From the NCBI GenBank assembly GCA_021201735.1, contig JAJQEJ010000050.1, positions 1 to 64,000 of the forward strand: a stretch of DNA of 64,000 bases, given 5' to 3'. Positions 1 through 64,000 of the stretch are shown here, one piece after another (the stretch's first letter is position 1; every line of letters begins with the position of its first letter). A program made the position numbers and the translations under genes. Origin of the DNA: Oscillospiraceae bacterium (lineage in GTDB: Bacteria > Bacillota > Clostridia > Oscillospirales > Oscillospiraceae). The notes under the pieces are model-generated. The model saw only the letters and a list, made by a program, of their open reading frames with translations. It was not told the DNA's origin and ran no database searches.

Positions 1-1
1 C

Positions 2-178
2 CACCACCCTTTTTACCATCATATCTGCATAGCTATGTTTTGTCAATTTGCTCTAGTGAGTGGGCATTATCTTATGTTTTATCGGCATGAAGGCGATGGT
101 GTTGATGTTGTACGCGTTTTCTACGGAAGACGGGAGTATGTGAGAATTCTATTTGAAGAATTACCGGAGAAAATGTAA
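2..178 (+). CDS. C-terminal part of a ParE/RelE-type toxin (5' end outside window)
   Basis: An open frame runs in from the left edge and stops at TAA 176-178. Its last 37 residues, GHYLMFYRHEGDGVDVVRV followed by FYGRREYVRILFEELPEKM, match the usual C-terminus of ParE/RelE toxins (a YLMFYR-type strand followed by VVRV-YGRRxY). Such toxins inhibit gyrase or cleave mRNA and pair with an upstream antitoxin, which would lie outside the window. The residues before GHYLMF look less typical, so a frameshift upstream is possible. This is inference from motif shape only. Confidence 0.55.
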   Translation, partial: HHPFYHHICIAMFCQFALVSGHYLMFYRHEGDGVDVVRVFYGRREYVRILFEELPEKM

Positions 179-276
179 AATCGAATACCTATCACGCAAA
201 TGTCTAACCGAAAGGGCGGGCATTTTTTGAGAATTATCTGGCGCAAAAATCCGCAGAAATTCGGGTTATATTTTCC

Positions 277-305
277 TTGCATTTCAAAGTGCGGTACTAT
301 ATAAT
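277..305 (+). promoter_or_regulatory. Promoter of tRNA-Pro
   Basis: TTGCAT at 277-282 and a perfect TATAAT at 300-305 are separated by 17 bp. Transcription would start about 312, only two bases before the mature tRNA end. The nearness to the tRNA and the ideal spacing make this a convincing vegetative sigma-A promoter. Confidence 0.8.
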
Positions 306-313
306 TAAAAAAT

Positions 314-389
314 CCGGGTGTAGCGCAGTTGGTAGCGCGCCAGTTTTGGGAACTGGATGCCGCGAGTTCGAGTCTCGCCACTCGGACCA
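314..389 (+). tRNA. tRNA-Pro (anticodon UGG)
   Basis: A cloverleaf can be drawn. The acceptor CCGGGTG pairs with CACTCGG (one G-U), followed by discriminator A and an encoded CCA. The anticodon stem CCAGT/ACTGG encloses loop TTTGGGA, giving anticodon TGG (proline). The T arm is GCGAG-TTCGAGT-CTCGC. The 3' end of this gene is the insertion point of the ICE that follows. Confidence 0.95.
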
Positions 390-392
390 TGT

Positions 393-410
393 CGAATGTT
401 CATAACGACA
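393..410 (+). repeat. ICE left terminal inverted repeat
   Basis: CGAATGTTCATAACGACA, matched with one mismatch by the reverse complement of 33,804-33,821. It begins three bases after the tRNA-Pro CCA end. It is the likely arm of the recombination site used by the serine recombinase at 552-2243. Confidence 0.8.
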
Positions 411-425
411 CTGAACATCCGGCAC

Positions 426-459
426 AATAGGAGTAGTGAAAACTGCTCCTATTTTTTTA
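426..459 (+). terminator. Rho-independent terminator carried by the ICE, downstream of tRNA-Pro
   Basis: An AGGAGTAG stem with a short loop pairs with CTGCTCCT and is followed by a seven-T run. It lies inside the ICE left end, so it would replace the host tRNA terminator that the insertion moved to position 33,829. Confidence 0.85.
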
Positions 460-468
460 TGCCCTGGC

Positions 469-549
469 AGTTGCACCAATGGCACCCCTTCCACCAGCCA
501 AAAAGCCGCTGGCTTTTTGGGGTGTCAGTTGTGGACAAAACGTCCACAG
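469..549. repeat. Composite 80-bp repeat, copy A
   Basis: An AGTTGCACCA block, then GGCACCCCTTCCACCAGCC, a small A/T hairpin (CCAAAAAGC with GCTTTTTGG), GGGGTGTC and finally the 21-bp palindrome. Close copies lie at 29,852-29,931 and, more diverged, at 15,585-15,664. The GGCACCCC and GGGGTGTC parts are themselves an imperfect inverted repeat. It lies just after the stop codon of the recombinase gene. Confidence 0.75.
529..549. repeat. ICE 21-bp palindrome, copy 1 (imperfect)
   Basis: Left arm TTGTGGACA, spacer AAA, right arm CGTCCACAG. There are two mismatches to the consensus right arm. It is the leftmost copy and lies at the 3' end of the recombinase gene. Confidence 0.8.
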
Positions 550-551
550 GT

Positions 552-2288
<1,737 letters not shown>

Positions 2289-2337
2289 TTATACCTCTGT
2301 TCGCCGCCATTGTACAGGATGTCATTTGCTGAAAACC

Positions 2338-2502
2338 TTATAGTGATGGGGTTTTCTGCTGACTGTCATGGAGGATCAGCCGCGTGATTTTGTCCGCGAT
2401 ATGCTCCGCGCCGGGGGCCTCGCGGAAAACGGAATTGACGGTGTATTGTGTTCCCTTGATCTGATATTCGGATGGGCGGTTGTTTTCGTTGTTGTTTTGC
2501 AT
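2338..2502 (-). CDS. Small transposon protein, TnpW-like
   Basis: 54 residues, starting MQNNNENNRPSEYQIKGTQY and ending DSQQKTPSL. The core YQIKGTQYTVNSVFRE and IADKITRLI resembles the TnpW-type proteins that accompany serine recombinases in clostridial transposons. Their function is not established, and a role in recombination control is usually assumed. It lies upstream of the recombinase on the same strand. The AAAGGAGATTTGTC stretch before the ATG gives a good ribosome site. A related protein accompanies the second recombinase in the nested element (23,678-23,866). Confidence 0.75.
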   Translation of the reverse strand: MQNNNENNRPSEYQIKGTQYTVNSVFREAPGAEHIADKITRLILHDSQQKTPSL

Positions 2503-2523
2503 GACAAATCTCCTTTATATGAA

Positions 2524-2555
2524 CAACGGCCAGCACCGCGAAGTGCTGGCCGTTG
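2524..2555. terminator. Strong hairpin upstream of the TnpW-like gene
   Basis: CAACGGCCAGCAC and GTGCTGGCCGTTG form a 13-bp perfect stem with a six-base loop. On the minus strand it lies just before the TnpW ribosome site and has no T-run, so it could be an mRNA-stabilising or attenuating structure rather than a terminator. Confidence 0.5.
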
Positions 2556-2567
2556 GGGTGTTGGGAG

Positions 2568-2588
2568 TTGTGGACAAGATGTCCACAA
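2568..2588. repeat. ICE 21-bp palindrome, copy 2
   Basis: Arms are perfect and the spacer is AGA instead of AAA. Intergenic, upstream of the TnpW-like gene. Confidence 0.9.
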
Positions 2589-2705
2589 CTAGAGAGCGCT
2601 GCACCCTATGCGTTTGATCCATCTTTGAGAGTATAGACGGCAATTATCAAGCGCGGCGCTCCCCGATCTATGGAAACGATGACCGGAGCTTGTCCGGTCT
2701 ATCGG

Positions 2706-2734
2706 TTATTGGAGGGGGAACTCCCCTCTAATAA
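2706..2734. promoter_or_regulatory. Hairpin between sigma-like gene and TnpW
   Basis: TTATTGGAGGGG pairs with CCCCTCTAATAA around a short loop, just past the 3' end of the sigma-like gene. A terminator or processing role is possible. The rest of 2589-2766 shows nothing else I can name. Confidence 0.4.
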
Positions 2735-2766
2735 CTGTGTCACTTTGAAGCCCAAACCGGATGCGA

Positions 2767-3186
2767 TTATAGAGATTTTTTCAAATATTTTTTCATGCCA
2801 AGCAAACCTCTTTTGATCGCGGAGCGGACGGCGCTTTCGTCTACCCCCTCGGCCTTGGCAATCGCCTGACAGCTCATGCCGAGTATATAGTGCGCCTCGA
2901 TCCTCCGGCCCTGAGCTTCGGACAAGGAGTTGAGCGCCCAGCATAACCGGCAAATGGTCTGTCCATATTCCACAATTTCCTGGGGCGATGGAGCGGAGAA
3001 GCAGGCACTGGCCTCGATCCCATTGTCGGCGTCAAGGGTATAGTGTGCCTTGTTTCGATAGATGCGGCGGCGGTGGGCTTTCTCATACCGCTGGTCGGCC
3101 AGCAGTTCCTCCGCGATCTCGTCCGAAACTTCGATATATTCATCCTGTGTGTACCACGGGTAAAAGTCTTTGAGATTGATCGTCAT
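2767..3186 (-). CDS. Sigma-70 region-4-like regulator of the ICE
   Basis: 139 residues. The C-terminal half (LSEAQGRRIEAHYILGMSCQ, then AIAKAEGVDESAVRSAIKRG) is a sigma region 4 helix-turn-helix, as in short ECF-like or phage-type sigma factors. Small proteins of this kind are common next to clostridial ICE recombinases and are thought to control excision genes. I chose the ATG at 3186, which GGAGG precedes at seven bases, over an in-frame ATG upstream that lies in a hairpin. The gene is transcribed leftward toward TnpW and the recombinase. The XRE gene at 3566 is divergent, so the 380-bp gap probably holds the control region for both. Confidence 0.75.
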   Translation of the reverse strand: MTINLKDFYPWYTQDEYIEVSDEIAEELLADQRYEKAHRRRIYRNKAHYTLDADNGIEASACFSAPSPQEIVEYGQTICRLCWALNSLSEAQGRRIEAHYILGMSCQAIAKAEGVDESAVRSAIKRGLLGMKKYLKKSL

Positions 3187-3197
3187 TATAATAACCT

Positions 3198-3246
3198 CCA
3201 ACATGATTTTTTTGGGGATGCGAAAAATCATGTTGGAGCGGGGCGG
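3198..3246. promoter_or_regulatory. Hairpin next to the ribosome site of the sigma-like gene
   Basis: CCAACATGATTTTT and AAAAATCATGTTGG form a 14-bp arm inverted repeat. On the minus strand the 3' arm ends directly against the GGAGG of the sigma-like gene, so folding could limit ribosome access. Confidence 0.55.
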
Positions 3247-3471
3247 GGAACGACAGCCGGGTTGACTGGAGGGCTTGTCCCATAAACAGGACTGTTTTGG
3301 TAGATTTAACCTGCGTGTTTGGGTGCAACAGGTTTCACCTAATAAACCGCAAAAGCTCCATGATAGGCAGGGGCTTTTTTTGAGCGGCTACCTCCCGTTA
3401 GAACGTATATATGCTCTCCTTGTCATTTTTGCTGTCGGACATCGTGAACATACCTCTGCTTATATTGGCGT

Positions 3472-3499
3472 TTGACATATGACATGAGTTGCATATCTA
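3472..3499 (+). promoter_or_regulatory. Probable promoter of the XRE gene
   Basis: TTGACA at 3472-3477 and TATCTA at 3494-3499 with 16 bp between, about 65 bp before the XRE start. The remainder of the gap 3247-3471 contains no feature I can support. Confidence 0.5.
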
Positions 3500-3565
3500 G
3501 GTGAAAAGAATACTCATTATATTTCCTTTCCCTTTTCGGTAAACTAGGGGTAGAGGTGATACTCT

Positions 3566-3928
3566 ATGCACGATAACGTGACGGAGATGGGTGGAATCAT
3601 CCGGGCCGCTCGTGAAGCAAAGGGAATGACGCAGGCGGCGCTGTCCAAAGCTACGGGGATTGCCGTCCGCACCATCATCGACATTGAAAAAAACAAGCGG
3701 CATCCGACTTATGAAGTTTTTTATAAAATCATCCGCGCCCTTGACCTGTCGGCGGATCATATTTTCTGGCCGGAGAAAATTTCGCAAACACCGGAACAAG
3801 CGCAGTTAATCCGCGCAGTTCGATCCTGCTCCGATCAGGAGCAGGCGGTGTTTATGGAGCTTGCCTGGGCATACATCCGGGCGGTAACAAGAGAAAAAGG
3901 CGCAACAAAAAAAGCGGACGATTCCTAA
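3566..3928 (+). CDS. XRE-family helix-turn-helix repressor
   Basis: 120 residues. Residues 9-63 form a Cro/CI-type HTH (IIRAAREAKGMTQAALSKAT, then GIAVRTIIDIEKNKRHPT). The tail is a helical segment of unknown role. Such a regulator, divergent from the recombination genes, usually keeps an ICE silent, and here it is the only leftward-ICE gene on the plus strand. The ATG follows a GAGGTGATACTCT ribosome site. The stop codon lies inside the stem of its terminator. Confidence 0.85.
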   Translation: MHDNVTEMGGIIRAAREAKGMTQAALSKATGIAVRTIIDIEKNKRHPTYEVFYKIIRALDLSADHIFWPEKISQTPEQAQLIRAVRSCSDQEQAVFMELAWAYIRAVTREKGATKKADDS

Positions 3929-3941
3929 ACCGTCCGCTTTT
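3911..3941 (+). terminator. Terminator of the XRE gene
   Basis: AAAGCGGACG and CGTCCGCTTT flank a short loop containing the stop codon. The stem is followed by TTCG and partial T-run. The poly-A on the other side means it can also work leftward. Confidence 0.75.
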
Positions 3942-3961
3942 CGTTTGCCTGCTACCGTGAG

Positions 3962-3982
3962 TTGTGGACAAAATGTCCACAA
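3962..3982. repeat. ICE 21-bp palindrome, copy 3 (longest arms)
   Basis: Perfect copy with AAA spacer. Here the symmetry extends to 16-bp arms (CCGTGAG added outside the core). It stands between the XRE gene and the MATE gene, at the left edge of the cargo block. Confidence 0.95.
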
Positions 3983-4088
3983 CTCACGGGATAGCATACA
4001 GAAATACCTGCCGCAATACGGTTTTTTTCTTTTCCGCTTAAGCGGCTGGTTGCTTGAGCTTTCCAATATTAAAAATCATGTATTCCGA

Positions 4089-5483
4089 TTATGCGGCCTT
4101 TGGTGCTTTTATACTCTCAGCCCTTTTACGCAAAGAGCGGAACTCTTTATTAACCATCAAAATTGTCCATATAACAATGATCGCATCAATGGCGAATGAA
4201 CCGTAGTACACACCGGCAACTCCGAAAATGCGCGGGACGATCAACATGACCGGCACATAAAAGACGAATTGCCGCGCCATACCGATAATTGTGGCCGGCT
4301 TGCCTTTGTCAACGGCAGGGAAAAAGGTCATAGCCATGTAGATAAAGGACATTAACGGCAGTATCGCCATAAACACACGGAAAAAAGTAATCTGTGTGGC
4401 GGTAATAACCTGTTCCGTAATCATCAGCCCCAAAACGGATTGTGGGGCGATAAGGGTAATCAACCAAAGTGGGATCGTTAAGATCAATGCGGCAACAGAA
4501 AATACTTTATAGGATTGGATTGCTCTCTCATATTGATTGGCCCCGTAGTTGATGCCAATTGCAGGCGCGACCGCCCTCATTAAACCAAATATCGGTGTAA
4601 TCAAGAATTGGTAGAGCCGGTAGACAACGCCGTAAAAAGCTACATCAGCAGTAGTGCCAAAACGCGCCAACGCATTAAACACCACCAAAGACTGAACAAG
4701 ATTCATAATCAGCATCAAGGCAGAAGCAAGCCCCAATCTGGAGATATTGACGATCATTGCCTTATCTTTTCGGAAGGATAAAACCTTTGCTTCAAAGGTT
4801 GCCTTGCCCCTTGCGAAGTACGTCCATCCCAAAATGGAGTACACAAACATGCCGATGTTAGTTCCCCATGCAGCCCCTTCCACTCCCATGCCCAATTGAA
4901 CGATAAAGATATAATTCGCCAGAATATTGATGCCTAAACCCAATCCCATCATCCATGCAGCGGTTTTCATTTTTCCCTCGGCACGAATGATCATATTGGC
5001 CGCAAGGCCATAAATCCAAAACACGGAGCCAAAAACTGTTACTCTAAAATAGGCATTGCCCTGCACAAGCACTTCCCCTGTGCCACCCATAACGGAGATT
5101 AATTGTTTCGATAGGAGCAACCCGAATATCATAAAGGCAACTGTGGAAACAATGGTCATCATATTCACATTTCCCATTGCTTTTCTTTGGGTGTTCCGAT
5201 CATTCGCGCCCAGCGCGATGCTCAATGCGGAGCCTGCGCCGACACCGATCAGGGAGCCAAACGCCGTGCTAATCTGCGAGAGCGGATATGCCATCGACAC
5301 ACCGGCCATAGCCGCATCGCCAATATATCTGCCGACAAAAAAGGCATCCATCAAAGAATTTAGTCCATAAAACACCATTGCGATCACAGCAGGCCAGGAC
5401 AATTGAAACATTACCTTCCACATATTTTCATTGAGAATGAAATGCTTTTGCCGTTCTTTTGCGTCAAGCGATATTGTGCTCAT
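4089..5483 (-). CDS. MATE-family multidrug/metabolite exporter
   Basis: 464 residues with about twelve hydrophobic segments and the MATE repeat starts (FQLSWPAVIAMVFYGLNSLM near residue 30, YGLAANMIIRAEGKMKTAAW near 155, GIMRAVAPAIGINYGA-like segment near 300). Family members exchange Na+ or H+ for cationic compounds across the cytoplasmic membrane. It is the last gene of a leftward cluster feoA-feoB-feoC-MATE, 20 bp after feoC, so it is probably cotranscribed. Its substrate cannot be read from the sequence. The association with iron genes and a TetR regulator suggests a toxic or iron-related compound, which is inference only. AT-richer than the ICE transfer genes, consistent with separately acquired cargo. 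Confidence 0.88.
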   Translation of the reverse strand: MSTISLDAKERQKHFILNENMWKVMFQLSWPAVIAMVFYGLNSLMDAFFVGRYIGDAAMAGVSMAYPLSQISTAFGSLIGVGAGSALSIALGANDRNTQRKAMGNVNMMTIVSTVAFMIFGLLLSKQLISVMGGTGEVLVQGNAYFRVTVFGSVFWIYGLAANMIIRAEGKMKTAAWMMGLGLGINILANYIFIVQLGMGVEGAAWGTNIGMFVYSILGWTYFARGKATFEAKVLSFRKDKAMIVNISRLGLASALMLIMNLVQSLVVFNALARFGTTADVAFYGVVYRLYQFLITPIFGLMRAVAPAIGINYGANQYERAIQSYKVFSVAALILTIPLWLITLIAPQSVLGLMITEQVITATQITFFRVFMAILPLMSFIYMAMTFFPAVDKGKPATIIGMARQFVFYVPVMLIVPRIFGVAGVYYGSFAIDAIIVIWTILMVNKEFRSLRKRAESIKAPKAA

Positions 5484-5502
5484 TGTCTTATTACCCCATT
5501 TC

Positions 5503-5739
5503 TTAAATTAATTCCCATGTGAATAACTTGGGACTATTCGGATTACAGCCAATGCAACCGGCACAGTCTTTATTGCAGTTTCCCTGTTGCATACAGATTC
5601 GTTTCACGATACCCTGCCGCTCTAAGTTTTCCAATGCCGCGCCGATCATGGCGGTATCCGTCCCCAGCTCTGCGGCAAGGTCATCGAACGATAATGCGTC
5701 TTGATTATTCTCAATCAGCTTTAGCAATTTTGCTATCAT
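5503..5739 (-). CDS. feoC: FeoC-like winged-helix protein
   Basis: 78 residues. Residues 1-50 form a small winged helix (LSFDDLAAELGTDTAMIGAA). The tail has five cysteines in the pattern CMQQGNCNKDCAGCIGC, typical of FeoC-like proteins that may bind an Fe-S cluster and tune FeoB. It lies between feoB (9 bp upstream) and the MATE gene on the same strand. The gene symbol rests on context and domain shape. Confidence 0.75.
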   Translation of the reverse strand: MIAKLLKLIENNQDALSFDDLAAELGTDTAMIGAALENLERQGIVKRICMQQGNCNKDCAGCIGCNPNSPKLFTWELI

Positions 5740-5748
5740 AATGTTCTC

Positions 5749-7785
5749 CTAAAAAATCAAAAGCCCTACGCGGTATGCAATCGCGGCCATAAGCAACGCA
5801 ACCCCTATATAATAGGCCAATATCCGCACCGTCCATTTGATGGAATGGCTTTCCTGTGCTGTCGCTGCCAGCGTCATAATACAGGGGATATTGAACCAAA
5901 ACGCAAACAGGAACGCAAGGGCCTCCGCTTTGGAAATTGCGCCGACAATTGTGCCGCTAAGTGCCGCTGAATCAACGGATGCTTGACCCGATATGAAATT
6001 CCATACCCCGCCATCCATGTTGAACTCCAGCACGGAGGACAACACACCGAGCGAAGCCTCCTTGCCGATCCCGGAGGCGACAAAGGCCATAAATGTCTGC
6101 CAACGCAATCCGAACCACATTGTCACCGGCTCAATGAACATACCGATTCTGTAAATGATGCTGTGTGAAATATCCCCGTCCGCCGAATAGGACAACGCCC
6201 AAAAAACGATAAACACCAGCAATATCATTTTCAGTGCGCGGAAAAGCACATCGCCAACGCGATCCGCAACAAAGCGAAACAGGTTTTTGTACTTCGGTTT
6301 ATGGTATGGGGGCAGCTCCATGATCAGGCCGGTGCGGGTTTCTTCATCGACCAATTTTCTGCCGAATACTTTGGCAGTAATCATCATGTGCAAAAACGCC
6401 GTCAAAAACAGGGCGATCACAACCAAAACGGCACCGCTGCCGAAAAATGTAGTGCTGATCAAACCGACAACGCCCCATGAAGCGGCGCACGGCACAACCC
6501 ATGCAAGCGCCATTGTAAGTACACGCTGGCCCCAGGAATCAATTACCCGCGTTCCAGATACCCCGCCTATATTGCACCCAAAGCTGACCAGAAACGGCAT
6601 CATCGCTTTCCCTTGCAGCCCGAGCTTTGACATGGTGCTGTCGAAAACATATGAAATCCTCGCCATGTAGCCGATTTCCTCGATGAATCCAAATACAAGG
6701 CTGATCCCCAGCACAAAACTGGTCATGGATAAGGCAAAATAAATCGCTGTCAATATCCCGTCACATATGAGGGAAATCAACATGTTGGGAGCACCGATTG
6801 AGGTTAAAGCAGGCTCTATGATCGGCGTGAATAGAGCGGGGATATTGCTGAACAGCATCATGAACGGGGCTGCGATTACCAGCGCAGATACCAACCCCAA
6901 CAGCACGATTCCAATTGCAATTGGCTTGCCCCACCTTTTGCTGGTTGCGCAGCGGTCAAATTTGGTCATGGTTTGCCCACTGTCCCGATTGCTTTGAACG
7001 CAGCCTTGCAGCAAATTCCCAATCCACTCAAACTTGCTCTCGGCGGTAAGCAAATTGCCCTGTTTGCTATCTGCGGCTATTGCCTGCAATTCAGCTTTTT
7101 GGGCGGCTGTTATGTGTTCGCTGGCGATCTCCAATGCAGGCAGATCATTTTCCACTATCTTTGCCGCCAACCATGCCGCAGAATATTTTCCGATCCCATT
7201 GTCAGGTAGAGTGTTCAAAGCATGGATATAGCTGTCACCGACCACATCGCAATAAATCTTCTGCAATGCTTTTTCGTCAATATGGCTAATGTAGGTTTTT
7301 TCCGTAGCCAATGTTTCAAATAGAGAATCGTATTTTTTGCGTTCCGCAGCGACAAAGGGCAGAACGGGAACCCCCAGCTTGTTTTGCAAAGCATCATAGT
7401 CTATTGTTTTGCCCCGATCCGCAGCTATGTCCATCATGTTCAGCAGCAGGATCGCCGGAGTTTTCATGCCCACATAATCCGCAACCATATACAAGCTACG
7501 TTCCAATTGGGACGCATCCACAAGAATACACACCAAATCGGCTTTCCCGCTGGCGATATATTCGCGGGTAATGATCTCCTCCTCAGAGTTGGCAGACAAG
7601 CTGTAGCTGCCGGGCAAATCAACAACGCTAAATTTAATATCGTTGCTTGTAAAATACCCCTCCTTTTGTTCGACCGTTTTTCCCGGCCAGTTACCAACAT
7701 GCTGCCTGGAGCCGGTGAGGGCATTAAACAGCGTTGTCTTTCCTGAGTTGGGTTGACCTAGCAAGGCAATTGTTTTGCTATCCAC
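5749..7785 (-). CDS. feoB: Ferrous iron transporter FeoB
   Basis: 678 residues. The N-terminal G domain shows G1 GQPNSGKT (residues 10-17), G3 DLPGSYSL near 57 and the G4-type NMMD near 116. The Feo membrane core follows from about residue 290, with two Gate domains, then a tail of helices. FeoB moves Fe2+ into the cytoplasm under low-oxygen conditions, where ferrous iron is available. It overlaps feoA by one base (start 7785), so the two are translationally coupled. The length is normal and no lesion is visible. Presence on an ICE means the iron uptake system can move between hosts. Confidence 0.95.
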   Translation of the reverse strand: MDSKTIALLGQPNSGKTTLFNALTGSRQHVGNWPGKTVEQKEGYFTSNDIKFSVVDLPGSYSLSANSEEEIITREYIASGKADLVCILVDASQLERSLYMVADYVGMKTPAILLLNMMDIAADRGKTIDYDALQNKLGVPVLPFVAAERKKYDSLFETLATEKTYISHIDEKALQKIYCDVVGDSYIHALNTLPDNGIGKYSAAWLAAKIVENDLPALEIASEHITAAQKAELQAIAADSKQGNLLTAESKFEWIGNLLQGCVQSNRDSGQTMTKFDRCATSKRWGKPIAIGIVLLGLVSALVIAAPFMMLFSNIPALFTPIIEPALTSIGAPNMLISLICDGILTAIYFALSMTSFVLGISLVFGFIEEIGYMARISYVFDSTMSKLGLQGKAMMPFLVSFGCNIGGVSGTRVIDSWGQRVLTMALAWVVPCAASWGVVGLISTTFFGSGAVLVVIALFLTAFLHMMITAKVFGRKLVDEETRTGLIMELPPYHKPKYKNLFRFVADRVGDVLFRALKMILLVFIVFWALSYSADGDISHSIIYRIGMFIEPVTMWFGLRWQTFMAFVASGIGKEASLGVLSSVLEFNMDGGVWNFISGQASVDSAALSGTIVGAISKAEALAFLFAFWFNIPCIMTLAATAQESHSIKWTVRILAYYIGVALLMAAIAYRVGLLIF

Positions 7786-8012
7786 TATCCCTCAACCTCC
7801 AATGAAATATGTTCACATTCCCTGCTCCCCAGAGCAATCATCGTGTCCCGCGAAAACAACAGGACTGGCCGCTTTCGTTCGTTGCATATCATTTCTACCG
7901 AGCATCCAATTGTCAGGCCGATTGAAGTGATCCGGCCAATAAATCGGTTATCCCCCTCAATGGAAACGATACGTCCTTTCTGTCCAGCTTGAATTGCATT
8001 GAGCTGTGTCAT
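7785..8012 (-). CDS. feoA: FeoA-like SH3 protein of the Feo system
   Basis: 75 residues with a FeoA core (AIQAGQKGRIVSIEGDNRFI near the start, LTIGCSVEMICNERKRPVLL in the middle). FeoA proteins are small SH3-like partners needed for FeoB activity. First gene of the leftward feoABC-MATE cluster. The GAGGAATGTT stretch before ATG 8012 is the ribosome site. Confidence 0.9.
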   Translation of the reverse strand: MTQLNAIQAGQKGRIVSIEGDNRFIGRITSIGLTIGCSVEMICNERKRPVLLFSRDTMIALGSRECEHISLEVEG

Positions 8013-8049
8013 AACATTCCTCCTAATCGTTTTATATGTTAGCTTAAGT

Positions 8050-8071
8050 GAACATTCGGGGTAAAGTGTTC
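8050..8071. promoter_or_regulatory. Possible TetR operator before feoA
   Basis: GAACA at 8050-8054 and TGTTC at 8067-8071 are inverted around 12 bases. The same half-sites make up the paired operators before the neighbouring tetR gene, so the regulator may control both transcripts. The wider spacing here makes this tentative. Confidence 0.4.
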
Positions 8072-8090
8072 TCTTATCCCGAAAACCAAA

Positions 8091-8121
8091 CGAAGTTTTA
8101 GGGGGATGCCCTAAAACTTCG
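8091..8121 (-). terminator. Terminator after tetR
   Basis: CGAAGTTTTAGGG and CCCTAAAACTTCG form a 13-bp stem. On the minus strand it is followed by TTTGGTTTTC. It separates tetR from the feo transcript start. Confidence 0.7.
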
Positions 8122-8145
8122 ATGAATACTTATTTAGTTTTGAAC

Positions 8146-8763
8146 TTATAGTCCCAACACACATTTTAATCCGCCGTTAAAGAAAATGGAAAGGACTTGT
8201 GAACGCCGGATCGCTTCATCCTCTGGATAGTCATGTATAATTAGCTCAAACATAGATGAGAAGAAGCCGCTGGTTATCAAATGTAAATCTTGTTCATCTA
8301 CATTGCGTACAGGTAAGTTGTGATTTTTTAGATGCCTCCAAATTGCCATTGTGGACTGCACATCTTTCTCGACCATCGTATGTTGGAAACCACTATATTT
8401 AGTATCAGCAGAACAGGTCAACAATAACTTAAACGCATCAAAATACTTGTAGATGAAACGGATTCTTGATTCTGTTTGCTCGTCTGAAAATCCCCAAAAG
8501 GCATCTACTTCGTTTCGCTCCAATAATTCATATGCGCCCTTTAAGTCCTGTTCACAAATCAAATCATACTCCTGCAAAACAGGCTCAACAAAATAACTAA
8601 ACAATGCTTCTTTGTCCTTAAAGTGCTTATATATGGCGGAGGGTACGATGCCGACCTGTTTGGCTATCTTGCGGATGGATGCTTTTTCATATCCGCATGT
8701 CAGAAATTCATCCCTTGCAACTTTAACAATAAGAGCGAATGTTTCCGATTTATCTTTTGCCAT
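8146..8763 (-). CDS. TetR-family regulator of the cargo block
   Basis: 205 residues. The N-terminal HTH is IRKIAKQVGIVPSAIYKHFK (residues about 29-48). The ligand domain contains YKYFDAFKLLLTCSADTKY, a motif shared with the host TetR at 40,311-40,928 (EHFDAFKLVVSCSARTEY), so the two belong to one subfamily. The start at 8763 (MAKDKSETF) is preferred over an upstream in-frame extension because the extension would read through the promoter and the palindrome. Tandem operators overlap the promoter region, which suggests autoregulation. The probable targets are feoABC and the MATE gene just downstream. Confidence 0.88.
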   Translation of the reverse strand: MAKDKSETFALIVKVARDEFLTCGYEKASIRKIAKQVGIVPSAIYKHFKDKEALFSYFVEPVLQEYDLICEQDLKGAYELLERNEVDAFWGFSDEQTESRIRFIYKYFDAFKLLLTCSADTKYSGFQHTMVEKDVQSTMAIWRHLKNHNLPVRNVDEQDLHLITSGFFSSMFELIIHDYPEDEAIRRSQVLSIFFNGGLKCVLGL

Positions 8764-8821
8764 TATCCGTCCCCACTTATCAATACTTTTTTCCGTTCGG
8801 TAGGTATTGAGTAAAGTTGGT

Positions 8822-8847
8822 GAACACCGTTCTGGTGAACACTGTTC
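8822..8847 (-). promoter_or_regulatory. Tandem TetR operators
   Basis: Two 11-bp palindromes, GAACACCGTTC (8822-8832) and GAACACTGTTC (8837-8847), lie just downstream of the tetR -10 box on the minus strand, where bound repressor would block transcription. Confidence 0.75.
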
Positions 8848-8848
8848 T

Positions 8849-8877
8849 AGCTTATCACAAAAGCAATTGGTTGTCAA
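8849..8877 (-). promoter_or_regulatory. Promoter of tetR
   Basis: On the minus strand TTGACA (8877-8872) and TAAGCT (8854-8849) are separated by 17 bp and run directly into the tandem operators. Confidence 0.75.
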
Positions 8878-8994
8878 CGAGCCTACGTTATTTACTTTTC
8901 CCGCAAGCAGGGCTGGCGTATATACACCAGCGATTTTCCGGGCCGTCCGGCCTCGGAAAATCTGCTTGTTGGGGTTCCCCCAAACCCGTTGGAG

Positions 8995-9015
8995 TTGTGG
9001 ACAAAATGTCCACAA
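8995..9015. repeat. ICE 21-bp palindrome, copy 4
   Basis: Perfect arms, AAA spacer, flanked by GGAG and CTCC that extend the symmetry. It lies between the relaxase 3' end and tetR, at the right edge of the cargo block, mirroring copy 3 on the left edge. Confidence 0.95.
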
Positions 9016-9052
9016 CTCCGGCGCGGTGCGCCGATTGATGGCGGCAATGTCG

Positions 9053-10486
9053 CTATCGCTCCATTTCCTTGTTTTTCGTGGGATCGGTGATGCCCAGCAG
9101 GTGATCAATGTTCCCCTTGACCGCCACGATCTCCCGCATCTCTTTCTGCGCCTGCCGGTACTGTGTATAAGCGGATTTTTTCTCAGCGGTCAGCCGCCCA
9201 TACTCCGCTTTTAACGCATCCATTTTGGGCAGCTTGCCGCCGTCCAACAAGCGCCGGAACGCGGCCTGGGCCGAGCGGTGGAGGGCGATCTCCTCCTCAT
9301 GCTCCGCAAGATATTTGTTGCTGTACTTTGCCGCCTTGTACCCATCGAACACGGGCCGAGTTTTCGCGTAGTCTACCATCGCGGCCTTTAGCTCGGTGTT
9401 GACATGCAGCGCGGCCTCGGTGGTCTGTATCTGCCCGGCCAGATCGTGGAAACGGTCAACGGCACCCGCTGCCTGCTGCTCCAACTGGCTGTACTCCAGT
9501 AGGTCATGCTCCTGCAAATATTGAAGCGCAGCCGCCATTTGTTTCAGATTGAACACTTTGGCCCACCGTTCATAGGCCGGACCTTTTCCGGCCTTCATAC
9601 GCTCCTGTATGTCGATGATCAGATTGACGCCGCCACCGGCAGGAGATGCGGCCCGACCCCGGCCAGCCGGGAGCGGAGCGCGGCCCTCAATGATCGCCAG
9701 TATATCCTCCGGCCCGTAGCCCTCGCCCAGCGTGGACGAGCGCAGGCGGGTGTAATTCGTTTGCCCCTCGGTGCGGAAACTGATCACACCGCTGCGCCCG
9801 TGTTTCACCTCCCAGCCCGCTGCCTCCATCATGCCCAGGAACGCATCAAAGCTCTCCGGCTGCTGGGCAAGGCACAGGTCGATCTGCGCCTTTAACCGCT
9901 CCTTGTAGGACGGCTCCCCGCCGCCAGCATCCTCCAGCCACTGCCCATAGTGTTTGAATTTCCCCTTGCTGTGCCGTTTGGGATTCTGGATGACAGACAG
10001 CCCATGCTCCAGACAGATACGGTCGGACAGCCGCCGCACCGCCCGGGCCGATCCGAGAAAGTCCCGGAACTTGCGGGTGCAGTCCAGCGCCGTTGAGTTG
10101 TAATAGATATGCACATGGGGATGGGGCCGGTCGATGTGGGACACCACAAAAAAAGCATGATTCCCCTTTGTCCAGCGCATCCCGAACTCGTAGCCGATTT
10201 TCAGCGCGGTTTCCGCATCCACCTCGCCGGGGGCAAAGGACTGGCGAATCTGATAGCACAGCACATCCTCGTCCCGCTTCTGCGTCCGGCCCGTGATGGC
10301 CCTGTACTGCGCTTTGGAGAGCAGGAACTCCGCGTCAGCGGTGGCTGGGTCGCATTGGTAGGCAGCGATCAGATCGCCGCCCAGCGTCTTGTCGGGGTTG
10401 CGCCCGTAGTCAAAACGGTCTTTCATGGACGCGGCAATCGTTTCACCCCGGCTGATGTGGTGGGTCTTGAAATAGGTTGTCGCCAC
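9053..10486 (-). CDS. Conjugative relaxase (MobA/VirD2-like)
   Basis: 477 residues. The N-terminal relaxase domain has the metal-binding three-histidine motif in SHIDRPHPHVHIYYNS near residue 125. The C-terminal 200 residues are charged and helical. Relaxases nick oriT and pilot the strand into the recipient. The GTG at 10486 was chosen because AAAGGAGGAG precedes it at the right distance. An in-frame upstream ATG would read through the palindrome and the MITE junction. Last gene of the leftward transfer operon, downstream of mobC, with 283 bp in between that now hold a MITE. Confidence 0.9.
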   Translation of the reverse strand: MATTYFKTHHISRGETIAASMKDRFDYGRNPDKTLGGDLIAAYQCDPATADAEFLLSKAQYRAITGRTQKRDEDVLCYQIRQSFAPGEVDAETALKIGYEFGMRWTKGNHAFFVVSHIDRPHPHVHIYYNSTALDCTRKFRDFLGSARAVRRLSDRICLEHGLSVIQNPKRHSKGKFKHYGQWLEDAGGGEPSYKERLKAQIDLCLAQQPESFDAFLGMMEAAGWEVKHGRSGVISFRTEGQTNYTRLRSSTLGEGYGPEDILAIIEGRAPLPAGRGRAASPAGGGVNLIIDIQERMKAGKGPAYERWAKVFNLKQMAAALQYLQEHDLLEYSQLEQQAAGAVDRFHDLAGQIQTTEAALHVNTELKAAMVDYAKTRPVFDGYKAAKYSNKYLAEHEEEIALHRSAQAAFRRLLDGGKLPKMDALKAEYGRLTAEKKSAYTQYRQAQKEMREIVAVKGNIDHLLGITDPTKNKEMER

Positions 10487-10527
10487 GGGCGGCTCCTCCT
10501 TTCCGGCCAGTTGTTCACCTTGCGGAG

Positions 10528-10730
10528 TTGTGGACAAAATCGACCTGTTGACAAACCCCCTCATTTTTTTCGAGAATGGATTTGCGAGGAATCGTTTTTA
10601 CAAAACCTCATTTTGGAAAATTCTATGGGCTACAAACGCTCCATTTTTTGAAGTTTTATCGGAAAACTCCTCAAATCTGGAGCGCGTTTTCAAAGTGGGT
10701 ACTTTGTCAACAGCTCGAAAATGTCCACAA
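10528..10730. repeat. ICE 21-bp palindrome, copy 5, split by an insert
   Basis: The left part (10,528-10,540) and right part (10,722-10,730, after a duplicated AAAAT) rejoin to a perfect copy with AAA spacer when 10,541-10,722 is removed. It lies between mobC and the relaxase gene. Confidence 0.9.
10541..10717. mobile_element. 177-bp MITE-like insert with terminal inverted repeats
   Basis: The ends CGACCTGTTGACAAA and (reverse complement of the right end) CGAGCTGTTGACAAA form 15-bp inverted repeats with one mismatch. AAAAT is duplicated on both sides (10,536-10,540 and 10,718-10,722). The insert has no coding capacity and is AT-rich compared with its neighbours. It interrupts the centre of palindrome copy 5. 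A mobilising transposase is not present in the window. Confidence 0.85.
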
Positions 10731-10769
10731 CTCCGCAAGGCGGGGGAGCGAACGCCGCTCCCCACAACC

Positions 10770-11114
10770 TTAAAGCTCCACCACCGCCGCAAGCTGTTTC
10801 AGCAGCGCGGAGAGCGGCTCCCACAGCGCGGCATAATCTTTTTGCAGGCTTTTGATCTCATGCTCATAGATGCCGTAGCTGTTCGCATGGACAGCCACTT
10901 GATTCAAATTATTGGAACACCGGCGCTGCAAGGACACAAGCTCCGCCACGGGGGAAAGGTCAACGTGCAGGACATAACCATTCAGTGACATTTTGCGGAT
11001 GTACGCGCTGCGGTTGCGCACCCCGGCCTCGGCCATGCGCTCCCCGATCAGGGCAAGCTCCTCCGGGGTAAACCAGATGAGCAGCGGCGCATCGCGTTTG
11101 CGCCCCTCGCTCAC
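10770..11114 (-). CDS. MobC-like relaxosome accessory protein
   Basis: 114 residues. The start LLIWFTPEELALIGERMAEA, then the ribbon-helix-helix-like part (VRNRSAYIRKMSLNG) and the helical part with NNLNQVAVHANSYG match the MobC family, which binds oriT and helps the relaxase open the nick region. It overlaps the preceding small gene by four bases (ATGA) and is followed by the relaxase gene, the usual mobC-relaxase order. Confidence 0.88.
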   Translation of the reverse strand: MSEGRKRDAPLLIWFTPEELALIGERMAEAGVRNRSAYIRKMSLNGYVLHVDLSPVAELVSLQRRCSNNLNQVAVHANSYGIYEHEIKSLQKDYAALWEPLSALLKQLAAVVEL

Positions 11115-11296
11115 CGATCCTCCCGATCCCGGCCCCGCCGTCTGGAGGGCGGCGGGATCACCCGATCTTTGGGCGCGTCCTCCTCATGGGCCGGGGGAAC
11201 GGGCAGCGGCGCGTTATTCGGGATGCCATCCAGCATATTACAGTTCTGCTCGGTGGACAGCTCGGCGGTCTGCAAATAATTGTCCTTGTCGCTCAT
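11111..11296 (-). CDS. Small conserved ICE protein, function unknown
   Basis: 61 residues, MSDKDNYLQTAELSTEQNCN at the start and a proline/arginine-rich tail. Overlaps mobC by four bases and follows the YodL/DUF4316 gene by 12 bp, so it belongs to the operon. No recognised domain. Its position resembles the small ORFs that precede mobC in Tn1549-like elements. Confidence 0.6.
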   Translation of the reverse strand: MSDKDNYLQTAELSTEQNCNMLDGIPNNAPLPVPPAHEEDAPKDRVIPPPSRRRGRDREDR

Positions 11297-11308
11297 ACAG
11301 GAATGCTC

Positions 11309-12172
11309 CTACCTATCATCTTTTTCCGGTTTTTTTTCGCTTTTATCCGGCACAAGCCGGGCGGCGTTCTCCTTTGCCGCCTGCTCCGCGCCCTCGGCAA
11401 GCTGGGCTGCGATGGGCTTTTTTTGCGCGGCGCGAGCCTGCTTGCCCTGCACCCTGCGGAACGCAAGATTGACCAGCCACTGCGCGGAGGATGCCTTCAC
11501 CCGGAAATCGTTGTGGCCGGGCCGCTGCTCGGTGGTGCGCCGCGCCTCGGGCATGTTCCCCGCCTGCTCCCAGCGGCCCACCGCCTGCACCCTTGCATGA
11601 AGCTGGCGGGGCGGCACACGGAGCAGATCGGGGTTGTTGATGGCGGGCCGCAGTTCATAATTCTGCGCCTGCTTCTCGGCCAGCGGCGCGGAATAGGTGA
11701 GGCAACCCCACGCAACAAACGCGCCGTCCTCCACGGGAACGCGGGCATCGTAGTTCTCGATCCGCACCGGCCCGCCGTCTGTTTTCGGGAATGTGCCGAT
11801 GTCCACCGGGCGCTGGGTGGCGTAGTACAGATAGGGGCCGTCCAGAAACTCCGGCACCTCGGCAAAGCCGAAGCGGTCAACATAGTGGGCCGTGACCTCC
11901 CCCCGCAGCCGCAGCACCACCACATCGCTCACCGACAGGGAATGGCCCGCGAAGTCCATCGGGTGATCCACGTTGAAGCGCTGATAAATCGCCTCCAGCC
12001 TTTGGGCCGGTGTCTGTATCTCCCCCTCCAGCGGCCCACCGTACACAAGATCGTAATTGCCGTGATCCACCGCTCCGCCCGTGGCCTTCAGCCGCTCCAG
12101 CGGCTCAAAGCGAACACCCCGCGCCTCGTCTGTTTCCTTGATCTGGTAAATGGAATAGCTGTCGTTGCCCAT
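11309..12172 (-). CDS. YodL / DUF4316 domain protein
   Basis: 287 residues. Residues 5-60 are a YodL domain (YSIYQIKETDEARGVRFEPL, then ERLKATGGAVDHGNYDLVYG). The rest is DUF4316-like and ends in a basic Lys/Glu-rich tail. The pair is common in the transfer regions of Firmicutes ICEs. Its molecular role is unknown. It lies between the cysteine-rich protein gene and mobC on the same strand. Confidence 0.75.
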   Translation of the reverse strand: MGNDSYSIYQIKETDEARGVRFEPLERLKATGGAVDHGNYDLVYGGPLEGEIQTPAQRLEAIYQRFNVDHPMDFAGHSLSVSDVVVLRLRGEVTAHYVDRFGFAEVPEFLDGPYLYYATQRPVDIGTFPKTDGGPVRIENYDARVPVEDGAFVAWGCLTYSAPLAEKQAQNYELRPAINNPDLLRVPPRQLHARVQAVGRWEQAGNMPEARRTTEQRPGHNDFRVKASSAQWLVNLAFRRVQGKQARAAQKKPIAAQLAEGAEQAAKENAARLVPDKSEKKPEKDDR

Positions 12173-12212
12173 ATTGGCCTCTCACTCCTTTTTTGTTAGC
12201 TTTTAGCGGCGA

Positions 12213-12256
12213 AAAACCGGGGCGGGTAAGGGTACGATACCATCCGCCCCGGTTTT
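12213..12256. terminator. Hairpin before the YodL gene
   Basis: AAAACCGGGGCGG and CCGCCCCGGTTTT form a 13-bp stem around an 18-base loop. It ends in T4 on either strand, so it could be a bidirectional terminator. An oriT role is also possible because mob genes are near, but no nic motif was recognised. Confidence 0.55.
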
Positions 12257-12309
12257 GCGTCTGTAAACCCGCTCCACAAGCGGCATCGCAACCGCCTAAA
12301 AGCTCACAG

Positions 12310-12669
12310 TCAACCCCGCTTTTCCCGCATATATTCCCGCTGCCGCCTGCGCCGGGCCGCTCCCGCGCAGGCAGCACAGTATTTGGCCCGGTTGCCGGTG
12401 GTGCGGATCGGCTCGCCGCAGGCAGCGCACAGGCGGGCCTCGGGTGGATCGTTCCCCAGCAGCGCGGCCTCCAGCGCGGGATCGAGGGGCAGCACCGCGC
12501 TCTGGAAATACTTGCAGTAGCTCCCCGTCCACCACTTTCCCAGCATATAGCAGCCGGTGTCCAGCGGCAGGCAGAGCTTGTAATGCCCACAATAGTTGGC
12601 GCAGCTCTTTGTCACCAGCTTCTTGATCGCGGCCCGCTCCTCGCGGGTAAGCTCACGGGTGCCGCTCAT
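12310..12669 (-). CDS. Cysteine-rich VLP-type ICE protein
   Basis: 119 residues with CLPLDTGCYML near residue 34 and a C-terminal zinc-finger-like part (CAACGEPIRTTGNRAKYCAAC). Such cysteine-rich proteins recur in Tn1549-like elements without a known role, and DNA binding is plausible. Start 12669 follows the stop of the upstream gene in an ATGA overlap. A longer frame would translate the palindrome and is not needed. Confidence 0.7.
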   Translation of the reverse strand: MSGTRELTREERAAIKKLVTKSCANYCGHYKLCLPLDTGCYMLGKWWTGSYCKYFQSAVLPLDPALEAALLGNDPPEARLCAACGEPIRTTGNRAKYCAACAGAARRRRQREYMREKRG

Positions 12670-12875
12670 GCGCCGGGGGAGTTGTGGACATTTTGTCCAC
12701 AACTCCGGGGTGCCATCAGCTCCCGCCAGCAGTTGCCCACACAGGGCATCCCCCGCCAGTAGCCGCAGCCGTGGCAGGGGGACTCGGCGGGCGGCTTCGC
12801 CATCGGGCCGGGCTTGCCGGGCCGGGGAATCTCCTGCATCATTTTCTCATAGGGGCTGTCGGTAAACCGCTTCAT
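12666..12875 (-). CDS. Small cysteine-containing protein with palindrome-encoded tail
   Basis: 69 residues, MKRFTDSPYEKMMQEIPRPG at the start and CHGCGYWRGMPCVGNC in the middle, which could bind a metal. The last residues SCGQNVHNSPGA are encoded by the 21-bp palindrome. Overlaps its neighbours by four bases on both sides. No family recognised. Confidence 0.6.
   Translation of the reverse strand: MKRFTDSPYEKMMQEIPRPGKPGPMAKPPAESPCHGCGYWRGMPCVGNCWRELMAPRSCGQNVHNSPGA
12682..12702. repeat. ICE 21-bp palindrome, copy 6 (inside a gene)
   Basis: Perfect arms, TTT spacer. Translated in the 3' end of the gene at 12,666-12,875 as SCGQNVHN. Confidence 0.95.
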
Positions 12876-13555
12876 TCGTCCCCGCCCTCTCTTTCGTCAT
12901 AGTCATACGCGCCATCGTCCTCCGGCTCTGTGCCGTAGTCATCCGCGCCGTAATCGTCATCGCCATAGGGATCGTACTCGTTATCGTAATCGTCATCATC
13001 CCCGGCTCCCGCGCCCTCCTGCTTCGGGCGGTAAATCTTGAAGTAGTACCCGGCCCCGCCGCCTGCGGCCACGATCAGCAGCACCAGCAGGAACGATCCG
13101 GCCCCGCTCTTTTGGGCAGGCTCCGGCTCAGGCTCGGCCTCCGGCTCGGGGTCAGGCTCCTGCACGACAACCGGCTCGGGTTCCGGCTCGGGCAGATCAG
13201 ACGCCGCCGCCAGCGACAGCAGATCGGCCTCGGTGACGGCGTTGAGGAAATACACATTTTCCGTAGTGCGCTGCCGGTCGATGATCAGGTAAAACACATT
13301 TTCGTCCGGGGTGACGATGGTGTAAAACTCCTTGCCGTCCTCGTCCGTGGCGGTGTCCAGCACCGTCCCTGTGCCGTCCGGGGTGAACGGGTTCTCGGCG
13401 GGGCCGGGGCTGTCGGTGACATCCTCAACGGAAATTACCGTCCCGGCCTCCTCCTCGCAGGTATCGCCGTCACCGCCGCCCGCATAGGCTGCGGTCGCCA
13501 TCATGGGGAGCATCAAAAAAGCGGCCAACGCCGCCGCAATCGCTTTTATTTTCAT
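12872..13555 (-). CDS. DUF4366 membrane-anchored ICE protein
   Basis: 227 residues. A signal peptide (residues 1-26, ending AAYAGG) is followed by an exported domain and a Glu/Pro-rich spacer (residues 120-145). A transmembrane helix near 150-170 (SFLLVLLIVAAGGGAGYYF) and an acidic Asp/Tyr-rich cytoplasmic tail complete it. This is the DUF4366 pattern found beside VirB4 and M23 genes in ICEs, likely part of the transfer apparatus. Overlaps DUF4315 by four bases. Confidence 0.8.
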   Translation of the reverse strand: MKIKAIAAALAAFLMLPMMATAAYAGGGDGDTCEEEAGTVISVEDVTDSPGPAENPFTPDGTGTVLDTATDEDGKEFYTIVTPDENVFYLIIDRQRTTENVYFLNAVTEADLLSLAAASDLPEPEPEPVVVQEPDPEPEAEPEPEPAQKSGAGSFLLVLLIVAAGGGAGYYFKIYRPKQEGAGAGDDDDYDNEYDPYGDDDYGADDYGTEPEDDGAYDYDEREGGDE

Positions 13556-13842
13556 TCCTCAATATCCTCCTCATCGGTATCATCGGCGGCAGGCGGCACC
13601 TCGGAAGTTGTGGACATTTTGTCCACAACTCCGCTGGGGACGGCCCCGCTCCTAACCGCCTGCAAAAGCGTTGCAAGCTGATCCAGCGGGATGCTCATGC
13701 CCCGCACCACATCCACGATCTCACTGTTCTCAATGTCGGTTTTCCGCTGCTCCAGTTCCTTGAGCTTCGCGGTCATCTCGGCCAGCTTGCCCTTGACCTT
13801 TTCGATCTCGTTTTGTACCTTTTCGGCTTTTGTCGTTGCCAT
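13552..13842 (-). CDS. DUF4315 coiled-coil ICE protein
   Basis: 96 residues. The helical start KVQNEIEKVKGKLAEMTAKL is typical of DUF4315. Near the C-terminus VVDKMSTT is encoded by the palindrome, followed by an acidic tail. Lies between the M23 peptidase and DUF4366 genes. Ribosome site GGAGG precedes ATG 13842. Confidence 0.8.
   Translation of the reverse strand: MATTKAEKVQNEIEKVKGKLAEMTAKLKELEQRKTDIENSEIVDVVRGMSIPLDQLATLLQAVRSGAVPSGVVDKMSTTSEVPPAADDTDEEDIEE
13608..13628. repeat. ICE 21-bp palindrome, copy 7 (inside a gene)
   Basis: Perfect arms, TTT spacer on the plus strand. Read in a second frame as VVDKMSTT in the DUF4315 gene. Confidence 0.95.
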
Positions 13843-13866
13843 GTATGTATAAACCTCCGTTTTCCG

Positions 13867-16038
13867 TTATATTAAAGGACATTCTACAAAATACAGGGGA
13901 TTCAACAGCTCCCCATCCTTCATCACTTCCAAGTCCAGATGCGGCCCAGTGGCGTTGCCGGTCTGCCCTACATGGGCGATCACATCCCCGGCCTCCACCG
14001 TTTGCCCTGTACTCACCAACAGCGTATTACAATGGGAATACCGGGCGGTGACACCGTTCCCGTAGTCGATCCGCACCGTCAGGCCGTACAGGGAGTGGGT
14101 GGTCGCCTCCAGCACCACGCCGCCACCTCCGGCCAGAATCTCGGTGCCGGTGGGCAGCGCAATGTCGATCCCCCGGTGAAAGGCGGTGGCCCCGGTAAAG
14201 GGGTCGGCCCGATAGCCGTAATAGCTGGACACATAGGGCAGCCAGTTAAAGGGGAACGGGCTGCGCACATACTGGCGGTTGCCGTGGGACTGGTCGTAAA
14301 TGTCATACCGATCCTCCTCGTGGCCCTCTTCCAGCAGCGGCATAATCACCTCCAGAAAATCCCGTGCGGTGAGATCGACCTCCAGAATGTAATAGTTGTA
14401 GGCCACCCGATGGGTATTTCCATCGCTGTCCGTTTCGTAGCGGTAGCGTACCTCCACGATCCGGGTAAAGGTGAGCGTATACTGCTGCTCGAACACCTCC
14501 CGCAGATACGGCTCCACCTGGGTAAAGGTGAAATCATCGAATTTTGCGGTCAGGAACGCCATCAGCGCAAAGGCATCGTGGCCCGTTTCGTCTATGGAAA
14601 ATCTGTACTCGTCATAGCCGGGATGCGATTGCGGGGCGTTCCATGCCTGCACCGTCAGGTCGGCCTCCCACTGGCTGTAGGCAAGCTCCGCGCTGTTAAT
14701 ATCCTCGTCCTCGGCCAGATAGGATGATCCCCCGGCTGCACCGGCGATGCCGCTGGCCACGGTCATGCCCGCGTTGGCGCAGGCATACAGGATGAAAATA
14801 ATCACCAGCGCCACGGCCAGAATCAACAGCACTTTTGGATTGGCGATGACAAAGCGAACAACAGCGCGGACGGCCCTGCCGACCGCCACTGCGATCCGTT
14901 TTGTCAGCCTCGCGCCCTCCTGCGCCCCTTTTTTCGCCGCCTTCCGCGCCTCCTTTTGGTATTTCTTTTTGAGTTGACGCTTGTTCCACATGCGGGAAAG
15001 TGCGTTTTTATTGAGATCGGGATGCTGCTTTGCCAGCTTGCGGAAATCGTGATCGGCGCGGAACTTGATATTTTTCTGCTCCCACTTGCGCACCTGTCGG
15101 GCAGGGCGGGTGCGGATGCGCTTCTTGACAAACCGCGTCCCGCCCCGGACAACACCCTCCCCGGCCAGCTCGACCTTGTGGCCCGCCTCGATGCCCACAT
15201 TCTCATGCTCCACCTCGCGGACTTTTCCGTGAACATAGCGCCATGACTGGAATTTTGCCGTGTTGCCCACAGCCTTACCCAACGACCGCGCCAAGCCCTT
15301 TTTGGGCGGCTTCTGCGCGGCCAGCTTGTCGCGGGCCTTGTCCAGCCTTGCACCGCTTTTTTCCACACGCCGCCCGGACTTATCAAACCGCCGCTGCTCC
15401 CGCGCCGCCTTTTTACCGGCAGGCCGGGGGCCGTCAGGGGGATCGCCGCCGCCGTGATCGGCGGCGGGTGTTCCCTCGGGCGCGGCCCCATCCCCGCTGC
15501 GCGGGGGATCGTCCTTGTCACGGCGCAGGCGGTCGGAGGGGCGGGGCTTTTCCCCATCCTGTCGGAGCTTGCCGCTCCCTCCCGAGTTGCACCCAGGCAC
15601 CCCCTCCACCAGCCGATCGCGTTTCACGCTCTCGGGGTGTCGGTTGTGGACATTTTGTCCACAACTCGGAGGGGCCTCGGCACCGGCAGGGGGATTTTCC
15701 TCCGACGCATCCTCAAACCGCAGGCGGCTGGACGGAGCGTCAGCCGGTGGCTCGGCGGGTGCAGGATCGGAGCGGCCAGCCTGGGCGCGGCGCTGCCGGA
15801 GCTTGCTCCCCACCGTGGGGGCGGGGGCCGGGTTCTCCGGCTCCGGCGCACCCTCAAAGCGCAGGGAACTGGCGGGAGCGTCACGGGCCTGCCCCGCAGC
15901 AGCAGGATCGGAGCGGTCGGCAGACGGCTGGCCCCTGCGCAGCTTGTCACCCGCGCCCGAGTTGTGGACATTTTGTCCACAACTCTCCGGCCCCTCCTCA
16001 AAGCGCAGCCGCCGCCCGGATTCCTCACGCGCCTTCAT
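13867..16038 (-). CDS. Membrane-anchored M23-type peptidoglycan hydrolase of the transfer machine
   Basis: 723 residues. Residues 1-230 are low-complexity, rich in Pro, Arg and Asp, and contain two palindrome-encoded segments. A basic helical region follows, then a transmembrane helix near 400-420 (VLLILAVALVIIFILYACAN), an extracellular domain and a C-terminal M23 domain (FHRGIDIALPTGTEI, YSHCNTLL). It is expected to open the cell wall for the conjugation channel. In the usual HLHxE motif the third residue is Asp (GPHLDLEV), so a zinc ligand may be changed. Overlaps virB4 by 14 bases. Confidence 0.85.
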   Translation of the reverse strand: MKAREESGRRLRFEEGPESCGQNVHNSGAGDKLRRGQPSADRSDPAAAGQARDAPASSLRFEGAPEPENPAPAPTVGSKLRQRRAQAGRSDPAPAEPPADAPSSRLRFEDASEENPPAGAEAPPSCGQNVHNRHPESVKRDRLVEGVPGCNSGGSGKLRQDGEKPRPSDRLRRDKDDPPRSGDGAAPEGTPAADHGGGDPPDGPRPAGKKAAREQRRFDKSGRRVEKSGARLDKARDKLAAQKPPKKGLARSLGKAVGNTAKFQSWRYVHGKVREVEHENVGIEAGHKVELAGEGVVRGGTRFVKKRIRTRPARQVRKWEQKNIKFRADHDFRKLAKQHPDLNKNALSRMWNKRQLKKKYQKEARKAAKKGAQEGARLTKRIAVAVGRAVRAVVRFVIANPKVLLILAVALVIIFILYACANAGMTVASGIAGAAGGSSYLAEDEDINSAELAYSQWEADLTVQAWNAPQSHPGYDEYRFSIDETGHDAFALMAFLTAKFDDFTFTQVEPYLREVFEQQYTLTFTRIVEVRYRYETDSDGNTHRVAYNYYILEVDLTARDFLEVIMPLLEEGHEEDRYDIYDQSHGNRQYVRSPFPFNWLPYVSSYYGYRADPFTGATAFHRGIDIALPTGTEILAGGGGVVLEATTHSLYGLTVRIDYGNGVTARYSHCNTLLVSTGQTVEAGDVIAHVGQTGNATGPHLDLEVMKDGELLNPLYFVECPLI
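15585..15664. repeat. Composite 80-bp repeat, copy C (diverged, coding)
   Basis: AGTTGCACCC, GGCACCCCCTCCACCAGCC and GGGGTGTC are kept, but the central A/T hairpin is replaced by other bases. The whole unit is translated in frame within the N-terminal region of the M23 gene. Confidence 0.7.
15644..15664. repeat. ICE 21-bp palindrome, copy 8 (inside a gene)
   Basis: Perfect arms, TTT spacer. Encodes SCGQNVHN in the M23 gene and is the last part of composite copy C. Confidence 0.95.
15962..15982. repeat. ICE 21-bp palindrome, copy 9 (inside a gene)
   Basis: Perfect arms, TTT spacer. A second SCGQNVHN segment in the M23 gene, 318 bp from copy 8. Confidence 0.95.
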
Positions 16039-18397
16039 CCCGCGCCTCCGTTATGTCCTCCGGCTTCGTGGTGAGCAGTCGGTATATTTCAGTATTTTTT
16101 GGAAAACGATCCACAAATGGGATGGTCGTTTCACCAAAGAACAAAAGCCCTTCGCCCGATCCGGCGTGGGTGACGAAAGAGAGCTGATGCGCGGACACGC
16201 CGAACTTCTCCGCGATGATCACCCGGTCGCCGGGGGCCTGGGACAGCAGCACCTTGAAGTCGCTGTTTTCCAGAATATTTTCGATCTCGGGACTACTGAG
16301 CAGAAACTTCACGTTTTGCGTGATGCCGCTGGGAACGCAGTACATTTTTCGCAGCATCTTCCAGATGGTCACAAAGTAGCTGGCGGTCAGCGCATCCTTC
16401 AGCAGCACATGGAACTCGTCAAAATATCCCCAAGTCGCGATGCCGTTTTTGAAGTTGTTGCCCACCGCCTTTGTCACAAGCTCATTTGTGATGTGCATGG
16501 CGATCTTGCGAAGATTCTCCCCAAGATTTTTCAGCACAAAGCAGACAACCCGCTTGTCCAGATTCACGTTTGTTTCGTGATTGAACAGATTCAGACTCCC
16601 CGCCACATACAGCTCCAACGCCGTTGCGATCCGCTGGGCCTCCGGCTCGGGCTGTGATAACAGGGTATTGTACAAGTCCTCCAACACAGGGGCCTGCTCG
16701 GTTGCCAGCCCCGCAGCCTGCTCCCGATACACCAGCCGCACACAGCGGTCGATCACCGTTTTTTCGATGGGCTGTAACCCGTCCTTGCCGCCCACGATCA
16801 ACTCGCACAGGGACAGCAGGAAGTCAGCCTTTAGGGAAATGGGACTCTCGCCGCCCTCCACACCCATCTGTAAATCCATCGGGTTGATGTGGTGAGGGCT
16901 GTCCGGCGATATGTCGATGACCTGCCCGCCCAGCCGCTGCACCAGCGGGGCATATTCCCCCATTGGATCAACAATAATGATGCGGTCGCGGGTGGTCAGG
17001 AACACGTTCAGCAGCTCCCGCTTCGCGGCAAAACTCTTGCCGCTGCCCGGAACTCCCAAGAACATCCCATTGGGGTTCAGGAGCTTCTTGCGGTTCGCCA
17101 TAATGATGTTGTGACTCAGCGCGTTCATGCCGTAGTAGAGCGCCTCGCCGTCCATGCGAAGCTCCCTCGTCATAAAGGGGATGAAGATGGCCGTGGAACT
17201 GGTGGTCATGCCCCGCTGAATCTCGATGCTGTTCGCGCCGAGAATCAGCGAGGACATGTAGCCCTGCTCCTGCAAAAAGTCCAGCCGCTTGATGGCGCAG
17301 TTGTGCTTTTGCGCGATGCCGGAAATAGTGAACAGGTCGTTCTCCAGCCGCTGGCGGGTGGGGGCGGTGTTCAGCACCAGAAAGGTCAGCAGGAACATCC
17401 GCTCGTTGCGGCTTTGCAGATCGGCCAGCAGACTGGCCACGTCCTTTGAGAACGTAATGAGATCGGGCGGGAGAATGTCGGGATCGTACCCGGCCCGCAC
17501 CGCCTGCTTTTGGGCCTCGATCTTCATCTTATCCACATCGCTCATTTTGGCCTTGATGGTTTTGATTGCCTCGTTCTGATCCACCGTGCGGATGTGCATG
17601 GTCACGGTCATTTCGGCGTCAAGCTCCAGAAGCTCCAAAAGCAATTTGTCACTCAGCTCGGATGCCATGATCTGTAAATGAGATGCCGCGCCCCACGACC
17701 GGCCCACCCGGAACACCCGGCTCTGCCGGAAGTCAAAGCTGGTGGGGGCGATGAAATCCTTCGTCCCCATGCCGGTCTGCGGGATCATGTCCCAATCGAA
17801 GCGGAACGGCTCCCGGCCTCCGGGGTGAAGCTGGCTGTGCAGTACCTCCAGCCGTTCCCGGCCACTGAGGGGCCGGGCCGGAACGCCCAGCTTTTTGTAG
17901 TTGCCGAGAATGTCGGCCTCCACCCGCTCCAGCCGGGGCCGGGCGGCGGCGATGCCCTCGGCCTCGATGCCATAGGTGATGTATTTGGAGCGGGTGATGC
18001 CGTTGTTGCTCCGCGCAATCTGCCCCTTCACCATTTCGGTGAACTCCTCCCGGACACTGTTCGCGTCATCGTCCTGGGGGGCGATGTTCACATGGTACTG
18101 GCTCCCGGGCCGGGAGCGGTGATTGACAAAGGACTTCTGGAACGGCAGCACACTGTCAAAATAATTGAGGAATCCGCTGTAGCCGTCAAAGATCGCGGCC
18201 TGGTCATCCCCGGACGCCACCGAGTAATTGATGTCCTCGTATTCGATGGTTTTGGTGTAGTAGCCCTCCCGCACCTTGCAGATGCCGTCCGGCAGCATTT
18301 CCACATAGGGGATGGTCTGCTGCGCCGTCCCCGGCACAAACCGCCCCTTTTTACCTCGTCCCTTTGGGATGGGCGGGCTTTTTTTCCGCTTGCTCAA
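16025..18397 (-). CDS. VirB4-type conjugation ATPase
   Basis: 790 residues. Walker A is GVPGSGKSFAAKRE near residue 455 and the Walker B region is WGYFDEFHVLL near 665. The N-terminal half is the VirB4/TraE substrate-handling domain. VirB4 powers assembly of and transport through the type IV secretion channel at the membrane. The start is TTG at 18397, inside the end of the prgI gene, with GGAGGTG upstream. The 47-base overlap indicates coupling. Length and motifs are intact. Confidence 0.95.
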   Translation of the reverse strand: MSKRKKSPPIPKGRGKKGRFVPGTAQQTIPYVEMLPDGICKVREGYYTKTIEYEDINYSVASGDDQAAIFDGYSGFLNYFDSVLPFQKSFVNHRSRPGSQYHVNIAPQDDDANSVREEFTEMVKGQIARSNNGITRSKYITYGIEAEGIAAARPRLERVEADILGNYKKLGVPARPLSGRERLEVLHSQLHPGGREPFRFDWDMIPQTGMGTKDFIAPTSFDFRQSRVFRVGRSWGAASHLQIMASELSDKLLLELLELDAEMTVTMHIRTVDQNEAIKTIKAKMSDVDKMKIEAQKQAVRAGYDPDILPPDLITFSKDVASLLADLQSRNERMFLLTFLVLNTAPTRQRLENDLFTISGIAQKHNCAIKRLDFLQEQGYMSSLILGANSIEIQRGMTTSSTAIFIPFMTRELRMDGEALYYGMNALSHNIIMANRKKLLNPNGMFLGVPGSGKSFAAKRELLNVFLTTRDRIIIVDPMGEYAPLVQRLGGQVIDISPDSPHHINPMDLQMGVEGGESPISLKADFLLSLCELIVGGKDGLQPIEKTVIDRCVRLVYREQAAGLATEQAPVLEDLYNTLLSQPEPEAQRIATALELYVAGSLNLFNHETNVNLDKRVVCFVLKNLGENLRKIAMHITNELVTKAVGNNFKNGIATWGYFDEFHVLLKDALTASYFVTIWKMLRKMYCVPSGITQNVKFLLSSPEIENILENSDFKVLLSQAPGDRVIIAEKFGVSAHQLSFVTHAGSGEGLLFFGETTIPFVDRFPKNTEIYRLLTTKPEDITEARDEGA

Positions 18398-18737
18398 TCA
18401 CTGGCACCTCCTTTTTTTCGCTTAAATAGGCGTAAAAATTCTCGGTTTTGTAGGGCCGCACCCTCGGCCAGAGGAAACGGGAGCGGACAAAATTCCGCAC
18501 CACCTTCTCGGCGGGCAGGCCGTCCCGCTCGTACATTGCCAGCAGGAACGCCGGGAGCATCACCGCCAGCATCAGGAACAGCGCCGCGCTGTTCCCGATG
18601 GCCGAGCGGGTAAGAAGGTAGGTGGGGATGCCGACAACTGCCGCCGCGCCAAAGCAGATAAGCTGGCGTTTGGTCAGGTTGAACGCCACCTTCGTTTTTA
18701 TCTTTGAAAGGTCGTTTGGTACGCTTACATAGGGCAA
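18351..18737 (-). CDS. PrgI-family conjugal membrane protein
   Basis: 128 residues starting MPYVSVPNDLSKIKTKVAFN from a TTG codon with GGAGG upstream. Two membrane helices near residues 28-70 are followed by a cytoplasmic tail. PrgI proteins (VirB3-like) always precede VirB4 in these systems, as here. Confidence 0.9.
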   Translation of the reverse strand: MPYVSVPNDLSKIKTKVAFNLTKRQLICFGAAAVVGIPTYLLTRSAIGNSAALFLMLAVMLPAFLLAMYERDGLPAEKVVRNFVRSRFLWPRVRPYKTENFYAYLSEKKEVPVIEQAEKKPAHPKGTR

Positions 18738-18741
18738 AAAA

Positions 18742-19305
18742 TCAACCTCCTATGAGTTGTGGACATTTTGTCCACAACTCGGGTAATGTGCAGTCCACCT
18801 CGTTCCCCCACACATCCCAGCCGGGCGGGGACTGCCGGGCGAACAGCTCCACGCGGGGCAGATCGCCCATCAGCCGCACGATCTTGTCCCGCGCCTCGTC
18901 CGGCTTTTTGCTGTGGCCCTCCAGCGGGGAGATGATGAACTGGTGAACAGTGTTGTCCCGCCGCTTCGGGTGGCCCCGTGTGGCCAGCAGGCACACCTCG
19001 GCATTGCTGCGTGTCCAGTAGCCCAGGCCGGTAAACCATGTCAGAGCCTTGCGGTTCTGCTTCAGCCACACGAACGCCACCGTCTTGAACTGGAATCCCC
19101 ATGCGTCAATCACTTGCAGGGCCTCCCGGAGCATGGGGAAGGTGGCCCACAAAAAAAGCGCACTGTCCGGGGCGGCAAGCTCCGCCACGGGCAACGCGCA
19201 TATGTCCTGTATGTTCATGGTCGGGTAGTGGTTCTCCGCCGCGCCCTGCACGTTGCCGCTGGAATAGCGCCACGGGGGATCGGCGTAGACAATGCTATAA
19301 TGTAT
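18742..19305 (-). CDS. MT-A70-family adenine methyltransferase, start codon unusual
   Basis: 187 residues if translation begins at ATA 19305. The catalytic DPPW motif (YSIVYADPPWRY) lies upstream of the first GTG (19251), so a GTG start would remove the active site. The frame is open back to a TGA, and GGAGG stands 10 bases before the ATA. Either ATA is used or a former ATG has mutated. MT-A70 proteins methylate adenine N6. On an ICE this may protect DNA from restriction. The last residues ELWTKCPQLIGG are encoded by the palindrome. Confidence 0.75.
   Translation of the reverse strand: MHYSIVYADPPWRYSSGNVQGAAENHYPTMNIQDICALPVAELAAPDSALFLWATFPMLREALQVIDAWGFQFKTVAFVWLKQNRKALTWFTGLGYWTRSNAEVCLLATRGHPKRRDNTVHQFIISPLEGHSKKPDEARDKIVRLMGDLPRVELFARQSPPGWDVWGNEVDCTLPELWTKCPQLIGG
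18757..18777. repeat. ICE 21-bp palindrome, copy 10 (inside a gene)
   Basis: Perfect arms, TTT spacer. Read in a third frame as LWTKCPQL at the end of the MT-A70 gene. Confidence 0.95.
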
Positions 19306-19326
19306 GAGTAATCATCCTCCAATCGG

Positions 19327-20076
19327 TCAGTTGTGGACAAAATGTCCACAACTCGCCTCGGTTGCCTGCCGAATCCGCTCCCAAGCCAGCGCGTAGAACT
19401 GCGGCGCGTTCTCAAAGCAGATATACCTCCGGCCCGTGTTGATCGCGGCCACGGCGGTTGTGCCGCTCCCGGCGCAGATGTCAACCACAAGCTGGCCCGC
19501 GTCGGTGTAGGTTTTGATCAGGTACTCGCAGATCTCCACCGGCTTTTGGGTGGGATGGATCGTCCGGCCCACCGGGGCGAACTGGATCACATTGCCGGGG
19601 AATCGCCGCCCGTCCGGGGACTCGGCCCCGGAGCGGGTGAACTTGCCGTAGTTGGGACTCAGCCCCAAGCTGGTGTGTGTGCGCAGATACGGCTCCCGGT
19701 ACTCAAACTGCGGATTGTACACGGGTAGATGCTGATAGAACACCAGAATGTTCTCGGACTTTTTCAGCGGCATCCTCCGGGCATTGAGGAATCCCGTCCC
19801 CCTGTCCTTGTACCACACCCACTCGTAGCGGAGCATGGGCAGGTTGGACGCGCCCAGCGTTTTGTCAAAGGGACACTGCGCGAACATGAGGATCGCCCCG
19901 TCCGGCTTGACCGCCTGCTTCACCGCCGCCCACAGCTCCGGCAGGGGCAGCGGCACATCCCAAAAGTTCCGGGTGGTGCCGTAGGGCAGATCGGTCAGCA
20001 GCATGTCCACCGATCCGGGCGGCAGGGAGCGCAGCCCCTCGATGCCGTCCATGAGATAGATGTTATTATCGGTCAT
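19327..20076 (-). CDS. Site-specific DNA methyltransferase (DLPYG type)
   Basis: 249 residues. Motif IV is TDLPYGTT near residue 30 and motif I is VVDICAGSGTTAVAA near residue 207, giving the circularly permuted beta-class order. The conserved HPTQKPVEICEYLI precedes motif I. It probably methylates adenine N6 and may guard the ICE from host restriction together with the MT-A70 protein and ArdA. ATG 20076 follows GGAGGTGCAGCGCA. The C-terminus SCGHFVHN is encoded by the palindrome. Confidence 0.88.
   Translation of the reverse strand: MTDNNIYLMDGIEGLRSLPPGSVDMLLTDLPYGTTRNFWDVPLPLPELWAAVKQAVKPDGAILMFAQCPFDKTLGASNLPMLRYEWVWYKDRGTGFLNARRMPLKKSENILVFYQHLPVYNPQFEYREPYLRTHTSLGLSPNYGKFTRSGAESPDGRRFPGNVIQFAPVGRTIHPTQKPVEICEYLIKTYTDAGQLVVDICAGSGTTAVAAINTGRRYICFENAPQFYALAWERIRQATEASCGHFVHN
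19331..19351. repeat. ICE 21-bp palindrome, copy 11 (inside a gene)
   Basis: Perfect arms, AAA spacer on the plus strand. Forms the last eight codons of the methyltransferase gene. Confidence 0.95.
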
Positions 20077-20169
20077 TGCGCTGCACCTCCCCGCCGCCAT
20101 TTTTTGTGCATTTTTTTGACTTCTGGACATAATGCGGAAAGTTTCTTTTGTTTGTGCAACATGCTGCGC

Positions 20170-20763
20170 CTACCGGTCATTGCCAGCCCTCGCCGGGGCG
20201 GGCCGGGCGGCCTGCCGGTCGGCGTTGGCCTTTGCCGCCTCCTGCCCGGCCTCGGCCATCTGCTCCCGGATGGGCTTCGGCTTCACCGTCATGGCCTGGG
20301 CCGCAGCCGCCCGCGCCACCAGCTTGTCGCGGGCGGCGTTGTAGCCGTCCAGCGCCTTGCTGTTCAGCACCTCCTGCAAATCGTTGTCGGCCCGGGCGGT
20401 GCGCCGGAATCCGCCACGGGCGCTGGAATCGCGGACGCTGGGCGGGCCGAGGAACAGGCCCTCGTCCCCGTTAAACACCTTGAAGTCATCCACCTTCAGC
20501 CCGCCGATCTTGACCTCGGCCAAGCCGATCAGCTTACCTCGCGGCTCGATGGCCCGGACATTGACCTCCACGCCCAGCGCGGCCTCCACCGCCGCATTGA
20601 CACGGGCCTGCACCGCGCTGTCTATGTCCATGTTGAACGCCTCGGCCATCTCCGCGATGGGAGCCTCGGTGAGCAAATAATAATCGTGATCCTGCGCTGC
20701 CTGCGCCGCGTCCACCTCGGCGGGAGCGGCCTGCTCAGTTGTTTTTGTCGTAGCTCTAGCCAT
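20170..20763 (-). CDS. SpoVG-like ICE protein
   Basis: 197 residues. The central part (LGVEVNVRAIEPRGKLIGLA, VKIGGLKVDDFKVFNG, LFLGPPSVRD) is a SpoVG fold. The flanks are Ala/Gln/Lys-rich helices. SpoVG proteins bind nucleic acid and act as regulators. ICE-borne copies are common between the methylase and virB6 genes but their role in transfer is not known. Confidence 0.8.
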   Translation of the reverse strand: MARATTKTTEQAAPAEVDAAQAAQDHDYYLLTEAPIAEMAEAFNMDIDSAVQARVNAAVEAALGVEVNVRAIEPRGKLIGLAEVKIGGLKVDDFKVFNGDEGLFLGPPSVRDSSARGGFRRTARADNDLQEVLNSKALDGYNAARDKLVARAAAAQAMTVKPKPIREQMAEAGQEAAKANADRQAARPAPARAGNDR

Positions 20764-20780
20764 ATGTACCTCCGTGATTT

Positions 20781-20887
20781 AATTGAGAATGTAGAATGAA
20801 TAATGGAGAATGATGGGATCGCTGCGCGATAATTCAGATATGCCGCCAACGGCGGCTCCATCATTTTCAATTCTCAATTATCCATTA
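20781..20887. repeat. AT-rich imperfect inverted repeat between spoVG-like and virB6-like genes
   Basis: Arms with AATTGAGAAT, AATAATGGAGAATGATGG and their partial complement (CCATCATTTTCAATTC, TCCATTATCA) enclose an inner GCCGCC-AAC-GGCGGC hairpin. It looks like a small miniature repeat of the kind scattered in clostridial genomes. It is AT-rich against GC-rich flanks. Confidence 0.5.
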
Positions 20888-21754
20888 TCAACTCGTCCCT
20901 AAAATACTCTTTGCAATGCTGCCGGTTTTGAACAGGGTAAACACCAGCAGCACCGTGTAGCCCACCACCGTCCAGATCGCGCCGATGGGGTCGCCGCTGG
21001 TGGCGATGCCCTGGATCAATATGGCGTAGATCGCCACGCAGACAAGAATCAGCATCCCCTGGAATCCCACGGCAAACAGGCTTTTCAGGTAGCCCTGGCC
21101 CATTTGCCCCTGTTCCCGGCTGGTCAGGGTCGCCATCGGGATCGGCGCCAAACTCACGCGCATGTATATCTCCATCATGCGGCCCCATATCACCACAAAG
21201 ATGGCGATGTTCAGTGCAAGCATGGTGAGATTGATGAGCAGCGTCTGCATCCACAGGCCCAGCAGCGGGCCGATGTTCATTGCCTCAAGCTGCGTTTGCA
21301 GCGCGTCCATCATGTCGGGGGTAACATCGGTGCTGCCCTGTATCACGCCCCCGGCATCGTTGATCAGGCGCTGCGCCACATCGAACACCGCCATGACGAT
21401 GTTAAAGGTGTTGGACAAAATCAGGATCGCAGCGGCGGTTTTGAAACACCATTTGTAGAACATCCATGTTTCAATTTCTTGCAGGTTGTTTCGGTCGATG
21501 ATCATGTGGATCAGCTCCATTGTGGCGATGTAGGTCAGGATCAGCCCCGCAATGGGCAAAACCACCGTTTCGGAAAGCTCCCGAATGAGGGAGAACACCC
21601 CGGCGTTCCAATCCGCCGGGGAGGTTCCCACCTGTTCCGCAATCTCTCCGACACGGCCATTCACGCCGTCAAAGATTCCGCTCAGATTGCCCATGATGCC
21701 GTCAATCAGCGTTTCCTTTAACCAGTCCGTGATCCAGTCGGTGAGAAATCCCAT
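20888..21754 (-). CDS. VirB6/TrbL-like conjugal membrane protein
   Basis: 288 residues with six or so hydrophobic helices (for example VVLPIAGLILTYIATMELIH, LLINLTMLALNIAIFVVIWG, FQGMLILVCVAIYAILIQGI). This matches the polytopic VirB6/TrbL channel component of type IV systems. It stands downstream of maff2, as in related ICEs. No lesion is visible. Confidence 0.88.
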   Translation of the reverse strand: MGFLTDWITDWLKETLIDGIMGNLSGIFDGVNGRVGEIAEQVGTSPADWNAGVFSLIRELSETVVLPIAGLILTYIATMELIHMIIDRNNLQEIETWMFYKWCFKTAAAILILSNTFNIVMAVFDVAQRLINDAGGVIQGSTDVTPDMMDALQTQLEAMNIGPLLGLWMQTLLINLTMLALNIAIFVVIWGRMMEIYMRVSLAPIPMATLTSREQGQMGQGYLKSLFAVGFQGMLILVCVAIYAILIQGIATSGDPIGAIWTVVGYTVLLVFTLFKTGSIAKSILGTS

Positions 21755-21763
21755 GCGCCCTCC

Positions 21764-21853
21764 TTAAAACAGGGTGGACAGCATCGGGACGAGCGTGATG
21801 CCCAAAAGAATGACGCCGCCGCCCGCCATGAGCTGTTTAATCCCTTGTGATTT
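21764..21853 (-). pseudogene. maff2 3' fragment (split by the nested element)
   Basis: Encodes KSQGIKQLMAGGGVILLG and ITLVPMLSTLF, the conserved C-terminal helix of Maff2-type proteins, but has no start of its own. Its partner is the 5' fragment at 27,265-27,405. Removing the insert joins the two in frame. Confidence 0.88.
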
Positions 21854-21933
21854 CGGACAGTGTCCGTAAAGAAGCAGGGCATACTCATGGCGGGCGGCGG
21901 CATCGTAGATGGCCGGGGGCCCGGTATTCAATT

Positions 21934-23592
21934 TCAGGCGGTAGGCTCCTGAGCGTTTTCCAGGTCAACCGCGCCGATGTTGGACCAGATAATCTCCACC
22001 TTCTGGCGGCGGTCCCCGCGAGGGTTTTCGGCCTCGTGGACGATAATCCGGTCAATAAACTCATGGACGATGGCCGGGGTCAGGGTCTCGACCTCCGTGT
22101 ACCGGCGGACGAGGGCGAGGAAGCGGTCCACGTTCACGGCCTGGGCCTGGGCGTCGGAAATCTCACCCTCCAGCCCGTCCAGGAGCCGGACGAGGTCAGC
22201 CTGCTCCGCCTCGTACTTGGCGGAGAGCTTGGCGTACCGCTCATCGGTGATTTTCCCGGTGGCGTTGTCCTCATAGAGGCGCTCGGCCAGCAGATCGATT
22301 TCATCAATGCGGCGGCGGTGCCTCTCGGCGGCCCGCCGCTTGGCGGCCAGTTCCTTGCCCTGCTCCTGCTTACTCTTGTCCATCACCAGCCGGACAAACC
22401 GCTTCTCATGCCGGGACACAAATCGCAAAAGCTCCCGCAGTTCCAGGAGGATAAGCTCCGTCAGCGCCGCCTCGGTGATGTAGTGGCAGGAACACGCCCG
22501 GGCCTCCTGGTACTGCACGTCCTTGCGATAGGTGGAGCAGCTATAGGCCCCCTCGTGGCGCACCTTGGTCTTGTCCTTGTTGGAGATGGTCCTGGTGCAG
22601 AAGTAGAGCTTGGCCCCGCAGTCGGCGCAGTAGGCCGCGCCGGAGAACAGGCCGGGGTCCCCGTGGCGGGGGGAGCGGCGCTTGTGCTGGCGCATCTTTC
22701 GCACGATGCCCCAGGTCTCCCGGTCGATGATGGCCGGGTGGGTGCCCTCGAACACCATCCACTTTTCCGGCGGGTTGAGCCGGGGGCGGCTGTCCTTGTG
22801 GGACTTGCTGTAGGTCTTGAAATTGACCGTGCTGCCGATGTACTCCGGGGCATCCAGGATTTTGTGGACCGTGGTGGTGTTCCAGAAATAGGGGTCCTTG
22901 CAGGGCCGGGCCTTGCTGACAATCCCGTGCTCGTACTTGTATGCGCTGGGGTTGAGCAGGCGCTCACCATTCAGCATCCGGGCAATCTGGGCGGGGCCGT
23001 GGCCCTCCACCGACAGGCGGAAGATGCGGCGCACCACGGCGGCGCTCTCCTCGTCTATCTCCAGCCGGTTTTTGTTCTCCGGGTCTTTGCAAAAGCCGTA
23101 GGGCGGGATGACGGCGAGGCGTTCCCCGCTCTTGCCCTTGGCCTGCCACACAGCCCGGATTTTCTGGCTGGTATTTTTGATGAACCATTCGTTGAATACA
23201 TTCACAAACGGTGTGAAGTCGTTCTCCCCGTTGGCGGTATCCACGTTGTCATTGATGGCAATCAGCCGCACATCCTTTTGCGAAAACAGGATTTCCGTGT
23301 AGAAACCCACCCGGAGATAGTCCCGCCCGAAGCGGCTCATGTCCTTGACAATCACGGTGGACACCCTCCCGGCCTCCACGTCCGCGATCATCTTGGTGAA
23401 GCTGGGCCGGTCAAAATCGGCCCCGGACCAACCGTCGTCAAAGATGAACTCATAGGGCGTGAAGCCGTTGTCCTCGGCGTACTTGGTGAGAATTTTCCGC
23501 TGGTTTTGGATGGAGCAGGAATCACCTTGGAGCGCGTCCTCCTGGCTCAGTCGTCCATATAAATAGGTCATTTTTTCTGGCTGTCTAATCAA
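21934..23592 (-). CDS. Large serine recombinase of the nested element (TnpX-like)
   Basis: 552 residues. Catalytic serine in YLYGRLSQED near the start, VKDMSRFGRDYLR near residue 86, zinc-ribbon region starting YCADCGAKLYF and a long coiled-coil tail. It should integrate and excise the 5.4-kb element. TTG 23592 is favoured by GGAGG five bases upstream. An ATG four codons further upstream or one seven codons downstream are alternatives. It shares the family but not close identity with the ICE recombinase at 552-2243, so the two elements are separate units. Confidence 0.9.
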   Translation of the reverse strand: MIRQPEKMTYLYGRLSQEDALQGDSCSIQNQRKILTKYAEDNGFTPYEFIFDDGWSGADFDRPSFTKMIADVEAGRVSTVIVKDMSRFGRDYLRVGFYTEILFSQKDVRLIAINDNVDTANGENDFTPFVNVFNEWFIKNTSQKIRAVWQAKGKSGERLAVIPPYGFCKDPENKNRLEIDEESAAVVRRIFRLSVEGHGPAQIARMLNGERLLNPSAYKYEHGIVSKARPCKDPYFWNTTTVHKILDAPEYIGSTVNFKTYSKSHKDSRPRLNPPEKWMVFEGTHPAIIDRETWGIVRKMRQHKRRSPRHGDPGLFSGAAYCADCGAKLYFCTRTISNKDKTKVRHEGAYSCSTYRKDVQYQEARACSCHYITEAALTELILLELRELLRFVSRHEKRFVRLVMDKSKQEQGKELAAKRRAAERHRRRIDEIDLLAERLYEDNATGKITDERYAKLSAKYEAEQADLVRLLDGLEGEISDAQAQAVNVDRFLALVRRYTEVETLTPAIVHEFIDRIIVHEAENPRGDRRQKVEIIWSNIGAVDLENAQEPTA

Positions 23593-23677
23593 AATTTCCT
23601 CCATTTCCGACAGCCAACAGACGGTAATGTATGGTCTGAGTATACCATAGATTACCGCAGTTGGCAGCGGGGTTTAA

Positions 23678-23866
23678 CTAAATATTTTTGACGTCGTATT
23701 CAATGAGGCGGGCGATGGTGGAGACGATATCCTTCTCCCGGCCCTCCTGGAAGCGGGAGGTAACGGTGTAGGTGGTCCTTCCAATCTTGCGGCGGACGGT
23801 GCGGGGATGAGGCCGGAGGGCGGGCTCCGGCTTGGGGTTGGCGGGGACGGTTTGGGTAGTATTCAA
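23678..23866 (-). CDS. TnpW-like small protein of the nested element
   Basis: 62 residues with RKIGRTTYTVTSRFQEGREK and IVSTIARLIEYDV, the TnpW pattern also seen at 2338-2502. TTG 23866 lies five bases after AAAGGAG. An in-frame GTG upstream would place the ribosome site inside the gene. Confidence 0.72.
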   Translation of the reverse strand: MNTTQTVPANPKPEPALRPHPRTVRRKIGRTTYTVTSRFQEGREKDIVSTIARLIEYDVKNI

Positions 23867-24063
23867 ATATACTCCTTTCACATGCGCCCGCGAGGGGCGT
23901 GTAACGCTTTTGCGGCCGTTTTCGGGGGTCCGAGGGGTATACCATAGGCGGGGGCTGAATCGGCGGCGGGAAGCCTGTCATACCAGGGCTTTCAGCACCC
24001 TAAATGTCTACAGCGGCCCCTGGAGCTTGGCCCCGCCCCAGCAGCGGAGCAGATGGGTGCGGC

Positions 24064-25257
24064 TCATCGGGTCTGGGACCTTTTCCGGCTCTGCTCTGCC
24101 GTGGGGGTAGGCTCCGGCTTCTCCGGCGGCTGGCGAAAAATATCCGCAATCACCTGGGCGAGGCGGCGGGGCGCCCTCTGCCTGGCCCTGTTGTATTCAA
24201 ACGTGTCGGGTATGCTTAGGCCGTCACCGAGACGGGCCAGCCGTTCTTTCAGGTCCTTAATCTGGCGCTGCCCCTGGCTGAGTTTTTCTTTCAGCCCCTT
24301 GATGATGCCCCGTGACTGAATGCCCTCTTTGGCGAGGCCGGACACCGTTTTCCAATCGGCGGGGGTAAGCTGGACATTGCCGCCAATGGTCTTGCGGGCC
24401 ATATTGTCAATCTCCATGAAGGTGACGGCAGCCTGTTTGGTCACGGTCAGCTTTTCATCCAGTTTTTCAAGCTGGCTCTGCTTCTTTTTCGCCTTCGCTT
24501 CCGAGGCCGCGGCGCGGGCCTCGTCCTGCTGGATTTTGTACTCCAGCGTGTCCAGATGCTCCGCTGTGCTCCCGCGCTCACCCCGCTCGAAATCCGTGAA
24601 TCCCGCCGCCCGCATGTGCTCGTGAAAGCGGTCCTGGAGCAGGGAGTAGGCGTTAATCCACCGGCCATTTTCATCCTTGGTGCGGGGCCATTTTTTCGAG
24701 TGGCTGACCTGAATGATGACCTCCTTCACGGTGCCGACCAGTGCCGGGTCCTTGCACCGTTTTGTCCAGCGGACCTCTTTCTCCACCACGGGGACGTAGA
24801 CCACATGGAGGTGGTAGTGGAACACATCCCGGCCCAGCTTCTCCGACAGGGCGCGGTTGCGTTCATCGGCGTGCATCACCGCCGACAGGATGTACTGCTC
24901 ACCCCCGGCCTCCTCCACCGCCAGCCGGTAGGCTTCCTCGAAAAACTTCTTGGCGTAGTCGTAGCCGCCGTGGTCATCAAAGTAGGCTGTGTTCACGTCG
25001 AACACCAGCTCGTCAAAGACCCTGGCATCCTGTTTCAGCCCCCGGAGGCTGATGACTTTTTCCTCCACCAGCCGGTTAAATTCCCGCTCGTATGTACCGT
25101 CACAGGACTTGAACTGGACGTTCAGGTGGGTGCGTTCCGGCAGGATATCTCCGTTACCGTAGTGTTCATTTTTTCGCTCGTTATGCCGCTCCCGGAGATT
25201 AAATTCCCCCCGGCGGTACGCCTGATTGCGAACAACGCAGCGGTCTGTTTTGGGCAT
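24064..25257 (-). CDS. MobV-type plasmid recombination/mobilization relaxase (Pre/Mob)
   Basis: 397 residues. The N-terminal Mob_Pre domain includes NVQFK near residue 48, NTAYFDDHGGYDYAKKFFEE and the metal-site region DVFHYHLHVVYVPV near residue 145 (histidines HYHLH). The C-terminal half is coiled coil. Such relaxases mobilize elements using the machinery of a coresident ICE or plasmid, here possibly the ICE in which it sits. ATG 25257 follows GAGGAGGACCAGTC. Confidence 0.9.
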   Translation of the reverse strand: MPKTDRCVVRNQAYRRGEFNLRERHNERKNEHYGNGDILPERTHLNVQFKSCDGTYEREFNRLVEEKVISLRGLKQDARVFDELVFDVNTAYFDDHGGYDYAKKFFEEAYRLAVEEAGGEQYILSAVMHADERNRALSEKLGRDVFHYHLHVVYVPVVEKEVRWTKRCKDPALVGTVKEVIIQVSHSKKWPRTKDENGRWINAYSLLQDRFHEHMRAAGFTDFERGERGSTAEHLDTLEYKIQQDEARAAASEAKAKKKQSQLEKLDEKLTVTKQAAVTFMEIDNMARKTIGGNVQLTPADWKTVSGLAKEGIQSRGIIKGLKEKLSQGQRQIKDLKERLARLGDGLSIPDTFEYNRARQRAPRRLAQVIADIFRQPPEKPEPTPTAEQSRKRSQTR

Positions 25258-25599
25258 GACTGGTCCTCCTCTGATATGATTTTTTTAAGCAAGGGGGCCA
25301 AGGGGGCCAATGCGGTGTTGGTCTCCTTGACCATCTTCCGATGCGGTGCTACTTTCCCCCTCACTTAAAGGAAAAAATAGGGGGTAAATCGGAACTCTGT
25401 TTGAATATTTCTGAAAAATTCTGACGAAAAAAGCGGCCCCCGCCTGATGGCGAAAACCGCTTCACTTTTGGAATGTTTTGTTGTATACTGGGCGCAGGCA
25501 ACACGCTGAGATGACAATTGCCCCAGGCTGGCCCCATCACCGAAAATGCCGAGTGCGTACCACATTTGCCGCCACGGGAGACGGGGGACGCTGGGCCGT

Positions 25600-25799
25600 C
25601 ATACACTCCCCGTGGAAGTGTATGACCCACTCTGACACTTTCCCGCCTACGGCGGGCAAAGTGTCGTGGACCCTCCCGGGGGGGATGCGCCGCCTGCGGG
25701 CGGCTCTGCGGACTACGGCCAAATGCACCGCCGTACCCGGCGGTGCATTTGGCCGTAGTCCGCACAAAACGGCCGTGTCGCGCTGCGGCGCGACCGGCC
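25600..25799. other. Hairpin cluster upstream of mobV, candidate oriT
   Basis: Four inverted repeats in 200 bp. CATACACT/AGTGTATG lies at 25,600-25,624 and GACACTTT/AAAGTGTC, with an inner CCCGCC/GGCGGG, at 25,634-25,665. A perfect 26-bp arm repeat with a four-base loop is at 25,708-25,763, and a GC-rich imperfect one at 25,771-25,799. The position 0.35 kb before the relaxase gene, without coding signals, suits an origin of transfer. The wider gap 25,258-26,082 holds nothing else I can name. Confidence 0.5.
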
Positions 25800-26082
25800 A
25801 TTTTGCGGCTGCACGGCAGCCGGACGGGGGGGGACGATGGACGAGAGACGGCGAGCACTTCGAACCAACTTGGAGCCGCAGTCTGGGCGCACAAACGGGA
25901 ATGGCGAAGATTGTCGAAAGGTATGCCTTTTGAAACTGTGCATTTTGACCATGCTAAATCGGGTTTTTGCCTGTTTTGAAAACTTTCTCCCGGTTTTTTT
26001 CGTCTGATTCCTTCATTCTTAAAATTTGTGAAAGGTATACCTTTTGAAAATATGTAAGATAGTTAGAACTGTGTAAATTAAC

Positions 26083-26109
26083 TAAATTCCTCCGGGAAAA
26101 GGCCGATAA
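26083..26109 (+). promoter_or_regulatory. Sigma-28 (flagellar) promoter of the mobile flagellin
   Basis: TAAA (26,083-26,086), exactly 15 bp, then GCCGATAA (26,102-26,109). This is the full consensus of sigma-D/sigma-28 promoters for late flagellar genes. It lies about 165 bp before the flagellin start, within the mobile element. Confidence 0.88.
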
Positions 26110-26275
26110 AATTTAACAGAAGGCATTCCGGGTATGTGCTAAATGGACATACGCAGGTCTATTGCTTATTTTTAGTTGTTTTGAATACGCATGGGCATAT
26201 ACCCCGGAATGGCTTCAACGGTCGGCATGGATTTCGGCCAACAAAATTCTATTATTTTTCAAGGAGGAAATACCC

Positions 26276-27094
26276 ATGAGAATCCAGAACAACGTAGCAT
26301 CCATGAACGCGCACAGGCACTACACGATCAACAACAACGCACTTGCCAAGAGCACAGAGAAGCTGTCGTCCGGCTACAAGATCAATCGAGCCGCCGACGA
26401 CGCCGCCGGCCTCGCCGTGTCCGAAAAAATGCGGGCGCAGATTCGGGGCCTGACCGTAGCAAGCCAGAACGCCCAGGACGGCGTGTCCCTGGTGCAGACC
26501 GCCGAGGGTTATCTCCAGGACATGCAGGACATTTTGCACCGCATGAAGGATCTGGCCACCCAGGTCGGTAACGACACCTATGATGAAAGTGACCGCACTT
26601 ATGCCCAGAAGGAGATTGCGGAACTCATTGATGAGCTGGGTGACATTAGTGAACGGGCTGAGTTCAACGGTATTTTTTTATTTTCAGCCGACGTCGAATT
26701 AGTCTTGCAGGTTGGTCATAAGTCAGGCGACGAAATGACGCTCGAATGGGATAAACTTGATGCAACCGAACTTGGCGTTAACAGTATTGATGTCTCTACT
26801 GGTACCGATGGTACTGATGCCCGCACTGCTATAGAGACAATTAATGATGCCCTGGAAATCATCAACGAGCTCCGTGCAACGCTGGGCGCATATCAGAACC
26901 GCCTGGAGTACAAGATCAGCTCCCTGGACAACGCGGCTGAGAACCTGACCGCCGCCGAGAGCCGTATCCGCGACACGGACATGGCCAAGGAGATGACCAA
27001 CTACACCAAGCAGAGCATCCTGGCTCAGGCCGCCACCGCCATGTTGGCCCAGGCCAACAGCCAGCCCCAGCTGGTTCTCCAGCTGCTCGGCTAA
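26276..27094 (+). CDS. Flagellin, carried as cargo of the nested mobile element
   Basis: 272 residues. The N-terminal D0/D1 region starts MRIQNNVASMNAHRHYTINN and contains RAADDAAGLAVSEKMRAQIR. A short variable centre covers roughly residues 98-200. The C-terminal D1/D0 ends TKQSILAQAATAMLAQANSQ then PQLVLQLLG. This is a complete, secretable filament subunit. The segment matching the TLR5-recognition helix reads LHRMKDLATQ, close to the classical LQRVRELAVQ with conservative changes. AAGGAGG precedes ATG 26276. The gene has its own sigma-28 promoter and terminator, so it should follow the host flagellar programme. The centre is AT-richer than both ends, which points to a mosaic gene. No other flagellar gene is in the window. 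Confidence 0.96.
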   Translation: MRIQNNVASMNAHRHYTINNNALAKSTEKLSSGYKINRAADDAAGLAVSEKMRAQIRGLTVASQNAQDGVSLVQTAEGYLQDMQDILHRMKDLATQVGNDTYDESDRTYAQKEIAELIDELGDISERAEFNGIFLFSADVELVLQVGHKSGDEMTLEWDKLDATELGVNSIDVSTGTDGTDARTAIETINDALEIINELRATLGAYQNRLEYKISSLDNAAENLTAAESRIRDTDMAKEMTNYTKQSILAQAATAMLAQANSQPQLVLQLLG

Positions 27095-27116
27095 CTACAG
27101 TTAACAGTTAACAATT

Positions 27117-27165
27117 GCGCGGCCCGGTTTGTCTTGCGAGAGACGAACCGGGTCGCGGCTTTTAT
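27117..27165 (+). terminator. Terminator of the flagellin gene
   Basis: A long stem built on GCCCGGTTTGTC and GACGAACCGGGTC followed by CTTTTATTTT, 22 bp after the stop codon. Confidence 0.85.
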
Positions 27166-27191
27166 TTTCCCCACACCCAAAAGCTTTAAAA

Positions 27192-27224
27192 ACAAACGGG
27201 TGCCGCTGTTTGGCACCCGTTTGT
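27192..27224. terminator. Second hairpin at the right end of the nested element
   Basis: ACAAACGGGTGCC and GGCACCCGTTTGT form a perfect 13-bp stem with loop GCTGTTT. Together with the previous terminator it insulates the flagellin gene from the ICE operon. Confidence 0.7.
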
Positions 27225-27264
27225 CATACATTCCGGTCTATTGGCTGTCTGTAACACTGCTTCT

Positions 27265-27405
27265 TTATCCACCCTGTCCATTTGCTGCCGGGTTGTCGCT
27301 GCCATAACCTTCCAGTAAGTTGATCACGCCCCATACCGCAAGGCCCGCGCCCAGCGCGATGACAAGAGTTTGCAGGGTGTCAACAGCGGAAGTAAAAAAC
27401 TCCAT
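27265..27405 (-). pseudogene. maff2 5' fragment (split by the nested element)
   Basis: From ATG 27405: MEFFTSAVDTLQTLVIALGA, then GLAVWGVINLLEGYGSDNPA and a tail NGQGG that comes from the inserted element. Maff2 is a small two-helix membrane protein found between virD4 and virB6 in Tn1549-like ICEs, probably a VirB2-like channel or pilus component. Joined to 21,764-21,853 through one AA it gives 70 residues. Confidence 0.88.
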
Positions 27406-27495
27406 AGATACCTCTTTCTGTAATCAGAAAGGGCAATACTGCATCAAAAAAAGGGCAATATCGCCCTTTCGGTGTGGTTATTCGGATAGCCTAAG

Positions 27496-27516
27496 TTGTG
27501 GACATTTTGTCCACAA
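27496..27516. repeat. ICE 21-bp palindrome, copy 12
   Basis: Perfect arms, TTT spacer. Between the virD4 3' end and maff2. Confidence 0.95.
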
Positions 27517-27529
27517 CTCCAAATAGAAA

Positions 27530-29370
27530 TCAGGCAAAGGCGTCCGGGTCGTCCAAGTCGGAATAATCGAGAATATCGTCCTCCTCAGACAATTCCCCCG
27601 CATCGTAAACCTCATATATCTCGTCAGGGTTCATCTTCATGCGGTGGCCCACCAAGCGGGCCGGATCGAATTTGTTGCGCTTATTCGCCTCTGCGGTGTA
27701 TTTGTAGTTGGGGTGCTTTTTCAGATCGTACTTCGGGGACAGGAACGGGCGCAGGCCCCGAAGCTGCAAAATGCAGCGGTTCCCGTCCATCGTGGTCAGC
27801 TCGTCCAGCGTCATCAACTCCCGGCCAAGACTTTGCAGGTTCTGATTGTAGCTCTCGGACTGGCCCCGTGTGCGGCCCTCGGTGTGCATGTTGATGGTAG
27901 CCTTGCCCAGCCAGGACTCGGATATTTCCTTGATGGTGGATGTTTCCCGCCCGCCGAGAAAGATCAGGCTGTCCATGTTGCCCAGCAGCGTTTCAACGTG
28001 ATCCTTGTACAGCGCCTGCCACTGAGATTTTGCTTGCAGAAAGGCGCAAAGGCTGATCTCACGGGAGCGAATGACCGCCACCAGCTTCTCCAGCCCCGGC
28101 ACCTGTCCCGTGTTGGCCGCCTCATCCCACAGCACCCGCACATGATGGGGGAGCCTGCCGCCGTGTACGGTGTCGGCCCGCTCACATAACAGGTTGAACA
28201 TCTGCGAAAAGGCCAGCGCAACCAAAAAGTTATAGGTCTGATCGGTGTCGGAAATAATAAAGAATGTTGCGGTTTTGCGATCCCCCATGCGGTCAAGCTC
28301 CAACTCGTCATAGCTCATGATCTCCCGCAGTTGCGGGATGTCAAAGGGCGCAAGCCTCGCGCCGCAGCTAATCAGTATGCTTTTCATTGTTTTGCCCGAA
28401 CTTAGCTTGAATTTTTTGTATTGTTTGACCGCGAAACAATGGGGCTTGCGCCGCTCCAGTCCCTTAAACATATGGTCAACGGCATTTTGAAAATCCTCGT
28501 CCTCCTCTTTTACCTCCATACCGCTGATCAGGTCAACCAGCGTATTCATGTTGCGATCCTCCTCCGGCCCCTCGAACACGATATAGGCGATTAAAGCGCA
28601 GTACAACAAGGTTTCCGCTTTAGTCCAGAACGGGTCGCCCTCTTTGCCGTCCCCCTTCGTGTTTTCAATTAAAGCGGTGACGAATTTCAGAATGTCGGCC
28701 TCGTTCTTGATGTAGGCCAGCGGGTTATAGTGCATGGATTTAGAAAAGTCGATGCTGTTAAACACCTTGATTTTATAGCCCTGTCTGCGTTGCAGGAAAT
28801 ACCCCACTTGATCCAGCACCCCGCCCTTCGGGTCCACCACGACAAAGCTGCACCCCGCGCCCTTTTTCCTGCTGGCGCTGGCCTGCAATAAATTTGGCGT
28901 CAGCCAAAAGCGGGTTTTGCCGCTGCCGGACGAGCCGATGATGCAGCAATTCAGGTTCCGGGCATTGGCCGGAATCTTTGGCCGGGTGTTGGTGGTGAGG
29001 AACTCCGTCCCGGTCAGAATCACATTGTTTTCAAAAATGGGGTCGATAAAAGGCTTGATGTCCTGCTCGTTTCCCCATCGGGCGCTGCCATACTCCACAT
29101 CCCTTCTGAATTTCTTGCTTTTTTTACCTTGTTCCAGATAATCAACCGCATCGCTACGGCCCCAGCCAGCCCCACCAGCCAGTCGAACAGCACAAGGCCC
29201 GGCGCGAACGAATCGAACGCCGGGCCGATCATGCCGATGGTTGCAACCAGCTTCTCCCCGAAGTTCCCGCCTGCCGCCAAGCGGTAAGCGGTGCCGAGCT
29301 TCAGGCAAAACCAGCCGATCAGCACATAGGGGAGCTGGGGCAAAATATACTTGCGGATTTTATCGGTCAT
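27530..29370 (-). CDS. VirD4/TcpA-type coupling protein with apparent -1 frameshift
   Basis: The ATPase part (27,530 to about 29,125) has Walker A IIGSSGSGKTRFWLTP, VVVDPKGG and Walker B VLWDEAANTG. Its natural N-terminus with two membrane helices (from ATG 29370: MTDKIRKYILPQLPYVLIGW) lies in another frame. The frames meet at an A7 run (29,125-29,119 on the minus strand) where the upstream frame reads GTA AAA AAA, a possible slippery site. A single missing A would give the same picture. Coupling proteins deliver the relaxase-DNA complex to the channel. The start overlaps the PcfB gene by 11 bases. Confidence 0.88.
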
Positions 29371-29833
29371 CCCGCGTGACCTCCTTTTGACGCTCCCTTT
29401 GGCGGGGCTGGGAGCGGGAAAACTCCGCCGCCTGTTCGAGCTGGGAGCGGATCGGGCTGCGATCGCCCTTACCCTTTGCCAGCACCCGCTTTGTGTACTC
29501 AGAGAAACAGGCGGTGATGGCATCAGCCTGCCCCGCCTTGAAAAACAGGGTGTATTTGCCGGGGCCGGTATTGTGAAACGCATAGTCCACGTTGTATTTT
29601 CGGGCAATGCGGTCAAAGAGCTTTGTTTCGCCGGTGATCGGCAGGCTGCTGGTGGAAACATTGTGGTTCATCAGCTTCGCCACGCTCTGCCTGCCGTGTG
29701 GGGTCAGCGCCTTTCTGTGGTGATTCTGGATGCCGTGGAGCAGCGCCAGCCCCGCCTTTGCGATTGTTTTCGCCGTGAACTTTGACGCCGACACGGTGAT
29801 GGCCACCGTCCGGCGTTCAACATCTTCCTGCAA
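29360..29833 (-). CDS. PcfB/DUF3801 family conjugation protein
   Basis: 157 residues, TTG start at 29833. The segment ALTPHGRQSVAKLMNHNVST followed by KYNVDYAFHNTGPGKYTLFF is typical of DUF3801/PcfB proteins, which bind DNA or relaxase and precede the coupling protein gene in conjugative elements. Basic C-terminus. Overlaps virD4 by 11 bases. Confidence 0.85.
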   Translation of the reverse strand: MQEDVERRTVAITVSASKFTAKTIAKAGLALLHGIQNHHRKALTPHGRQSVAKLMNHNVSTSSLPITGETKLFDRIARKYNVDYAFHNTGPGKYTLFFKAGQADAITACFSEYTKRVLAKGKGDRSPIRSQLEQAAEFSRSQPRQRERQKEVTRDDR

Positions 29834-29851
29834 GGATCAATCCCCCCTTCC

Positions 29852-29931
29852 AGTTGCACCAGTGGCACCCCTTCCACCAGCCAAAAAGCTGGCGCTTTTT
29901 GGGGTGTCAGTTGTGGACAAAATGTCCACAA
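29852..29931. repeat. Composite 80-bp repeat, copy B
   Basis: Nearly identical to copy A (469-549) over the TTGCACC, GGCACCCCTTCCACCAGCC, CCAAAAAGC/GCTTTTTGG hairpin and GGGGTGTC parts, ending in a perfect palindrome. Intergenic between the ArdA and PcfB genes. Confidence 0.8.
29911..29931. repeat. ICE 21-bp palindrome, copy 13
   Basis: Perfect arms, AAA spacer, terminal part of composite copy B. Confidence 0.95.
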
Positions 29932-29944
29932 CTCCCACAAAAGA

Positions 29945-31354
29945 TCAGCGCCCATCATGGGACACAGGCCGGGGCCGTACACGAGTCGGCGCATCCCGTT
30001 TGGCCTCCTCGATCTGCTTGTTTATTTTTTCCACCTGTTCCATGATCGGCGGCTTGCGATCCCGGTTTTGCAGCCGATCAACGGCATCGATGGCCTTCGT
30101 CACATGCGCCCGCGCCCGCATCTGAAATTGGCGCTCGTTGCGGAATGGGGTCGCAATCGCAACCGCCAGCTTGCCGGGGGACTTCGCCTCGGTCAGCGCC
30201 TCCTTTCCCACCATCGCCCGGCCCATATTTTTTACATGCAGACCGGCCTTGTGGTACTCGTTGCTCATGGACACGATTTTGCGGATGGCCTCCCCGTTCT
30301 CCTTGATGCCGAGATCGAGGTCGGCCCGGATGCCCTCCAGCATGGGCTTCACCTTGAAAAATTCGGTGATGTTGCGCAGAGCGGACAGCCCCTTGTCCTT
30401 GACAGCGGACAGGGCATCGCGGCACCCCTCGGTGATTGTGTCCTTCAGATCGGCCAGCCGCTCCCGCAGCACATTCACCTGTGCCTGCATCGAATCAACC
30501 GTATTTTGCAGCGATGTTTTGAACGGATGATTTTGCGCATCGGCAAGCTCCCGGCGCATGACCGTAAGCTCGCCCACCGCCGCATGAAGCTGATTCTCCA
30601 TCGCCGTCACCTGTTCCACCACCGTCCGCAGGTCTTTGGCGGTGGACAGGTTGTTGGCCTCCATCAGCGACAACAGCGCCTGCACATCCTTGTTTTTTGC
30701 CAGCGGCTGCGATTGTCCTGTCGGCAAATCGTTCCCTCCTTCCAGTTCCGGCGGGGATGGTTCCGAGCGGGCAAGCAGGCGGTACTCCGCCGGAATATCC
30801 CGCCCATTGTAGTGCTCGGTGAAGTCGATTCCGTTGCTCTCGATATACCCGGCATGGGTAAACGTGCCGCCGTTCAGATGTGCGTCCCGCCCGTATTCCT
30901 CGTAATTAAAATAGCTGGCCACCTTCTCCGACATTTCCAGCTCGTTCAATTCGTCTATCAGGAAATAGCCCAACTCCTCCTCGGTGGTGATGCCGGGGTA
31001 GTAGTCATAGCAGTCCAGATTTTGGGTGAGATTGATCAGGTTGTGCGGACTGCTCGCGTAATCCCCGTAGGCGGCAGCGGCGGCAAACTTCTCCCGATCC
31101 GCCTCGCTCATATCGTCCAGCAGGGATGCCAGATAATTCAGCTCGTCCAGATTGTCGTATTGGGAAAGGCATTTTGACAGGCCGGGAATGTCGCAATGGA
31201 ACTCGGTGATCACCATGTCGTGTTGCCCGTCCTCCACCCCAAGCTGCTTGAACAGGGCCTGGGCCGTTTCAATGTCAGTGGGGAACACGATGGGTTCCGG
31301 GCCTGCCAGCCCCATGTCCAGCATAGCGAGATTGGCAACATACGCCTCAATCAT
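29945..31354 (-). CDS. ArdA-like antirestriction protein with C-terminal helical domain
   Basis: 469 residues. Residues 1-165 are ArdA-like (MIEAYVANLAMLDMG, the YDNLDELNYLASLLDDMS segment, acidic surface), a DNA mimic that blocks type I restriction enzymes when an element enters a new cell. From about residue 215 a long coiled-coil region of the DUF6674 kind follows. The fusion is known from related ICEs. Overlaps the upstream gene by eight bases, so the early genes of the operon are coupled. Confidence 0.8.
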   Translation of the reverse strand: MIEAYVANLAMLDMGLAGPEPIVFPTDIETAQALFKQLGVEDGQHDMVITEFHCDIPGLSKCLSQYDNLDELNYLASLLDDMSEADREKFAAAAAYGDYASSPHNLINLTQNLDCYDYYPGITTEEELGYFLIDELNELEMSEKVASYFNYEEYGRDAHLNGGTFTHAGYIESNGIDFTEHYNGRDIPAEYRLLARSEPSPPELEGGNDLPTGQSQPLAKNKDVQALLSLMEANNLSTAKDLRTVVEQVTAMENQLHAAVGELTVMRRELADAQNHPFKTSLQNTVDSMQAQVNVLRERLADLKDTITEGCRDALSAVKDKGLSALRNITEFFKVKPMLEGIRADLDLGIKENGEAIRKIVSMSNEYHKAGLHVKNMGRAMVGKEALTEAKSPGKLAVAIATPFRNERQFQMRARAHVTKAIDAVDRLQNRDRKPPIMEQVEKINKQIEEAKRDAPTRVRPRPVSHDGR

Positions 31355-31700
31355 GGCGTTTCATGCGGCCCTCCCCCTTGACGGTGAGGATGCCCTCCAG
31401 CGTGGTCGCCGTGATGCCCAGCCGCTGGGCAACAGCGATGTCGCTTTTTACATCCTCGCTCATGCCGCTGCCGCAGACAACCAGCACATGGGAGCGGCGC
31501 AGCAGGTCGCGCCCCATGTCGATGGCGCTCTTGTGTTCCTCGGGGATCGCGTCATTGAGGAACAAAGGCAGATACAGCAGCGGACAGATGGGGGAGAATC
31601 CCGCCTCGTACACCGCCCGACAGTACCGCGCAGCCTGCTCGGTGTCCTCGTATTCGTCACCGCTCCACGCGGCGGTTATGTATGCAAGTGGCCGTTTCAT
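31347..31700 (-). CDS. DUF7768-like (deoxyribosyltransferase-fold) protein
   Basis: 117 residues from ATG 31700, preceded by GGAGGTAACAAT. The pattern LAYITAAWSGDEYEDTEQAA, then YCRAVYEAGFSPICPLLYLP and DMGRDLLRRSHVLVVCGSGM resembles nucleoside 2-deoxyribosyltransferase-like folds. The substrate is unknown. A small accessory gene between parB and ardA. Confidence 0.65.
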   Translation of the reverse strand: MKRPLAYITAAWSGDEYEDTEQAARYCRAVYEAGFSPICPLLYLPLFLNDAIPEEHKSAIDMGRDLLRRSHVLVVCGSGMSEDVKSDIAVAQRLGITATTLEGILTVKGEGRMKRHD

Positions 31701-31829
31701 ATTGTTACCTCCAAAAAAATTGCACAAAAAAAGAACGTGGCGGCTGTCATGCAGCCGGTCACGCTCCTGTGATTGTATATTCCGTTTGTTGTGTAAGGGA
31801 TCAACCCACCCCCCGCCCGCCCATTCATG

Positions 31830-31992
31830 GGCGGGAGCGGCTCAAAGGAATATCCCCGCCGCCCTGCCGCTGGTAGCATAGCCGGGGCGGGCCGTCAAGA
31901 ACAAGCCGCCTAGCGGCGGTGGCGCTCACGCGCCATTCTTGACAACCCGCTCCCGCCTATGCAGGGATTGATGCGGCGACGGGGAATATTCC
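31830..31992. promoter_or_regulatory. Interleaved inverted repeats in a 350-bp non-coding gap
   Basis: GGCGGGAGCGG (31,830-31,840) pairs with CCGCTCCCGCC (31,947-31,957). GGAATATCCCCGCCGCC (31,847-31,863) pairs imperfectly with 31,975-31,992. GTCAAGAA (31,894-31,901) pairs with TTCTTGAC (31,936-31,943). The first two pairs cross each other, so alternative or pseudoknotted folds are possible. The gap 31,701-32,048 otherwise holds only palindrome copy 14. A regulatory leader, a small RNA or oriT are options. Confidence 0.55.
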
Positions 31993-32002
31993 AAGAGCCA
32001 AC

Positions 32003-32023
32003 CTGTGGACAAAATGTCCACAA
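32003..32023. repeat. ICE 21-bp palindrome, copy 14 (one mismatch)
   Basis: Left arm CTGTGGACA (first base changed), AAA spacer, right arm perfect. Directly downstream of the parB gene. Confidence 0.88.
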
Positions 32024-32048
32024 CTGGCAAGGGGTTACAAGTGGAAAA

Positions 32049-33554
32049 TTACTTCTCCGGGGCTTTGATCTTCTTGTCGGGCGGCGCGACCGCCTTTTCC
32101 TTTGCCTTCATATCCTCCAGCAGCTCGATGATTTTGTCCTTCATCTGCCGGGGTGTTTTTTCGTTGCCAAAATATTTACTGAGTTCATCACCGGAAAGAA
32201 TCACTTTCTCTACCTCCTTTTTCTCTTGCGACAGGATGCTGTCGATGACATCGCCGTTGAGCTGGCCCTTTTGATCAAGCTCCCGGAGCTGTTTTGCCTG
32301 GGAGAGCGATGGGCTGGCCTGTTCACCGTCCAGATTGACGGCGATCAGGCGCTGGTTTTTGGGCTTGATAAAGGAAAATTCGAGGGCGGGGGTAAAGGAC
32401 AGCTTTTTATCATCCACCGCCGCCAGCAGATCGGGAACAAGCTCGGTCAGCCGGACATACCGCTGCACCTGTTTCCCGGTCATGTCGTTGCGCTCCCCGA
32501 CAATCTGAATAGACTTTTTGCCACGATCCGCCTCGGGGACAGCTTTGGGGTTGCGCTCCCCACGGTGGTTGATGGCGTCAACCTGCATTTTCAGCGAGTG
32601 GGCTTTTTCGCTGGGGAGAATTTCAGACCGCTGGCGCAGGTTGTCATCGGTCATGGCGAGAATGGCCTCATCATCGGTCATCTGCCGCACGATACAGGGC
32701 ATGTCCTTAAAGCCCGCAAGCTCGCTGGCCCGCTGACGGCGATGCCCGGCCACGATCTCATAGCCGCCGCCCTCGCGGGGGCGCACCAGCGCGGGGGAGT
32801 TCACGCCCTTGTCCTTGACGCTCTCCACCAGCGCCCGCATCTCCTTGTCATCCCGAACGCCGAAAGGGTGATCCTTAAAGGCGTAAAGCTCGGAAATGTT
32901 GAGATGCACGATCTGCTCGGGTTCTTTGGGGCGGGGAGCCTCCGTCTGCATGGAGGGCGGCGGCGTGGGGGGAAAGTCCGGGCGGTAGTCCTTGCCCGAA
33001 ATGGCATCGCCGCTTTTGGCGGGGGGCTTCGGCTGTGCAGGAGCCGCTTGCTCCTTTTTCGGCCTGCCCCGTTTGGCCGGGGGCTTATCCGGCTGGTCGG
33101 GCTTTGCGGCGGCGCGGGGCTTGCGGCCCGACTTTTTCGCGTCAAGCGCCGCCTGTTCCTTATTCCAGCTATCGAGGGAATCTCCCTCGGTGGTAAGCTC
33201 CGGCCCGGCCTGCTTATCGCCGCCCGGCCCGTTGGGGGCGGGAGCAGCTTTGTCCGGCGTTTTCGGCTTATCCTCAATGCGAACACTTTTCCCGGACGGA
33301 AAATCCACGCCGATGATCCGATTTTTGCCGGGGGCGGGGGGAGCCGCCACCTTTTCATCCTTGCCGCCAGCGGCGGGAGCCTCCTTTCCCGGCGCGGGCG
33401 GGGCCTGCTTGCCGGGGGATTTTTCCGGCGCGGGTGCTTTGGTTTTATCATCGAGCGTGGGTGCGTTCACCGCATCGCCCTGGGGCGGCTGATCGCCGCC
33501 GACAACGGCCTGCTCCTTTTTATCGGGCGCATCCGTCTGTTTATTATCTGCCAT
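32049..33554 (-). CDS. ParB-family DNA-binding protein of the ICE
   Basis: 501 residues. Residues 1-210 are low-complexity (Pro, Lys, Ala). The ParB N-domain follows (LNISELYAFKDHPFGVRDDK, ALVRPREGGGYEIVAGHRRQ with the GHRRQRA motif that binds CTP in the family), then an HTH-containing centre (MTGKQVQRYVRLTELVPDLL) and a C-terminal helical part. ParB proteins load on parS palindromes and spread. No ParA is encoded in the window. It is the first gene of the leftward operon. ATG 33554 was chosen because AAGGAGG lies nine bases before it. A possible partner for the 21-bp palindromes. Confidence 0.85.
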   Translation of the reverse strand: MADNKQTDAPDKKEQAVVGGDQPPQGDAVNAPTLDDKTKAPAPEKSPGKQAPPAPGKEAPAAGGKDEKVAAPPAPGKNRIIGVDFPSGKSVRIEDKPKTPDKAAPAPNGPGGDKQAGPELTTEGDSLDSWNKEQAALDAKKSGRKPRAAAKPDQPDKPPAKRGRPKKEQAAPAQPKPPAKSGDAISGKDYRPDFPPTPPPSMQTEAPRPKEPEQIVHLNISELYAFKDHPFGVRDDKEMRALVESVKDKGVNSPALVRPREGGGYEIVAGHRRQRASELAGFKDMPCIVRQMTDDEAILAMTDDNLRQRSEILPSEKAHSLKMQVDAINHRGERNPKAVPEADRGKKSIQIVGERNDMTGKQVQRYVRLTELVPDLLAAVDDKKLSFTPALEFSFIKPKNQRLIAVNLDGEQASPSLSQAKQLRELDQKGQLNGDVIDSILSQEKKEVEKVILSGDELSKYFGNEKTPRQMKDKIIELLEDMKAKEKAVAPPDKKIKAPEK

Positions 33555-33584
33555 GCGCATTGACCTCCTTTTAATAATTGGCGC

Positions 33585-33612
33585 AAAAAAAGCCCGGTGA
33601 TTGCAACCGGGC
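33585..33612 (-). terminator. Terminator/attenuator in the parB leader
   Basis: On the minus strand GCCCGGT and ACCGGGC form the stem, followed by seven T, only 30 bp before parB. Readthrough would be needed to express the entire transfer operon, so it may be an attenuator. A short open frame (from ATG 33634) crosses it. Confidence 0.75.
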
Positions 33613-33649
33613 AGAAATGGAGCATACCTCCCATATGTTCAGTTTGGAG

Positions 33650-33670
33650 TTGTGGACAAAATGTCCACAG
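33650..33670. repeat. ICE 21-bp palindrome, copy 15 (one mismatch)
   Basis: Left arm perfect, AAA spacer, right arm TGTCCACAG (last base changed). It is the rightmost copy, in the parB leader region. Confidence 0.88.
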
Positions 33671-33694
33671 GTGCCTACTATCTATATATAAACA

Positions 33695-33734
33695 CGCAAA
33701 CACCGCCTCATTCTCTCAATGGGCGGTGTCTGCG
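33695..33734. promoter_or_regulatory. Hairpin upstream of parB
   Basis: ACACCGCC and GGCGGTGT form an 8-bp stem around a 14-base loop, with CGCA and TGCG continuing the symmetry outside. No T-run on either side. Possible operator or leader structure near the ICE right end. Confidence 0.5.
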
Positions 33735-33803
33735 TAATTATTTTCGCTTGATATACGTTTGCTAACTGACCTAAAACCGTTATGTTATCAACTTTTCCGA
33801 CTT

Positions 33804-33821
33804 TGTCGCTATGAACATTCG
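33804..33821 (-). repeat. ICE right terminal inverted repeat
   Basis: Reads CGAATGTTCATAGCGACA on the minus strand and matches 393-410 with one mismatch. Two bases outside it is ACCA, as at the left end. Confidence 0.8.
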
Positions 33822-33828
33822 CACCACT

Positions 33829-33876
33829 CATAAGTCAAGCCCACACTAAAAATTTTTAGAGTGGGCTTGACTTATG
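33829..33876 (+). terminator. Displaced host hairpin, likely the original tRNA-Pro terminator
   Basis: Two 24-bp arms (CATAAGTCAAGCCCAC plus ACTAAAAA) with one mismatch and no loop. In the chromosome without the ICE it would begin three bases after the tRNA CCA. Confidence 0.65.
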
Positions 33877-33941
33877 GGATTCTTTGTATTCTTTTTCTTT
33901 CACGGAGGTATCTGGCGGGAGCTAAAAGATTTAGTCTTTCA

Positions 33942-34157
33942 TCAAATCATCAAACTGGTTATTTTAGGTTCTATTCCGTATTTTTCTGCAATTGTTTTCA
34001 AAAATTCATCTTGTATTGCACTTTCCGAGATTGGTTGAAATGTAGAAGGATTTGCGATGTCAAATCGGATGCATCTCGTATTTTGTGTAAACCACTCACC
34101 GCAGTGAAGAGTAGAGCGAAAATATTCTGGGCGGCAGGGGAAAAATGTGCTGTCGCC
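33942..34157 (-). pseudogene. 3' remnant of an unidentified gene
   Basis: A 71-codon open frame without a start, STFFPCRPEYFRSTLHCGEW near the beginning and DEFLKTIAEKYGIEPKITSL at the end, stopping at TGA. The conserved-looking composition suggests the C-terminal end of a real protein that was cut off by a rearrangement near 34,160. Family not recognised. Confidence 0.45.
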
Positions 34158-34170
34158 TTAGCTGCAATAT

Positions 34171-35851
34171 AACGCCGCCAGGGAAGTTTGTCAAGAGCGG
34201 CTTGCCGCTTTATGTGCATGGTATGGCGGATTGTCAAAACAACGGCACCATTTATGGCGTAAATTATGTGGGAGGAATTGCGGGTGGCTTGACCACATAT
34301 ACAACCGCACTCATAGGCGCTGTCAGCGCGGGTGATATCATCGCGACAGGGAATTACGTCGGTGGCATAATAGGTACAGGAGCTGACAATGCATGTGTTC
34401 GCTGGTCGGCGGTTACAGGCAACGTCAGTGGCGGAAGCTATGTGGGCGGGCTGGCGGGACGGCTCGCTGCTTCCACTGCGTATGTACAGGACTCGTATGC
34501 GCTCTCTGAGGTCGAAGGCAGCGGCTCGTATGTCGGGGGGATCGCCGGATACATTTATCCCGGCAGTGCATCGAAGAACTGCTTTTACTACAATACCGGC
34601 AACGGAGTAACCGGCAGCGGGTTTGTATCTATGCTGCACTCAGGAGAGACAAGCGCTGCAAAGTTGTATTATTTATCAGACACAGATTCCAATACTTCAG
34701 CTAAAACCGCCGAGGAATTTGCCGAAAATGTGGTGCTGAATCTGCTGCAGACAAATGCGGATACCACCGCCGCGTATTACTGGGCGGCGGGATCGCAGCA
34801 TCCCATCATTTCACAGGAAGCGCCTGAGGCAATCCATCGTGTCAGACTTATCAACAAAGGCGCGGCATCGGAGGAGAATTATGTTAGTTTTTCCGCCGAC
34901 GCCGGGACGGTCTACGGAACAGCCGGAGAGGAAGCGTAAGAAATCGCCAAGGGCAACGCGTCATACGGAACCGATACGCTTTACACCGACGCGGAGGATA
35001 CGGATATCCGGTACAAAATTGAGGTGTTTGACCATGCCACATCCGAAACGGACGACGAAACAGGTATCACGGTGGATACATGGTATGAGTTGCAGAGCCT
35101 GACGCTGGAATACGTTACCATAGCCACAGAAACGTTGTCCACCGAGTTCGGCGAGGAGAGCTCTGCGCTGGAGGGAAGCTTTGCGATGGAGGAGAGCTCT
35201 GCGCTGGAGGGAAGCTTTGCGATGGAGGAGAGCGATGTAACCCTTCTCGCGCAAATCGTGAAGCGCACGTCATCGGATGAACCAAGCGACGAGGACGAAG
35301 AGACCGAGGAGACGGAGGAGACGGAGGCCACGGTCACCCAGAGCAAGCCCGCCGGCGCGGTGAGGGAAGAGATCGTCCAAACACCCACGCCTGCAGGCAG
35401 CGGCAATGGCAACAGCAATGGCAACAACAACGGTACCGGCAATGGCAACGGCAGCGGCGACGAAAACGGGACCGGAACCGGGACGGCAACGACCGGAAAC
35501 GGAACCGGCACGGTAACCAGCGGGAACCCCGTTTCGACGGCCGCATCCAGTGAAACGGTTACCACACAGAAAAGTGTGATGGCGGAGGCTACGTCCGATT
35601 TCATCGACATAGCCATGGCGGGAGACGGGTATGAGGCGGAGTCCGGGTCGGAAGGCGGCCAAGAGGATGTGCCGGACCCTGAACCGGAACTGGTAGAACC
35701 TGTGGTGGAGGATCCGGCCGTTTATGCGGTCAGCGACCCGGTTGCGGAGATATTGAACAATCCAATGGCCATAGCGCTCATCGCTATCATCGTTGGAGCA
35801 GTGCTTGTCTTCGCGGCACTCTACGGCTACAGGCGCAGAAAAAATGCCTAG
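34171..35851 (+). pseudogene. GLUG-repeat surface protein, truncated and with an internal stop
   Basis: Four GLUG-type repeats (NYVGGIAGG, NYVGGIIGTG, SYVGGLAGRL, SYVGGIAGYI), a linker rich in Gly, Asn and Thr, and a C-terminal membrane anchor (PMAIALIAIIVGAVLVFAAL then YGYRRRKNA). There is no plausible start or signal peptide at the 5' end. An in-frame TAA at 34,937-34,939 splits the frame, which then continues without shift. It was probably a cell-surface adhesin and is now decayed. The mod operon follows closely. Confidence 0.8.
35153..35224 (+). repeat. Two tandem 36-bp units in the surface protein pseudogene
   Basis: Each unit encodes ESSALEGSFAME in the frame of the gene, and a partial third unit follows. 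The units are identical, so the duplication is recent or maintained. Confidence 0.85.
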
Positions 35852-35902
35852 GTAATTCCTGTATGCGGCAGGGTGCAGCATTGATTGACGAGGAGAAAGA
35901 AT

Positions 35903-37035
35903 ATGAAAAAAAATTTAAAAAAGCTGATCGCGTGTCTGCTGATTCTGAGCATGGCACTGGCCTCATCCACTGCGCTGGCAGCAACCAATACGCCTAAAAT
36001 TGCAATTGACGGCCAGACGATTACCATCCCCACTTCCTACGGCACGCCCTACATAGACTCCGCCGGCCGCACACAGGTTCCCATTCGGATCATTTCCGAG
36101 AAATTGGGGTTTACGGTCAGCTGGAACCAAACCACCTCCACGGCAACCATCAACGGGGATACTAAGATTAAAATTGGGAATAAGTTCATCACCACACCCT
36201 ATGGCACTGTTACAATGGACACGGCAGCCATCATCAAGGACGGACGCACCTATGTTCCCATTCGCTTTCTCGCCAATGCGCTTGGGTATGACGTTTCCGC
36301 TACGACTTCAAACGGTGTAATTACGGCGAATATTATTACAAAAGTTACGCTGAACATTTCCGCCGCCTCAAGCCTCAGAAACGCGCTGACCGCAGTTCAG
36401 AAGCTCTGTACCAGTCAAAAAAGCCCAATACAACGCTGAGCATTAACTATGCGGCCTCCGGCACATTGCAGGCGCAGATTGAGCAAGGCGCAAAGGTTGA
36501 CGTCTTTATATCTGCGGCCAGTATGAACATGGATGAGCTAAAGAGCGGAGGTTACCTGCTTGATGGTTCTGTCAAGAATTTGCTTGGCAACAAGCTGGTG
36601 CTGATTGCGCCCAGCAACTCGAAACTGACCGTCAGCAGCTTTGCAGATGTGTCCAAATCCTCGGTTAATTCGATCGGCATAGGTGCGCCTACCATAGTTC
36701 CGGCTGGACAGTATGGACAGGAGGTGTTCGAATATTACAAAATTTGGGATACTGTAAAGGCGAAGGCGGTGTATGGTTCGCCGGTCACACAAATTCTCAC
36801 CTGGGTTGAGACGGGGAATGTCGATTGCGGCGTGGTGTATGCCACCGATGCAGCCGCATCCAGTAAGGTAAAAGTGCTTGCTACAGCGAGCGAGGCATCC
36901 CACACACCGATCATATATCCTGCGGGGGTCATAAAAACGTCCACCCGGCCTTACGCTTCCGCTGATTTTATCAACTACCTGACCTCCGACGACGCTGTTG
37001 CGATTTTTAAATCGTATGGCTTTAGCATCGCTTAG
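35903..37035 (+). pseudogene. modA-like molybdate-binding protein with stalk domain, frameshifted
   Basis: A signal peptide (residues 1-27) is followed by a copper-amine-oxidase-type N-terminal stalk domain (two VPIRxxxxxLG repeats: VPIRIISEKLGF and VPIRFLANALGY). A ModA domain then begins LNISAASSLRNALTAVQKL. The frame is lost at about 36,404-36,409, where one base appears to be missing. Afterwards YQSKKPNTTLSINYAASGTL and the rest of ModA continue in another frame to 37,035. It lies directly upstream of modB. An intact second modA lies after modC. Confidence 0.82.
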
Positions 37036-37052
37036 GATAGGGGGAGAAAAAT

Positions 37053-37739
37053 ATGCCCATTGACCTGACCCCTGCATGGATATCTCTGAAGATAACCGTC
37101 ACCGCAACCATCATCATCTTCTTTCTTGGGTTACTTGTCGCCTGGAAAATGGCGAATTACACCGGAAAGTGGCATGGGCTTTTGGACGGCATCCTGACAC
37201 TGCCTTTGGTACTGCCGCCTACGGTTGCCGGATTCATTATCCTTGTGCTGATTGGGAAAAACGGTCCTATCGGGAAGTTTTTCGCACTGTTCGATGTGAG
37301 CCTGATCTTTACGTGGCAAGCTGCCACCATTGCGGCTGTTGTTGTAGCGTTTCCGCTTATGTACAAAACCGCGAAAGGCGCGCTTGAGCAAATTGATACC
37401 AACGTGATCAATGTGGCAAAAACGCTGGGCGCATCAAACGCGAGAGTGTTTTGGCGCGTTGCGCTCCCAATGGCATGGCCGGGGGTCCTCGCGGCTACAG
37501 CGCTCGCGTTTGCAAGGTCACTCGGAGAGTTTGGCGCGACGCTGATGGTAGCGGGATACATACCGGGAAAGACAGAGACTATCCCTACCACAATTTATTA
37601 TGCGACGCAAAATGGAGAGATGCAAACAGCCGCTATATGGGTCGCTATTATTTTTGTGATTTCGCTCAGTGTTGCTGTCAGCACAAATTACTGGAACAAG
37701 GCAAAGTCAAAAAAACGAGCGGGAGCCGGGAGAAAATAA
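37053..37739 (+). CDS. modB: Molybdate ABC transporter permease ModB
   Basis: 228 residues with five or six membrane helices and the EAA-type loop (LEQIDTNVINVAKTLGASNA near residue 110, then PMAWPGVLAATALAFARSLGEFG). ModB forms the channel for molybdate or tungstate. GGGGGAG precedes the start. It is separated by 17 bp from the modA pseudogene and 1 bp from modC, giving a modABC operon. Confidence 0.93.
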   Translation: MPIDLTPAWISLKITVTATIIIFFLGLLVAWKMANYTGKWHGLLDGILTLPLVLPPTVAGFIILVLIGKNGPIGKFFALFDVSLIFTWQAATIAAVVVAFPLMYKTAKGALEQIDTNVINVAKTLGASNARVFWRVALPMAWPGVLAATALAFARSLGEFGATLMVAGYIPGKTETIPTTIYYATQNGEMQTAAIWVAIIFVISLSVAVSTNYWNKAKSKKRAGAGRK

Positions 37740-37740
37740 A

Positions 37741-38826
37741 ATGGGACTTGATATTCGGATAAAAAAAGTGTTGCGGGGGTTTTTACTCAACATGGAGCTT
37801 TCCTGCGAACAAGGGATTACCGGTATTCTTGGACAGTCCGGATCCGGGAAAAGCATGCTGCTCAACTGTATTGCGGGACTGATTCAGCCGGATGAGGGGT
37901 ATATTCGGATCAATGGCAGGACACTGTTTGATGCGGAGCAGAAGATCAATTTGCCGCCGAAAGATCGCCGGGTTGGGTTTCTGTTTCAAAACTACGCACT
38001 TTTCCCACATATGACAGTGCTCGAAAATGTCGCTTTCGGGATGAGTGGTATGAAGAAGAAGGAAAAGCTGGAAAAGGCGGCATCCCTGCTTGCGCGGTTT
38101 CATCTTTTCGATATGAGAGCGCGTTATCCGGCGCAGATATCAGGCGGACAGCAGCAGCGTGTAGCGCTGGCGCGGGCAATGCTGGTTGAACCGGAGATGT
38201 TTCTGCTGGACGAGCCCTTCTCCGCACTGGATCATCACCTAAAAACACAGATGATGAAAGACACGGCACAGACGCTCCGGGCTTATGGAGGAAACACGCT
38301 TTTTGTCACACACAATATCGACGAGGCATATCAGCTATGTGACCAAATCGCAGTAATCAGTGACGGCACTGTGGAAGTCCACGGCGCAAAAAAGGATATC
38401 TTCCAGCATCCCCGCACCCCGCAAAGCACGCTGCTAACCGGGTGCAGAAACATCGGTGCCGCCACCTGCAAAGCCAGTCATATGTTAGAGGTGCATGAAT
38501 GGGGGATACAGCTTCAGACAAACGATGAAATTACAGAAGAACAGGGATTTGCCGGTTTCAGGGCAACCGATATCAGATTGGCGGAGGCAAATGAGGCTAA
38601 AAATTGCCACGTTGCATGGATTGCCGATGAAATAGACTCACCATTTTCCAGTACGCTCTACTTGAAATTTGGTACGGCACCGGATGGCCCGGATGATTAC
38701 CACATTCAGTGGGCAATTGACAAACAGCAGCGCGCGCTGATGGGGGATGTGTCCCAGCCAATTCACATTTATTTAAACCCCGAGCACATCTTTTTCCTGA
38801 CAGAAAGAACCGCACACTGTGTTTAA
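37741..38826 (+). CDS. modC: Molybdate ABC transporter ATPase ModC
   Basis: 361 residues. Walker A GQSGSGKSML near residue 33, signature SGGQQQRVALARAM near 131, Walker B MFLLDEPFSALD near 151. The last 120 residues form a regulatory extension that may carry a molybdate-binding MOP-like fold. Drives import with ModA and ModB. ATG 37741 follows GGGAG. Confidence 0.93.
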   Translation: MGLDIRIKKVLRGFLLNMELSCEQGITGILGQSGSGKSMLLNCIAGLIQPDEGYIRINGRTLFDAEQKINLPPKDRRVGFLFQNYALFPHMTVLENVAFGMSGMKKKEKLEKAASLLARFHLFDMRARYPAQISGGQQQRVALARAMLVEPEMFLLDEPFSALDHHLKTQMMKDTAQTLRAYGGNTLFVTHNIDEAYQLCDQIAVISDGTVEVHGAKKDIFQHPRTPQSTLLTGCRNIGAATCKASHMLEVHEWGIQLQTNDEITEEQGFAGFRATDIRLAEANEAKNCHVAWIADEIDSPFSSTLYLKFGTAPDGPDDYHIQWAIDKQQRALMGDVSQPIHIYLNPEHIFFLTERTAHCV

Positions 38827-38932
38827 TTTGAGGTAATTTGTTCGCACAGCTTTCGGTTTGGGAACAAGACAACTGATTGATAATGCATGGCTATCTGAAG
38901 AAAGGTAGCCAAAAAATGAAGGAGTGTATCAC

Positions 38933-39781
38933 ATGAAAAAGATAATTTCTGTACTTTGCGCGGCTGGAATGGCGGTCTCTCTGGCCGCCTGCAGCAACAA
39001 CAGCGGCACGGTAAGCCCGACGCCTTCCGCTTCCAGTGAAACAGAAAGCCCGGACTCCGCGGTGGAGCTGCACGTCTACGCCGCCGCCTCCATGACGGAG
39101 ACCCTCAACGAGATTGCCGAGCTCTACAAGCAGGTCGCCCCCGACGTAACTCTGACCTATACCTTCGACTCATCCGGCACCCTGAAGACCCAGATTGAGA
39201 TGGGTGCGGACGCCGATATCTTTATCTCCGCCGCGCAAAAGCAGATGAACCAGCTCGATATCACCTCATCTGAGGAGGTCAACCCGGACCGCCTTGACTT
39301 TGTCCTCTCCAATACCCGGATCGACCTGTTGCAAAACAAGGTCGTTCTCGTGGTCCCGGATGGCAACGCCGCGGGCATCACCTCCTTTGAGGACCTTGGG
39401 ACCGACAAGCTCAGCCTCCTTGCCCTGGGCAACGCCGATGTTCCGGTGGGCCAGTACGCCGAGCAGATTCTCACCTATATGGGCATTTGGGATACCCTGA
39501 ACGATGCGCAAAAAATCACCTTTGCCAGCGATGTGAAGGAGGTAGTATCACAGGTCGCCGGTGGCTCGGTGGACGCCGGAATCGTATACGCAACCGACGC
39601 CGCTCCCGCCGGACTGGAGGTCGTTGCATATGCGCCAGAGGACGCTCACGAGGCGGTCATCTACCCCGCCGCTGTCCTCAATACCACCAGCAACGAGGCC
39701 GCTGCGCAGGAGTTTCTTACTTACCTGACCGGTCCAGAGGCCACAGCCGTCTTTGAGGCCGCCGGGTTCTCTGTCCCCTGA
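38933..39781 (+). CDS. modA: Molybdate-binding lipoprotein ModA (intact copy)
   Basis: 282 residues. A lipoprotein signal MKKIISVLCAAGMAVSLAAC ends in the lipobox cysteine. ModA motifs follow: AASMTETLNEIAELY, VTLTYTFDSSGTLKTQIEMG, ADIFISAAQKQM and GIVYATDAAP. This copy lies after modC and replaces the frameshifted first modA. It lacks the stalk domain of that copy. GAAGGAG precedes the ATG. Confidence 0.93.
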   Translation: MKKIISVLCAAGMAVSLAACSNNSGTVSPTPSASSETESPDSAVELHVYAAASMTETLNEIAELYKQVAPDVTLTYTFDSSGTLKTQIEMGADADIFISAAQKQMNQLDITSSEEVNPDRLDFVLSNTRIDLLQNKVVLVVPDGNAAGITSFEDLGTDKLSLLALGNADVPVGQYAEQILTYMGIWDTLNDAQKITFASDVKEVVSQVAGGSVDAGIVYATDAAPAGLEVVAYAPEDAHEAVIYPAAVLNTTSNEAAAQEFLTYLTGPEATAVFEAAGFSVP

Positions 39782-39797
39782 CCCGTAAGCCAAAAAC

Positions 39798-39837
39798 AAC
39801 GGGCGTGCCGCAGATTTTTCTCTGCGGCACGCCCGTT
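39798..39837 (+). terminator. Terminator of the mod operon
   Basis: AACGGGCGTGCCGCAG and CTGCGGCACGCCCGTT form a perfect 16-bp stem with loop ATTTTTCT. It has no strong T-run but the stem is very stable. Confidence 0.75.
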
Positions 39838-39961
39838 GCCCCTGATCCGAATTGATGCTTGCAGGGTACATAATCCATATGATCCAATCCACTTTGCAAG
39901 CAAACGGCTGATTAACCGGTCGTTTAATGAGATGTACAAAAAAACCAATTGCGCCAACTGA

Positions 39962-40017
39962 AATGACCTTTTTGTTTTGAACAGTTCAAATTGGACTGAG
40001 CAAAATCAAAGGTCATT
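39962..40017. repeat. Imperfect inverted repeat in a non-coding gap
   Basis: AATGACCTT...GTTTTG and CAAAATCAAAGGTCATT face each other over about 56 bp. It may be a degenerate insertion-sequence end pair. The rest of the gap 39,838-40,247 shows stop codons in all frames and no gene I can support. Confidence 0.4.
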
Positions 40018-40247
40018 CCTTTTCCACCAGACATTGCAGGCAATAGCGACTACCTGTGGACAAAAAATGGATCAATTTTATCCAAAGGTGAAATAACATA
40101 CTATACCGTGCGTAAAGAAATTCGACAAATCGGGTCGGATAACACTGCGAGGTCATGGATCATCTGGTAGCCGTATTTGTCACCGTTTTTTGAGAAGCGA
40201 AAGAACCAAACAGAAGGATGGAAGATTTCGCGTAAGCAATGAAGCAC

Positions 40248-40289
40248 TTGACAATGTAAAATGGACGTGATATAACACTGTTATATCAC
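40248..40289 (+). promoter_or_regulatory. Promoter and TetR operator of the ABC exporter operon
   Basis: TTGACA (40,248-40,253), 17 bp, TATAAC (40,271-40,276). The -10 box lies inside a perfect palindrome, GTGATATAAC-ACT-GTTATATCAC (40,267-40,289). Repressor binding there would exclude RNA polymerase, so the downstream tetR and exporter genes are probably autoregulated. Confidence 0.88.
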
Positions 40290-40310
40290 AATGTTATATG
40301 AAGGGTGTAC

Positions 40311-40928
40311 ATGAATATGGATGCAACCACGCAGAGCCGTATTCTAGAGGCAGGGAAGGCGGAGTTTCTCGCAAAAGGGTTTGAACCTGCTTCACTGCGC
40401 GCGATTGCGAAGGAGGCTGGGGTGACGACCGGTGCCATTTATGGGTACTATCCGGACAAGGCGGCGCTCTTTGGCGCGTTGGTTTCGGAGCCAGCGCAGC
40501 AGCTCCGTGCGTTTTATCTCACCGTTCAGCAGGAATTTGACGCCCTGCCGCCGGAGGTAAAGGCACGCTCCATGCACGATTATTCCGCTCGCTCACTGGA
40601 AGATTTCATCGGCTATATCTACGAGCACTTTGACGCGTTCAAGCTGGTGGTATCCTGTAGTGCCAGGACAGAATATGAGCACTATATTGACAGCCTGATC
40701 GAGGTAGAGGTCTACTATACGCAGCGCTATATCAGCGCGATGCGTGAGGTGGGGCATGACATACCGGTCATTGAGGAGCAGATGAACCATATTCTCTCGA
40801 GCGCGCAGTACTATGGAATATTTGAGACGGTGGCACACGACATGTCAAAAGAGAAGGCGCTGCAGTATATCCGAACGCTCTATGATTTTTACAGCGCGGG
40901 TTGGGATGCGATTTTGGGTCTGAAATAG
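40311..40928 (+). CDS. TetR-family regulator of the ABC exporter
   Basis: 205 residues. The HTH is LRAIAKEAGVTTGAIYGYYP near residue 28. The ligand domain contains EHFDAFKLVVSCSARTEYEH, shared with the ICE TetR at 8,146-8,763. It is first in a rightward operon with two ABC exporter genes and has an operator in its own promoter. ATG 40311 follows AAGGGTG. A second ATG two codons later is possible. Confidence 0.9.
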   Translation: MNMDATTQSRILEAGKAEFLAKGFEPASLRAIAKEAGVTTGAIYGYYPDKAALFGALVSEPAQQLRAFYLTVQQEFDALPPEVKARSMHDYSARSLEDFIGYIYEHFDAFKLVVSCSARTEYEHYIDSLIEVEVYYTQRYISAMREVGHDIPVIEEQMNHILSSAQYYGIFETVAHDMSKEKALQYIRTLYDFYSAGWDAILGLK

Positions 40929-40985
40929 CCCCAAATTCGCGGGCAAGAGTTAGCGAATGCTAACTATTTATTGGGAGGTATGACA

Positions 40986-42746
40986 ATGAACGAAAAACCA
41001 AAAGGAACCGTGGGGTGGCTTTGGGACTTTTCCGACCGCCATAGGGGCGGCTATGCCGCATCCCTGATCTGCGCGGCTTTGGGCGTCGCATGTGGTATGG
41101 CACCGTACTTCTGCGTGTCACAGATCATTATTGCACTGATGAATCAGGTGCGGGATCCCGGTTTTTACGGCGCATACTGTCTGGCCGCCGCAGGCTTCTG
41201 GCTGATGCGCTATCTATTTCACGGCATATCAACGCTGCTTTCCCACAGGGCAACCTTTTCAGTGCTCTCCGAGGTGCGTGGGCGTCTGGCGAAAAAGCTC
41301 ACCCGCGTGCCCATGGGGTATTTGCTGGATACGCCATCCGGCAGGCTGAAGAACATCATGGTGGAACGCGTCGACAGCATGGAGACCACACTGGCGCACA
41401 TCGTACCGGAAATGGGTGGAAATATACTGGTGTCTATTGCCACGATCCTTTATCTTTTTGTGTTGGACTGGCGGATGGGGCTCGTGTCGCTCATCACTAT
41501 TCCAATCGGGCTACTGTGCTATCTGCTCATGATGGCGGGGTATGAAAAAAGATTTACCAACTATGTGGTGAAAAACAAACAGCTCAACGATACGGCGGTG
41601 GAGTACATCGGCGGAATTGAGGTGATCAAGGCCTTTCATCAGTCCGCGTCCTCCTATGAAAAATTCACGACCGCCGCAAAAGAGGCGGCGGCATCGGCAA
41701 TTGACTGGATGCGATCCACGCTGCCGCTCTTTTCGTCGGCGCTTTCAATCCTTCCCGCCGTTCTGGTCTCGGTACTTCCCATCGGCTGCATTTTGTACAT
41801 GAACGGTACCCTGTCCCTTGAAACTTTTGTCATTACCATCATTCTGTCCCTCGGCATCATGGGACCGCTCATTACCGTCATGTCCTATTCCGACGATCTT
41901 GGAAAAGTGACCACCATCGTCAAAGAGATCACAGATGTACTGACAGTCCCCGACCTGAAGCGACCGACGGAGGAAGTGACCATTGACAATTATGATATTC
42001 AGCTGCGTAATGTCAGTTTCTCATACCATGAAACGACGGTGCTGCATGACGTCAATTTCTCCATCCCCACCGGGAGCGTGATGGCGCTGGTCGGTCCGTC
42101 CGGAAGCGGAAAGTCGACGATAGCGAAGCTCATCGCTTCCCTATGGGATGTCGGCGGGGGAGGGATTACCATCGGCGGCGTTGACATCCGTGAGATACCG
42201 CTTGCACAGCTCAATAACACCATAGCCTATGTATCGCAGGACAACTACCTCTTCGACGATACCATCCGGGAAAATATCCGTATGGGGAACCTGTCCGCAA
42301 CCGATCAGGAGGTGGAGGAGGTCGCGCGCCGCAGCGGTTGCCATGATTTTATCATGCAGCTGGAACACGGCTATGAGACACGAGCCGGCGGCGCGGGAGG
42401 ACATTTGTCCGGCGGGGAGCGGCAGCGTATTACCATCGCCCGCGCCATGCTGAAAACTGCGCCCATTGTCATTCTGGACGAGGCCACGGCTTACACAGAC
42501 CCGGAGAATGAGGCGGTGATCCAGGCGGCGGTGTCCAAGCTGGTGGTGGGGAAGACACTCATCGTCATCGCGCACCGGCTCTCCACCATCACCGATTCGG
42601 ATCATATTATCGTTATGGATTATGGCCGCGTCTCTGGGCAGGGTACCCACGACGAGCTGCTCGCCACAAGCAGCCTCTATCGGAATATGTGGACGGCGCA
42701 CAATGCGGTCAGGGACCGGAAGAATTCCGAGGAGGTAACAGTATGA
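40986..42746 (+). CDS. ABC exporter subunit 1 (fused membrane and ATPase domains)
   Basis: 586 residues. Six membrane helices lie in residues 1-310. The ATPase domain has Walker A GPSGSGKSTI near 367, signature LSGGERQRITIARAM near 476 and Walker B IVILDEATAYTD near 495. The start at 40986 was chosen because GGGAGG lies seven bases upstream. Together with the next gene it forms a heterodimer of the kind that exports peptides, drugs or siderophore-like compounds. Substrate unknown. Confidence 0.9.
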   Translation: MNEKPKGTVGWLWDFSDRHRGGYAASLICAALGVACGMAPYFCVSQIIIALMNQVRDPGFYGAYCLAAAGFWLMRYLFHGISTLLSHRATFSVLSEVRGRLAKKLTRVPMGYLLDTPSGRLKNIMVERVDSMETTLAHIVPEMGGNILVSIATILYLFVLDWRMGLVSLITIPIGLLCYLLMMAGYEKRFTNYVVKNKQLNDTAVEYIGGIEVIKAFHQSASSYEKFTTAAKEAAASAIDWMRSTLPLFSSALSILPAVLVSVLPIGCILYMNGTLSLETFVITIILSLGIMGPLITVMSYSDDLGKVTTIVKEITDVLTVPDLKRPTEEVTIDNYDIQLRNVSFSYHETTVLHDVNFSIPTGSVMALVGPSGSGKSTIAKLIASLWDVGGGGITIGGVDIREIPLAQLNNTIAYVSQDNYLFDDTIRENIRMGNLSATDQEVEEVARRSGCHDFIMQLEHGYETRAGGAGGHLSGGERQRITIARAMLKTAPIVILDEATAYTDPENEAVIQAAVSKLVVGKTLIVIAHRLSTITDSDHIIVMDYGRVSGQGTHDELLATSSLYRNMWTAHNAVRDRKNSEEVTV

Positions 42747-44488
42747 TCAGTATTTTCAGAAAGTTCTTCCGCTTCTGCGGAGATCAGCGCAAGCTCTTTT
42801 ACCAGTCGCTTTTCCTGTCGCTGCTGCACGCGATCTTTGAGGCAATTCGCATCCCCGCCATCGCCATTGTACTCTCCGCGATGATCAGCAAAACCATGAG
42901 CGCGGGGACGGTATGGGCGACGCTGATTATCATGCTCATCAGCATCGTCGGCTGCATCTTCACACGCGCCAGCTCGACCATGAAGCAGACCGTCGGCGGC
43001 TATACCGTTGCAACCAATAAGCGGGTGGAAATCGGCGAGCGGCTGAAATATATGCCAATGGGCTATTTTAACGACAACAGCTTGGGCGACATCACATCCG
43101 TTACCACGAACACGGCGGAAAACCTGCAGGACGTGGCGACCCGTGTCATTATGCTTACCACCCAGGGCCTGCTGACCACATTCGTGATTATTCTGGTGAT
43201 TCTAATCTACGACTGGCGTATCGGCATTCTGCTTTTGATTGGCGTTGCGGCATTTCTGGCAATCAATTCACGCATGCAGAAAAAGTCAAACAAGCTCTCA
43301 CCGAAGAAAAACAAAGCGGATATCACGCTTGTATCCGCAGTGCTGGAATATATTCAGGGCATCTCCGTCATCCGTGCCTACAATATGGATCGGCAAGCAG
43401 GCCAGACGGTTGACCGGGCGATTGAGGAGCATGAGAAGATTAATTTCAAAATGGAAAAAAGCTTTGTTCCCTATATGTGTGTGGAAAGCGCTGTTTTAAA
43501 GCTTTTTGCCGTTCTTATGGTATTCCTCTCCGTCGCCTTCTATCTTGGTGGCACCCTGCCTCTCTTAAATTGCTTGCTTCTGGTCGTCGCATCCTTTTTG
43601 GTGTACGCGCAACTCGACAGCGCGGGCAATTACAGCGCGCTGCTGCGCACCCTTGACATCTCCATGGATCAGATCAACAAGATTTTTGAAAACCCTGTCA
43701 TGGATGAGGACGGCAGGGATATCTGCCCAGAAGAGAGTGACATCGCCGGAAAGGACATTCTATTCCACTATGAGAGCAAAACCGTTATCGACCATGTCAG
43801 CTTTGACATTCCCGAAAAGACCACCACCGCCATCGTCGGCCCGTCGGGAAGCGGCAAGACAACCCTCTGCAACCTTATGTCACGCTTTTGGGATGTGAAT
43901 GAGGGCTGTATCACATTGGGCGGCTCTGACTTGAGGGAGTATAAGCTGGACAGTCTCTTGACCAATTTCAGCATGGTCTTTCAAAATGTCTATCTCTTCC
44001 GCGACACCATCGCAAACAATATTAAGTTCGGCAAGCCGGACGCCACGATGGAGGAGGTGGAGGCTGTTGCGCGGCAGGCGTGTTGCCATGACTTTATCAC
44101 GGCACTGCCGGAGGGGTACGACACCGTCATCGGGGAGAGCGGTTCCACCATTTCAGGCGGAGAGCGCCAGCGTATTTCCATTGCACGCGCCCTGCTCAAG
44201 AACGCACCCATCATCATCCTTGACGAGGCGACTGCCAACGTAGACCCCGAGAATGAGGCGCTCCTGCAGGAGGCCATTGTCGCGCTCACGCACGGGAAAA
44301 CCATTATCATGATCGCCCATCGCCTGAAAACGGTGCAGCACGCCGATCAGATATTGGTCATGGATCAGGGGCGTATCGTCCAGCGGGGCACCCATGACGA
44401 GCTGCTCAAGGAGGGCGGCCTGTATGCGGCATTCATCCAGATGCGCGAGAAATCCGTCGGGTGGAAGCTGGGCGGCCGACCGGCCTGA
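42743..44488 (+). CDS. ABC exporter subunit 2 (fused membrane and ATPase domains)
   Basis: 581 residues. Membrane domain first, then Walker A GPSGSGKTTL near 371, signature ISGGERQRISIARAL near 477 and Walker B IIILDEATANVD near 496. Overlaps subunit 1 by four bases (ATGA), so the two are made in equal amounts. Both ATPase sites look intact. Confidence 0.9.
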   Translation: MISIFRKFFRFCGDQRKLFYQSLFLSLLHAIFEAIRIPAIAIVLSAMISKTMSAGTVWATLIIMLISIVGCIFTRASSTMKQTVGGYTVATNKRVEIGERLKYMPMGYFNDNSLGDITSVTTNTAENLQDVATRVIMLTTQGLLTTFVIILVILIYDWRIGILLLIGVAAFLAINSRMQKKSNKLSPKKNKADITLVSAVLEYIQGISVIRAYNMDRQAGQTVDRAIEEHEKINFKMEKSFVPYMCVESAVLKLFAVLMVFLSVAFYLGGTLPLLNCLLLVVASFLVYAQLDSAGNYSALLRTLDISMDQINKIFENPVMDEDGRDICPEESDIAGKDILFHYESKTVIDHVSFDIPEKTTTAIVGPSGSGKTTLCNLMSRFWDVNEGCITLGGSDLREYKLDSLLTNFSMVFQNVYLFRDTIANNIKFGKPDATMEEVEAVARQACCHDFITALPEGYDTVIGESGSTISGGERQRISIARALLKNAPIIILDEATANVDPENEALLQEAIVALTHGKTIIMIAHRLKTVQHADQILVMDQGRIVQRGTHDELLKEGGLYAAFIQMREKSVGWKLGGRPA

Positions 44489-44509
44489 ATAAAAAGTCAA
44501 ATAAAAACC

Positions 44510-44551
44510 AACCCTTTCGCGGATCTGCTGATCGGCGAAAGGGTTGATTTT
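44510..44551. terminator. Shared terminator of the ABC operon and rodA-like gene
   Basis: AACCCTTTCGC and GCGAAAGGGTT stem with T5 on the right and A5 on the left, so it can end transcription from both sides. Confidence 0.85.
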
Positions 44552-44555
44552 TCCT

Positions 44556-45758
44556 TTACGAAATCCCGCGGCTGTGGTCGCGCAGCCAGCTGGGCAGGGA
44601 GCGCATTTTGATGCTGGAAACCATACCCATTGCAGCAAACATCGTGACGATGGAGGTGCCGCCGTAGCTGAAAAATGGCAGTGTCAGCCCGACGACGGGG
44701 AAGACGTAGAGGCACATGCCGACGTTGACACCGACCTGCACGAAGAGCATACCGGCAAAGCCGCTTGCCACAAGCGCGGAAAAAGGAGACGCGGCGCGGC
44801 GCGCCACCCAGATGCAGCGCAGGATGATTGCCCCCAACAGGAGGAGGAGGATCAGGCATCCGATGAGACCAAATTCCTCCCCGCAGACAGCAAAAATTTC
44901 GTCGGTGTAGCGTGCCGGAAGGGAAGTCTCATAGGAACTCTGTGTCTGTATCCCTTGCCGGAAGCCCAAACCCGTCAGCCCGCCGCTGCCGATGGCCAGA
45001 ATACTGCGTGTCTGCTGCCAGCCGACCCCCTGTGTCTGTTCAAATAGAGTCGCTTCGTTTCCGCGCAGATGATCGAACACGACGAGAATGCGCTGCGCAA
45101 AATACGTGTCACTCCATTGGGACAACAGTAGCGCAATCAGAATGCTACACACCACCACAGCGAGCAGAAACCAGCGCTTGCGCACGCCGCCCGCCCATGT
45201 CATGACAACAAAAATGAGCAGATACGTCAGCCCCATGCCGAAGTCATGGGAGAGCAGCGAGATATAGAAGAACATGAACACCGTATGGCCCGCAATCTGC
45301 AGCAGTGACGGGAGTTTGTTGAGGCCGTGCCCCCTCTCTCTCAGATATACCATCTGCCATGCAAGCAGAAGAATAAAGGAGAGCTTTGCAAGCTCCGCCG
45401 GTTGCAGATTGACGGGGAACCCCTCGATATGCAGCCAGCTTTTGTTTCCGCCCGCCTCATAACCGAGCGGCGTGAGCAGCAGGCCGTTGATCGCCAAATT
45501 GAACACAAGCAATAGCTTCCATGATCGGGCTGTAAAAAGCTCAATATCCGCCGACGAGAGCGCAATATAGATGATCACGCCGAGGATAATGGCAATCATC
45601 TGTATGATTACGTTGGAATAGCCGCCAATGTAGCGCGTCGCGCTGAAAATCAGCACCACACCGTAGACGCTCGCAATCAGGCAGAGAGACAGTAAAAGCA
45701 GATCGCCCTTACGAAAGAATTCTTTGATAGAGTCAGATAGCCAGGACAGCGTGCTCAC
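44556..45758 (-). CDS. FtsW/RodA/SpoVE family cell-wall polymerase
   Basis: 400 residues with ten membrane helices. Family motifs visible: SWLHIEGFPVNLQPAELAKL near residue 110, GWQQTRSILAIGSGGLTGLG, and near the C-terminus LPFFSYGGTSIVTMFAAMGM. SEDS proteins polymerise glycan strands with a partner transpeptidase. RodA is more likely than FtsW because no division genes are near. GTG 45758 was chosen because the predicted promoter starts transcription downstream of the first in-frame ATG (45797). Confidence 0.85.
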   Translation of the reverse strand: MSTLSWLSDSIKEFFRKGDLLLLSLCLIASVYGVVLIFSATRYIGGYSNVIIQMIAIILGVIIYIALSSADIELFTARSWKLLLVFNLAINGLLLTPLGYEAGGNKSWLHIEGFPVNLQPAELAKLSFILLLAWQMVYLRERGHGLNKLPSLLQIAGHTVFMFFYISLLSHDFGMGLTYLLIFVVMTWAGGVRKRWFLLAVVVCSILIALLLSQWSDTYFAQRILVVFDHLRGNEATLFEQTQGVGWQQTRSILAIGSGGLTGLGFRQGIQTQSSYETSLPARYTDEIFAVCGEEFGLIGCLILLLLLGAIILRCIWVARRAASPFSALVASGFAGMLFVQVGVNVGMCLYVFPVVGLTLPFFSYGGTSIVTMFAAMGMVSSIKMRSLPSWLRDHSRGIS

Positions 45759-45787
45759 CTCTTTTCCAGCATATACTGTGCTTTTAT

Positions 45788-45816
45788 AGTGTAACATTTA
45801 TTTTGAAAATGGTAAA
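45788..45816 (-). promoter_or_regulatory. Promoter of the rodA-like gene
   Basis: On the minus strand TTTACC (45,816-45,811), 17 bp, TACACT (45,793-45,788). Confidence 0.6.
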
Positions 45817-45822
45817 CTATTT

Positions 45823-45851
45823 TTGCAACAACGGCACATATATGATATACT
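45823..45851 (+). promoter_or_regulatory. Promoter of the tsaE-tsaB-upp operon
   Basis: TTGCAA (45,823-45,828), 17 bp, TATACT (45,846-45,851), about 50 bp before tsaE and back to back with the rodA promoter. Confidence 0.7.
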
Positions 45852-45901
45852 TAAATAAATTATATCCTTTTCTAATGTGATCCAGTATAAGAGGTTTATG
45901 T

Positions 45902-46348
45902 ATGGAGTACCTGACAAACAGTTCTGAAGAGACGGAGGCGGTTGCCGCCGCGCTTGCGGCGCACCTTTCCCCGGGGACGGTGCTGGCCTTGCGCGGTGAT
46001 TTGGGCGCGGGGAAGACCGCGTTCGTGCGTGGACTGGCGCGCGGGCTCGGTACGCAATCGCGTGTGACCAGCCCCACCTTTTCGATTGTGCAAGAGTATC
46101 TGGACGGGCGTATCCCGCTGTTCCATTTTGACCTGTACCGCCTGCGGGGCCCGGATGACCTCTTTGATATCGGTTGGGAGGACTATCTCTCGCGCGGCGG
46201 GATCTGCGCGGTGGAGTGGAGTGAGCGTCTCGCCGACTGCATGGAGCCGGATTCCATTGTCGTTTCCATCCGCCGGGGGGCGGATGATACACAGCGCATC
46301 ATTCAGATTACAGGAGGAACGGACGCGGATGAAAATACTGGCGCTTGA
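45902..46348 (+). CDS. tsaE: tRNA t6A biosynthesis ATPase TsaE
   Basis: 148 residues. Walker A GDLGAGKTAFVRGLARGLG near residue 38, then VTSPTFSIVQEY and LFHFDLYRL, the family hallmark. TsaE energises the TsaB-TsaD complex that makes N6-threonylcarbamoyladenosine in tRNA. Overlaps tsaB by 20 bases. Confidence 0.95.
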   Translation: MEYLTNSSEETEAVAAALAAHLSPGTVLALRGDLGAGKTAFVRGLARGLGTQSRVTSPTFSIVQEYLDGRIPLFHFDLYRLRGPDDLFDIGWEDYLSRGGICAVEWSERLADCMEPDSIVVSIRRGADDTQRIIQITGGTDADENTGA

Positions 46349-47072
46349 CACGTCTTCGGTTACCTGCTCCGCCGCACTCTGTGAGGATGAGACGTTGCTC
46401 GCACAGTCCTTTCAGAATACCGGGCTGACACACAGCCAGACGCTGATGCCCATGCTGGAGGATATGCTGAAAAACTGTGCGCAGCGGCTGGACGTGGTGG
46501 ATTTGATGGCGGTATCCGTTGGCCCCGGCTCCTTTACCGGTCTGCGCATCGGGCTCTCCACGCTCAAGGGCCTCGCGTGGGCGGAGGGGAAACCGTGCGC
46601 CGCCTGCTCGACACTGGAATCCATCGCGTGGCAGCTCGCGCACTGCGAGAGGGAGGTTTGCGTCGTTTTGGACGCGCGGCGCGCGCAGGTCTATGCGGCC
46701 CGCTTTTCCGCCGACGGTACAGGCATAAAGCGCCTTACCCCAGACCGTGCGATTGGACTGCCAGAACTTGCTGAGGAACTGCGACGAGAAAATTCCGCGC
46801 CACTGCTGGCAGGAGACGGCGCTGCGATGAGTGCGGCGACCCTGCGTGACTACGGGCTGGATGTCACTTTGGCACCGCCCCACCTGCGCTATGCAACCGC
46901 GTGGGGAGTTGCGCGCTGCGCGCTCTCGCTCGCCCGTACCGATCAGCTGACTGACGCGAATACCCTTGTCCCGGTGTATCACAGACTGTCGCAGGCGGAA
47001 CGGGAGCGGCAGCGCCGGATCAATGAAGAGGAAAGAGGGAGTAACAATGAATCAGAATGTGACCATGATTAA
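46329..47072 (+). CDS. tsaB: tRNA t6A biosynthesis protein TsaB
   Basis: 247 residues from ATG 46329. Starts [20 protein letters not shown], with [20 protein letters not shown] near residue 65, the TsaB/YeaZ signature. TsaB is an inactive paralogue of TsaD that holds the complex together. It overlaps upp by 26 bases, so the C-terminal charged tail (residues about 230-247) is encoded by upp leader sequence. Confidence 0.94.
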
Positions 47073-47679
47073 CCACCCGCTCGTGCAGCACAAGCTCTCC
47101 ATCTTGCGTGATGAGACAACCGGCGTCAAGGAATTTCGCGAGGTTGTCTCTGAAATCGCCTCCTTGATGTGCTATGAGGCGACGCGGGACCTGCCGCTCA
47201 AGGACGTCACCATTAAAACGCCGGTGGCGACTGCGACGTTCCATGCGCTGGCGGGGAAGAAGCTCGCGATTATCCCCGTCTTGCGCGCCGGACTCGGCAT
47301 GGTAGACGGCGTACTTACACTCATCCCTTCCGCCAAGGTGGGGCATATTGGACTCTACCGCGACCCGGACACCCTACAGCCGGTGGAATATTACTGCAAA
47401 ATGCCCGCCGATATCTCAGAGCGGGACGCCATTGTACTCGACCCGATGCTCGCAACGGGCGGCTCCGCGTCCGCCGCCATTCAGATTGTGAAAAACTATG
47501 GAGTGAAAAATGTGAAGCTGATGAGCATCATCGCCGCAACGGATGGCGTGGACCGGGTCACAAAAGACCATCCGGATGTGCCCGTTTTCATCGCCGCTAT
47601 GGACGGTGGACTCAACGAACACAGCTATATTGTGCCGGGACTTGGCGACGCGGGCGACCGCATTTTTGGGACGAAATAA
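47047..47679 (+). CDS. upp: Uracil phosphoribosyltransferase
   Basis: 210 residues. [20 protein letters not shown] at the start, the PRPP site [16 protein letters not shown] near residue 129 and the uracil-binding [12 protein letters not shown] near the end. Makes UMP from uracil and PRPP in pyrimidine salvage. GAGGGAG precedes the ATG. Full length and intact. Confidence 0.96.
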
Positions 47680-47702
47680 TTGGCTTTTTGAGGTGAACTT
47701 GC

Positions 47703-48338
47703 TTGAGAATGCGAAAAAAACGCAATCTATCCGCGCGTATGGCGCGCTGTGCGGCACTGCTGGTGACTGAGCCGGAAGCCCTGCGCGGTGTGTGGCGCAC
47801 TGAGATGCCCGAGGCGGAGGCGCTTTGGCTGGAAATCGGCTGCGGCAAGGGCAGCTTTACCGCCGAGACGGCGGCACAGCACCCCAACGTCCTCTATGTT
47901 GCGGTGGAGCGGGTGCCGGACGCTATGGTGATTGCGATGGAGCGGGTGTTGGCGCTGGGGCTCTGCAATGTCCTCTTTGTTGATGGGGACGCGGCAACGC
48001 TGCAAACGATGTTTGCACCCGGCGAGGTGGACAAAATGTTCATCAACTTTTGTGATCCCTGGCCCTCGAACCGACACGCAAAGCGCAGACTGACCCATCC
48101 TGATTTTCTTCTGCGCTATCGCGATATTCTTTGCGAAGGCGGCGAGATTGCGTTCAAAACTGACAACCGCGATCTGTTTGAGTGGTCACTTCTGCAGTTC
48201 CCCAAGGCGGGCTATGCGCTCTCTGAGATTACGCGTGATCTCCACGCAAACGGGATTTGTGGCGTGATGACCGATTATGAGGCAAAATTCCACGCGCTCG
48301 GTACCCCCATCAACCGCTGTGTGGGAACCAAGGAATAA
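47703..48338 (+). CDS. trmB: tRNA (guanine-46-N7)-methyltransferase
   Basis: 211 residues. SAM-binding LEIGCGKGSFT near residue 44, then NFCDPWPSNRHAKRRL near residue 117, the TrmB signature. Starts at TTG 47703 with AGGTG upstream, ATG 47709 being the alternative. Last gene of the tsaE operon before a terminator. Confidence 0.93.
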   Translation: MRMRKKRNLSARMARCAALLVTEPEALRGVWRTEMPEAEALWLEIGCGKGSFTAETAAQHPNVLYVAVERVPDAMVIAMERVLALGLCNVLFVDGDAATLQTMFAPGEVDKMFINFCDPWPSNRHAKRRLTHPDFLLRYRDILCEGGEIAFKTDNRDLFEWSLLQFPKAGYALSEITRDLHANGICGVMTDYEAKFHALGTPINRCVGTKE

Positions 48339-48369
48339 GGGTGCAGACGAATCATATCCGTCTGCACCC
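48339..48369. terminator. Shared terminator of trmB and the hemolysin III gene
   Basis: GGGTGCAGACG and CGTCTGCACCC stem with loop AATCATATC. A T-rich stretch follows on the right. Confidence 0.8.
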
Positions 48370-48384
48370 TTGGTGTGTCCTTTT

Positions 48385-49131
48385 TTACAGCTTGGCTATC
48401 ACAAAGAGCATCATAAAGAAGTGAAAGAGACTGCCGAGCATGATAAAGACATGAAATATCTCGTGACATCCAAAATGCTTGTTATTTCTGCCCGGCCATT
48501 TGCACGCGTAGAGAATCCCGCCGACGGTATAAAAAACCCCGCCGCCGATGAGCCAGAAAAACCCGGATGCCGGAAACACACTGAGCAGCGGGACGAGGGC
48601 AAAAATCGCCGCCCAGCCCATGCCGAGATAGATACCCGACGTGAGCGCGCGGGGCGCTCCGATCCAAAACGCTGTGAGTATAATTCCGGCGACCGCAAGT
48701 CCCCAGATGATGCCGAACAGCACCCAGCCCGTCACACCCGAATTGCGCAGTGCGACGAGACACACGGGGGTATAGGTTCCGGCAATGAGCAGATAAATCG
48801 ACATATGGTCGCATTTGCGCAGTGCGATCCGCCCTTTGACTGAGACCTTGACGCTGTGGTACAGGGTGCTCATGGTATAGAGCAGGATCATCGACACGCC
48901 GTAAACGGCGAAGGATACGATATGCCATGCGCTGCATCCCCAGAGCGCGGCGAATACGATTAGCACGACAGTCCCCGCTACCGCCAGACCCGCGCCCACG
49001 CAGTGCGTCAGGGCCGACCAGAGGCGGAGACCGTCATAGGGGTTGCGCCCTTTTTCTCCACGCATTTTGTGCCGTCTGACGGGGTGCGGTTGGAGCGGGG
49101 CAACGGAGGACGTGATATTTTCTTGTTGCAT
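48385..49131 (-). CDS. Hemolysin III family (YqfA/PAQR-type) membrane protein
   Basis: 248 residues with seven helices. The family residues are visible: SALTHCVGAGLAV near 36, MSTLYHSV near 80, and HFGCHEIFHVFIMLGSLFHF near 215, whose histidines form a metal site like that of PAQR receptors. Function in bacteria is not settled. ATG 49131 follows GAGAGGTGATCACG. Confidence 0.88.
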   Translation of the reverse strand: MQQENITSSVAPLQPHPVRRHKMRGEKGRNPYDGLRLWSALTHCVGAGLAVAGTVVLIVFAALWGCSAWHIVSFAVYGVSMILLYTMSTLYHSVKVSVKGRIALRKCDHMSIYLLIAGTYTPVCLVALRNSGVTGWVLFGIIWGLAVAGIILTAFWIGAPRALTSGIYLGMGWAAIFALVPLLSVFPASGFFWLIGGGVFYTVGGILYACKWPGRNNKHFGCHEIFHVFIMLGSLFHFFMMLFVIAKL

Positions 49132-49254
49132 CGTGATCACCTCTCAATGGATTTGGTATCTACGTCATATTATATCACAAGCTATAACTAATAATCAATA
49201 GAAATGCGAGAAATAATTATTAAAATTAGATTAAGCCCTTTGCCGCCTGTATGA

Positions 49255-49283
49255 TTGCGCTCAGCCGCAGACTATGTTATAAT
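49255..49283 (+). promoter_or_regulatory. Promoter of ruvC
   Basis: TTGCGC (49,255-49,260), 17 bp, TATAAT (49,278-49,283), 30 bp before the ruvC start. Confidence 0.7.
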
Positions 49284-49313
49284 ATCCGCAATCAGGAGAG
49301 AGGACGAACGGCC

Positions 49314-49808
49314 ATGATTATTTTGGGGATTGACCCGGGCTTTGCAACCGTTGGCTTTGGCGTGCTCGAGGCAGAACGCGGTGCACAGCGGCTGATTCGC
49401 TGCGGTGCGATCACGACGCAGGCAGGCCTGCCGCTGCCCACCCGTCTGCGGCAGATTTCGGACGATATGCAGATGCTCCTGCAGCAGTTTCAGCCGGACG
49501 CCATGGCGGTTGAGGAGCTGTTTTTTAACAGTAATGTCACCACCGCCATCGGTGTCGCGCAGGCCAGAGGGGTCATCCTATTGGCTGCGGAGCGGGAGGG
49601 GGTTGCGATTTCCGAATATACCCCGGCGCAGGTCAAGCAGGCGGTCGTGGGATACGGGCGCGCGGAAAAACAGCAGGTGATGGATATGACGCGCCGCATT
49701 TTGAAGCTGCAGAGCTGTCCAAAGCCGGATGACGCCGCAGACGCCATCGCTGTGGCGATTTGCCATGCGCGCTCGGCCACGTCGCTGCTCTCACGGGTGC
49801 AACCATAA
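49314..49808 (+). CDS. ruvC: Holliday junction resolvase RuvC
   Basis: 164 residues. Catalytic acidic residues are in GIDPG near residue 6, VEELFF near 65 and DDAADAIAVAICHA near 142. Cuts Holliday junctions guided by RuvAB. First gene of a ruvC-ruvA-ruvB operon. AGGAGAGAGG precedes the ATG. Confidence 0.95.
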   Translation: MIILGIDPGFATVGFGVLEAERGAQRLIRCGAITTQAGLPLPTRLRQISDDMQMLLQQFQPDAMAVEELFFNSNVTTAIGVAQARGVILLAAEREGVAISEYTPAQVKQAVVGYGRAEKQQVMDMTRRILKLQSCPKPDDAADAIAVAICHARSATSLLSRVQP

Positions 49809-49833
49809 CACGCAGGAAGGGAAGGAACGGGAA

Positions 49834-50433
49834 TTGTTTGATTATCTCAGCGGCACGGTGGCGCACCTTGCGATGAACTATGCCGTCATCGACTGCGGCG
49901 GGGTGGGCTATGCCTGTCACACCAGCAGCCACACCATCGCTGCACTGCGGGTAAAGGAACAGGGGAAGCTCTTTACCCACCTCTATCTGCGGGAGGACGC
50001 ATGTGTCCTGTATGGTTTTGCGAGCGAAGGGGAGCGGAGCTGTTTTCTAATGCTTCTGTCGGTTTCCGGAGTGGGGCCGAAGGCGGCGCTCTCCATCCTC
50101 TCCTCGGTCACGCCGGAGCAGCTGGCAAGCTGTATCATTCTGGGAGATGACAAGGCGCTCACCGGCGCGCCCGGCATCGGGAAGAAGATTGCACAGCGGA
50201 TTATTTTGGAGCTTAAGGATAAGCTCGCAAAAGGGCAGATTGCAACGGGCGGAGAGGCCTATGGCGGCAGCGGCGTGACGGTCATTCCGGAGAACAAGGC
50301 GAGCGAAGCCGCCGCCGCGCTCGCGGTACTCGGCTATGCGCCGAGTGAGATTGCCGCCGCGCTCAAGGGCATCGAAATGGAACAGCTGGCGCTGGACGAA
50401 ATTGTGCGGCAAGCACTGAAAAAAATGATATGA
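49834..50433 (+). CDS. ruvA: Holliday junction branch migration protein RuvA
   Basis: 199 residues from TTG 49834 ([20 protein letters not shown]). Helix-hairpin-helix parts are [16 protein letters not shown] near 72 and [20 protein letters not shown] near 108, and the C-terminal domain III binds RuvB. GGAAGGGAAGG precedes the start. Confidence 0.95.
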
Positions 50434-50446
50434 GAGGTGGCCTTCC

Positions 50447-51499
50447 GTGAGCATTGATTTTGACGATCATCCGTTGGAACCCGCGGAGGAGCCGCTCATT
50501 ACGGCCTCTCTGCTGCAGGAGGACGAGGGGGAATATTCCCTGCGCCCCAAAAATCTGCGTGAATACATCGGTCAGGAGAGCGCGAAAGAGAACCTCTCTA
50601 TCTTTATTACGGCTGCGAAAATGAGAGATGAGCCTCTCGACCATGTGCTGCTGCACGGCCCGCCGGGCTTGGGCAAGACGACCCTTGCCGGTATTATCGC
50701 CAATGAGATGGGGGTCAATATGCGTGTGACCTCCGGGCCCGCGATTGAAAAGCCGGGAGATCTGGCGGCGCTCCTGACAAACCTCAATCCGAACGACATA
50801 CTCTTTGTGGATGAGATTCACCGCCTAAACCGCGCGGTGGAGGAGATTCTCTATCCCGCGATGGAGGATTACGCCATCGACATTATTATTGGCAAAGGGC
50901 CGTCTGCCAATTCCATCCGTCTGGATTTGCCACGTTTTACCTTAATCGGCGCAACCACCCGCGCCGGGCAGCTCTCCGCGCCGCTGCGTGACCGCTTCGG
51001 CGTGACGCTTCGGCTGGAGCTGTATACGCCGGAGGAACTTACGCTCATCATCACGCGCAGTGCGGGTATATTAAACGTCCCCATTGAGGAGCCCGGCGCG
51101 CTGGAGATCGCCCGCCGCAGCCGCGGCACACCTCGTATCGCAAACCGCATGCTGCGCCGCGTGCGTGATTTCGCGCAGGTAAAGGCGGGCGGTGTCATTA
51201 CCCGCAACGTGGCGGATCGTGCCCTGCAGGCGCTGGAGGTGGACTATCTGGGGCTGGATACCATAGACCGCCGGATGCTCGGCAGCATCATTGAAAACTA
51301 CAACGGAGGCCCTGTGGGACTTGAAACGTTGGCCGCGACCATCAACGAGGAGTCGGTCACGCTCGAAGATGTCTACGAGCCGTATTTGATGCAAATCGGC
51401 TTTCTGACGCGCACGTCGCGCGGGCGGTGCGTCACCCCAAAGGCATATGACCACCTCGGCATTGCGTATTTCGGGCAGCAGCAGATGGAGCTATCATAA
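50447..51499 (+). CDS. ruvB: Holliday junction helicase RuvB
   Basis: 350 residues from GTG 50447. Walker [21 protein letters not shown] near residue 70, Walker [13 protein letters not shown] near 117, sensor region [20 protein letters not shown] near 165, and a winged-helix C-terminus. Drives branch migration with RuvA. Starts 13 bp after ruvA. Confidence 0.97.
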
Positions 51500-51526
51500 T
51501 AGGGAACAAAGGAGCAATCATATAAC

Positions 51527-52885
51527 ATGGGAAAACTCTTTGGAACAGACGGCATTCGCGGCGTTGTCAACTGCGGGCTCAATCCGGAGCTTGCGTATCA
51601 GGTCGGCTTGGCGGCAGCATACGTGCTCGCGGAAACCCGACAGGGCCGACCGCTCATCTCCATTGGAAAGGACACCCGCATCTCATCCGATATGCTGGAG
51701 GGGGCGCTGATTGCGGGTCTCTGCGCGGCCGGCGCCGATGTGCTGCATCTCGGCGTTCTGCCGACCCCGGCAGTGGCCTGGATTACAGCGGAAAACCACG
51801 CAGACGCGGGTATTGTCATCTCCGCGTCGCACAATTCATTTGAAGATAACGGCATTAAAATATTTAACGGAGAGGGGTTTAAGCTCTCCGACGCCATTGA
51901 GGGACGCATCGAGAATATGATCTTATCCGACACCCCCATCGCCATGCAATCCCACGGCAATTTGGGGCGCGTGATCTACGCCGACCAGAAGGAGATTGAG
52001 TGCTATCTAGACCACCTCGCGGACACCGTTGACGAGGATCTGCACGGCCTCAGGGTACTGGTCGACTGCGCAAACGGCGCGGCGTCCACCACGGCGCAGC
52101 GGCTCTTTGCGCGCTTTCATGACCTGCATGTGGATATCATCAACGCAAAACCCAATGGGATTAATATCAACGACGCCTGCGGTTCGACCCATATGGAGAT
52201 GCTGCGCGCGGGTGTAAAAGCGGGCAGCTATGACCTCGGCCTCGCCTTTGACGGGGACGCCGACCGGTGCCTCGCCGTGGATGAGACGGGGGAGGACATT
52301 GACGGAGACCAGATTATGGCGGTGTGCAGCCTTGCGCTAAAGGAGGCGGGTGCGCTCCCCGGTAACACGCTGGTCGCCACCGTAATGAGCAACATGGGCC
52401 TGCACGTTTTTTGCAGAGAACATGGGATTCATCTGCTCTGTACCGACGTCGGCGACCGCAATGTGCTGGAAAGAATGCGCGAAAATGGCTATCACATCGG
52501 CGGAGAGCAGTCCGGGCACATGATTTTTCTGGCGCACGCGACGACCGGGGATGGGCAGCTTGCCGCCCTGCACCTGCTGCAAAATCTCGTTCGCTCTGGG
52601 ATGAAAGCGTCCGAGCTGGTGGCGGGATGCCGCCGTTATCCGCAGGTGCTCGTGAACGTTAAATTGGCGGACGCCGCACAGAAAGAGGCTGTCATGCAGT
52701 GCCCTGAATTATGTCAGGCGATCGCCGACGAAGACGCGTCACTGCGGGGGAGAGGCCGTGTGCTCGTGCGCCCGTCCGGCACAGAAAACTTAATTCGTGT
52801 GATGGTGGAAGCGGAAACACGGGAAGAAGCGCAAAATTCCGCGAATAAACTGTCAAATTTAATAAACAAATCCATAGAAGAATAA
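51527..52885 (+). CDS. glmM: Phosphoglucosamine mutase
   Basis: 452 residues. MGKLFGTDGIRGVVN at the start, the phosphoserine site ISASHNSFEDNGIKIF near residue 100, metal loop DGDADRC near 245 and phosphate-binding RPSGTENLIRVM near 417. Converts glucosamine-6-phosphate to glucosamine-1-phosphate for peptidoglycan. 27 bp after ruvB, probably in the same transcript. Confidence 0.96.
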   Translation: MGKLFGTDGIRGVVNCGLNPELAYQVGLAAAYVLAETRQGRPLISIGKDTRISSDMLEGALIAGLCAAGADVLHLGVLPTPAVAWITAENHADAGIVISASHNSFEDNGIKIFNGEGFKLSDAIEGRIENMILSDTPIAMQSHGNLGRVIYADQKEIECYLDHLADTVDEDLHGLRVLVDCANGAASTTAQRLFARFHDLHVDIINAKPNGININDACGSTHMEMLRAGVKAGSYDLGLAFDGDADRCLAVDETGEDIDGDQIMAVCSLALKEAGALPGNTLVATVMSNMGLHVFCREHGIHLLCTDVGDRNVLERMRENGYHIGGEQSGHMIFLAHATTGDGQLAALHLLQNLVRSGMKASELVAGCRRYPQVLVNVKLADAAQKEAVMQCPELCQAIADEDASLRGRGRVLVRPSGTENLIRVMVEAETREEAQNSANKLSNLINKSIEE

Positions 52886-52913
52886 TATTTGCAAAGTAAT
52901 GTGCATAAAACAC

Positions 52914-52943
52914 TTGACAAATCCAGATTGAGGAACGTATAAT
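52914..52943 (+). promoter_or_regulatory. Promoter of the sigma factor gene
   Basis: TTGACA (52,914-52,919), 18 bp, TATAAT (52,938-52,943), 15 bp before the start. Confidence 0.85.
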
Positions 52944-52957
52944 AAACAAGGAGTTTT

Positions 52958-53596
52958 ATGATGCAGTATGAAACAGTGCCGCATACTTCCCTGACCGATG
53001 AGGAATTATGTACGATGACCGCCGCAGGCGATGCATCGGCAGAAGAGACGCTTGTCATGCGCTATTCCCGTCTGGTGCGGATCTGTTCGCGCCTATACTA
53101 TCTGGCGGGCGGCGATGGGGAGGATCTGATTCAGGAAGGAATGCTCGGCCTGGTCTCTGCGATCCGCTCGTATGACGCGGCACAGGCAGCCAGCTTTCAC
53201 ACCTTCGCTGAAGCCTGTATCAAAAACCGACTCCTTTCCGCTGTCAAGGCGGCAACCCGGAATAAGCACTCACCATTGAATCATTATCTATCCTTTGACC
53301 CTTCTCTTTTTGACGGGCAGTATGACCAGAGTGTCTATGGTGCAAACCTCCGTCCGGCTGATAATCCGGAGGATTTGCTTATTGATAGAGAGGATATTCA
53401 GGAGCAGACCACTGCCCTGAAGCGTCGACTGTCCGGTCTGGAAGCACGGATTCTGGATCTGTATCTAATCGGGTTATCCTATGCCGAAATTGCGGTCGAG
53501 ATCAACAAATCACCAAAATCTGTTGATAACGCTGTGCAGCGTATTCGACGCAAGGTAGGGCGGCAATTTTCCACTGGCGGTACCAGCGAAAGCTGA
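52958..53596 (+). CDS. Sigma-70 family factor, SigH-like
   Basis: 212 residues. Region 2 is LVMRYSRLVRICSRLYYLAG then GDGEDLIQEGMLGLVSAIRS. Region 4 is LSGLEARILDLYLIGLSYAE then IAVEINKSPKSVDNAVQRIR. The arrangement is like SigH/Spo0H of Bacillus and Clostridium, but the assignment to SigH is inference. It has a strong vegetative promoter of its own. Confidence 0.82.
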   Translation: MMQYETVPHTSLTDEELCTMTAAGDASAEETLVMRYSRLVRICSRLYYLAGGDGEDLIQEGMLGLVSAIRSYDAAQAASFHTFAEACIKNRLLSAVKAATRNKHSPLNHYLSFDPSLFDGQYDQSVYGANLRPADNPEDLLIDREDIQEQTTALKRRLSGLEARILDLYLIGLSYAEIAVEINKSPKSVDNAVQRIRRKVGRQFSTGGTSES

Positions 53597-53674
53597 TCGC
53601 AATATTATTTTGATGACCCAGCACGAACGGTATTTTCCGGATTCTGGGCAGACAAGCAAAGAGAGGGTATTATC

Positions 53675-53953
53675 ATGTACGAAGACAAAACTTTGGTATG
53701 TAAGGAATGTGGGCAGGAGTTCGTGTTCACCGCCGGTGAGCAGGAGTTCTATGCAGAGCGTGGATTTCAGAATGAGCCGCAGCGTTGCAAGACCTGCCGC
53801 GATTCTCGTAAGGCCATGTCCCGTGGGCCCCGCGAGTACTTTACCGCTACCTGTGCCGCTTGCGGCGGTGAGGCGAAGGTTCCCTTTGAGCCCAAGTCCG
53901 ATCGTCCCGTGTATTGCAGCGAGTGCTTTGCACGCATGCGCGAGGAAGGCTAA
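53675..53953 (+). CDS. Zinc-ribbon protein (two CxxC pairs)
   Basis: 92 residues with CKECGQEF, CKTC, CAACGG and CSEC, forming two zinc sites. The segment FTAGEQEFYAERGFQNEPQR is shared by a widespread family of small clostridial zinc-ribbon proteins of unknown function. AGAGAGGGTATTATC precedes the ATG. Confidence 0.85.
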   Translation: MYEDKTLVCKECGQEFVFTAGEQEFYAERGFQNEPQRCKTCRDSRKAMSRGPREYFTATCAACGGEAKVPFEPKSDRPVYCSECFARMREEG

Positions 53954-53971
53954 TTTTAGTTAGCTGAATGA

Positions 53972-54023
53972 ACAGGCTGCCGTATACCAATCTGAAAAGA
54001 TGGTATGTGGTAGCCTGTTTTTT
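53972..54023 (+). terminator. Terminator after the zinc-ribbon gene
   Basis: ACAGGCTGCCGTATACCA pairs imperfectly with TGGTATGTGGTAGCCTGT, and seven or more T follow. Confidence 0.85.
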
Positions 54024-54099
54024 TATTGTCGATTGCATTTACCGCACGTTTGCGGTATGATATGGGATAGAATACCAACAGAAAACAGGAGGGATATTT

Positions 54100-56016
54100 A
54101 TGCGCGACGGTTTCGTGTCGGTTGCGGCCGGTACGCCCCAAATTAAGGTTGCTGATTGCAGACATAACGCGGAGGTCTGCTTTGCGATGATGCGTGAGGC
54201 GGCGGGGCAGGGGGTACGTGTGCTCTGTCTGCCCGAGCTGTGCCTGACAGGGTACACCTGTGGCGATCTCTTTTTGCAGGATACCCTGCTTTCCGGCGCG
54301 GAGGAGGCGCTTGCGACAGTCTTGAAGGCGACGTGCCACCTGGATATGATCACGGCGATTGGGCTGCCGGTGAAGCAGGGGAACAAGCTATATAACTGCG
54401 CCGCTGTTCTGCACCAGGGCACGATTCTGGGCCTTGTGCCGAAGCGCTATTTGCCGAATTACGGCGAATTCTACGAAGGGCGCTGGTTTCATCCCGCCCC
54501 GGACGAAAACACCGTCATTGACTTTCTGGGGCAGAAGGTCTGTTTTGGCGCGCGGCAGCTGTTCCGGTGTATTTCCATGCCGGAGCTGACCATTGGCGTC
54601 GAGCTGTGCGAGGATTTATGGGCGGTTACCCCGCCATCGAATCGGCTTGCGGAGGCGGGGGCGACGGTAATATTGAATCTATCCGCATCGGACGAGGTCA
54701 TTGAAAAGGACAGCTATCGCCTGCAGCTCGTGACAGGCCAGTCGGCACGGCTGGTGTGCGGGTACATTTATGCAAACGCCGGGGAAGGGGAGTCCACAAC
54801 CGACTTAGTGTTCGCGGGTCACAACATGATCGCGGAAAACGGTGCGCTGCTTGCGCAGCGCCGGTTTGCCGCAGGCCTCACGACGGCGGAGCTGGATGTG
54901 GCGCGCCTTGTGTACGAGCGGCGGCGAATGAATACCTTCCCGGATCGGCAGGGGGACTGCGCGGTGCAGGCATTCTCCATGGAGCTCACGGAGACGGCCC
55001 TGACGCGCTATATCACTGCCACACCATTCGTTCCGCAGGACGACGCGGAGCGCGACGTGCGCTGTGCGGAAATCCTGCGTATTTCCGCCTTTGGGCTGAA
55101 AACCCGACTGGAGCACACCGGCGCGCAGAGCGTTGTCATTGGTCTTTCCGGCGGGCTTGATTCGACGCTTGCCGTTTTGATCGCGACCATCGCGATGGGG
55201 CTGCTGGGGCGGCCCGTCACCGATATCATCGGGGTTACGATGCCGTGCTTCGGCACGACGGACCGCACGCGCGATAATGCCGTCGCGCTCGCAGAGCGGC
55301 TGGGCGTGACGTTGCGCCGCATCGATCTATCGCACACGGTGCGTGCACACCTTGCAGACATCGGCCACCCGATGGAGCAGCATGACGTCACCTTTGAAAA
55401 CGCGCAGGCGCGGGAGCGCACGCAGGTGCTCATGGATCTCGCCAACCAGACCGGCGGGCTGGTCGTCGGGACGGGTGACCTGTCTGAACTGGCGCTGGGC
55501 TGGGCAACCTATAACGGGGATCACATGTCTATGTACGCGGTCAACGCGTCCATACCAAAGACGCTGGTGCGCCATCTGGTGCGCTATGTCTGCCACGACA
55601 AGGCGGACGAGGACGCGCGCCTGTCCCATGTCCTTTCGGAAATACTGGATACCCCTGTCTCTCCGGAGCTGCTGCCTGCCGTGGGCGGGGAAATATCACA
55701 GAAGACGGAGGAGCTGGTCGGGCCCTATGAGCTGCACGATTTCTTCCTCTATTACGCCATCCGCTGGGGTTTTTCACCGCGCAAGGTACTGCGTCTGGCG
55801 GAGCATGCGTTTGCCAGAACGTACGAGCGCGCTGTCATCCTCAAGTGGGAAAAGGAATTTTACCGCCGCTTTTTTGCCCAGCAATTTAAGCGATCCTGCC
55901 TGCCGGACGGGCCTAAGGTCGGCTCGGTTACCCTCTCCCCGCGCGGCGACTGGCGGATGCCGTCCGATGCGGTGGCAAACCTATGGCTTTCTGAGCTGGA
56001 GGAATTGGATTTGTGA
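54100..56016 (+). CDS. nadE: Glutamine-dependent NAD+ synthetase
   Basis: 638 residues. The N-terminal nitrilase-type amidotransferase has E in CLPELCLTGYTCGDLF near residue 45, K in PKRYLPNYGEFYEGRW near 114 and C in GVELCEDLW near 170. The C-terminal synthetase has the PP-loop GLSGGLDSTLAVLI near 347. Converts nicotinate adenine dinucleotide to NAD+ using glutamine nitrogen. GGAGGGATATTT precedes the ATG. Confidence 0.96.
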   Translation: MRDGFVSVAAGTPQIKVADCRHNAEVCFAMMREAAGQGVRVLCLPELCLTGYTCGDLFLQDTLLSGAEEALATVLKATCHLDMITAIGLPVKQGNKLYNCAAVLHQGTILGLVPKRYLPNYGEFYEGRWFHPAPDENTVIDFLGQKVCFGARQLFRCISMPELTIGVELCEDLWAVTPPSNRLAEAGATVILNLSASDEVIEKDSYRLQLVTGQSARLVCGYIYANAGEGESTTDLVFAGHNMIAENGALLAQRRFAAGLTTAELDVARLVYERRRMNTFPDRQGDCAVQAFSMELTETALTRYITATPFVPQDDAERDVRCAEILRISAFGLKTRLEHTGAQSVVIGLSGGLDSTLAVLIATIAMGLLGRPVTDIIGVTMPCFGTTDRTRDNAVALAERLGVTLRRIDLSHTVRAHLADIGHPMEQHDVTFENAQARERTQVLMDLANQTGGLVVGTGDLSELALGWATYNGDHMSMYAVNASIPKTLVRHLVRYVCHDKADEDARLSHVLSEILDTPVSPELLPAVGGEISQKTEELVGPYELHDFFLYYAIRWGFSPRKVLRLAEHAFARTYERAVILKWEKEFYRRFFAQQFKRSCLPDGPKVGSVTLSPRGDWRMPSDAVANLWLSELEELDL

Positions 56017-56555
56017 ATCAATATTTAAATTTGTTTCTCACCTTTGCCAAAGTCGGTGTAACCACCTTCGGCGGCGGGTATGCCATGCTGCCCATACTGC
56101 AACGTGAGCTGGTGGATAACCGCGGCTGGATTACGGAGGGGGATTTGAACGACTATTTCGCCGTTGCGCAGTGTACGCCGGGGGTCATCGCTGTGAATAC
56201 CGCGACCTTTACCGGCTACCGTATCGCCGGGAATCTGGGCGGTATCGTGGCGACCTTGGGGTTGTGTTTCCCGTCCATCGTCATCATTGTGATTATCGCA
56301 ACATTTTTGAGCAATTTTGCGGATATTCCCGCCGTGGGGTATGCGCTTGCGGGCATTCGCGCCGGAGTCTGCGCCATTATGATACCGGTTGTGATTCGCC
56401 TGGCGCGCAACTCCATTGTCGACTGGGCTTCCGGCCTGATCTTTATTGCCGCCGTGGTACTCGCCGCGTTTGTGGGCCTTTCCCCGATCATTGTGGTGAT
56501 TCTTGCGGGCGTGTGTGGCTATGTAATACGCACGTTACGCGACCGGCGCAAATAA
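56013..56555 (+). CDS. Chromate transporter family protein, single half
   Basis: 180 residues from GTG 56013, overlapping nadE by four bases. One CHR domain: FGGGYAMLPILQRELVDNRG near residue 19, then AVAQCTPGVIAVNTATFTGY. Half-size CHR proteins usually occur as adjacent pairs, but here no partner follows before the terminator. Anion specificity cannot be inferred from sequence. Confidence 0.88.
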   Translation: MNQYLNLFLTFAKVGVTTFGGGYAMLPILQRELVDNRGWITEGDLNDYFAVAQCTPGVIAVNTATFTGYRIAGNLGGIVATLGLCFPSIVIIVIIATFLSNFADIPAVGYALAGIRAGVCAIMIPVVIRLARNSIVDWASGLIFIAAVVLAAFVGLSPIIVVILAGVCGYVIRTLRDRRK

Positions 56556-56560
56556 TACAG

Positions 56561-56597
56561 TATGAGGCAGTCTCTTTTCTAAAAAGACTGCCTCATA
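56561..56597 (+). terminator. Terminator after the chromate transporter
   Basis: TATGAGGCAGTCT and AGACTGCCTCATA stem around CTTTTCTAAAA. Confidence 0.8.
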
Positions 56598-56630
56598 TGC
56601 GCTGTATATAAATTCGACAAAACACGCGAA

Positions 56631-57545
56631 TTAACTTGTCTCAAAGGTCTGCAAGTGCTCATTATTTAAGGGAATATCAAAGTATTCAAACATGAAATTG
56701 CGAAAAGATTTTGCAATTTCCGAAAGGTGCGCGTTCTTTTTACAGCACATCAGTATGGTCTGGCTCTTGATGATGTCTTCAATGTTAACTAATTTTACCC
56801 TACTGTCCGTCAGATACTCCGACACATTACCTTCCGGGGCGAAGCCAATCGCCATGCCTTCCGCTATGAGTTGCTTTTGGGAAATGGTACTGGTCGTTGT
56901 AAAGCGGATATGCGGCATAAACCCGGCCTGCTGGCATAGGCGAATGGTCGCATCATAAACGCGCTTAGTGCTATTGAGCAATATGAATGGCTCCTCCTTA
57001 ATTTCATGCAGTCTGACGGAGCCGCGACTTGCAAGCGGATGATCCGCGGGCAAGAATAACGCCATTTTTTCTTCCAAAATAGGTATACCATTACATTGTG
57101 GAGCCGCCCCGTTGTCTGGGCAAATAATCATGTCAAATGCCGAGACATCTGTGTTTTCTGAGAGCTCATTTTGACAATTGATGGATATTTGCACCTTTGG
57201 ATTGCTTTCGGCAAATAGTTTTAACGGTTCCAGAATGAGTGAATGCGACACAAAAACACCGATGGACAATTTCCCGAAATTCTGCTCGGAAAGTCCTGTG
57301 ACGATCGTGGTTGTGGCATAGAGATGATTGAGTACTTTCTGCGCCCCAGTGAGAAATATCTTTCCTTTTTCGTTCAGGAAAATTCTATTTCCAATACGAT
57401 CAAAGAGTGGGGTATTGAGTTCCTCCTCTAATTTGTGTATAGTCTTGGAGAGGGCAGGCTGTGAGACATGGAGGACTTGGGAGGCTTGTGAGAGGCTCTG
57501 CGCTTCGGCCACCTGAACAAAGTACCGTAATTGCGTCAATTCCAT
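56631..57545 (-). CDS. LysR-family transcriptional regulator
   Basis: 304 residues from ATG 57545 (MELTQLRYFVQVAEAQSLSQ), preceded by GGAGG. The HTH is SQASQVLHVSQPALSKTIHK and an effector domain of usual length follows. Its neighbours are an aldolase gene upstream on the same strand and a chromate transporter. The target is not evident. Confidence 0.9.
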   Translation of the reverse strand: MELTQLRYFVQVAEAQSLSQASQVLHVSQPALSKTIHKLEEELNTPLFDRIGNRIFLNEKGKIFLTGAQKVLNHLYATTTIVTGLSEQNFGKLSIGVFVSHSLILEPLKLFAESNPKVQISINCQNELSENTDVSAFDMIICPDNGAAPQCNGIPILEEKMALFLPADHPLASRGSVRLHEIKEEPFILLNSTKRVYDATIRLCQQAGFMPHIRFTTTSTISQKQLIAEGMAIGFAPEGNVSEYLTDSRVKLVNIEDIIKSQTILMCCKKNAHLSEIAKSFRNFMFEYFDIPLNNEHLQTFETS

Positions 57546-57636
57546 GACCATCCTCCTGACGATTTAAATATTCGTTGAAACAGCATTAGTATACACTATT
57601 TTTTGAAAAAATGCAAATCACGCCGACAGGCGTATT

Positions 57637-58278
57637 CTATTTTCGATACTGGGAAAATGCCTTTCTCGCACCGGCCATCTCGGCAGAGGAGAGCAGTACA
57701 CCGCCGCCCGCAAGGCGGGTGTAGTAGGTGAGCTGGGCAACAAATTCCATCTGCTGCGCCACATCAAACGCAAAGGACAGTGTGCCGCCGACCGCCAGAA
57801 GGCCATGGTTACCCAGCAGGCATGCGTTCACCTCGTTACCCATCGCCGCCCACGCCGCTTCCGCCAGTTCTGGGGTGCCGAAGGGATGGTAGCGCGTACA
57901 GGGCACCTCGTGTCCTGCATAGGCAATCAGATAGTGAATCTGTTCAATGGACCAATGCATGCAGGAGAGAACAGTTGCAAAAAGGGAGTGGGTATGCACC
58001 ACGGCCCCAACGTCGGGACGGTTTCGATAGAGGATACAGTGCAAATCAAGTTCGCTGGAGGGCTTGCGGCTACCGTCTACAATTGTGCCGTCAGGGTCGA
58101 GAATGACCACATCCTCCGGGCTGGTTGCAAAATAATCCATGCCGGACGGGCTGATGGCAAGCAGGTTTTTTGACCTGTCAAAAACGCTGATATTACCAAA
58201 GGTACCGGTGCTGAGCCTGGAGGTCACCAGTTTTTTCCCGTATTCTACCACTTGCTCGCGTTGCTCCTGCAGCAGCAT
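57637..58278 (-). CDS. Class II aldolase/adducin family protein
   Basis: 213 residues. GTFGNISVFDRSKNLLAISP near residue 25, metal ligands VVHTHSLFATVLSC near 93 and LLGNHGLLAVGG near 154, the fuculose-phosphate aldolase type. The catalytic Glu is probably in PSSELDLHC near residue 74. Substrate uncertain. Confidence 0.88.
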   Translation of the reverse strand: MLLQEQREQVVEYGKKLVTSRLSTGTFGNISVFDRSKNLLAISPSGMDYFATSPEDVVILDPDGTIVDGSRKPSSELDLHCILYRNRPDVGAVVHTHSLFATVLSCMHWSIEQIHYLIAYAGHEVPCTRYHPFGTPELAEAAWAAMGNEVNACLLGNHGLLAVGGTLSFAFDVAQQMEFVAQLTYYTRLAGGGVLLSSAEMAGARKAFSQYRK

Positions 58279-58412
58279 GTCGCATCCACTCCTTTTTTGA
58301 TTCTTTCTTCAAAAAGCATACGGGATTTGTGCAAATAAGTCAATCCCAAGATTGACATGCCTGCAAAAGAGCCATAAAATATAGGAAGTCATGAAAAGAG
58401 AGGAAGAACACA

Positions 58413-59612
58413 ATGGAATGGGAACGACTGGCGTGTCAACTGCGCTGCGTGTCGGCGTATCAGAACATTGCGGGGACAGAGCGCATGCACACCTATCTCG
58501 TGCTTTTGGATGCACTTGTAGCGGGGGACGGTGCCACTGCGGCGCAGGCATACACAAAGATTTTTTATGCACTGCATCAGGAGGGGTATCCGGGCATGGG
58601 TGCATGGCTCTATGACAAGCTGCGGTATGAGCGCGCGCCGTTTCCCGACATGCTGGAGCGCGGCGACACGGATTCGGCACTGACCGCCGCGGCGGAGCAG
58701 GATATTGCCTGTTTTGTCGCCATAGCGGAGCTCGATGCCGCCGCGGTCAAAAAGCGCATTACGGAAACAGTTTCACCCGTTATGGCCCAGACGGTTGCCG
58801 CTTTGCCGCTCTGGGAACGCGGCGCGCCCTTTGACTATGCGCAGCTGATGGAGTTCTATCGCCGCAACGGCGCGGGACTCTTTGCCCAAAGCCGCGCGTT
58901 TCTCTGGCAGGCGGGGCGGCTGCTGCCGGTGAAGGAGCCGGACTGTCCCGCTGAGGAGGCGCTGCTCGGCTACGAAATGCAGCGTGAGCAGGTCGTCGCC
59001 AACACGCGCGGGCTGCTCGCGGGTCACATGGTCAACAATGTGCTCCTGTTCGGCGACAGCGGAACGGGCAAATCGGTCACGGTAAAGCATCTGCTCAGCA
59101 TTCCGGAATTTACAGACTTACGCCTGATCGAGGTGCAGCGCGAGGAGCTCGGCGATCTGCCCGACCTCATCCGCATGCTGCGCGGCAGACGCTATAAATT
59201 CATCCTGTTTATCGACGATTTGGCCTTTGATCAGGACGACCGCACCTATTCCATGCTCAAAACCGTACTGGAGGGCGGGCTGGAGCCGCGCCCTGCCAAC
59301 GTCGCGGTGTACGCCACATCCAACCGTCGGCATCTGGTGCGTCAGACCTTCTCCGACCGGCGCGGGGACGAGGTGGACGCTTCAGAGACGATACAGGAAA
59401 AAACGTCACTCTCCGACCGCTTCGGCCTGCGCATTCCGTTCCTGTCCCTTAATAAGGCAGAGTTTCTCAGCCTGACGGAGCGCATGGCGGAGTGCAGCGG
59501 CATTCAGATGGACGCGGAGGAATTGCGCGCCCTTGCGGTGCGGTGGGATATGCATCATCCGGGCCGAACGCCAAGGATTGCGCGGCAGTTTATCGCAAGC
59601 TTGACGATTTAG
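58413..59612 (+). CDS. DUF815-family AAA+ ATPase
   Basis: 399 residues. Walker A LFGDSGTGKSVTVKHLL near residue 212, Walker B FILFIDDLAF near 264, sensor region VYATSNRRHLVRQTFSDR near 301. DUF815 proteins are widespread and uncharacterised AAA+ ATPases. The gene ends four bases into the convergent neighbour. Confidence 0.88.
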   Translation: MEWERLACQLRCVSAYQNIAGTERMHTYLVLLDALVAGDGATAAQAYTKIFYALHQEGYPGMGAWLYDKLRYERAPFPDMLERGDTDSALTAAAEQDIACFVAIAELDAAAVKKRITETVSPVMAQTVAALPLWERGAPFDYAQLMEFYRRNGAGLFAQSRAFLWQAGRLLPVKEPDCPAEEALLGYEMQREQVVANTRGLLAGHMVNNVLLFGDSGTGKSVTVKHLLSIPEFTDLRLIEVQREELGDLPDLIRMLRGRRYKFILFIDDLAFDQDDRTYSMLKTVLEGGLEPRPANVAVYATSNRRHLVRQTFSDRRGDEVDASETIQEKTSLSDRFGLRIPFLSLNKAEFLSLTERMAECSGIQMDAEELRALAVRWDMHHPGRTPRIARQFIASLTI

Positions 59613-60079
59613 CTTGCAGTGCACTTTGCCACATCAATGGCGAGCACGATCATCAGGCACAAAAGCGTATCCTCTTCCCGTGCGATATCCATCACGTAGG
59701 TGTCGGTCATGCGGAAGAGTTCCTTGGAAGCGGCCATTATCTGCCTGCCTGCCGGGTCGCGAACGTCGTAATCCCATTGCATGAGGTTTCCGTTAATCTC
59801 CCAACCGTTGCAGTCGAGCGTAAATTTCGGGCGAAAAAAGGTGAGCTGCTTACGCAGGCAACCGATATAGCTGTTGCCGATATAGAGTGCGAAGCGCGAA
59901 AGGAAGGTGAGCAGCTCCTCTTTCACCGTGCCGAGGTGGTTTTCCTGCGCGTCGTAAATTTCAAGCCTATGGCCCCAGGAGAGCTTGCCCTTGACCACAA
60001 AGACAGTATTACCCGCCTCGTCATAAATATCATAGCTATCGAACCATGAGAAGATGCGTTGCCGAAACAAAAGCTTCAT
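59609..60079 (-). CDS. LURP-one/scramblase-like (YxjI-type) protein
   Basis: 156 residues, MKLLFRQRIFSWFDSYDIYD then GNTVFVVKGKLSWGHRLEIY and IYDAQENHLGTVKEELLTFL, a beta-rich tubby-like fold. Function in bacteria unknown. Converges with the DUF815 gene by four bases. Confidence 0.8.
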   Translation of the reverse strand: MKLLFRQRIFSWFDSYDIYDEAGNTVFVVKGKLSWGHRLEIYDAQENHLGTVKEELLTFLSRFALYIGNSYIGCLRKQLTFFRPKFTLDCNGWEINGNLMQWDYDVRDPAGRQIMAASKELFRMTDTYVMDIAREEDTLLCLMIVLAIDVAKCTAS

Positions 60080-60110
60080 AGATGCGTTCTCCTTTTTCTT
60101 CCAACACCTG

Positions 60111-61157
60111 TTATGCGGGTGTTTTTTGTATTGCCGTTGAAAGTGCCATCAGCAAGGTGATCAGAAGCTCCTTGCCATCCGCGCCGGTGGATTTCATGGC
60201 AAGATCCGTCTGCGCGGCAAGCGTCACCGCGCGCCGGCACCAGGGGAGGGAAAAACGCCGCGCCGACTGCATCAGCTTTTCGGCGGGATAGGCACTGCGC
60301 ATACCCCAGAGCTGCATCAGATAGGACGCGTTTTTCCCGCGCTCAAACGCCAGCCGTGCCGAATAGAGCTGTCGCAGCTGTTTGCCGAGCACCGCGAGCA
60401 GCTTGATGGGGGACTCCTGCATATGCAGCAGATCGCCCAGCACCGCGGTGGCCTTGTCAAACTGTCCGACCGCAATGGCGTCGGTCATCTGAAAGACCAC
60501 CGCGTTAATCTGCGGCGTCGCAACCGCGTCAATCTCCGCGCGGGTCACACGACGCTGCGTTGCGTAAGCGCCGATTTTTTCTATCTCGGAGGCCAGCGTA
60601 TGCATCAGGTCGCCGCAGAGAAAAATCAGATATGTGGCGTCCTCCGTGTCAATATCGTGATCCAGCGCACGAAAGCGGCGGGCAATCCAGTCGAGCAAAT
60701 CCCCCTGCCTCTGCCGCTGAAAGGGGACGACGCACCCCTTTTCCTTTAGCAACGCCGCGAGCTTGGTGCGCGCATCCGACTTGTATGCGATGAGGTCGTA
60801 GATAAAAATCAGACAGATGTATTCCGGCAGATCTTCCAGCACGCTGCACAGCGCCTCCTTATCGCCGGAAAACAGGTCGTAGTCGCTCACCAGAACCAGC
60901 GTGCGGCTACTCATCATGGGCAGGCAGTCCACCAGCGCTTGCAGCTTTTTGGGATCGAATTGCTTTCCGTCCAGGGTGTGAAGGTTAAACTCCGCGGTAT
61001 CATCCGGTAGAAGTTTTTCACGGATTTCTCCCAGATAGAAATCGCGCAGATAGGCCTCCTCACCATGAAAGACATAGAGCTGTCCCAAAGTGTCTGTGGC
61101 AAGGGCTTTTTTTAGGGCCTTGAAGCTTGCCTGGTCATCCTTTGCCTTTGGCGGCAT
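60111..61157 (-). CDS. holA: DNA polymerase III delta subunit
   Basis: 348 residues. LYVFHGEEAYLRDFYLGEIR near residue 27, MMSSRTLVLVSDYDLFSGDK near 80, C-terminal helices with LLAVLGKQLRQLYSARLAF. HolA is the clamp-loader subunit that opens the beta clamp. It follows comEC by 23 bp on the same strand, a common comEC-holA pair in Firmicutes. Confidence 0.92.
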   Translation of the reverse strand: MPPKAKDDQASFKALKKALATDTLGQLYVFHGEEAYLRDFYLGEIREKLLPDDTAEFNLHTLDGKQFDPKKLQALVDCLPMMSSRTLVLVSDYDLFSGDKEALCSVLEDLPEYICLIFIYDLIAYKSDARTKLAALLKEKGCVVPFQRQRQGDLLDWIARRFRALDHDIDTEDATYLIFLCGDLMHTLASEIEKIGAYATQRRVTRAEIDAVATPQINAVVFQMTDAIAVGQFDKATAVLGDLLHMQESPIKLLAVLGKQLRQLYSARLAFERGKNASYLMQLWGMRSAYPAEKLMQSARRFSLPWCRRAVTLAAQTDLAMKSTGADGKELLITLLMALSTAIQKTPA

Positions 61158-61180
61158 AGCGGATCGTCCTTTCTATCTTG

Positions 61181-63469
61181 TTATCTGATCGTAAATGTTA
61201 TGTTCCCCATCCGGTCGGTACGGTATACAGTACAGCCGCGCTCGGCAAGTCGGGCAAGGGTCTCGTCCGCCGGATGCCCGTAGGAATTCCGCCCGACCGA
61301 GATGGCGACGTATTCCGGCAGCGTTACGTCGAGCAGCTCCTCCGATGTTGCGTATTTGGAGCCGTGGTGCCCCGCAATGAGCAGCTCAATGTCGGGCAGA
61401 TCACCGTATTTGATCAGGCGGCGCTCAATGGTGCTGTCCATGTCGCCTGTGATCAGCACGTCAAAATCCCCGCTGCTGCAGAGCAGAGATAGCCCTTCCT
61501 CATTCGTCTTACCCGCGCCGAGGGGCGCGTAGAGCCGGAGACTTACGTCATCGCCAAACGTGACGGTGGTATCCTCCTCGATTATGATAAGAGGAATGTC
61601 ACGCTCCGCCGCGCGTTCCGTGATCTCATCCTGTAGCGCGAGCGGCTCCTGCACAGCCGGGAGTACGATACATCCAACGTCAATCCGGCTGATAAACTCT
61701 GCCACGCCGTTTGCGTGGTCGGTGTGACAGTGGGTCAGGACAAGATAATCCAAGTGACTGCTCCCCATGCTCTGCAGATAATCCGCCGCGATATCCCCCG
61801 CGCTGCTCTGTCCGTTCCCGCCGCAGTCGACCAGGACCGTCTGATTCCCGGAATGCAGGATGAGACTTTGCCCCTGTCCCACATTCAAAACGGTGACGGT
61901 AAGCGTCCCGGCGCGCATGGAGAGCACCTGAAAGGTGAGTGCGGCGCAGAGCGCCAGCGCACAGGCCGCGGCCGGTACGCACAGCCGCCGCAAGGTTACT
62001 TTGCGGCGCAGAATAACGCGGTACAGGAGGTAGAGCAGAAACACCGCATAACTAATATAGAGCCAGAGTTTCAGATAAATGCCCTCTGTTGAAACCGCCG
62101 CAAAGGGGATGCGTGCAATCCGCGTCACCACGAGACAGATATAGCGCACGGGAATGCTGGTGAGAAACGCAAACGGCGCTGCCAATGCCGGCGATAGTAT
62201 GCCGAGCAGGGCGGTGAACAGTCCACCCAAAAAGACGAAGGACACCGCCCAGAGCGTCAGTAAATTGGTGACGGGCGAGAGGATGGAGAGGGTGCCGAAA
62301 TAGTATGCGGTCAGCGGCGTGGTAAACAGCATTGCGCCAATTGTCGTGGAAAGACTGCCAAAGAGAAAGGCCAGCGCCTTGTTGCGCCATCGGCGGGATA
62401 CCGTTTCCGCTTTCCCGGAAAAGGGCGCCATCCATTTGGTATAGAGTGGCTGCGTGAACAGGTAAATCCCCGCGACAGAGGCAAAGGAGAGCTGGAGGCT
62501 CACGCTTGCCGCGGAAAATGGGTTGGACGCCAGTAGAAGCATCAGCACGGCAGACAGGGAGGTGGCGCGGTCGTCCTCCCTGTGGAAAAGCGGTGCGAGC
62601 AGGAGAAACACCTGCATGAACGCCGCGCGCATGACCGAAGGCGTCCCGCCTGTCACAGCGGCAAAGAGCAGCACCAATACGATACCGGTCACCGCGGCGA
62701 GTCGTCGCCTGCGGGAGAGGAGCGTTGCGACAAGACCTGCAAGGAACGACACATGCATCCCCGACACCGCCACAACATGGGCCACGCCGCTGCGCTGCAT
62801 TGCGGTGTACAGACTGCTGTCCAGCCCCGTTTTGTCGCCCGTCAGAATCGCGGTGATAAAGGGCGCAGTGTCGGCGGAGAACACTGCGGAGATGCTCACT
62901 TTGATCTTTTCAGCGATTACTACGGGGAACGCGGAGAGCGGAATATGCGCCGGATGGTCCACTGTGAGTTCCTCCGCGCTTGCCAGCAGAAAGATCCCTT
63001 TTGCTGTGTAATAGTCGGTCTCCTCCCCGTATAGCTCGGTAGAGGTATTAAGCTGAAATGTACCGGAAATCTGATCGCCCGGCGTGAGGGAAGCGTATTC
63101 CTTCGGGAGCAGCAGGCTTGCCTTGGTCGTGCCGCTGCCGGTCGGTAGTCGGACAGTCAGTGTACAGCCGTAAGTTGTCGTGCGGGGAGAATCCAGCGCG
63201 CGTGCCGTCGTGGTCACCGTCTGCCCGTCGAGGGCTTCGGCGGGGGCGTATTGGGTCTGGTAGTACAAAGACGACCAGAGGAAGCCCGCCGCAAGGCCAA
63301 AGCAGATCAGCGTCCAGCGCAGCCGCCGCTTGCCGCGTAGCGCCAGTCCGGGGAGGAAGGCGGCGGCAGAAATCAGCCCGAGGGGGAGCCAAAGACGGGC
63401 CGGAAAGAGGTAGACAGCCAGAAGGATAGCCGCGGAGAAGGGAAGCGCAAAGGCACAGAGCTTACGCAT
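61181..63469 (-). CDS. comEC: DNA uptake channel protein ComEC/Rec2
   Basis: 762 residues from ATG 63469 (MRKLCAFALPFSAAILLAVY). An N-terminal OB-like part, a competence domain with VAHVVAVSGMHVSFLAGLVA near residue 230, many helices, and a C-terminal metallo-beta-lactamase domain with VLTHCHTDHANG near residue 570. Forms the pore that carries single-stranded DNA into the cytoplasm. It is intact, so natural transformation is conceivable. Confidence 0.94.
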   Translation of the reverse strand: MRKLCAFALPFSAAILLAVYLFPARLWLPLGLISAAAFLPGLALRGKRRLRWTLICFGLAAGFLWSSLYYQTQYAPAEALDGQTVTTTARALDSPRTTTYGCTLTVRLPTGSGTTKASLLLPKEYASLTPGDQISGTFQLNTSTELYGEETDYYTAKGIFLLASAEELTVDHPAHIPLSAFPVVIAEKIKVSISAVFSADTAPFITAILTGDKTGLDSSLYTAMQRSGVAHVVAVSGMHVSFLAGLVATLLSRRRRLAAVTGIVLVLLFAAVTGGTPSVMRAAFMQVFLLLAPLFHREDDRATSLSAVLMLLLASNPFSAASVSLQLSFASVAGIYLFTQPLYTKWMAPFSGKAETVSRRWRNKALAFLFGSLSTTIGAMLFTTPLTAYYFGTLSILSPVTNLLTLWAVSFVFLGGLFTALLGILSPALAAPFAFLTSIPVRYICLVVTRIARIPFAAVSTEGIYLKLWLYISYAVFLLYLLYRVILRRKVTLRRLCVPAAACALALCAALTFQVLSMRAGTLTVTVLNVGQGQSLILHSGNQTVLVDCGGNGQSSAGDIAADYLQSMGSSHLDYLVLTHCHTDHANGVAEFISRIDVGCIVLPAVQEPLALQDEITERAAERDIPLIIIEEDTTVTFGDDVSLRLYAPLGAGKTNEEGLSLLCSSGDFDVLITGDMDSTIERRLIKYGDLPDIELLIAGHHGSKYATSEELLDVTLPEYVAISVGRNSYGHPADETLARLAERGCTVYRTDRMGNITFTIR

Positions 63470-63654
63470 GGCAAGCCCGCGCAGCGGGGAAGGGGCGCAG
63501 TGCAATCGTCATACCAATGTCCCTTTCTCTCTTTTTTCTCTATCGTTCTACAAAAATTGTACCAAAAAATACGTTGGAAGGCAAGCGCTCTGTTGTGTGG
63601 GCAAACACGTGCGAAATGACATAGGATGTTTTACAAAACAGGGGAGGGATCGCT

Positions 63655-64000
63655 TTGTTTACCGTAATCCCGTACGACCGCAGACGCGCGCTTACCTACG
63701 CCCATAAATGGGCATACGGGCGCAACCCGGCCTACTACAATTATGATGAGATCGGAGGAGACTGCACCAATTACGCGTCCCAGTGCCTCTACGCGGGCAC
63801 GGGAATCATGAATGACACGCCGACCTACGGCTGGTACTACTTTGACGCAAATAGAAAATCGCCCGCATGGACGGGCGTAAATTATTTTTACACTTTTATG
63901 ACCCGCAAGGAGATTTCGGTTGGGCCGTTCGGTGTGGAGACCAATCAAAATCTTGTCCTGCCGGGTGATTTTGCCCAGCTCCGATTCAACGAGAAGGATG
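63655..64000 (+). CDS. Amidase-domain protein, 5' part (runs off the window)
   Basis: 115 codons from TTG 63655, with GGGAGGG upstream. RRRALTYAHKWAYGRNPAYY then GGDCTNYASQCLYAGTG, the start of the Amidase_6-type cysteine peptidase fold with the catalytic Cys in DCTNYASQ. Probably acts on peptidoglycan or a peptide. No signal peptide is visible in this part. The 3' end is outside the window. Confidence 0.85.
   Translation, partial: MFTVIPYDRRRALTYAHKWAYGRNPAYYNYDEIGGDCTNYASQCLYAGTGIMNDTPTYGWYYFDANRKSPAWTGVNYFYTFMTRKEISVGPFGVETNQNLVLPGDFAQLRFNEKD

Follow-up and report, generated by a model that had tools for sequence, protein, structure and literature searches.

The palindrome that recurs across the ICE of this Oscillospiraceae genome is very probably a landing site private to the element's own ParB, one whose sequence shifts with the DNA-reading residues of that protein. 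That the ICE's own ParB reads the palindrome is predicted, with high confidence, from the covariation of ParB residues with site bases. The explanation that best fits the whole, which appears probable, is that these are dispersed parS or operator sites of a solo KorB-like ParB, that the HTH of this protein reads them, and that coating and silencing of the element would follow.

The palindrome and its host element

The window (the whole analysed stretch of 64,000 nucleotides) contains 14 copies of the palindrome AGTTGTGGACA-N3-TGTCCACAACT, also written TTGTGGACA-N3-TGTCCACAA, between positions 529 and 33670 at up to three mismatches, versus 0.02 expected from shuffles. The copies span 33 kb and cover the whole ICE; none was found outside the ICE in the 2.35-Mb genome, and a search of 149 further genomes of this family gave none either. 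The perfect arms measure 8 to 16 bp (site 1 is imperfect), the 3-base centre is AAA or TTT and, once, AAG, and both spacer orientations are present. Six copies are located inside five genes, in all three frames, and eight are intergenic. An additional site near the relaxase start (site 15) is split by a 177-bp insertion that is single-copy in the genome and has 15-bp inverted ends (CGACCTGTTGACAAA / TTTGTCAACAGCTCG) and a 5-bp AAAAT target duplication.

The ICE genes, on the minus strand, encode a relaxase, MobC, YodL/DarA_C, CD1107-like, DUF4315, M23, VirB4/TraG and PrgI proteins, MT-A70 and N6/N4 methylases, SpoVG-like, TrbL_2, VirD4, DUF3801 and ArdA/DUF6674 proteins and a ParB_N protein. 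The relaxase, MobC, VirB4/TraG, PrgI, TrbL_2, VirD4, DUF4315, CD1107-like protein and serine recombinase form the gene set generally associated with Tn1549-like elements. The tRNA gene beside the recombinase is likely the integration site. The features are as follows.

314-386: tRNA gene, adjacent to the recombinase gene
529..549: site 1, at the left end of the element, flanked by tRNA and recombinase; two mismatches
552-2270: large serine recombinase, adjoining the tRNA gene
2568..2588: site 2, intergenic
3962..3982: site 3, intergenic; perfect arms of 16 bp
8995..9015: site 4, directly past the relaxase stop; same placement in 11 ICEs
10524..10735: site 15, near the relaxase start; split by the 177-bp insertion
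12682..12702: site 5, orf69 C-terminal codons; SCGQNVHN, frame 2
13608..13628: site 6, DUF4315 C-terminal codons; VVDKMSTT, frame 1
13867..16038, minus strand: M23 peptidase gene, two sites inside
15644..15664: site 7, disordered N-terminal part of the M23 gene; SCGQNVHN, frame 2
15962..15982: site 8, M23 gene, directly past the virB4 stop; SCGQNVHN, frame 2; similar in other ICEs
18742..19311, minus strand: MT-A70 gene, site 9 at its 3' end
18757..18777: site 9, MT-A70 C-terminal codons; LWTKCPQL, frame 0
19331..19351: site 10, N6/N4-methylase C-terminal codons; SCGHFVHN, frame 2
27496..27516: site 11, 27 bp past the virD4 stop
29911..29931: site 12, between the ArdA/DUF6674 and DUF3801 genes
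32003..32023: site 13, 39 bp past the parB stop
32049..33560, minus strand: ICE parB; disordered N-terminus, ParB_N (residues 216-302), HTH, C-terminal helices
32448..32522, minus strand: ParB HTH codons (residues 347-371); residues 349, 362 and 363 covary with the site
33650..33670: site 14, about 100 bp upstream of the parB start

No copy of the palindrome lies inside the nested recombinase/Mob_Pre element (about 21.9-27.1 kb) or the feoAB/MATE cargo genes. The nested element (21900-27100), with its large serine recombinase and Mob_Pre gene, is inserted between trbL and virD4 and includes a perfect 27-bp inverted repeat with a 4-base loop (25707-25764). In several related ICEs (L134, L142, L144 and L146), serine-recombinase elements interrupt virD4, with an insertion point that appears to recur.

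The sequence-only reading had assigned six copies to genes, in three frames and with the peptides listed above, and all of them are found where it put them (orf69, DUF4315, M23 twice, MT-A70 and methylase). Its proposal that selection acts on the DNA and not on the peptide is borne out in related ICEs, where MT-A70 and DUF4315 keep the palindrome while the peptide changes. The MT-A70 palindrome encodes LWTKCPQL, FWTKCPEV, FGTSCPKL, FWSRWPE and other peptides across the ICEs, and the DUF4315 palindrome of the window differs from those of its relatives in frame and in distance from the stop. The methylase site is at the C-terminus in the window and near the start in other ICEs; in orf69, the palindrome is present in the window copy only and is missing in the relatives. 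Plausibly, C-terminal or disordered codons host the sites because added residues would be tolerated there.

Lineage-specific site sequences and their predicted ParB reader

Related ICEs (n=31) were fetched around ParB orthologs from the family, and their repeats were first found by a motif-free palindrome count; site types were assigned by consensus, many of the loci being draft contigs. These 31 ICEs carry an 8+3+8 palindrome at the same gene ends with a different sequence in each lineage, the types being TGTGGACA (that of the window), TCTGGACA (up to 15 copies per ICE), TYGGGACA, TCGGGCCA and TCTGGYCA. Sites of a foreign type hardly occur; in the window, all 14 are of the own type, and the other four types are not represented. 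Common to the types is the half-site ACYTNNGGNCA, with the outer end AGTT in the window and the halves 3 bp apart, and the arms past 8-11 bp are not conserved among the relatives. The placement is regular: parB is followed by an own-type site in 31/31 ICEs, in 30/31 of them 14-40 bp past the stop. All 12 ICEs that have MT-A70 carry a site at its 3' end, and sites also lie upstream of DUF3801 in 18 of 20, 15-27 bp past the virD4 stop in 14 of 19 and after the relaxase in 11 of 17. The more complete ICEs possess 9-15 sites with a typical spacing of 1-2 kb. TTGTCCACA resembles a DnaA box, but this reading of the repeats was abandoned, as the sequences found at the same positions in relatives bear no likeness to that box.

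The site sequence follows particular residues of ParB. Across the 31 ICEs, R at residue 349 goes with G at arm base 3, and L or K goes with T; among about 290 ParB columns, this is the only perfect predictor of base 3, and the change took place three times independently on a tree from which the HTH columns had been left out. Residue 362 perfectly predicts arm base 6 (V with C or T; Y, G or A with A), as does residue 220 in the ICEs, and single switches separate sister ParBs, with MSVKT accompanying TCTGGYCA and MSGKT accompanying TCTGGACA. None of the control ICE proteins with at least 19 sequences (DUF3801, VirD4, ArdA) has a perfect base-3 column; where MT-A70 and DUF4315 have perfect columns, these include the very codons that the site encodes. 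Several ICE proteins with few sequences have perfect base-6 columns, this base being less discriminating because few ICEs vary at it.

In a set of 100 unique reader-site pairs, only partly independent of the 31-ICE test because ICE pairs are included, the top of 216 residue-base associations are 349-n4 (z 20) and 363-n7 (z 19), n4 and n7 corresponding to bases 3 and 6 of the ICE arm. These scores are inflated and the associations partly phylogenetic because ParBs and sites share ancestry; when each of the 22 clusters at 60% identity is represented by a single ParB, z drops to 4-5. Leave-one-cluster-out prediction is correct in 43/51 cases for 349-n4 (baseline 23/51) and in 35/42 for 363-n7 (baseline 17/42). 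The base-3 rule was rejected as a universal one, as R may occupy position 349 in distant ParBs whose sites are TGTGGACA; in Lachnospiraceae ParBs with such sites, this residue is often R and not K.

The ParB of the window is a predicted protein of 503 residues with a ParB_N domain (PF02195, E=1.5e-17). An AlphaFold2 model built with 24 homologs has a pLDDT of 88.6 (the single-sequence model, with a pLDDT of only 38, was not used) and matches the folds of Noc (Z 16.2), ParB (15.7) and KorB (14.6), with a central HTH. In this model, residue 349 directly precedes HTH helix 1 and residue 362 is the first residue of the recognition helix; by hmmsearch, the latter aligns with Noc Q158, the equivalent of Caulobacter ParB R173, which is a proven ParB/Noc specificity residue (PMC7383237). 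The CTP-box motifs GxRR and NxxR..LPxE are recognizable, as sequence motifs, in GHRR and NLRQRSEILPSE. The N-terminal 200 residues look disordered, and an AT-hook-like RGRPKK (GRP) motif is present in most ICE ParBs. Each palindrome is very probably bound by a dimer of this protein with the HTH as the reader, such that residue 349 would govern arm base 3 and residues 362/363 would govern arm base 6.

Palindromes inside parB genes beyond the ICEs

A DNA-only pattern scan of 84,980 genomes and of IMG/VR viral contigs yielded 97 loci, of which 56 have a ParB relative (24-41% identity). In 50 of the 97 loci, the palindrome is inside parB, versus 7% expected by length; it is located a few codons before the HTH and encodes TCGHDVHK or TCGQxVHK. 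The outer bases AC and GT, which were outside the search pattern, are kept as well, giving the same ACTT half-site. At one of these loci (L022), parA lies directly upstream of the palindrome-bearing parB relative. A protein query found no ParB relatives in the viral contigs.

Among 102 further ParB homologs (34-48% identity), 47 contain a perfect 9-N3-9 palindrome in parB, nearly always directly before the HTH and in 44 cases at one alignment column, and many more have one with a single mismatch. The density of such palindromes is 0.49 per kb inside parB versus 0.03 outside the gene, a 15 times difference. Only perfect and one-mismatch palindromes were used as evidence; those with two mismatches before the HTH were left out because control windows yield as many chance matches. 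In this set, the same ParB residues predict the same site bases. The ICE ParBs of the TCGGGCCA type retain the in-gene site too, which links the in-gene and dispersed arrangements. On balance, these observations favour a large clostridial ParB family with private centromere codes and with parS often inside parB, from which a solo-ParB ICE branch would have copied the site to 9-15 gene ends to coat and silence the element. With parS within parB near the HTH, reader and site would move as one cassette, and dozens of codes could have arisen in this way.

Four Faecalibacterium loci (L034, L048 at 4857-5655, L050 and L061) contain arrays in which short hairpins of many kinds follow one another, most of them with AAA/TTT centres. 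The array of L048 adjoins Mob_Pre and transposase genes, and one hairpin of these arrays happens to match the window palindrome.

Proposed function and comparison with known systems

In the proposed mechanism, ParB would load at the 9-15 gene-end sites, every 1-2 kb, close as a CTP clamp and spread, coating the whole ICE; as with KorB of RK2, the transfer operon would be silenced and parB would be autoregulated. The chance that this course of loading, clamp spreading, coating, silencing and autoregulation is correct appears to be even or slightly better, and element-wide silencing and coating may be considered the likeliest role. Silencing and coating with autoregulation are favoured by the solo ParB, the CTP-box motifs, the KorB model and the dispersed parS of R55, and classical partition is less likely because there is no ParA in the element. 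Promoter scans found no clear promoter at most sites.

Partition is nevertheless the main rival, possible albeit rather doubtful. The sites would then be mainly centromeres through which ParB would hold the excised ICE circle and segregate it as it replicates; a ParA, either of the host or co-resident, might take part. Such a role is suggested by the relatives with in-gene palindromes that occur in parA-parB operons (L022, and the parA neighbours of other homologs) and by the IncC plasmid R55, which uses its 14 scattered parS for partition (PMC10954446). However, neither the window contig nor the neighbourhood of ICE parBs in six genomes encodes a ParA (AAA_31), and the sites track gene ends across the whole element instead of being clustered. 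The LGRGL ParA-binding motif is absent from all ICE ParBs examined, which is a weak test of ParABS because nearly all parA-linked relatives lack it as well.

The other alternatives appear far less plausible. The sequence-only reading had also suggested recent insertion of the palindrome as a unit, as in the palindromic elements of Rickettsia, and an identical sequence in many genes and frames, at places that tolerate extra residues, would fit mobile elements of the RPE, REP or MITE type. This possibility was rejected and retains hardly any credence: the palindrome is confined to the ICE, the same gene ends are occupied in ICEs with site sequences that diverged along with ParB, and palindrome-free MT-A70 homologs, instead of showing a clean gap of 24-27 bp, end in different tails of similar length. 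The likeness to the Rickettsia elements thus extends to palindromes in coding DNA in several frames, whereas the window palindromes are not inserted units, belong to one element only, keep fixed positions and have a predicted protein partner. Two further readings are improbable to nearly the same degree. Once transcribed, the palindrome would form a hairpin, and it lies near gene junctions; in the transfer mRNA it could serve as a processing, attenuation or translation signal, but the site sequence follows the ParB HTH residues, both spacer orientations occur, the long arms are not kept in relatives, and an Rfam search gave no match except a tRNA. Operators of another ICE regulator co-inherited with ParB would account for the correlations seen with other proteins, as ICE genes travel together, but no other protein with at least 19 sequences has a perfect base-3 column, and the non-ICE proteins that share the palindrome are ParBs.

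The nearest working model for the ICE ParB is KorB of RK2, which slides from its operators as a CTP clamp and silences promoters up to 1.5 kb away (PMC11790492); RK2 has 12 palindromic KorB operators (OB) across the conjugative element, and KorB takes part in silencing its transfer and maintenance genes (PMC11790492, PMC10954446). Both systems combine a ParB-fold HTH protein with palindromic sites dispersed over a conjugative element. Unlike RK2, the ICE is integrated and clostridial, with no IncC/ParA or KorA partner identified, its site is about 25 bp with a 3-bp spacer, the code varies between related elements, and the ParB has a long disordered N-terminus with the AT-hook-like motif. The ParABS system of R55 has, like the window ICE, 14 palindromic sites across a conjugative backbone, some of them (four in R55) inside ORFs (PMC10954446), but in R55 parA is beside parB, the site sequence is unrelated, and no family of diverged codes is described. 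BisD of Pseudomonas putida ICEs is mentioned (PMC12704722) as an ICE-encoded, ParB-like, CTP-dependent regulator; these ICEs are proteobacterial. Earlier work on shifts in ParB specificity drew on parS and NBS as its two natural sites (PMC7383237). As in that ParB/Noc switch, HTH positions appear to decide site choice, residue 362 being the equivalent of R173/Q158; there, two natural codes are known, whereas here there are dozens, often with site and reader in one gene.

A search of the open literature, with subscription journals mostly outside its range, found nothing comparable to an ICE-encoded ParB of Firmicutes whose parS are dispersed. Judging from the sequences, what seems to be new here is a variant of the KorB/ParB dispersed sites together with a natural ParB-parS code. 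A recognition code can be fitted to the dozens of natural pairs of reader and site, whose residues and bases are matched, and DNA labelling could draw on them for many orthogonal ParB-parS pairs; the findings also suggest how common gut ICEs stay quiet and are told apart.

With private codes, cross-talk between several ICEs in one cell would be avoided. Strict incompatibility by code is unsupported, as two ICEs with the same code (G757a and G757b) are found in one genome (G757), which argues against it. In C. perfringens, the compatibility families of ParR-parC are private centromere codes of co-resident conjugative elements for which incompatibility has been shown (PMC9426499); the likeness is in the private codes of co-resident clostridial elements, the difference in that those systems are ParMRC and not of the ParB fold. 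Another genome (G236) harbours four ICEs with three codes, namely TCGGGCCA, TCTGGACA and, twice, TYGGGACA.
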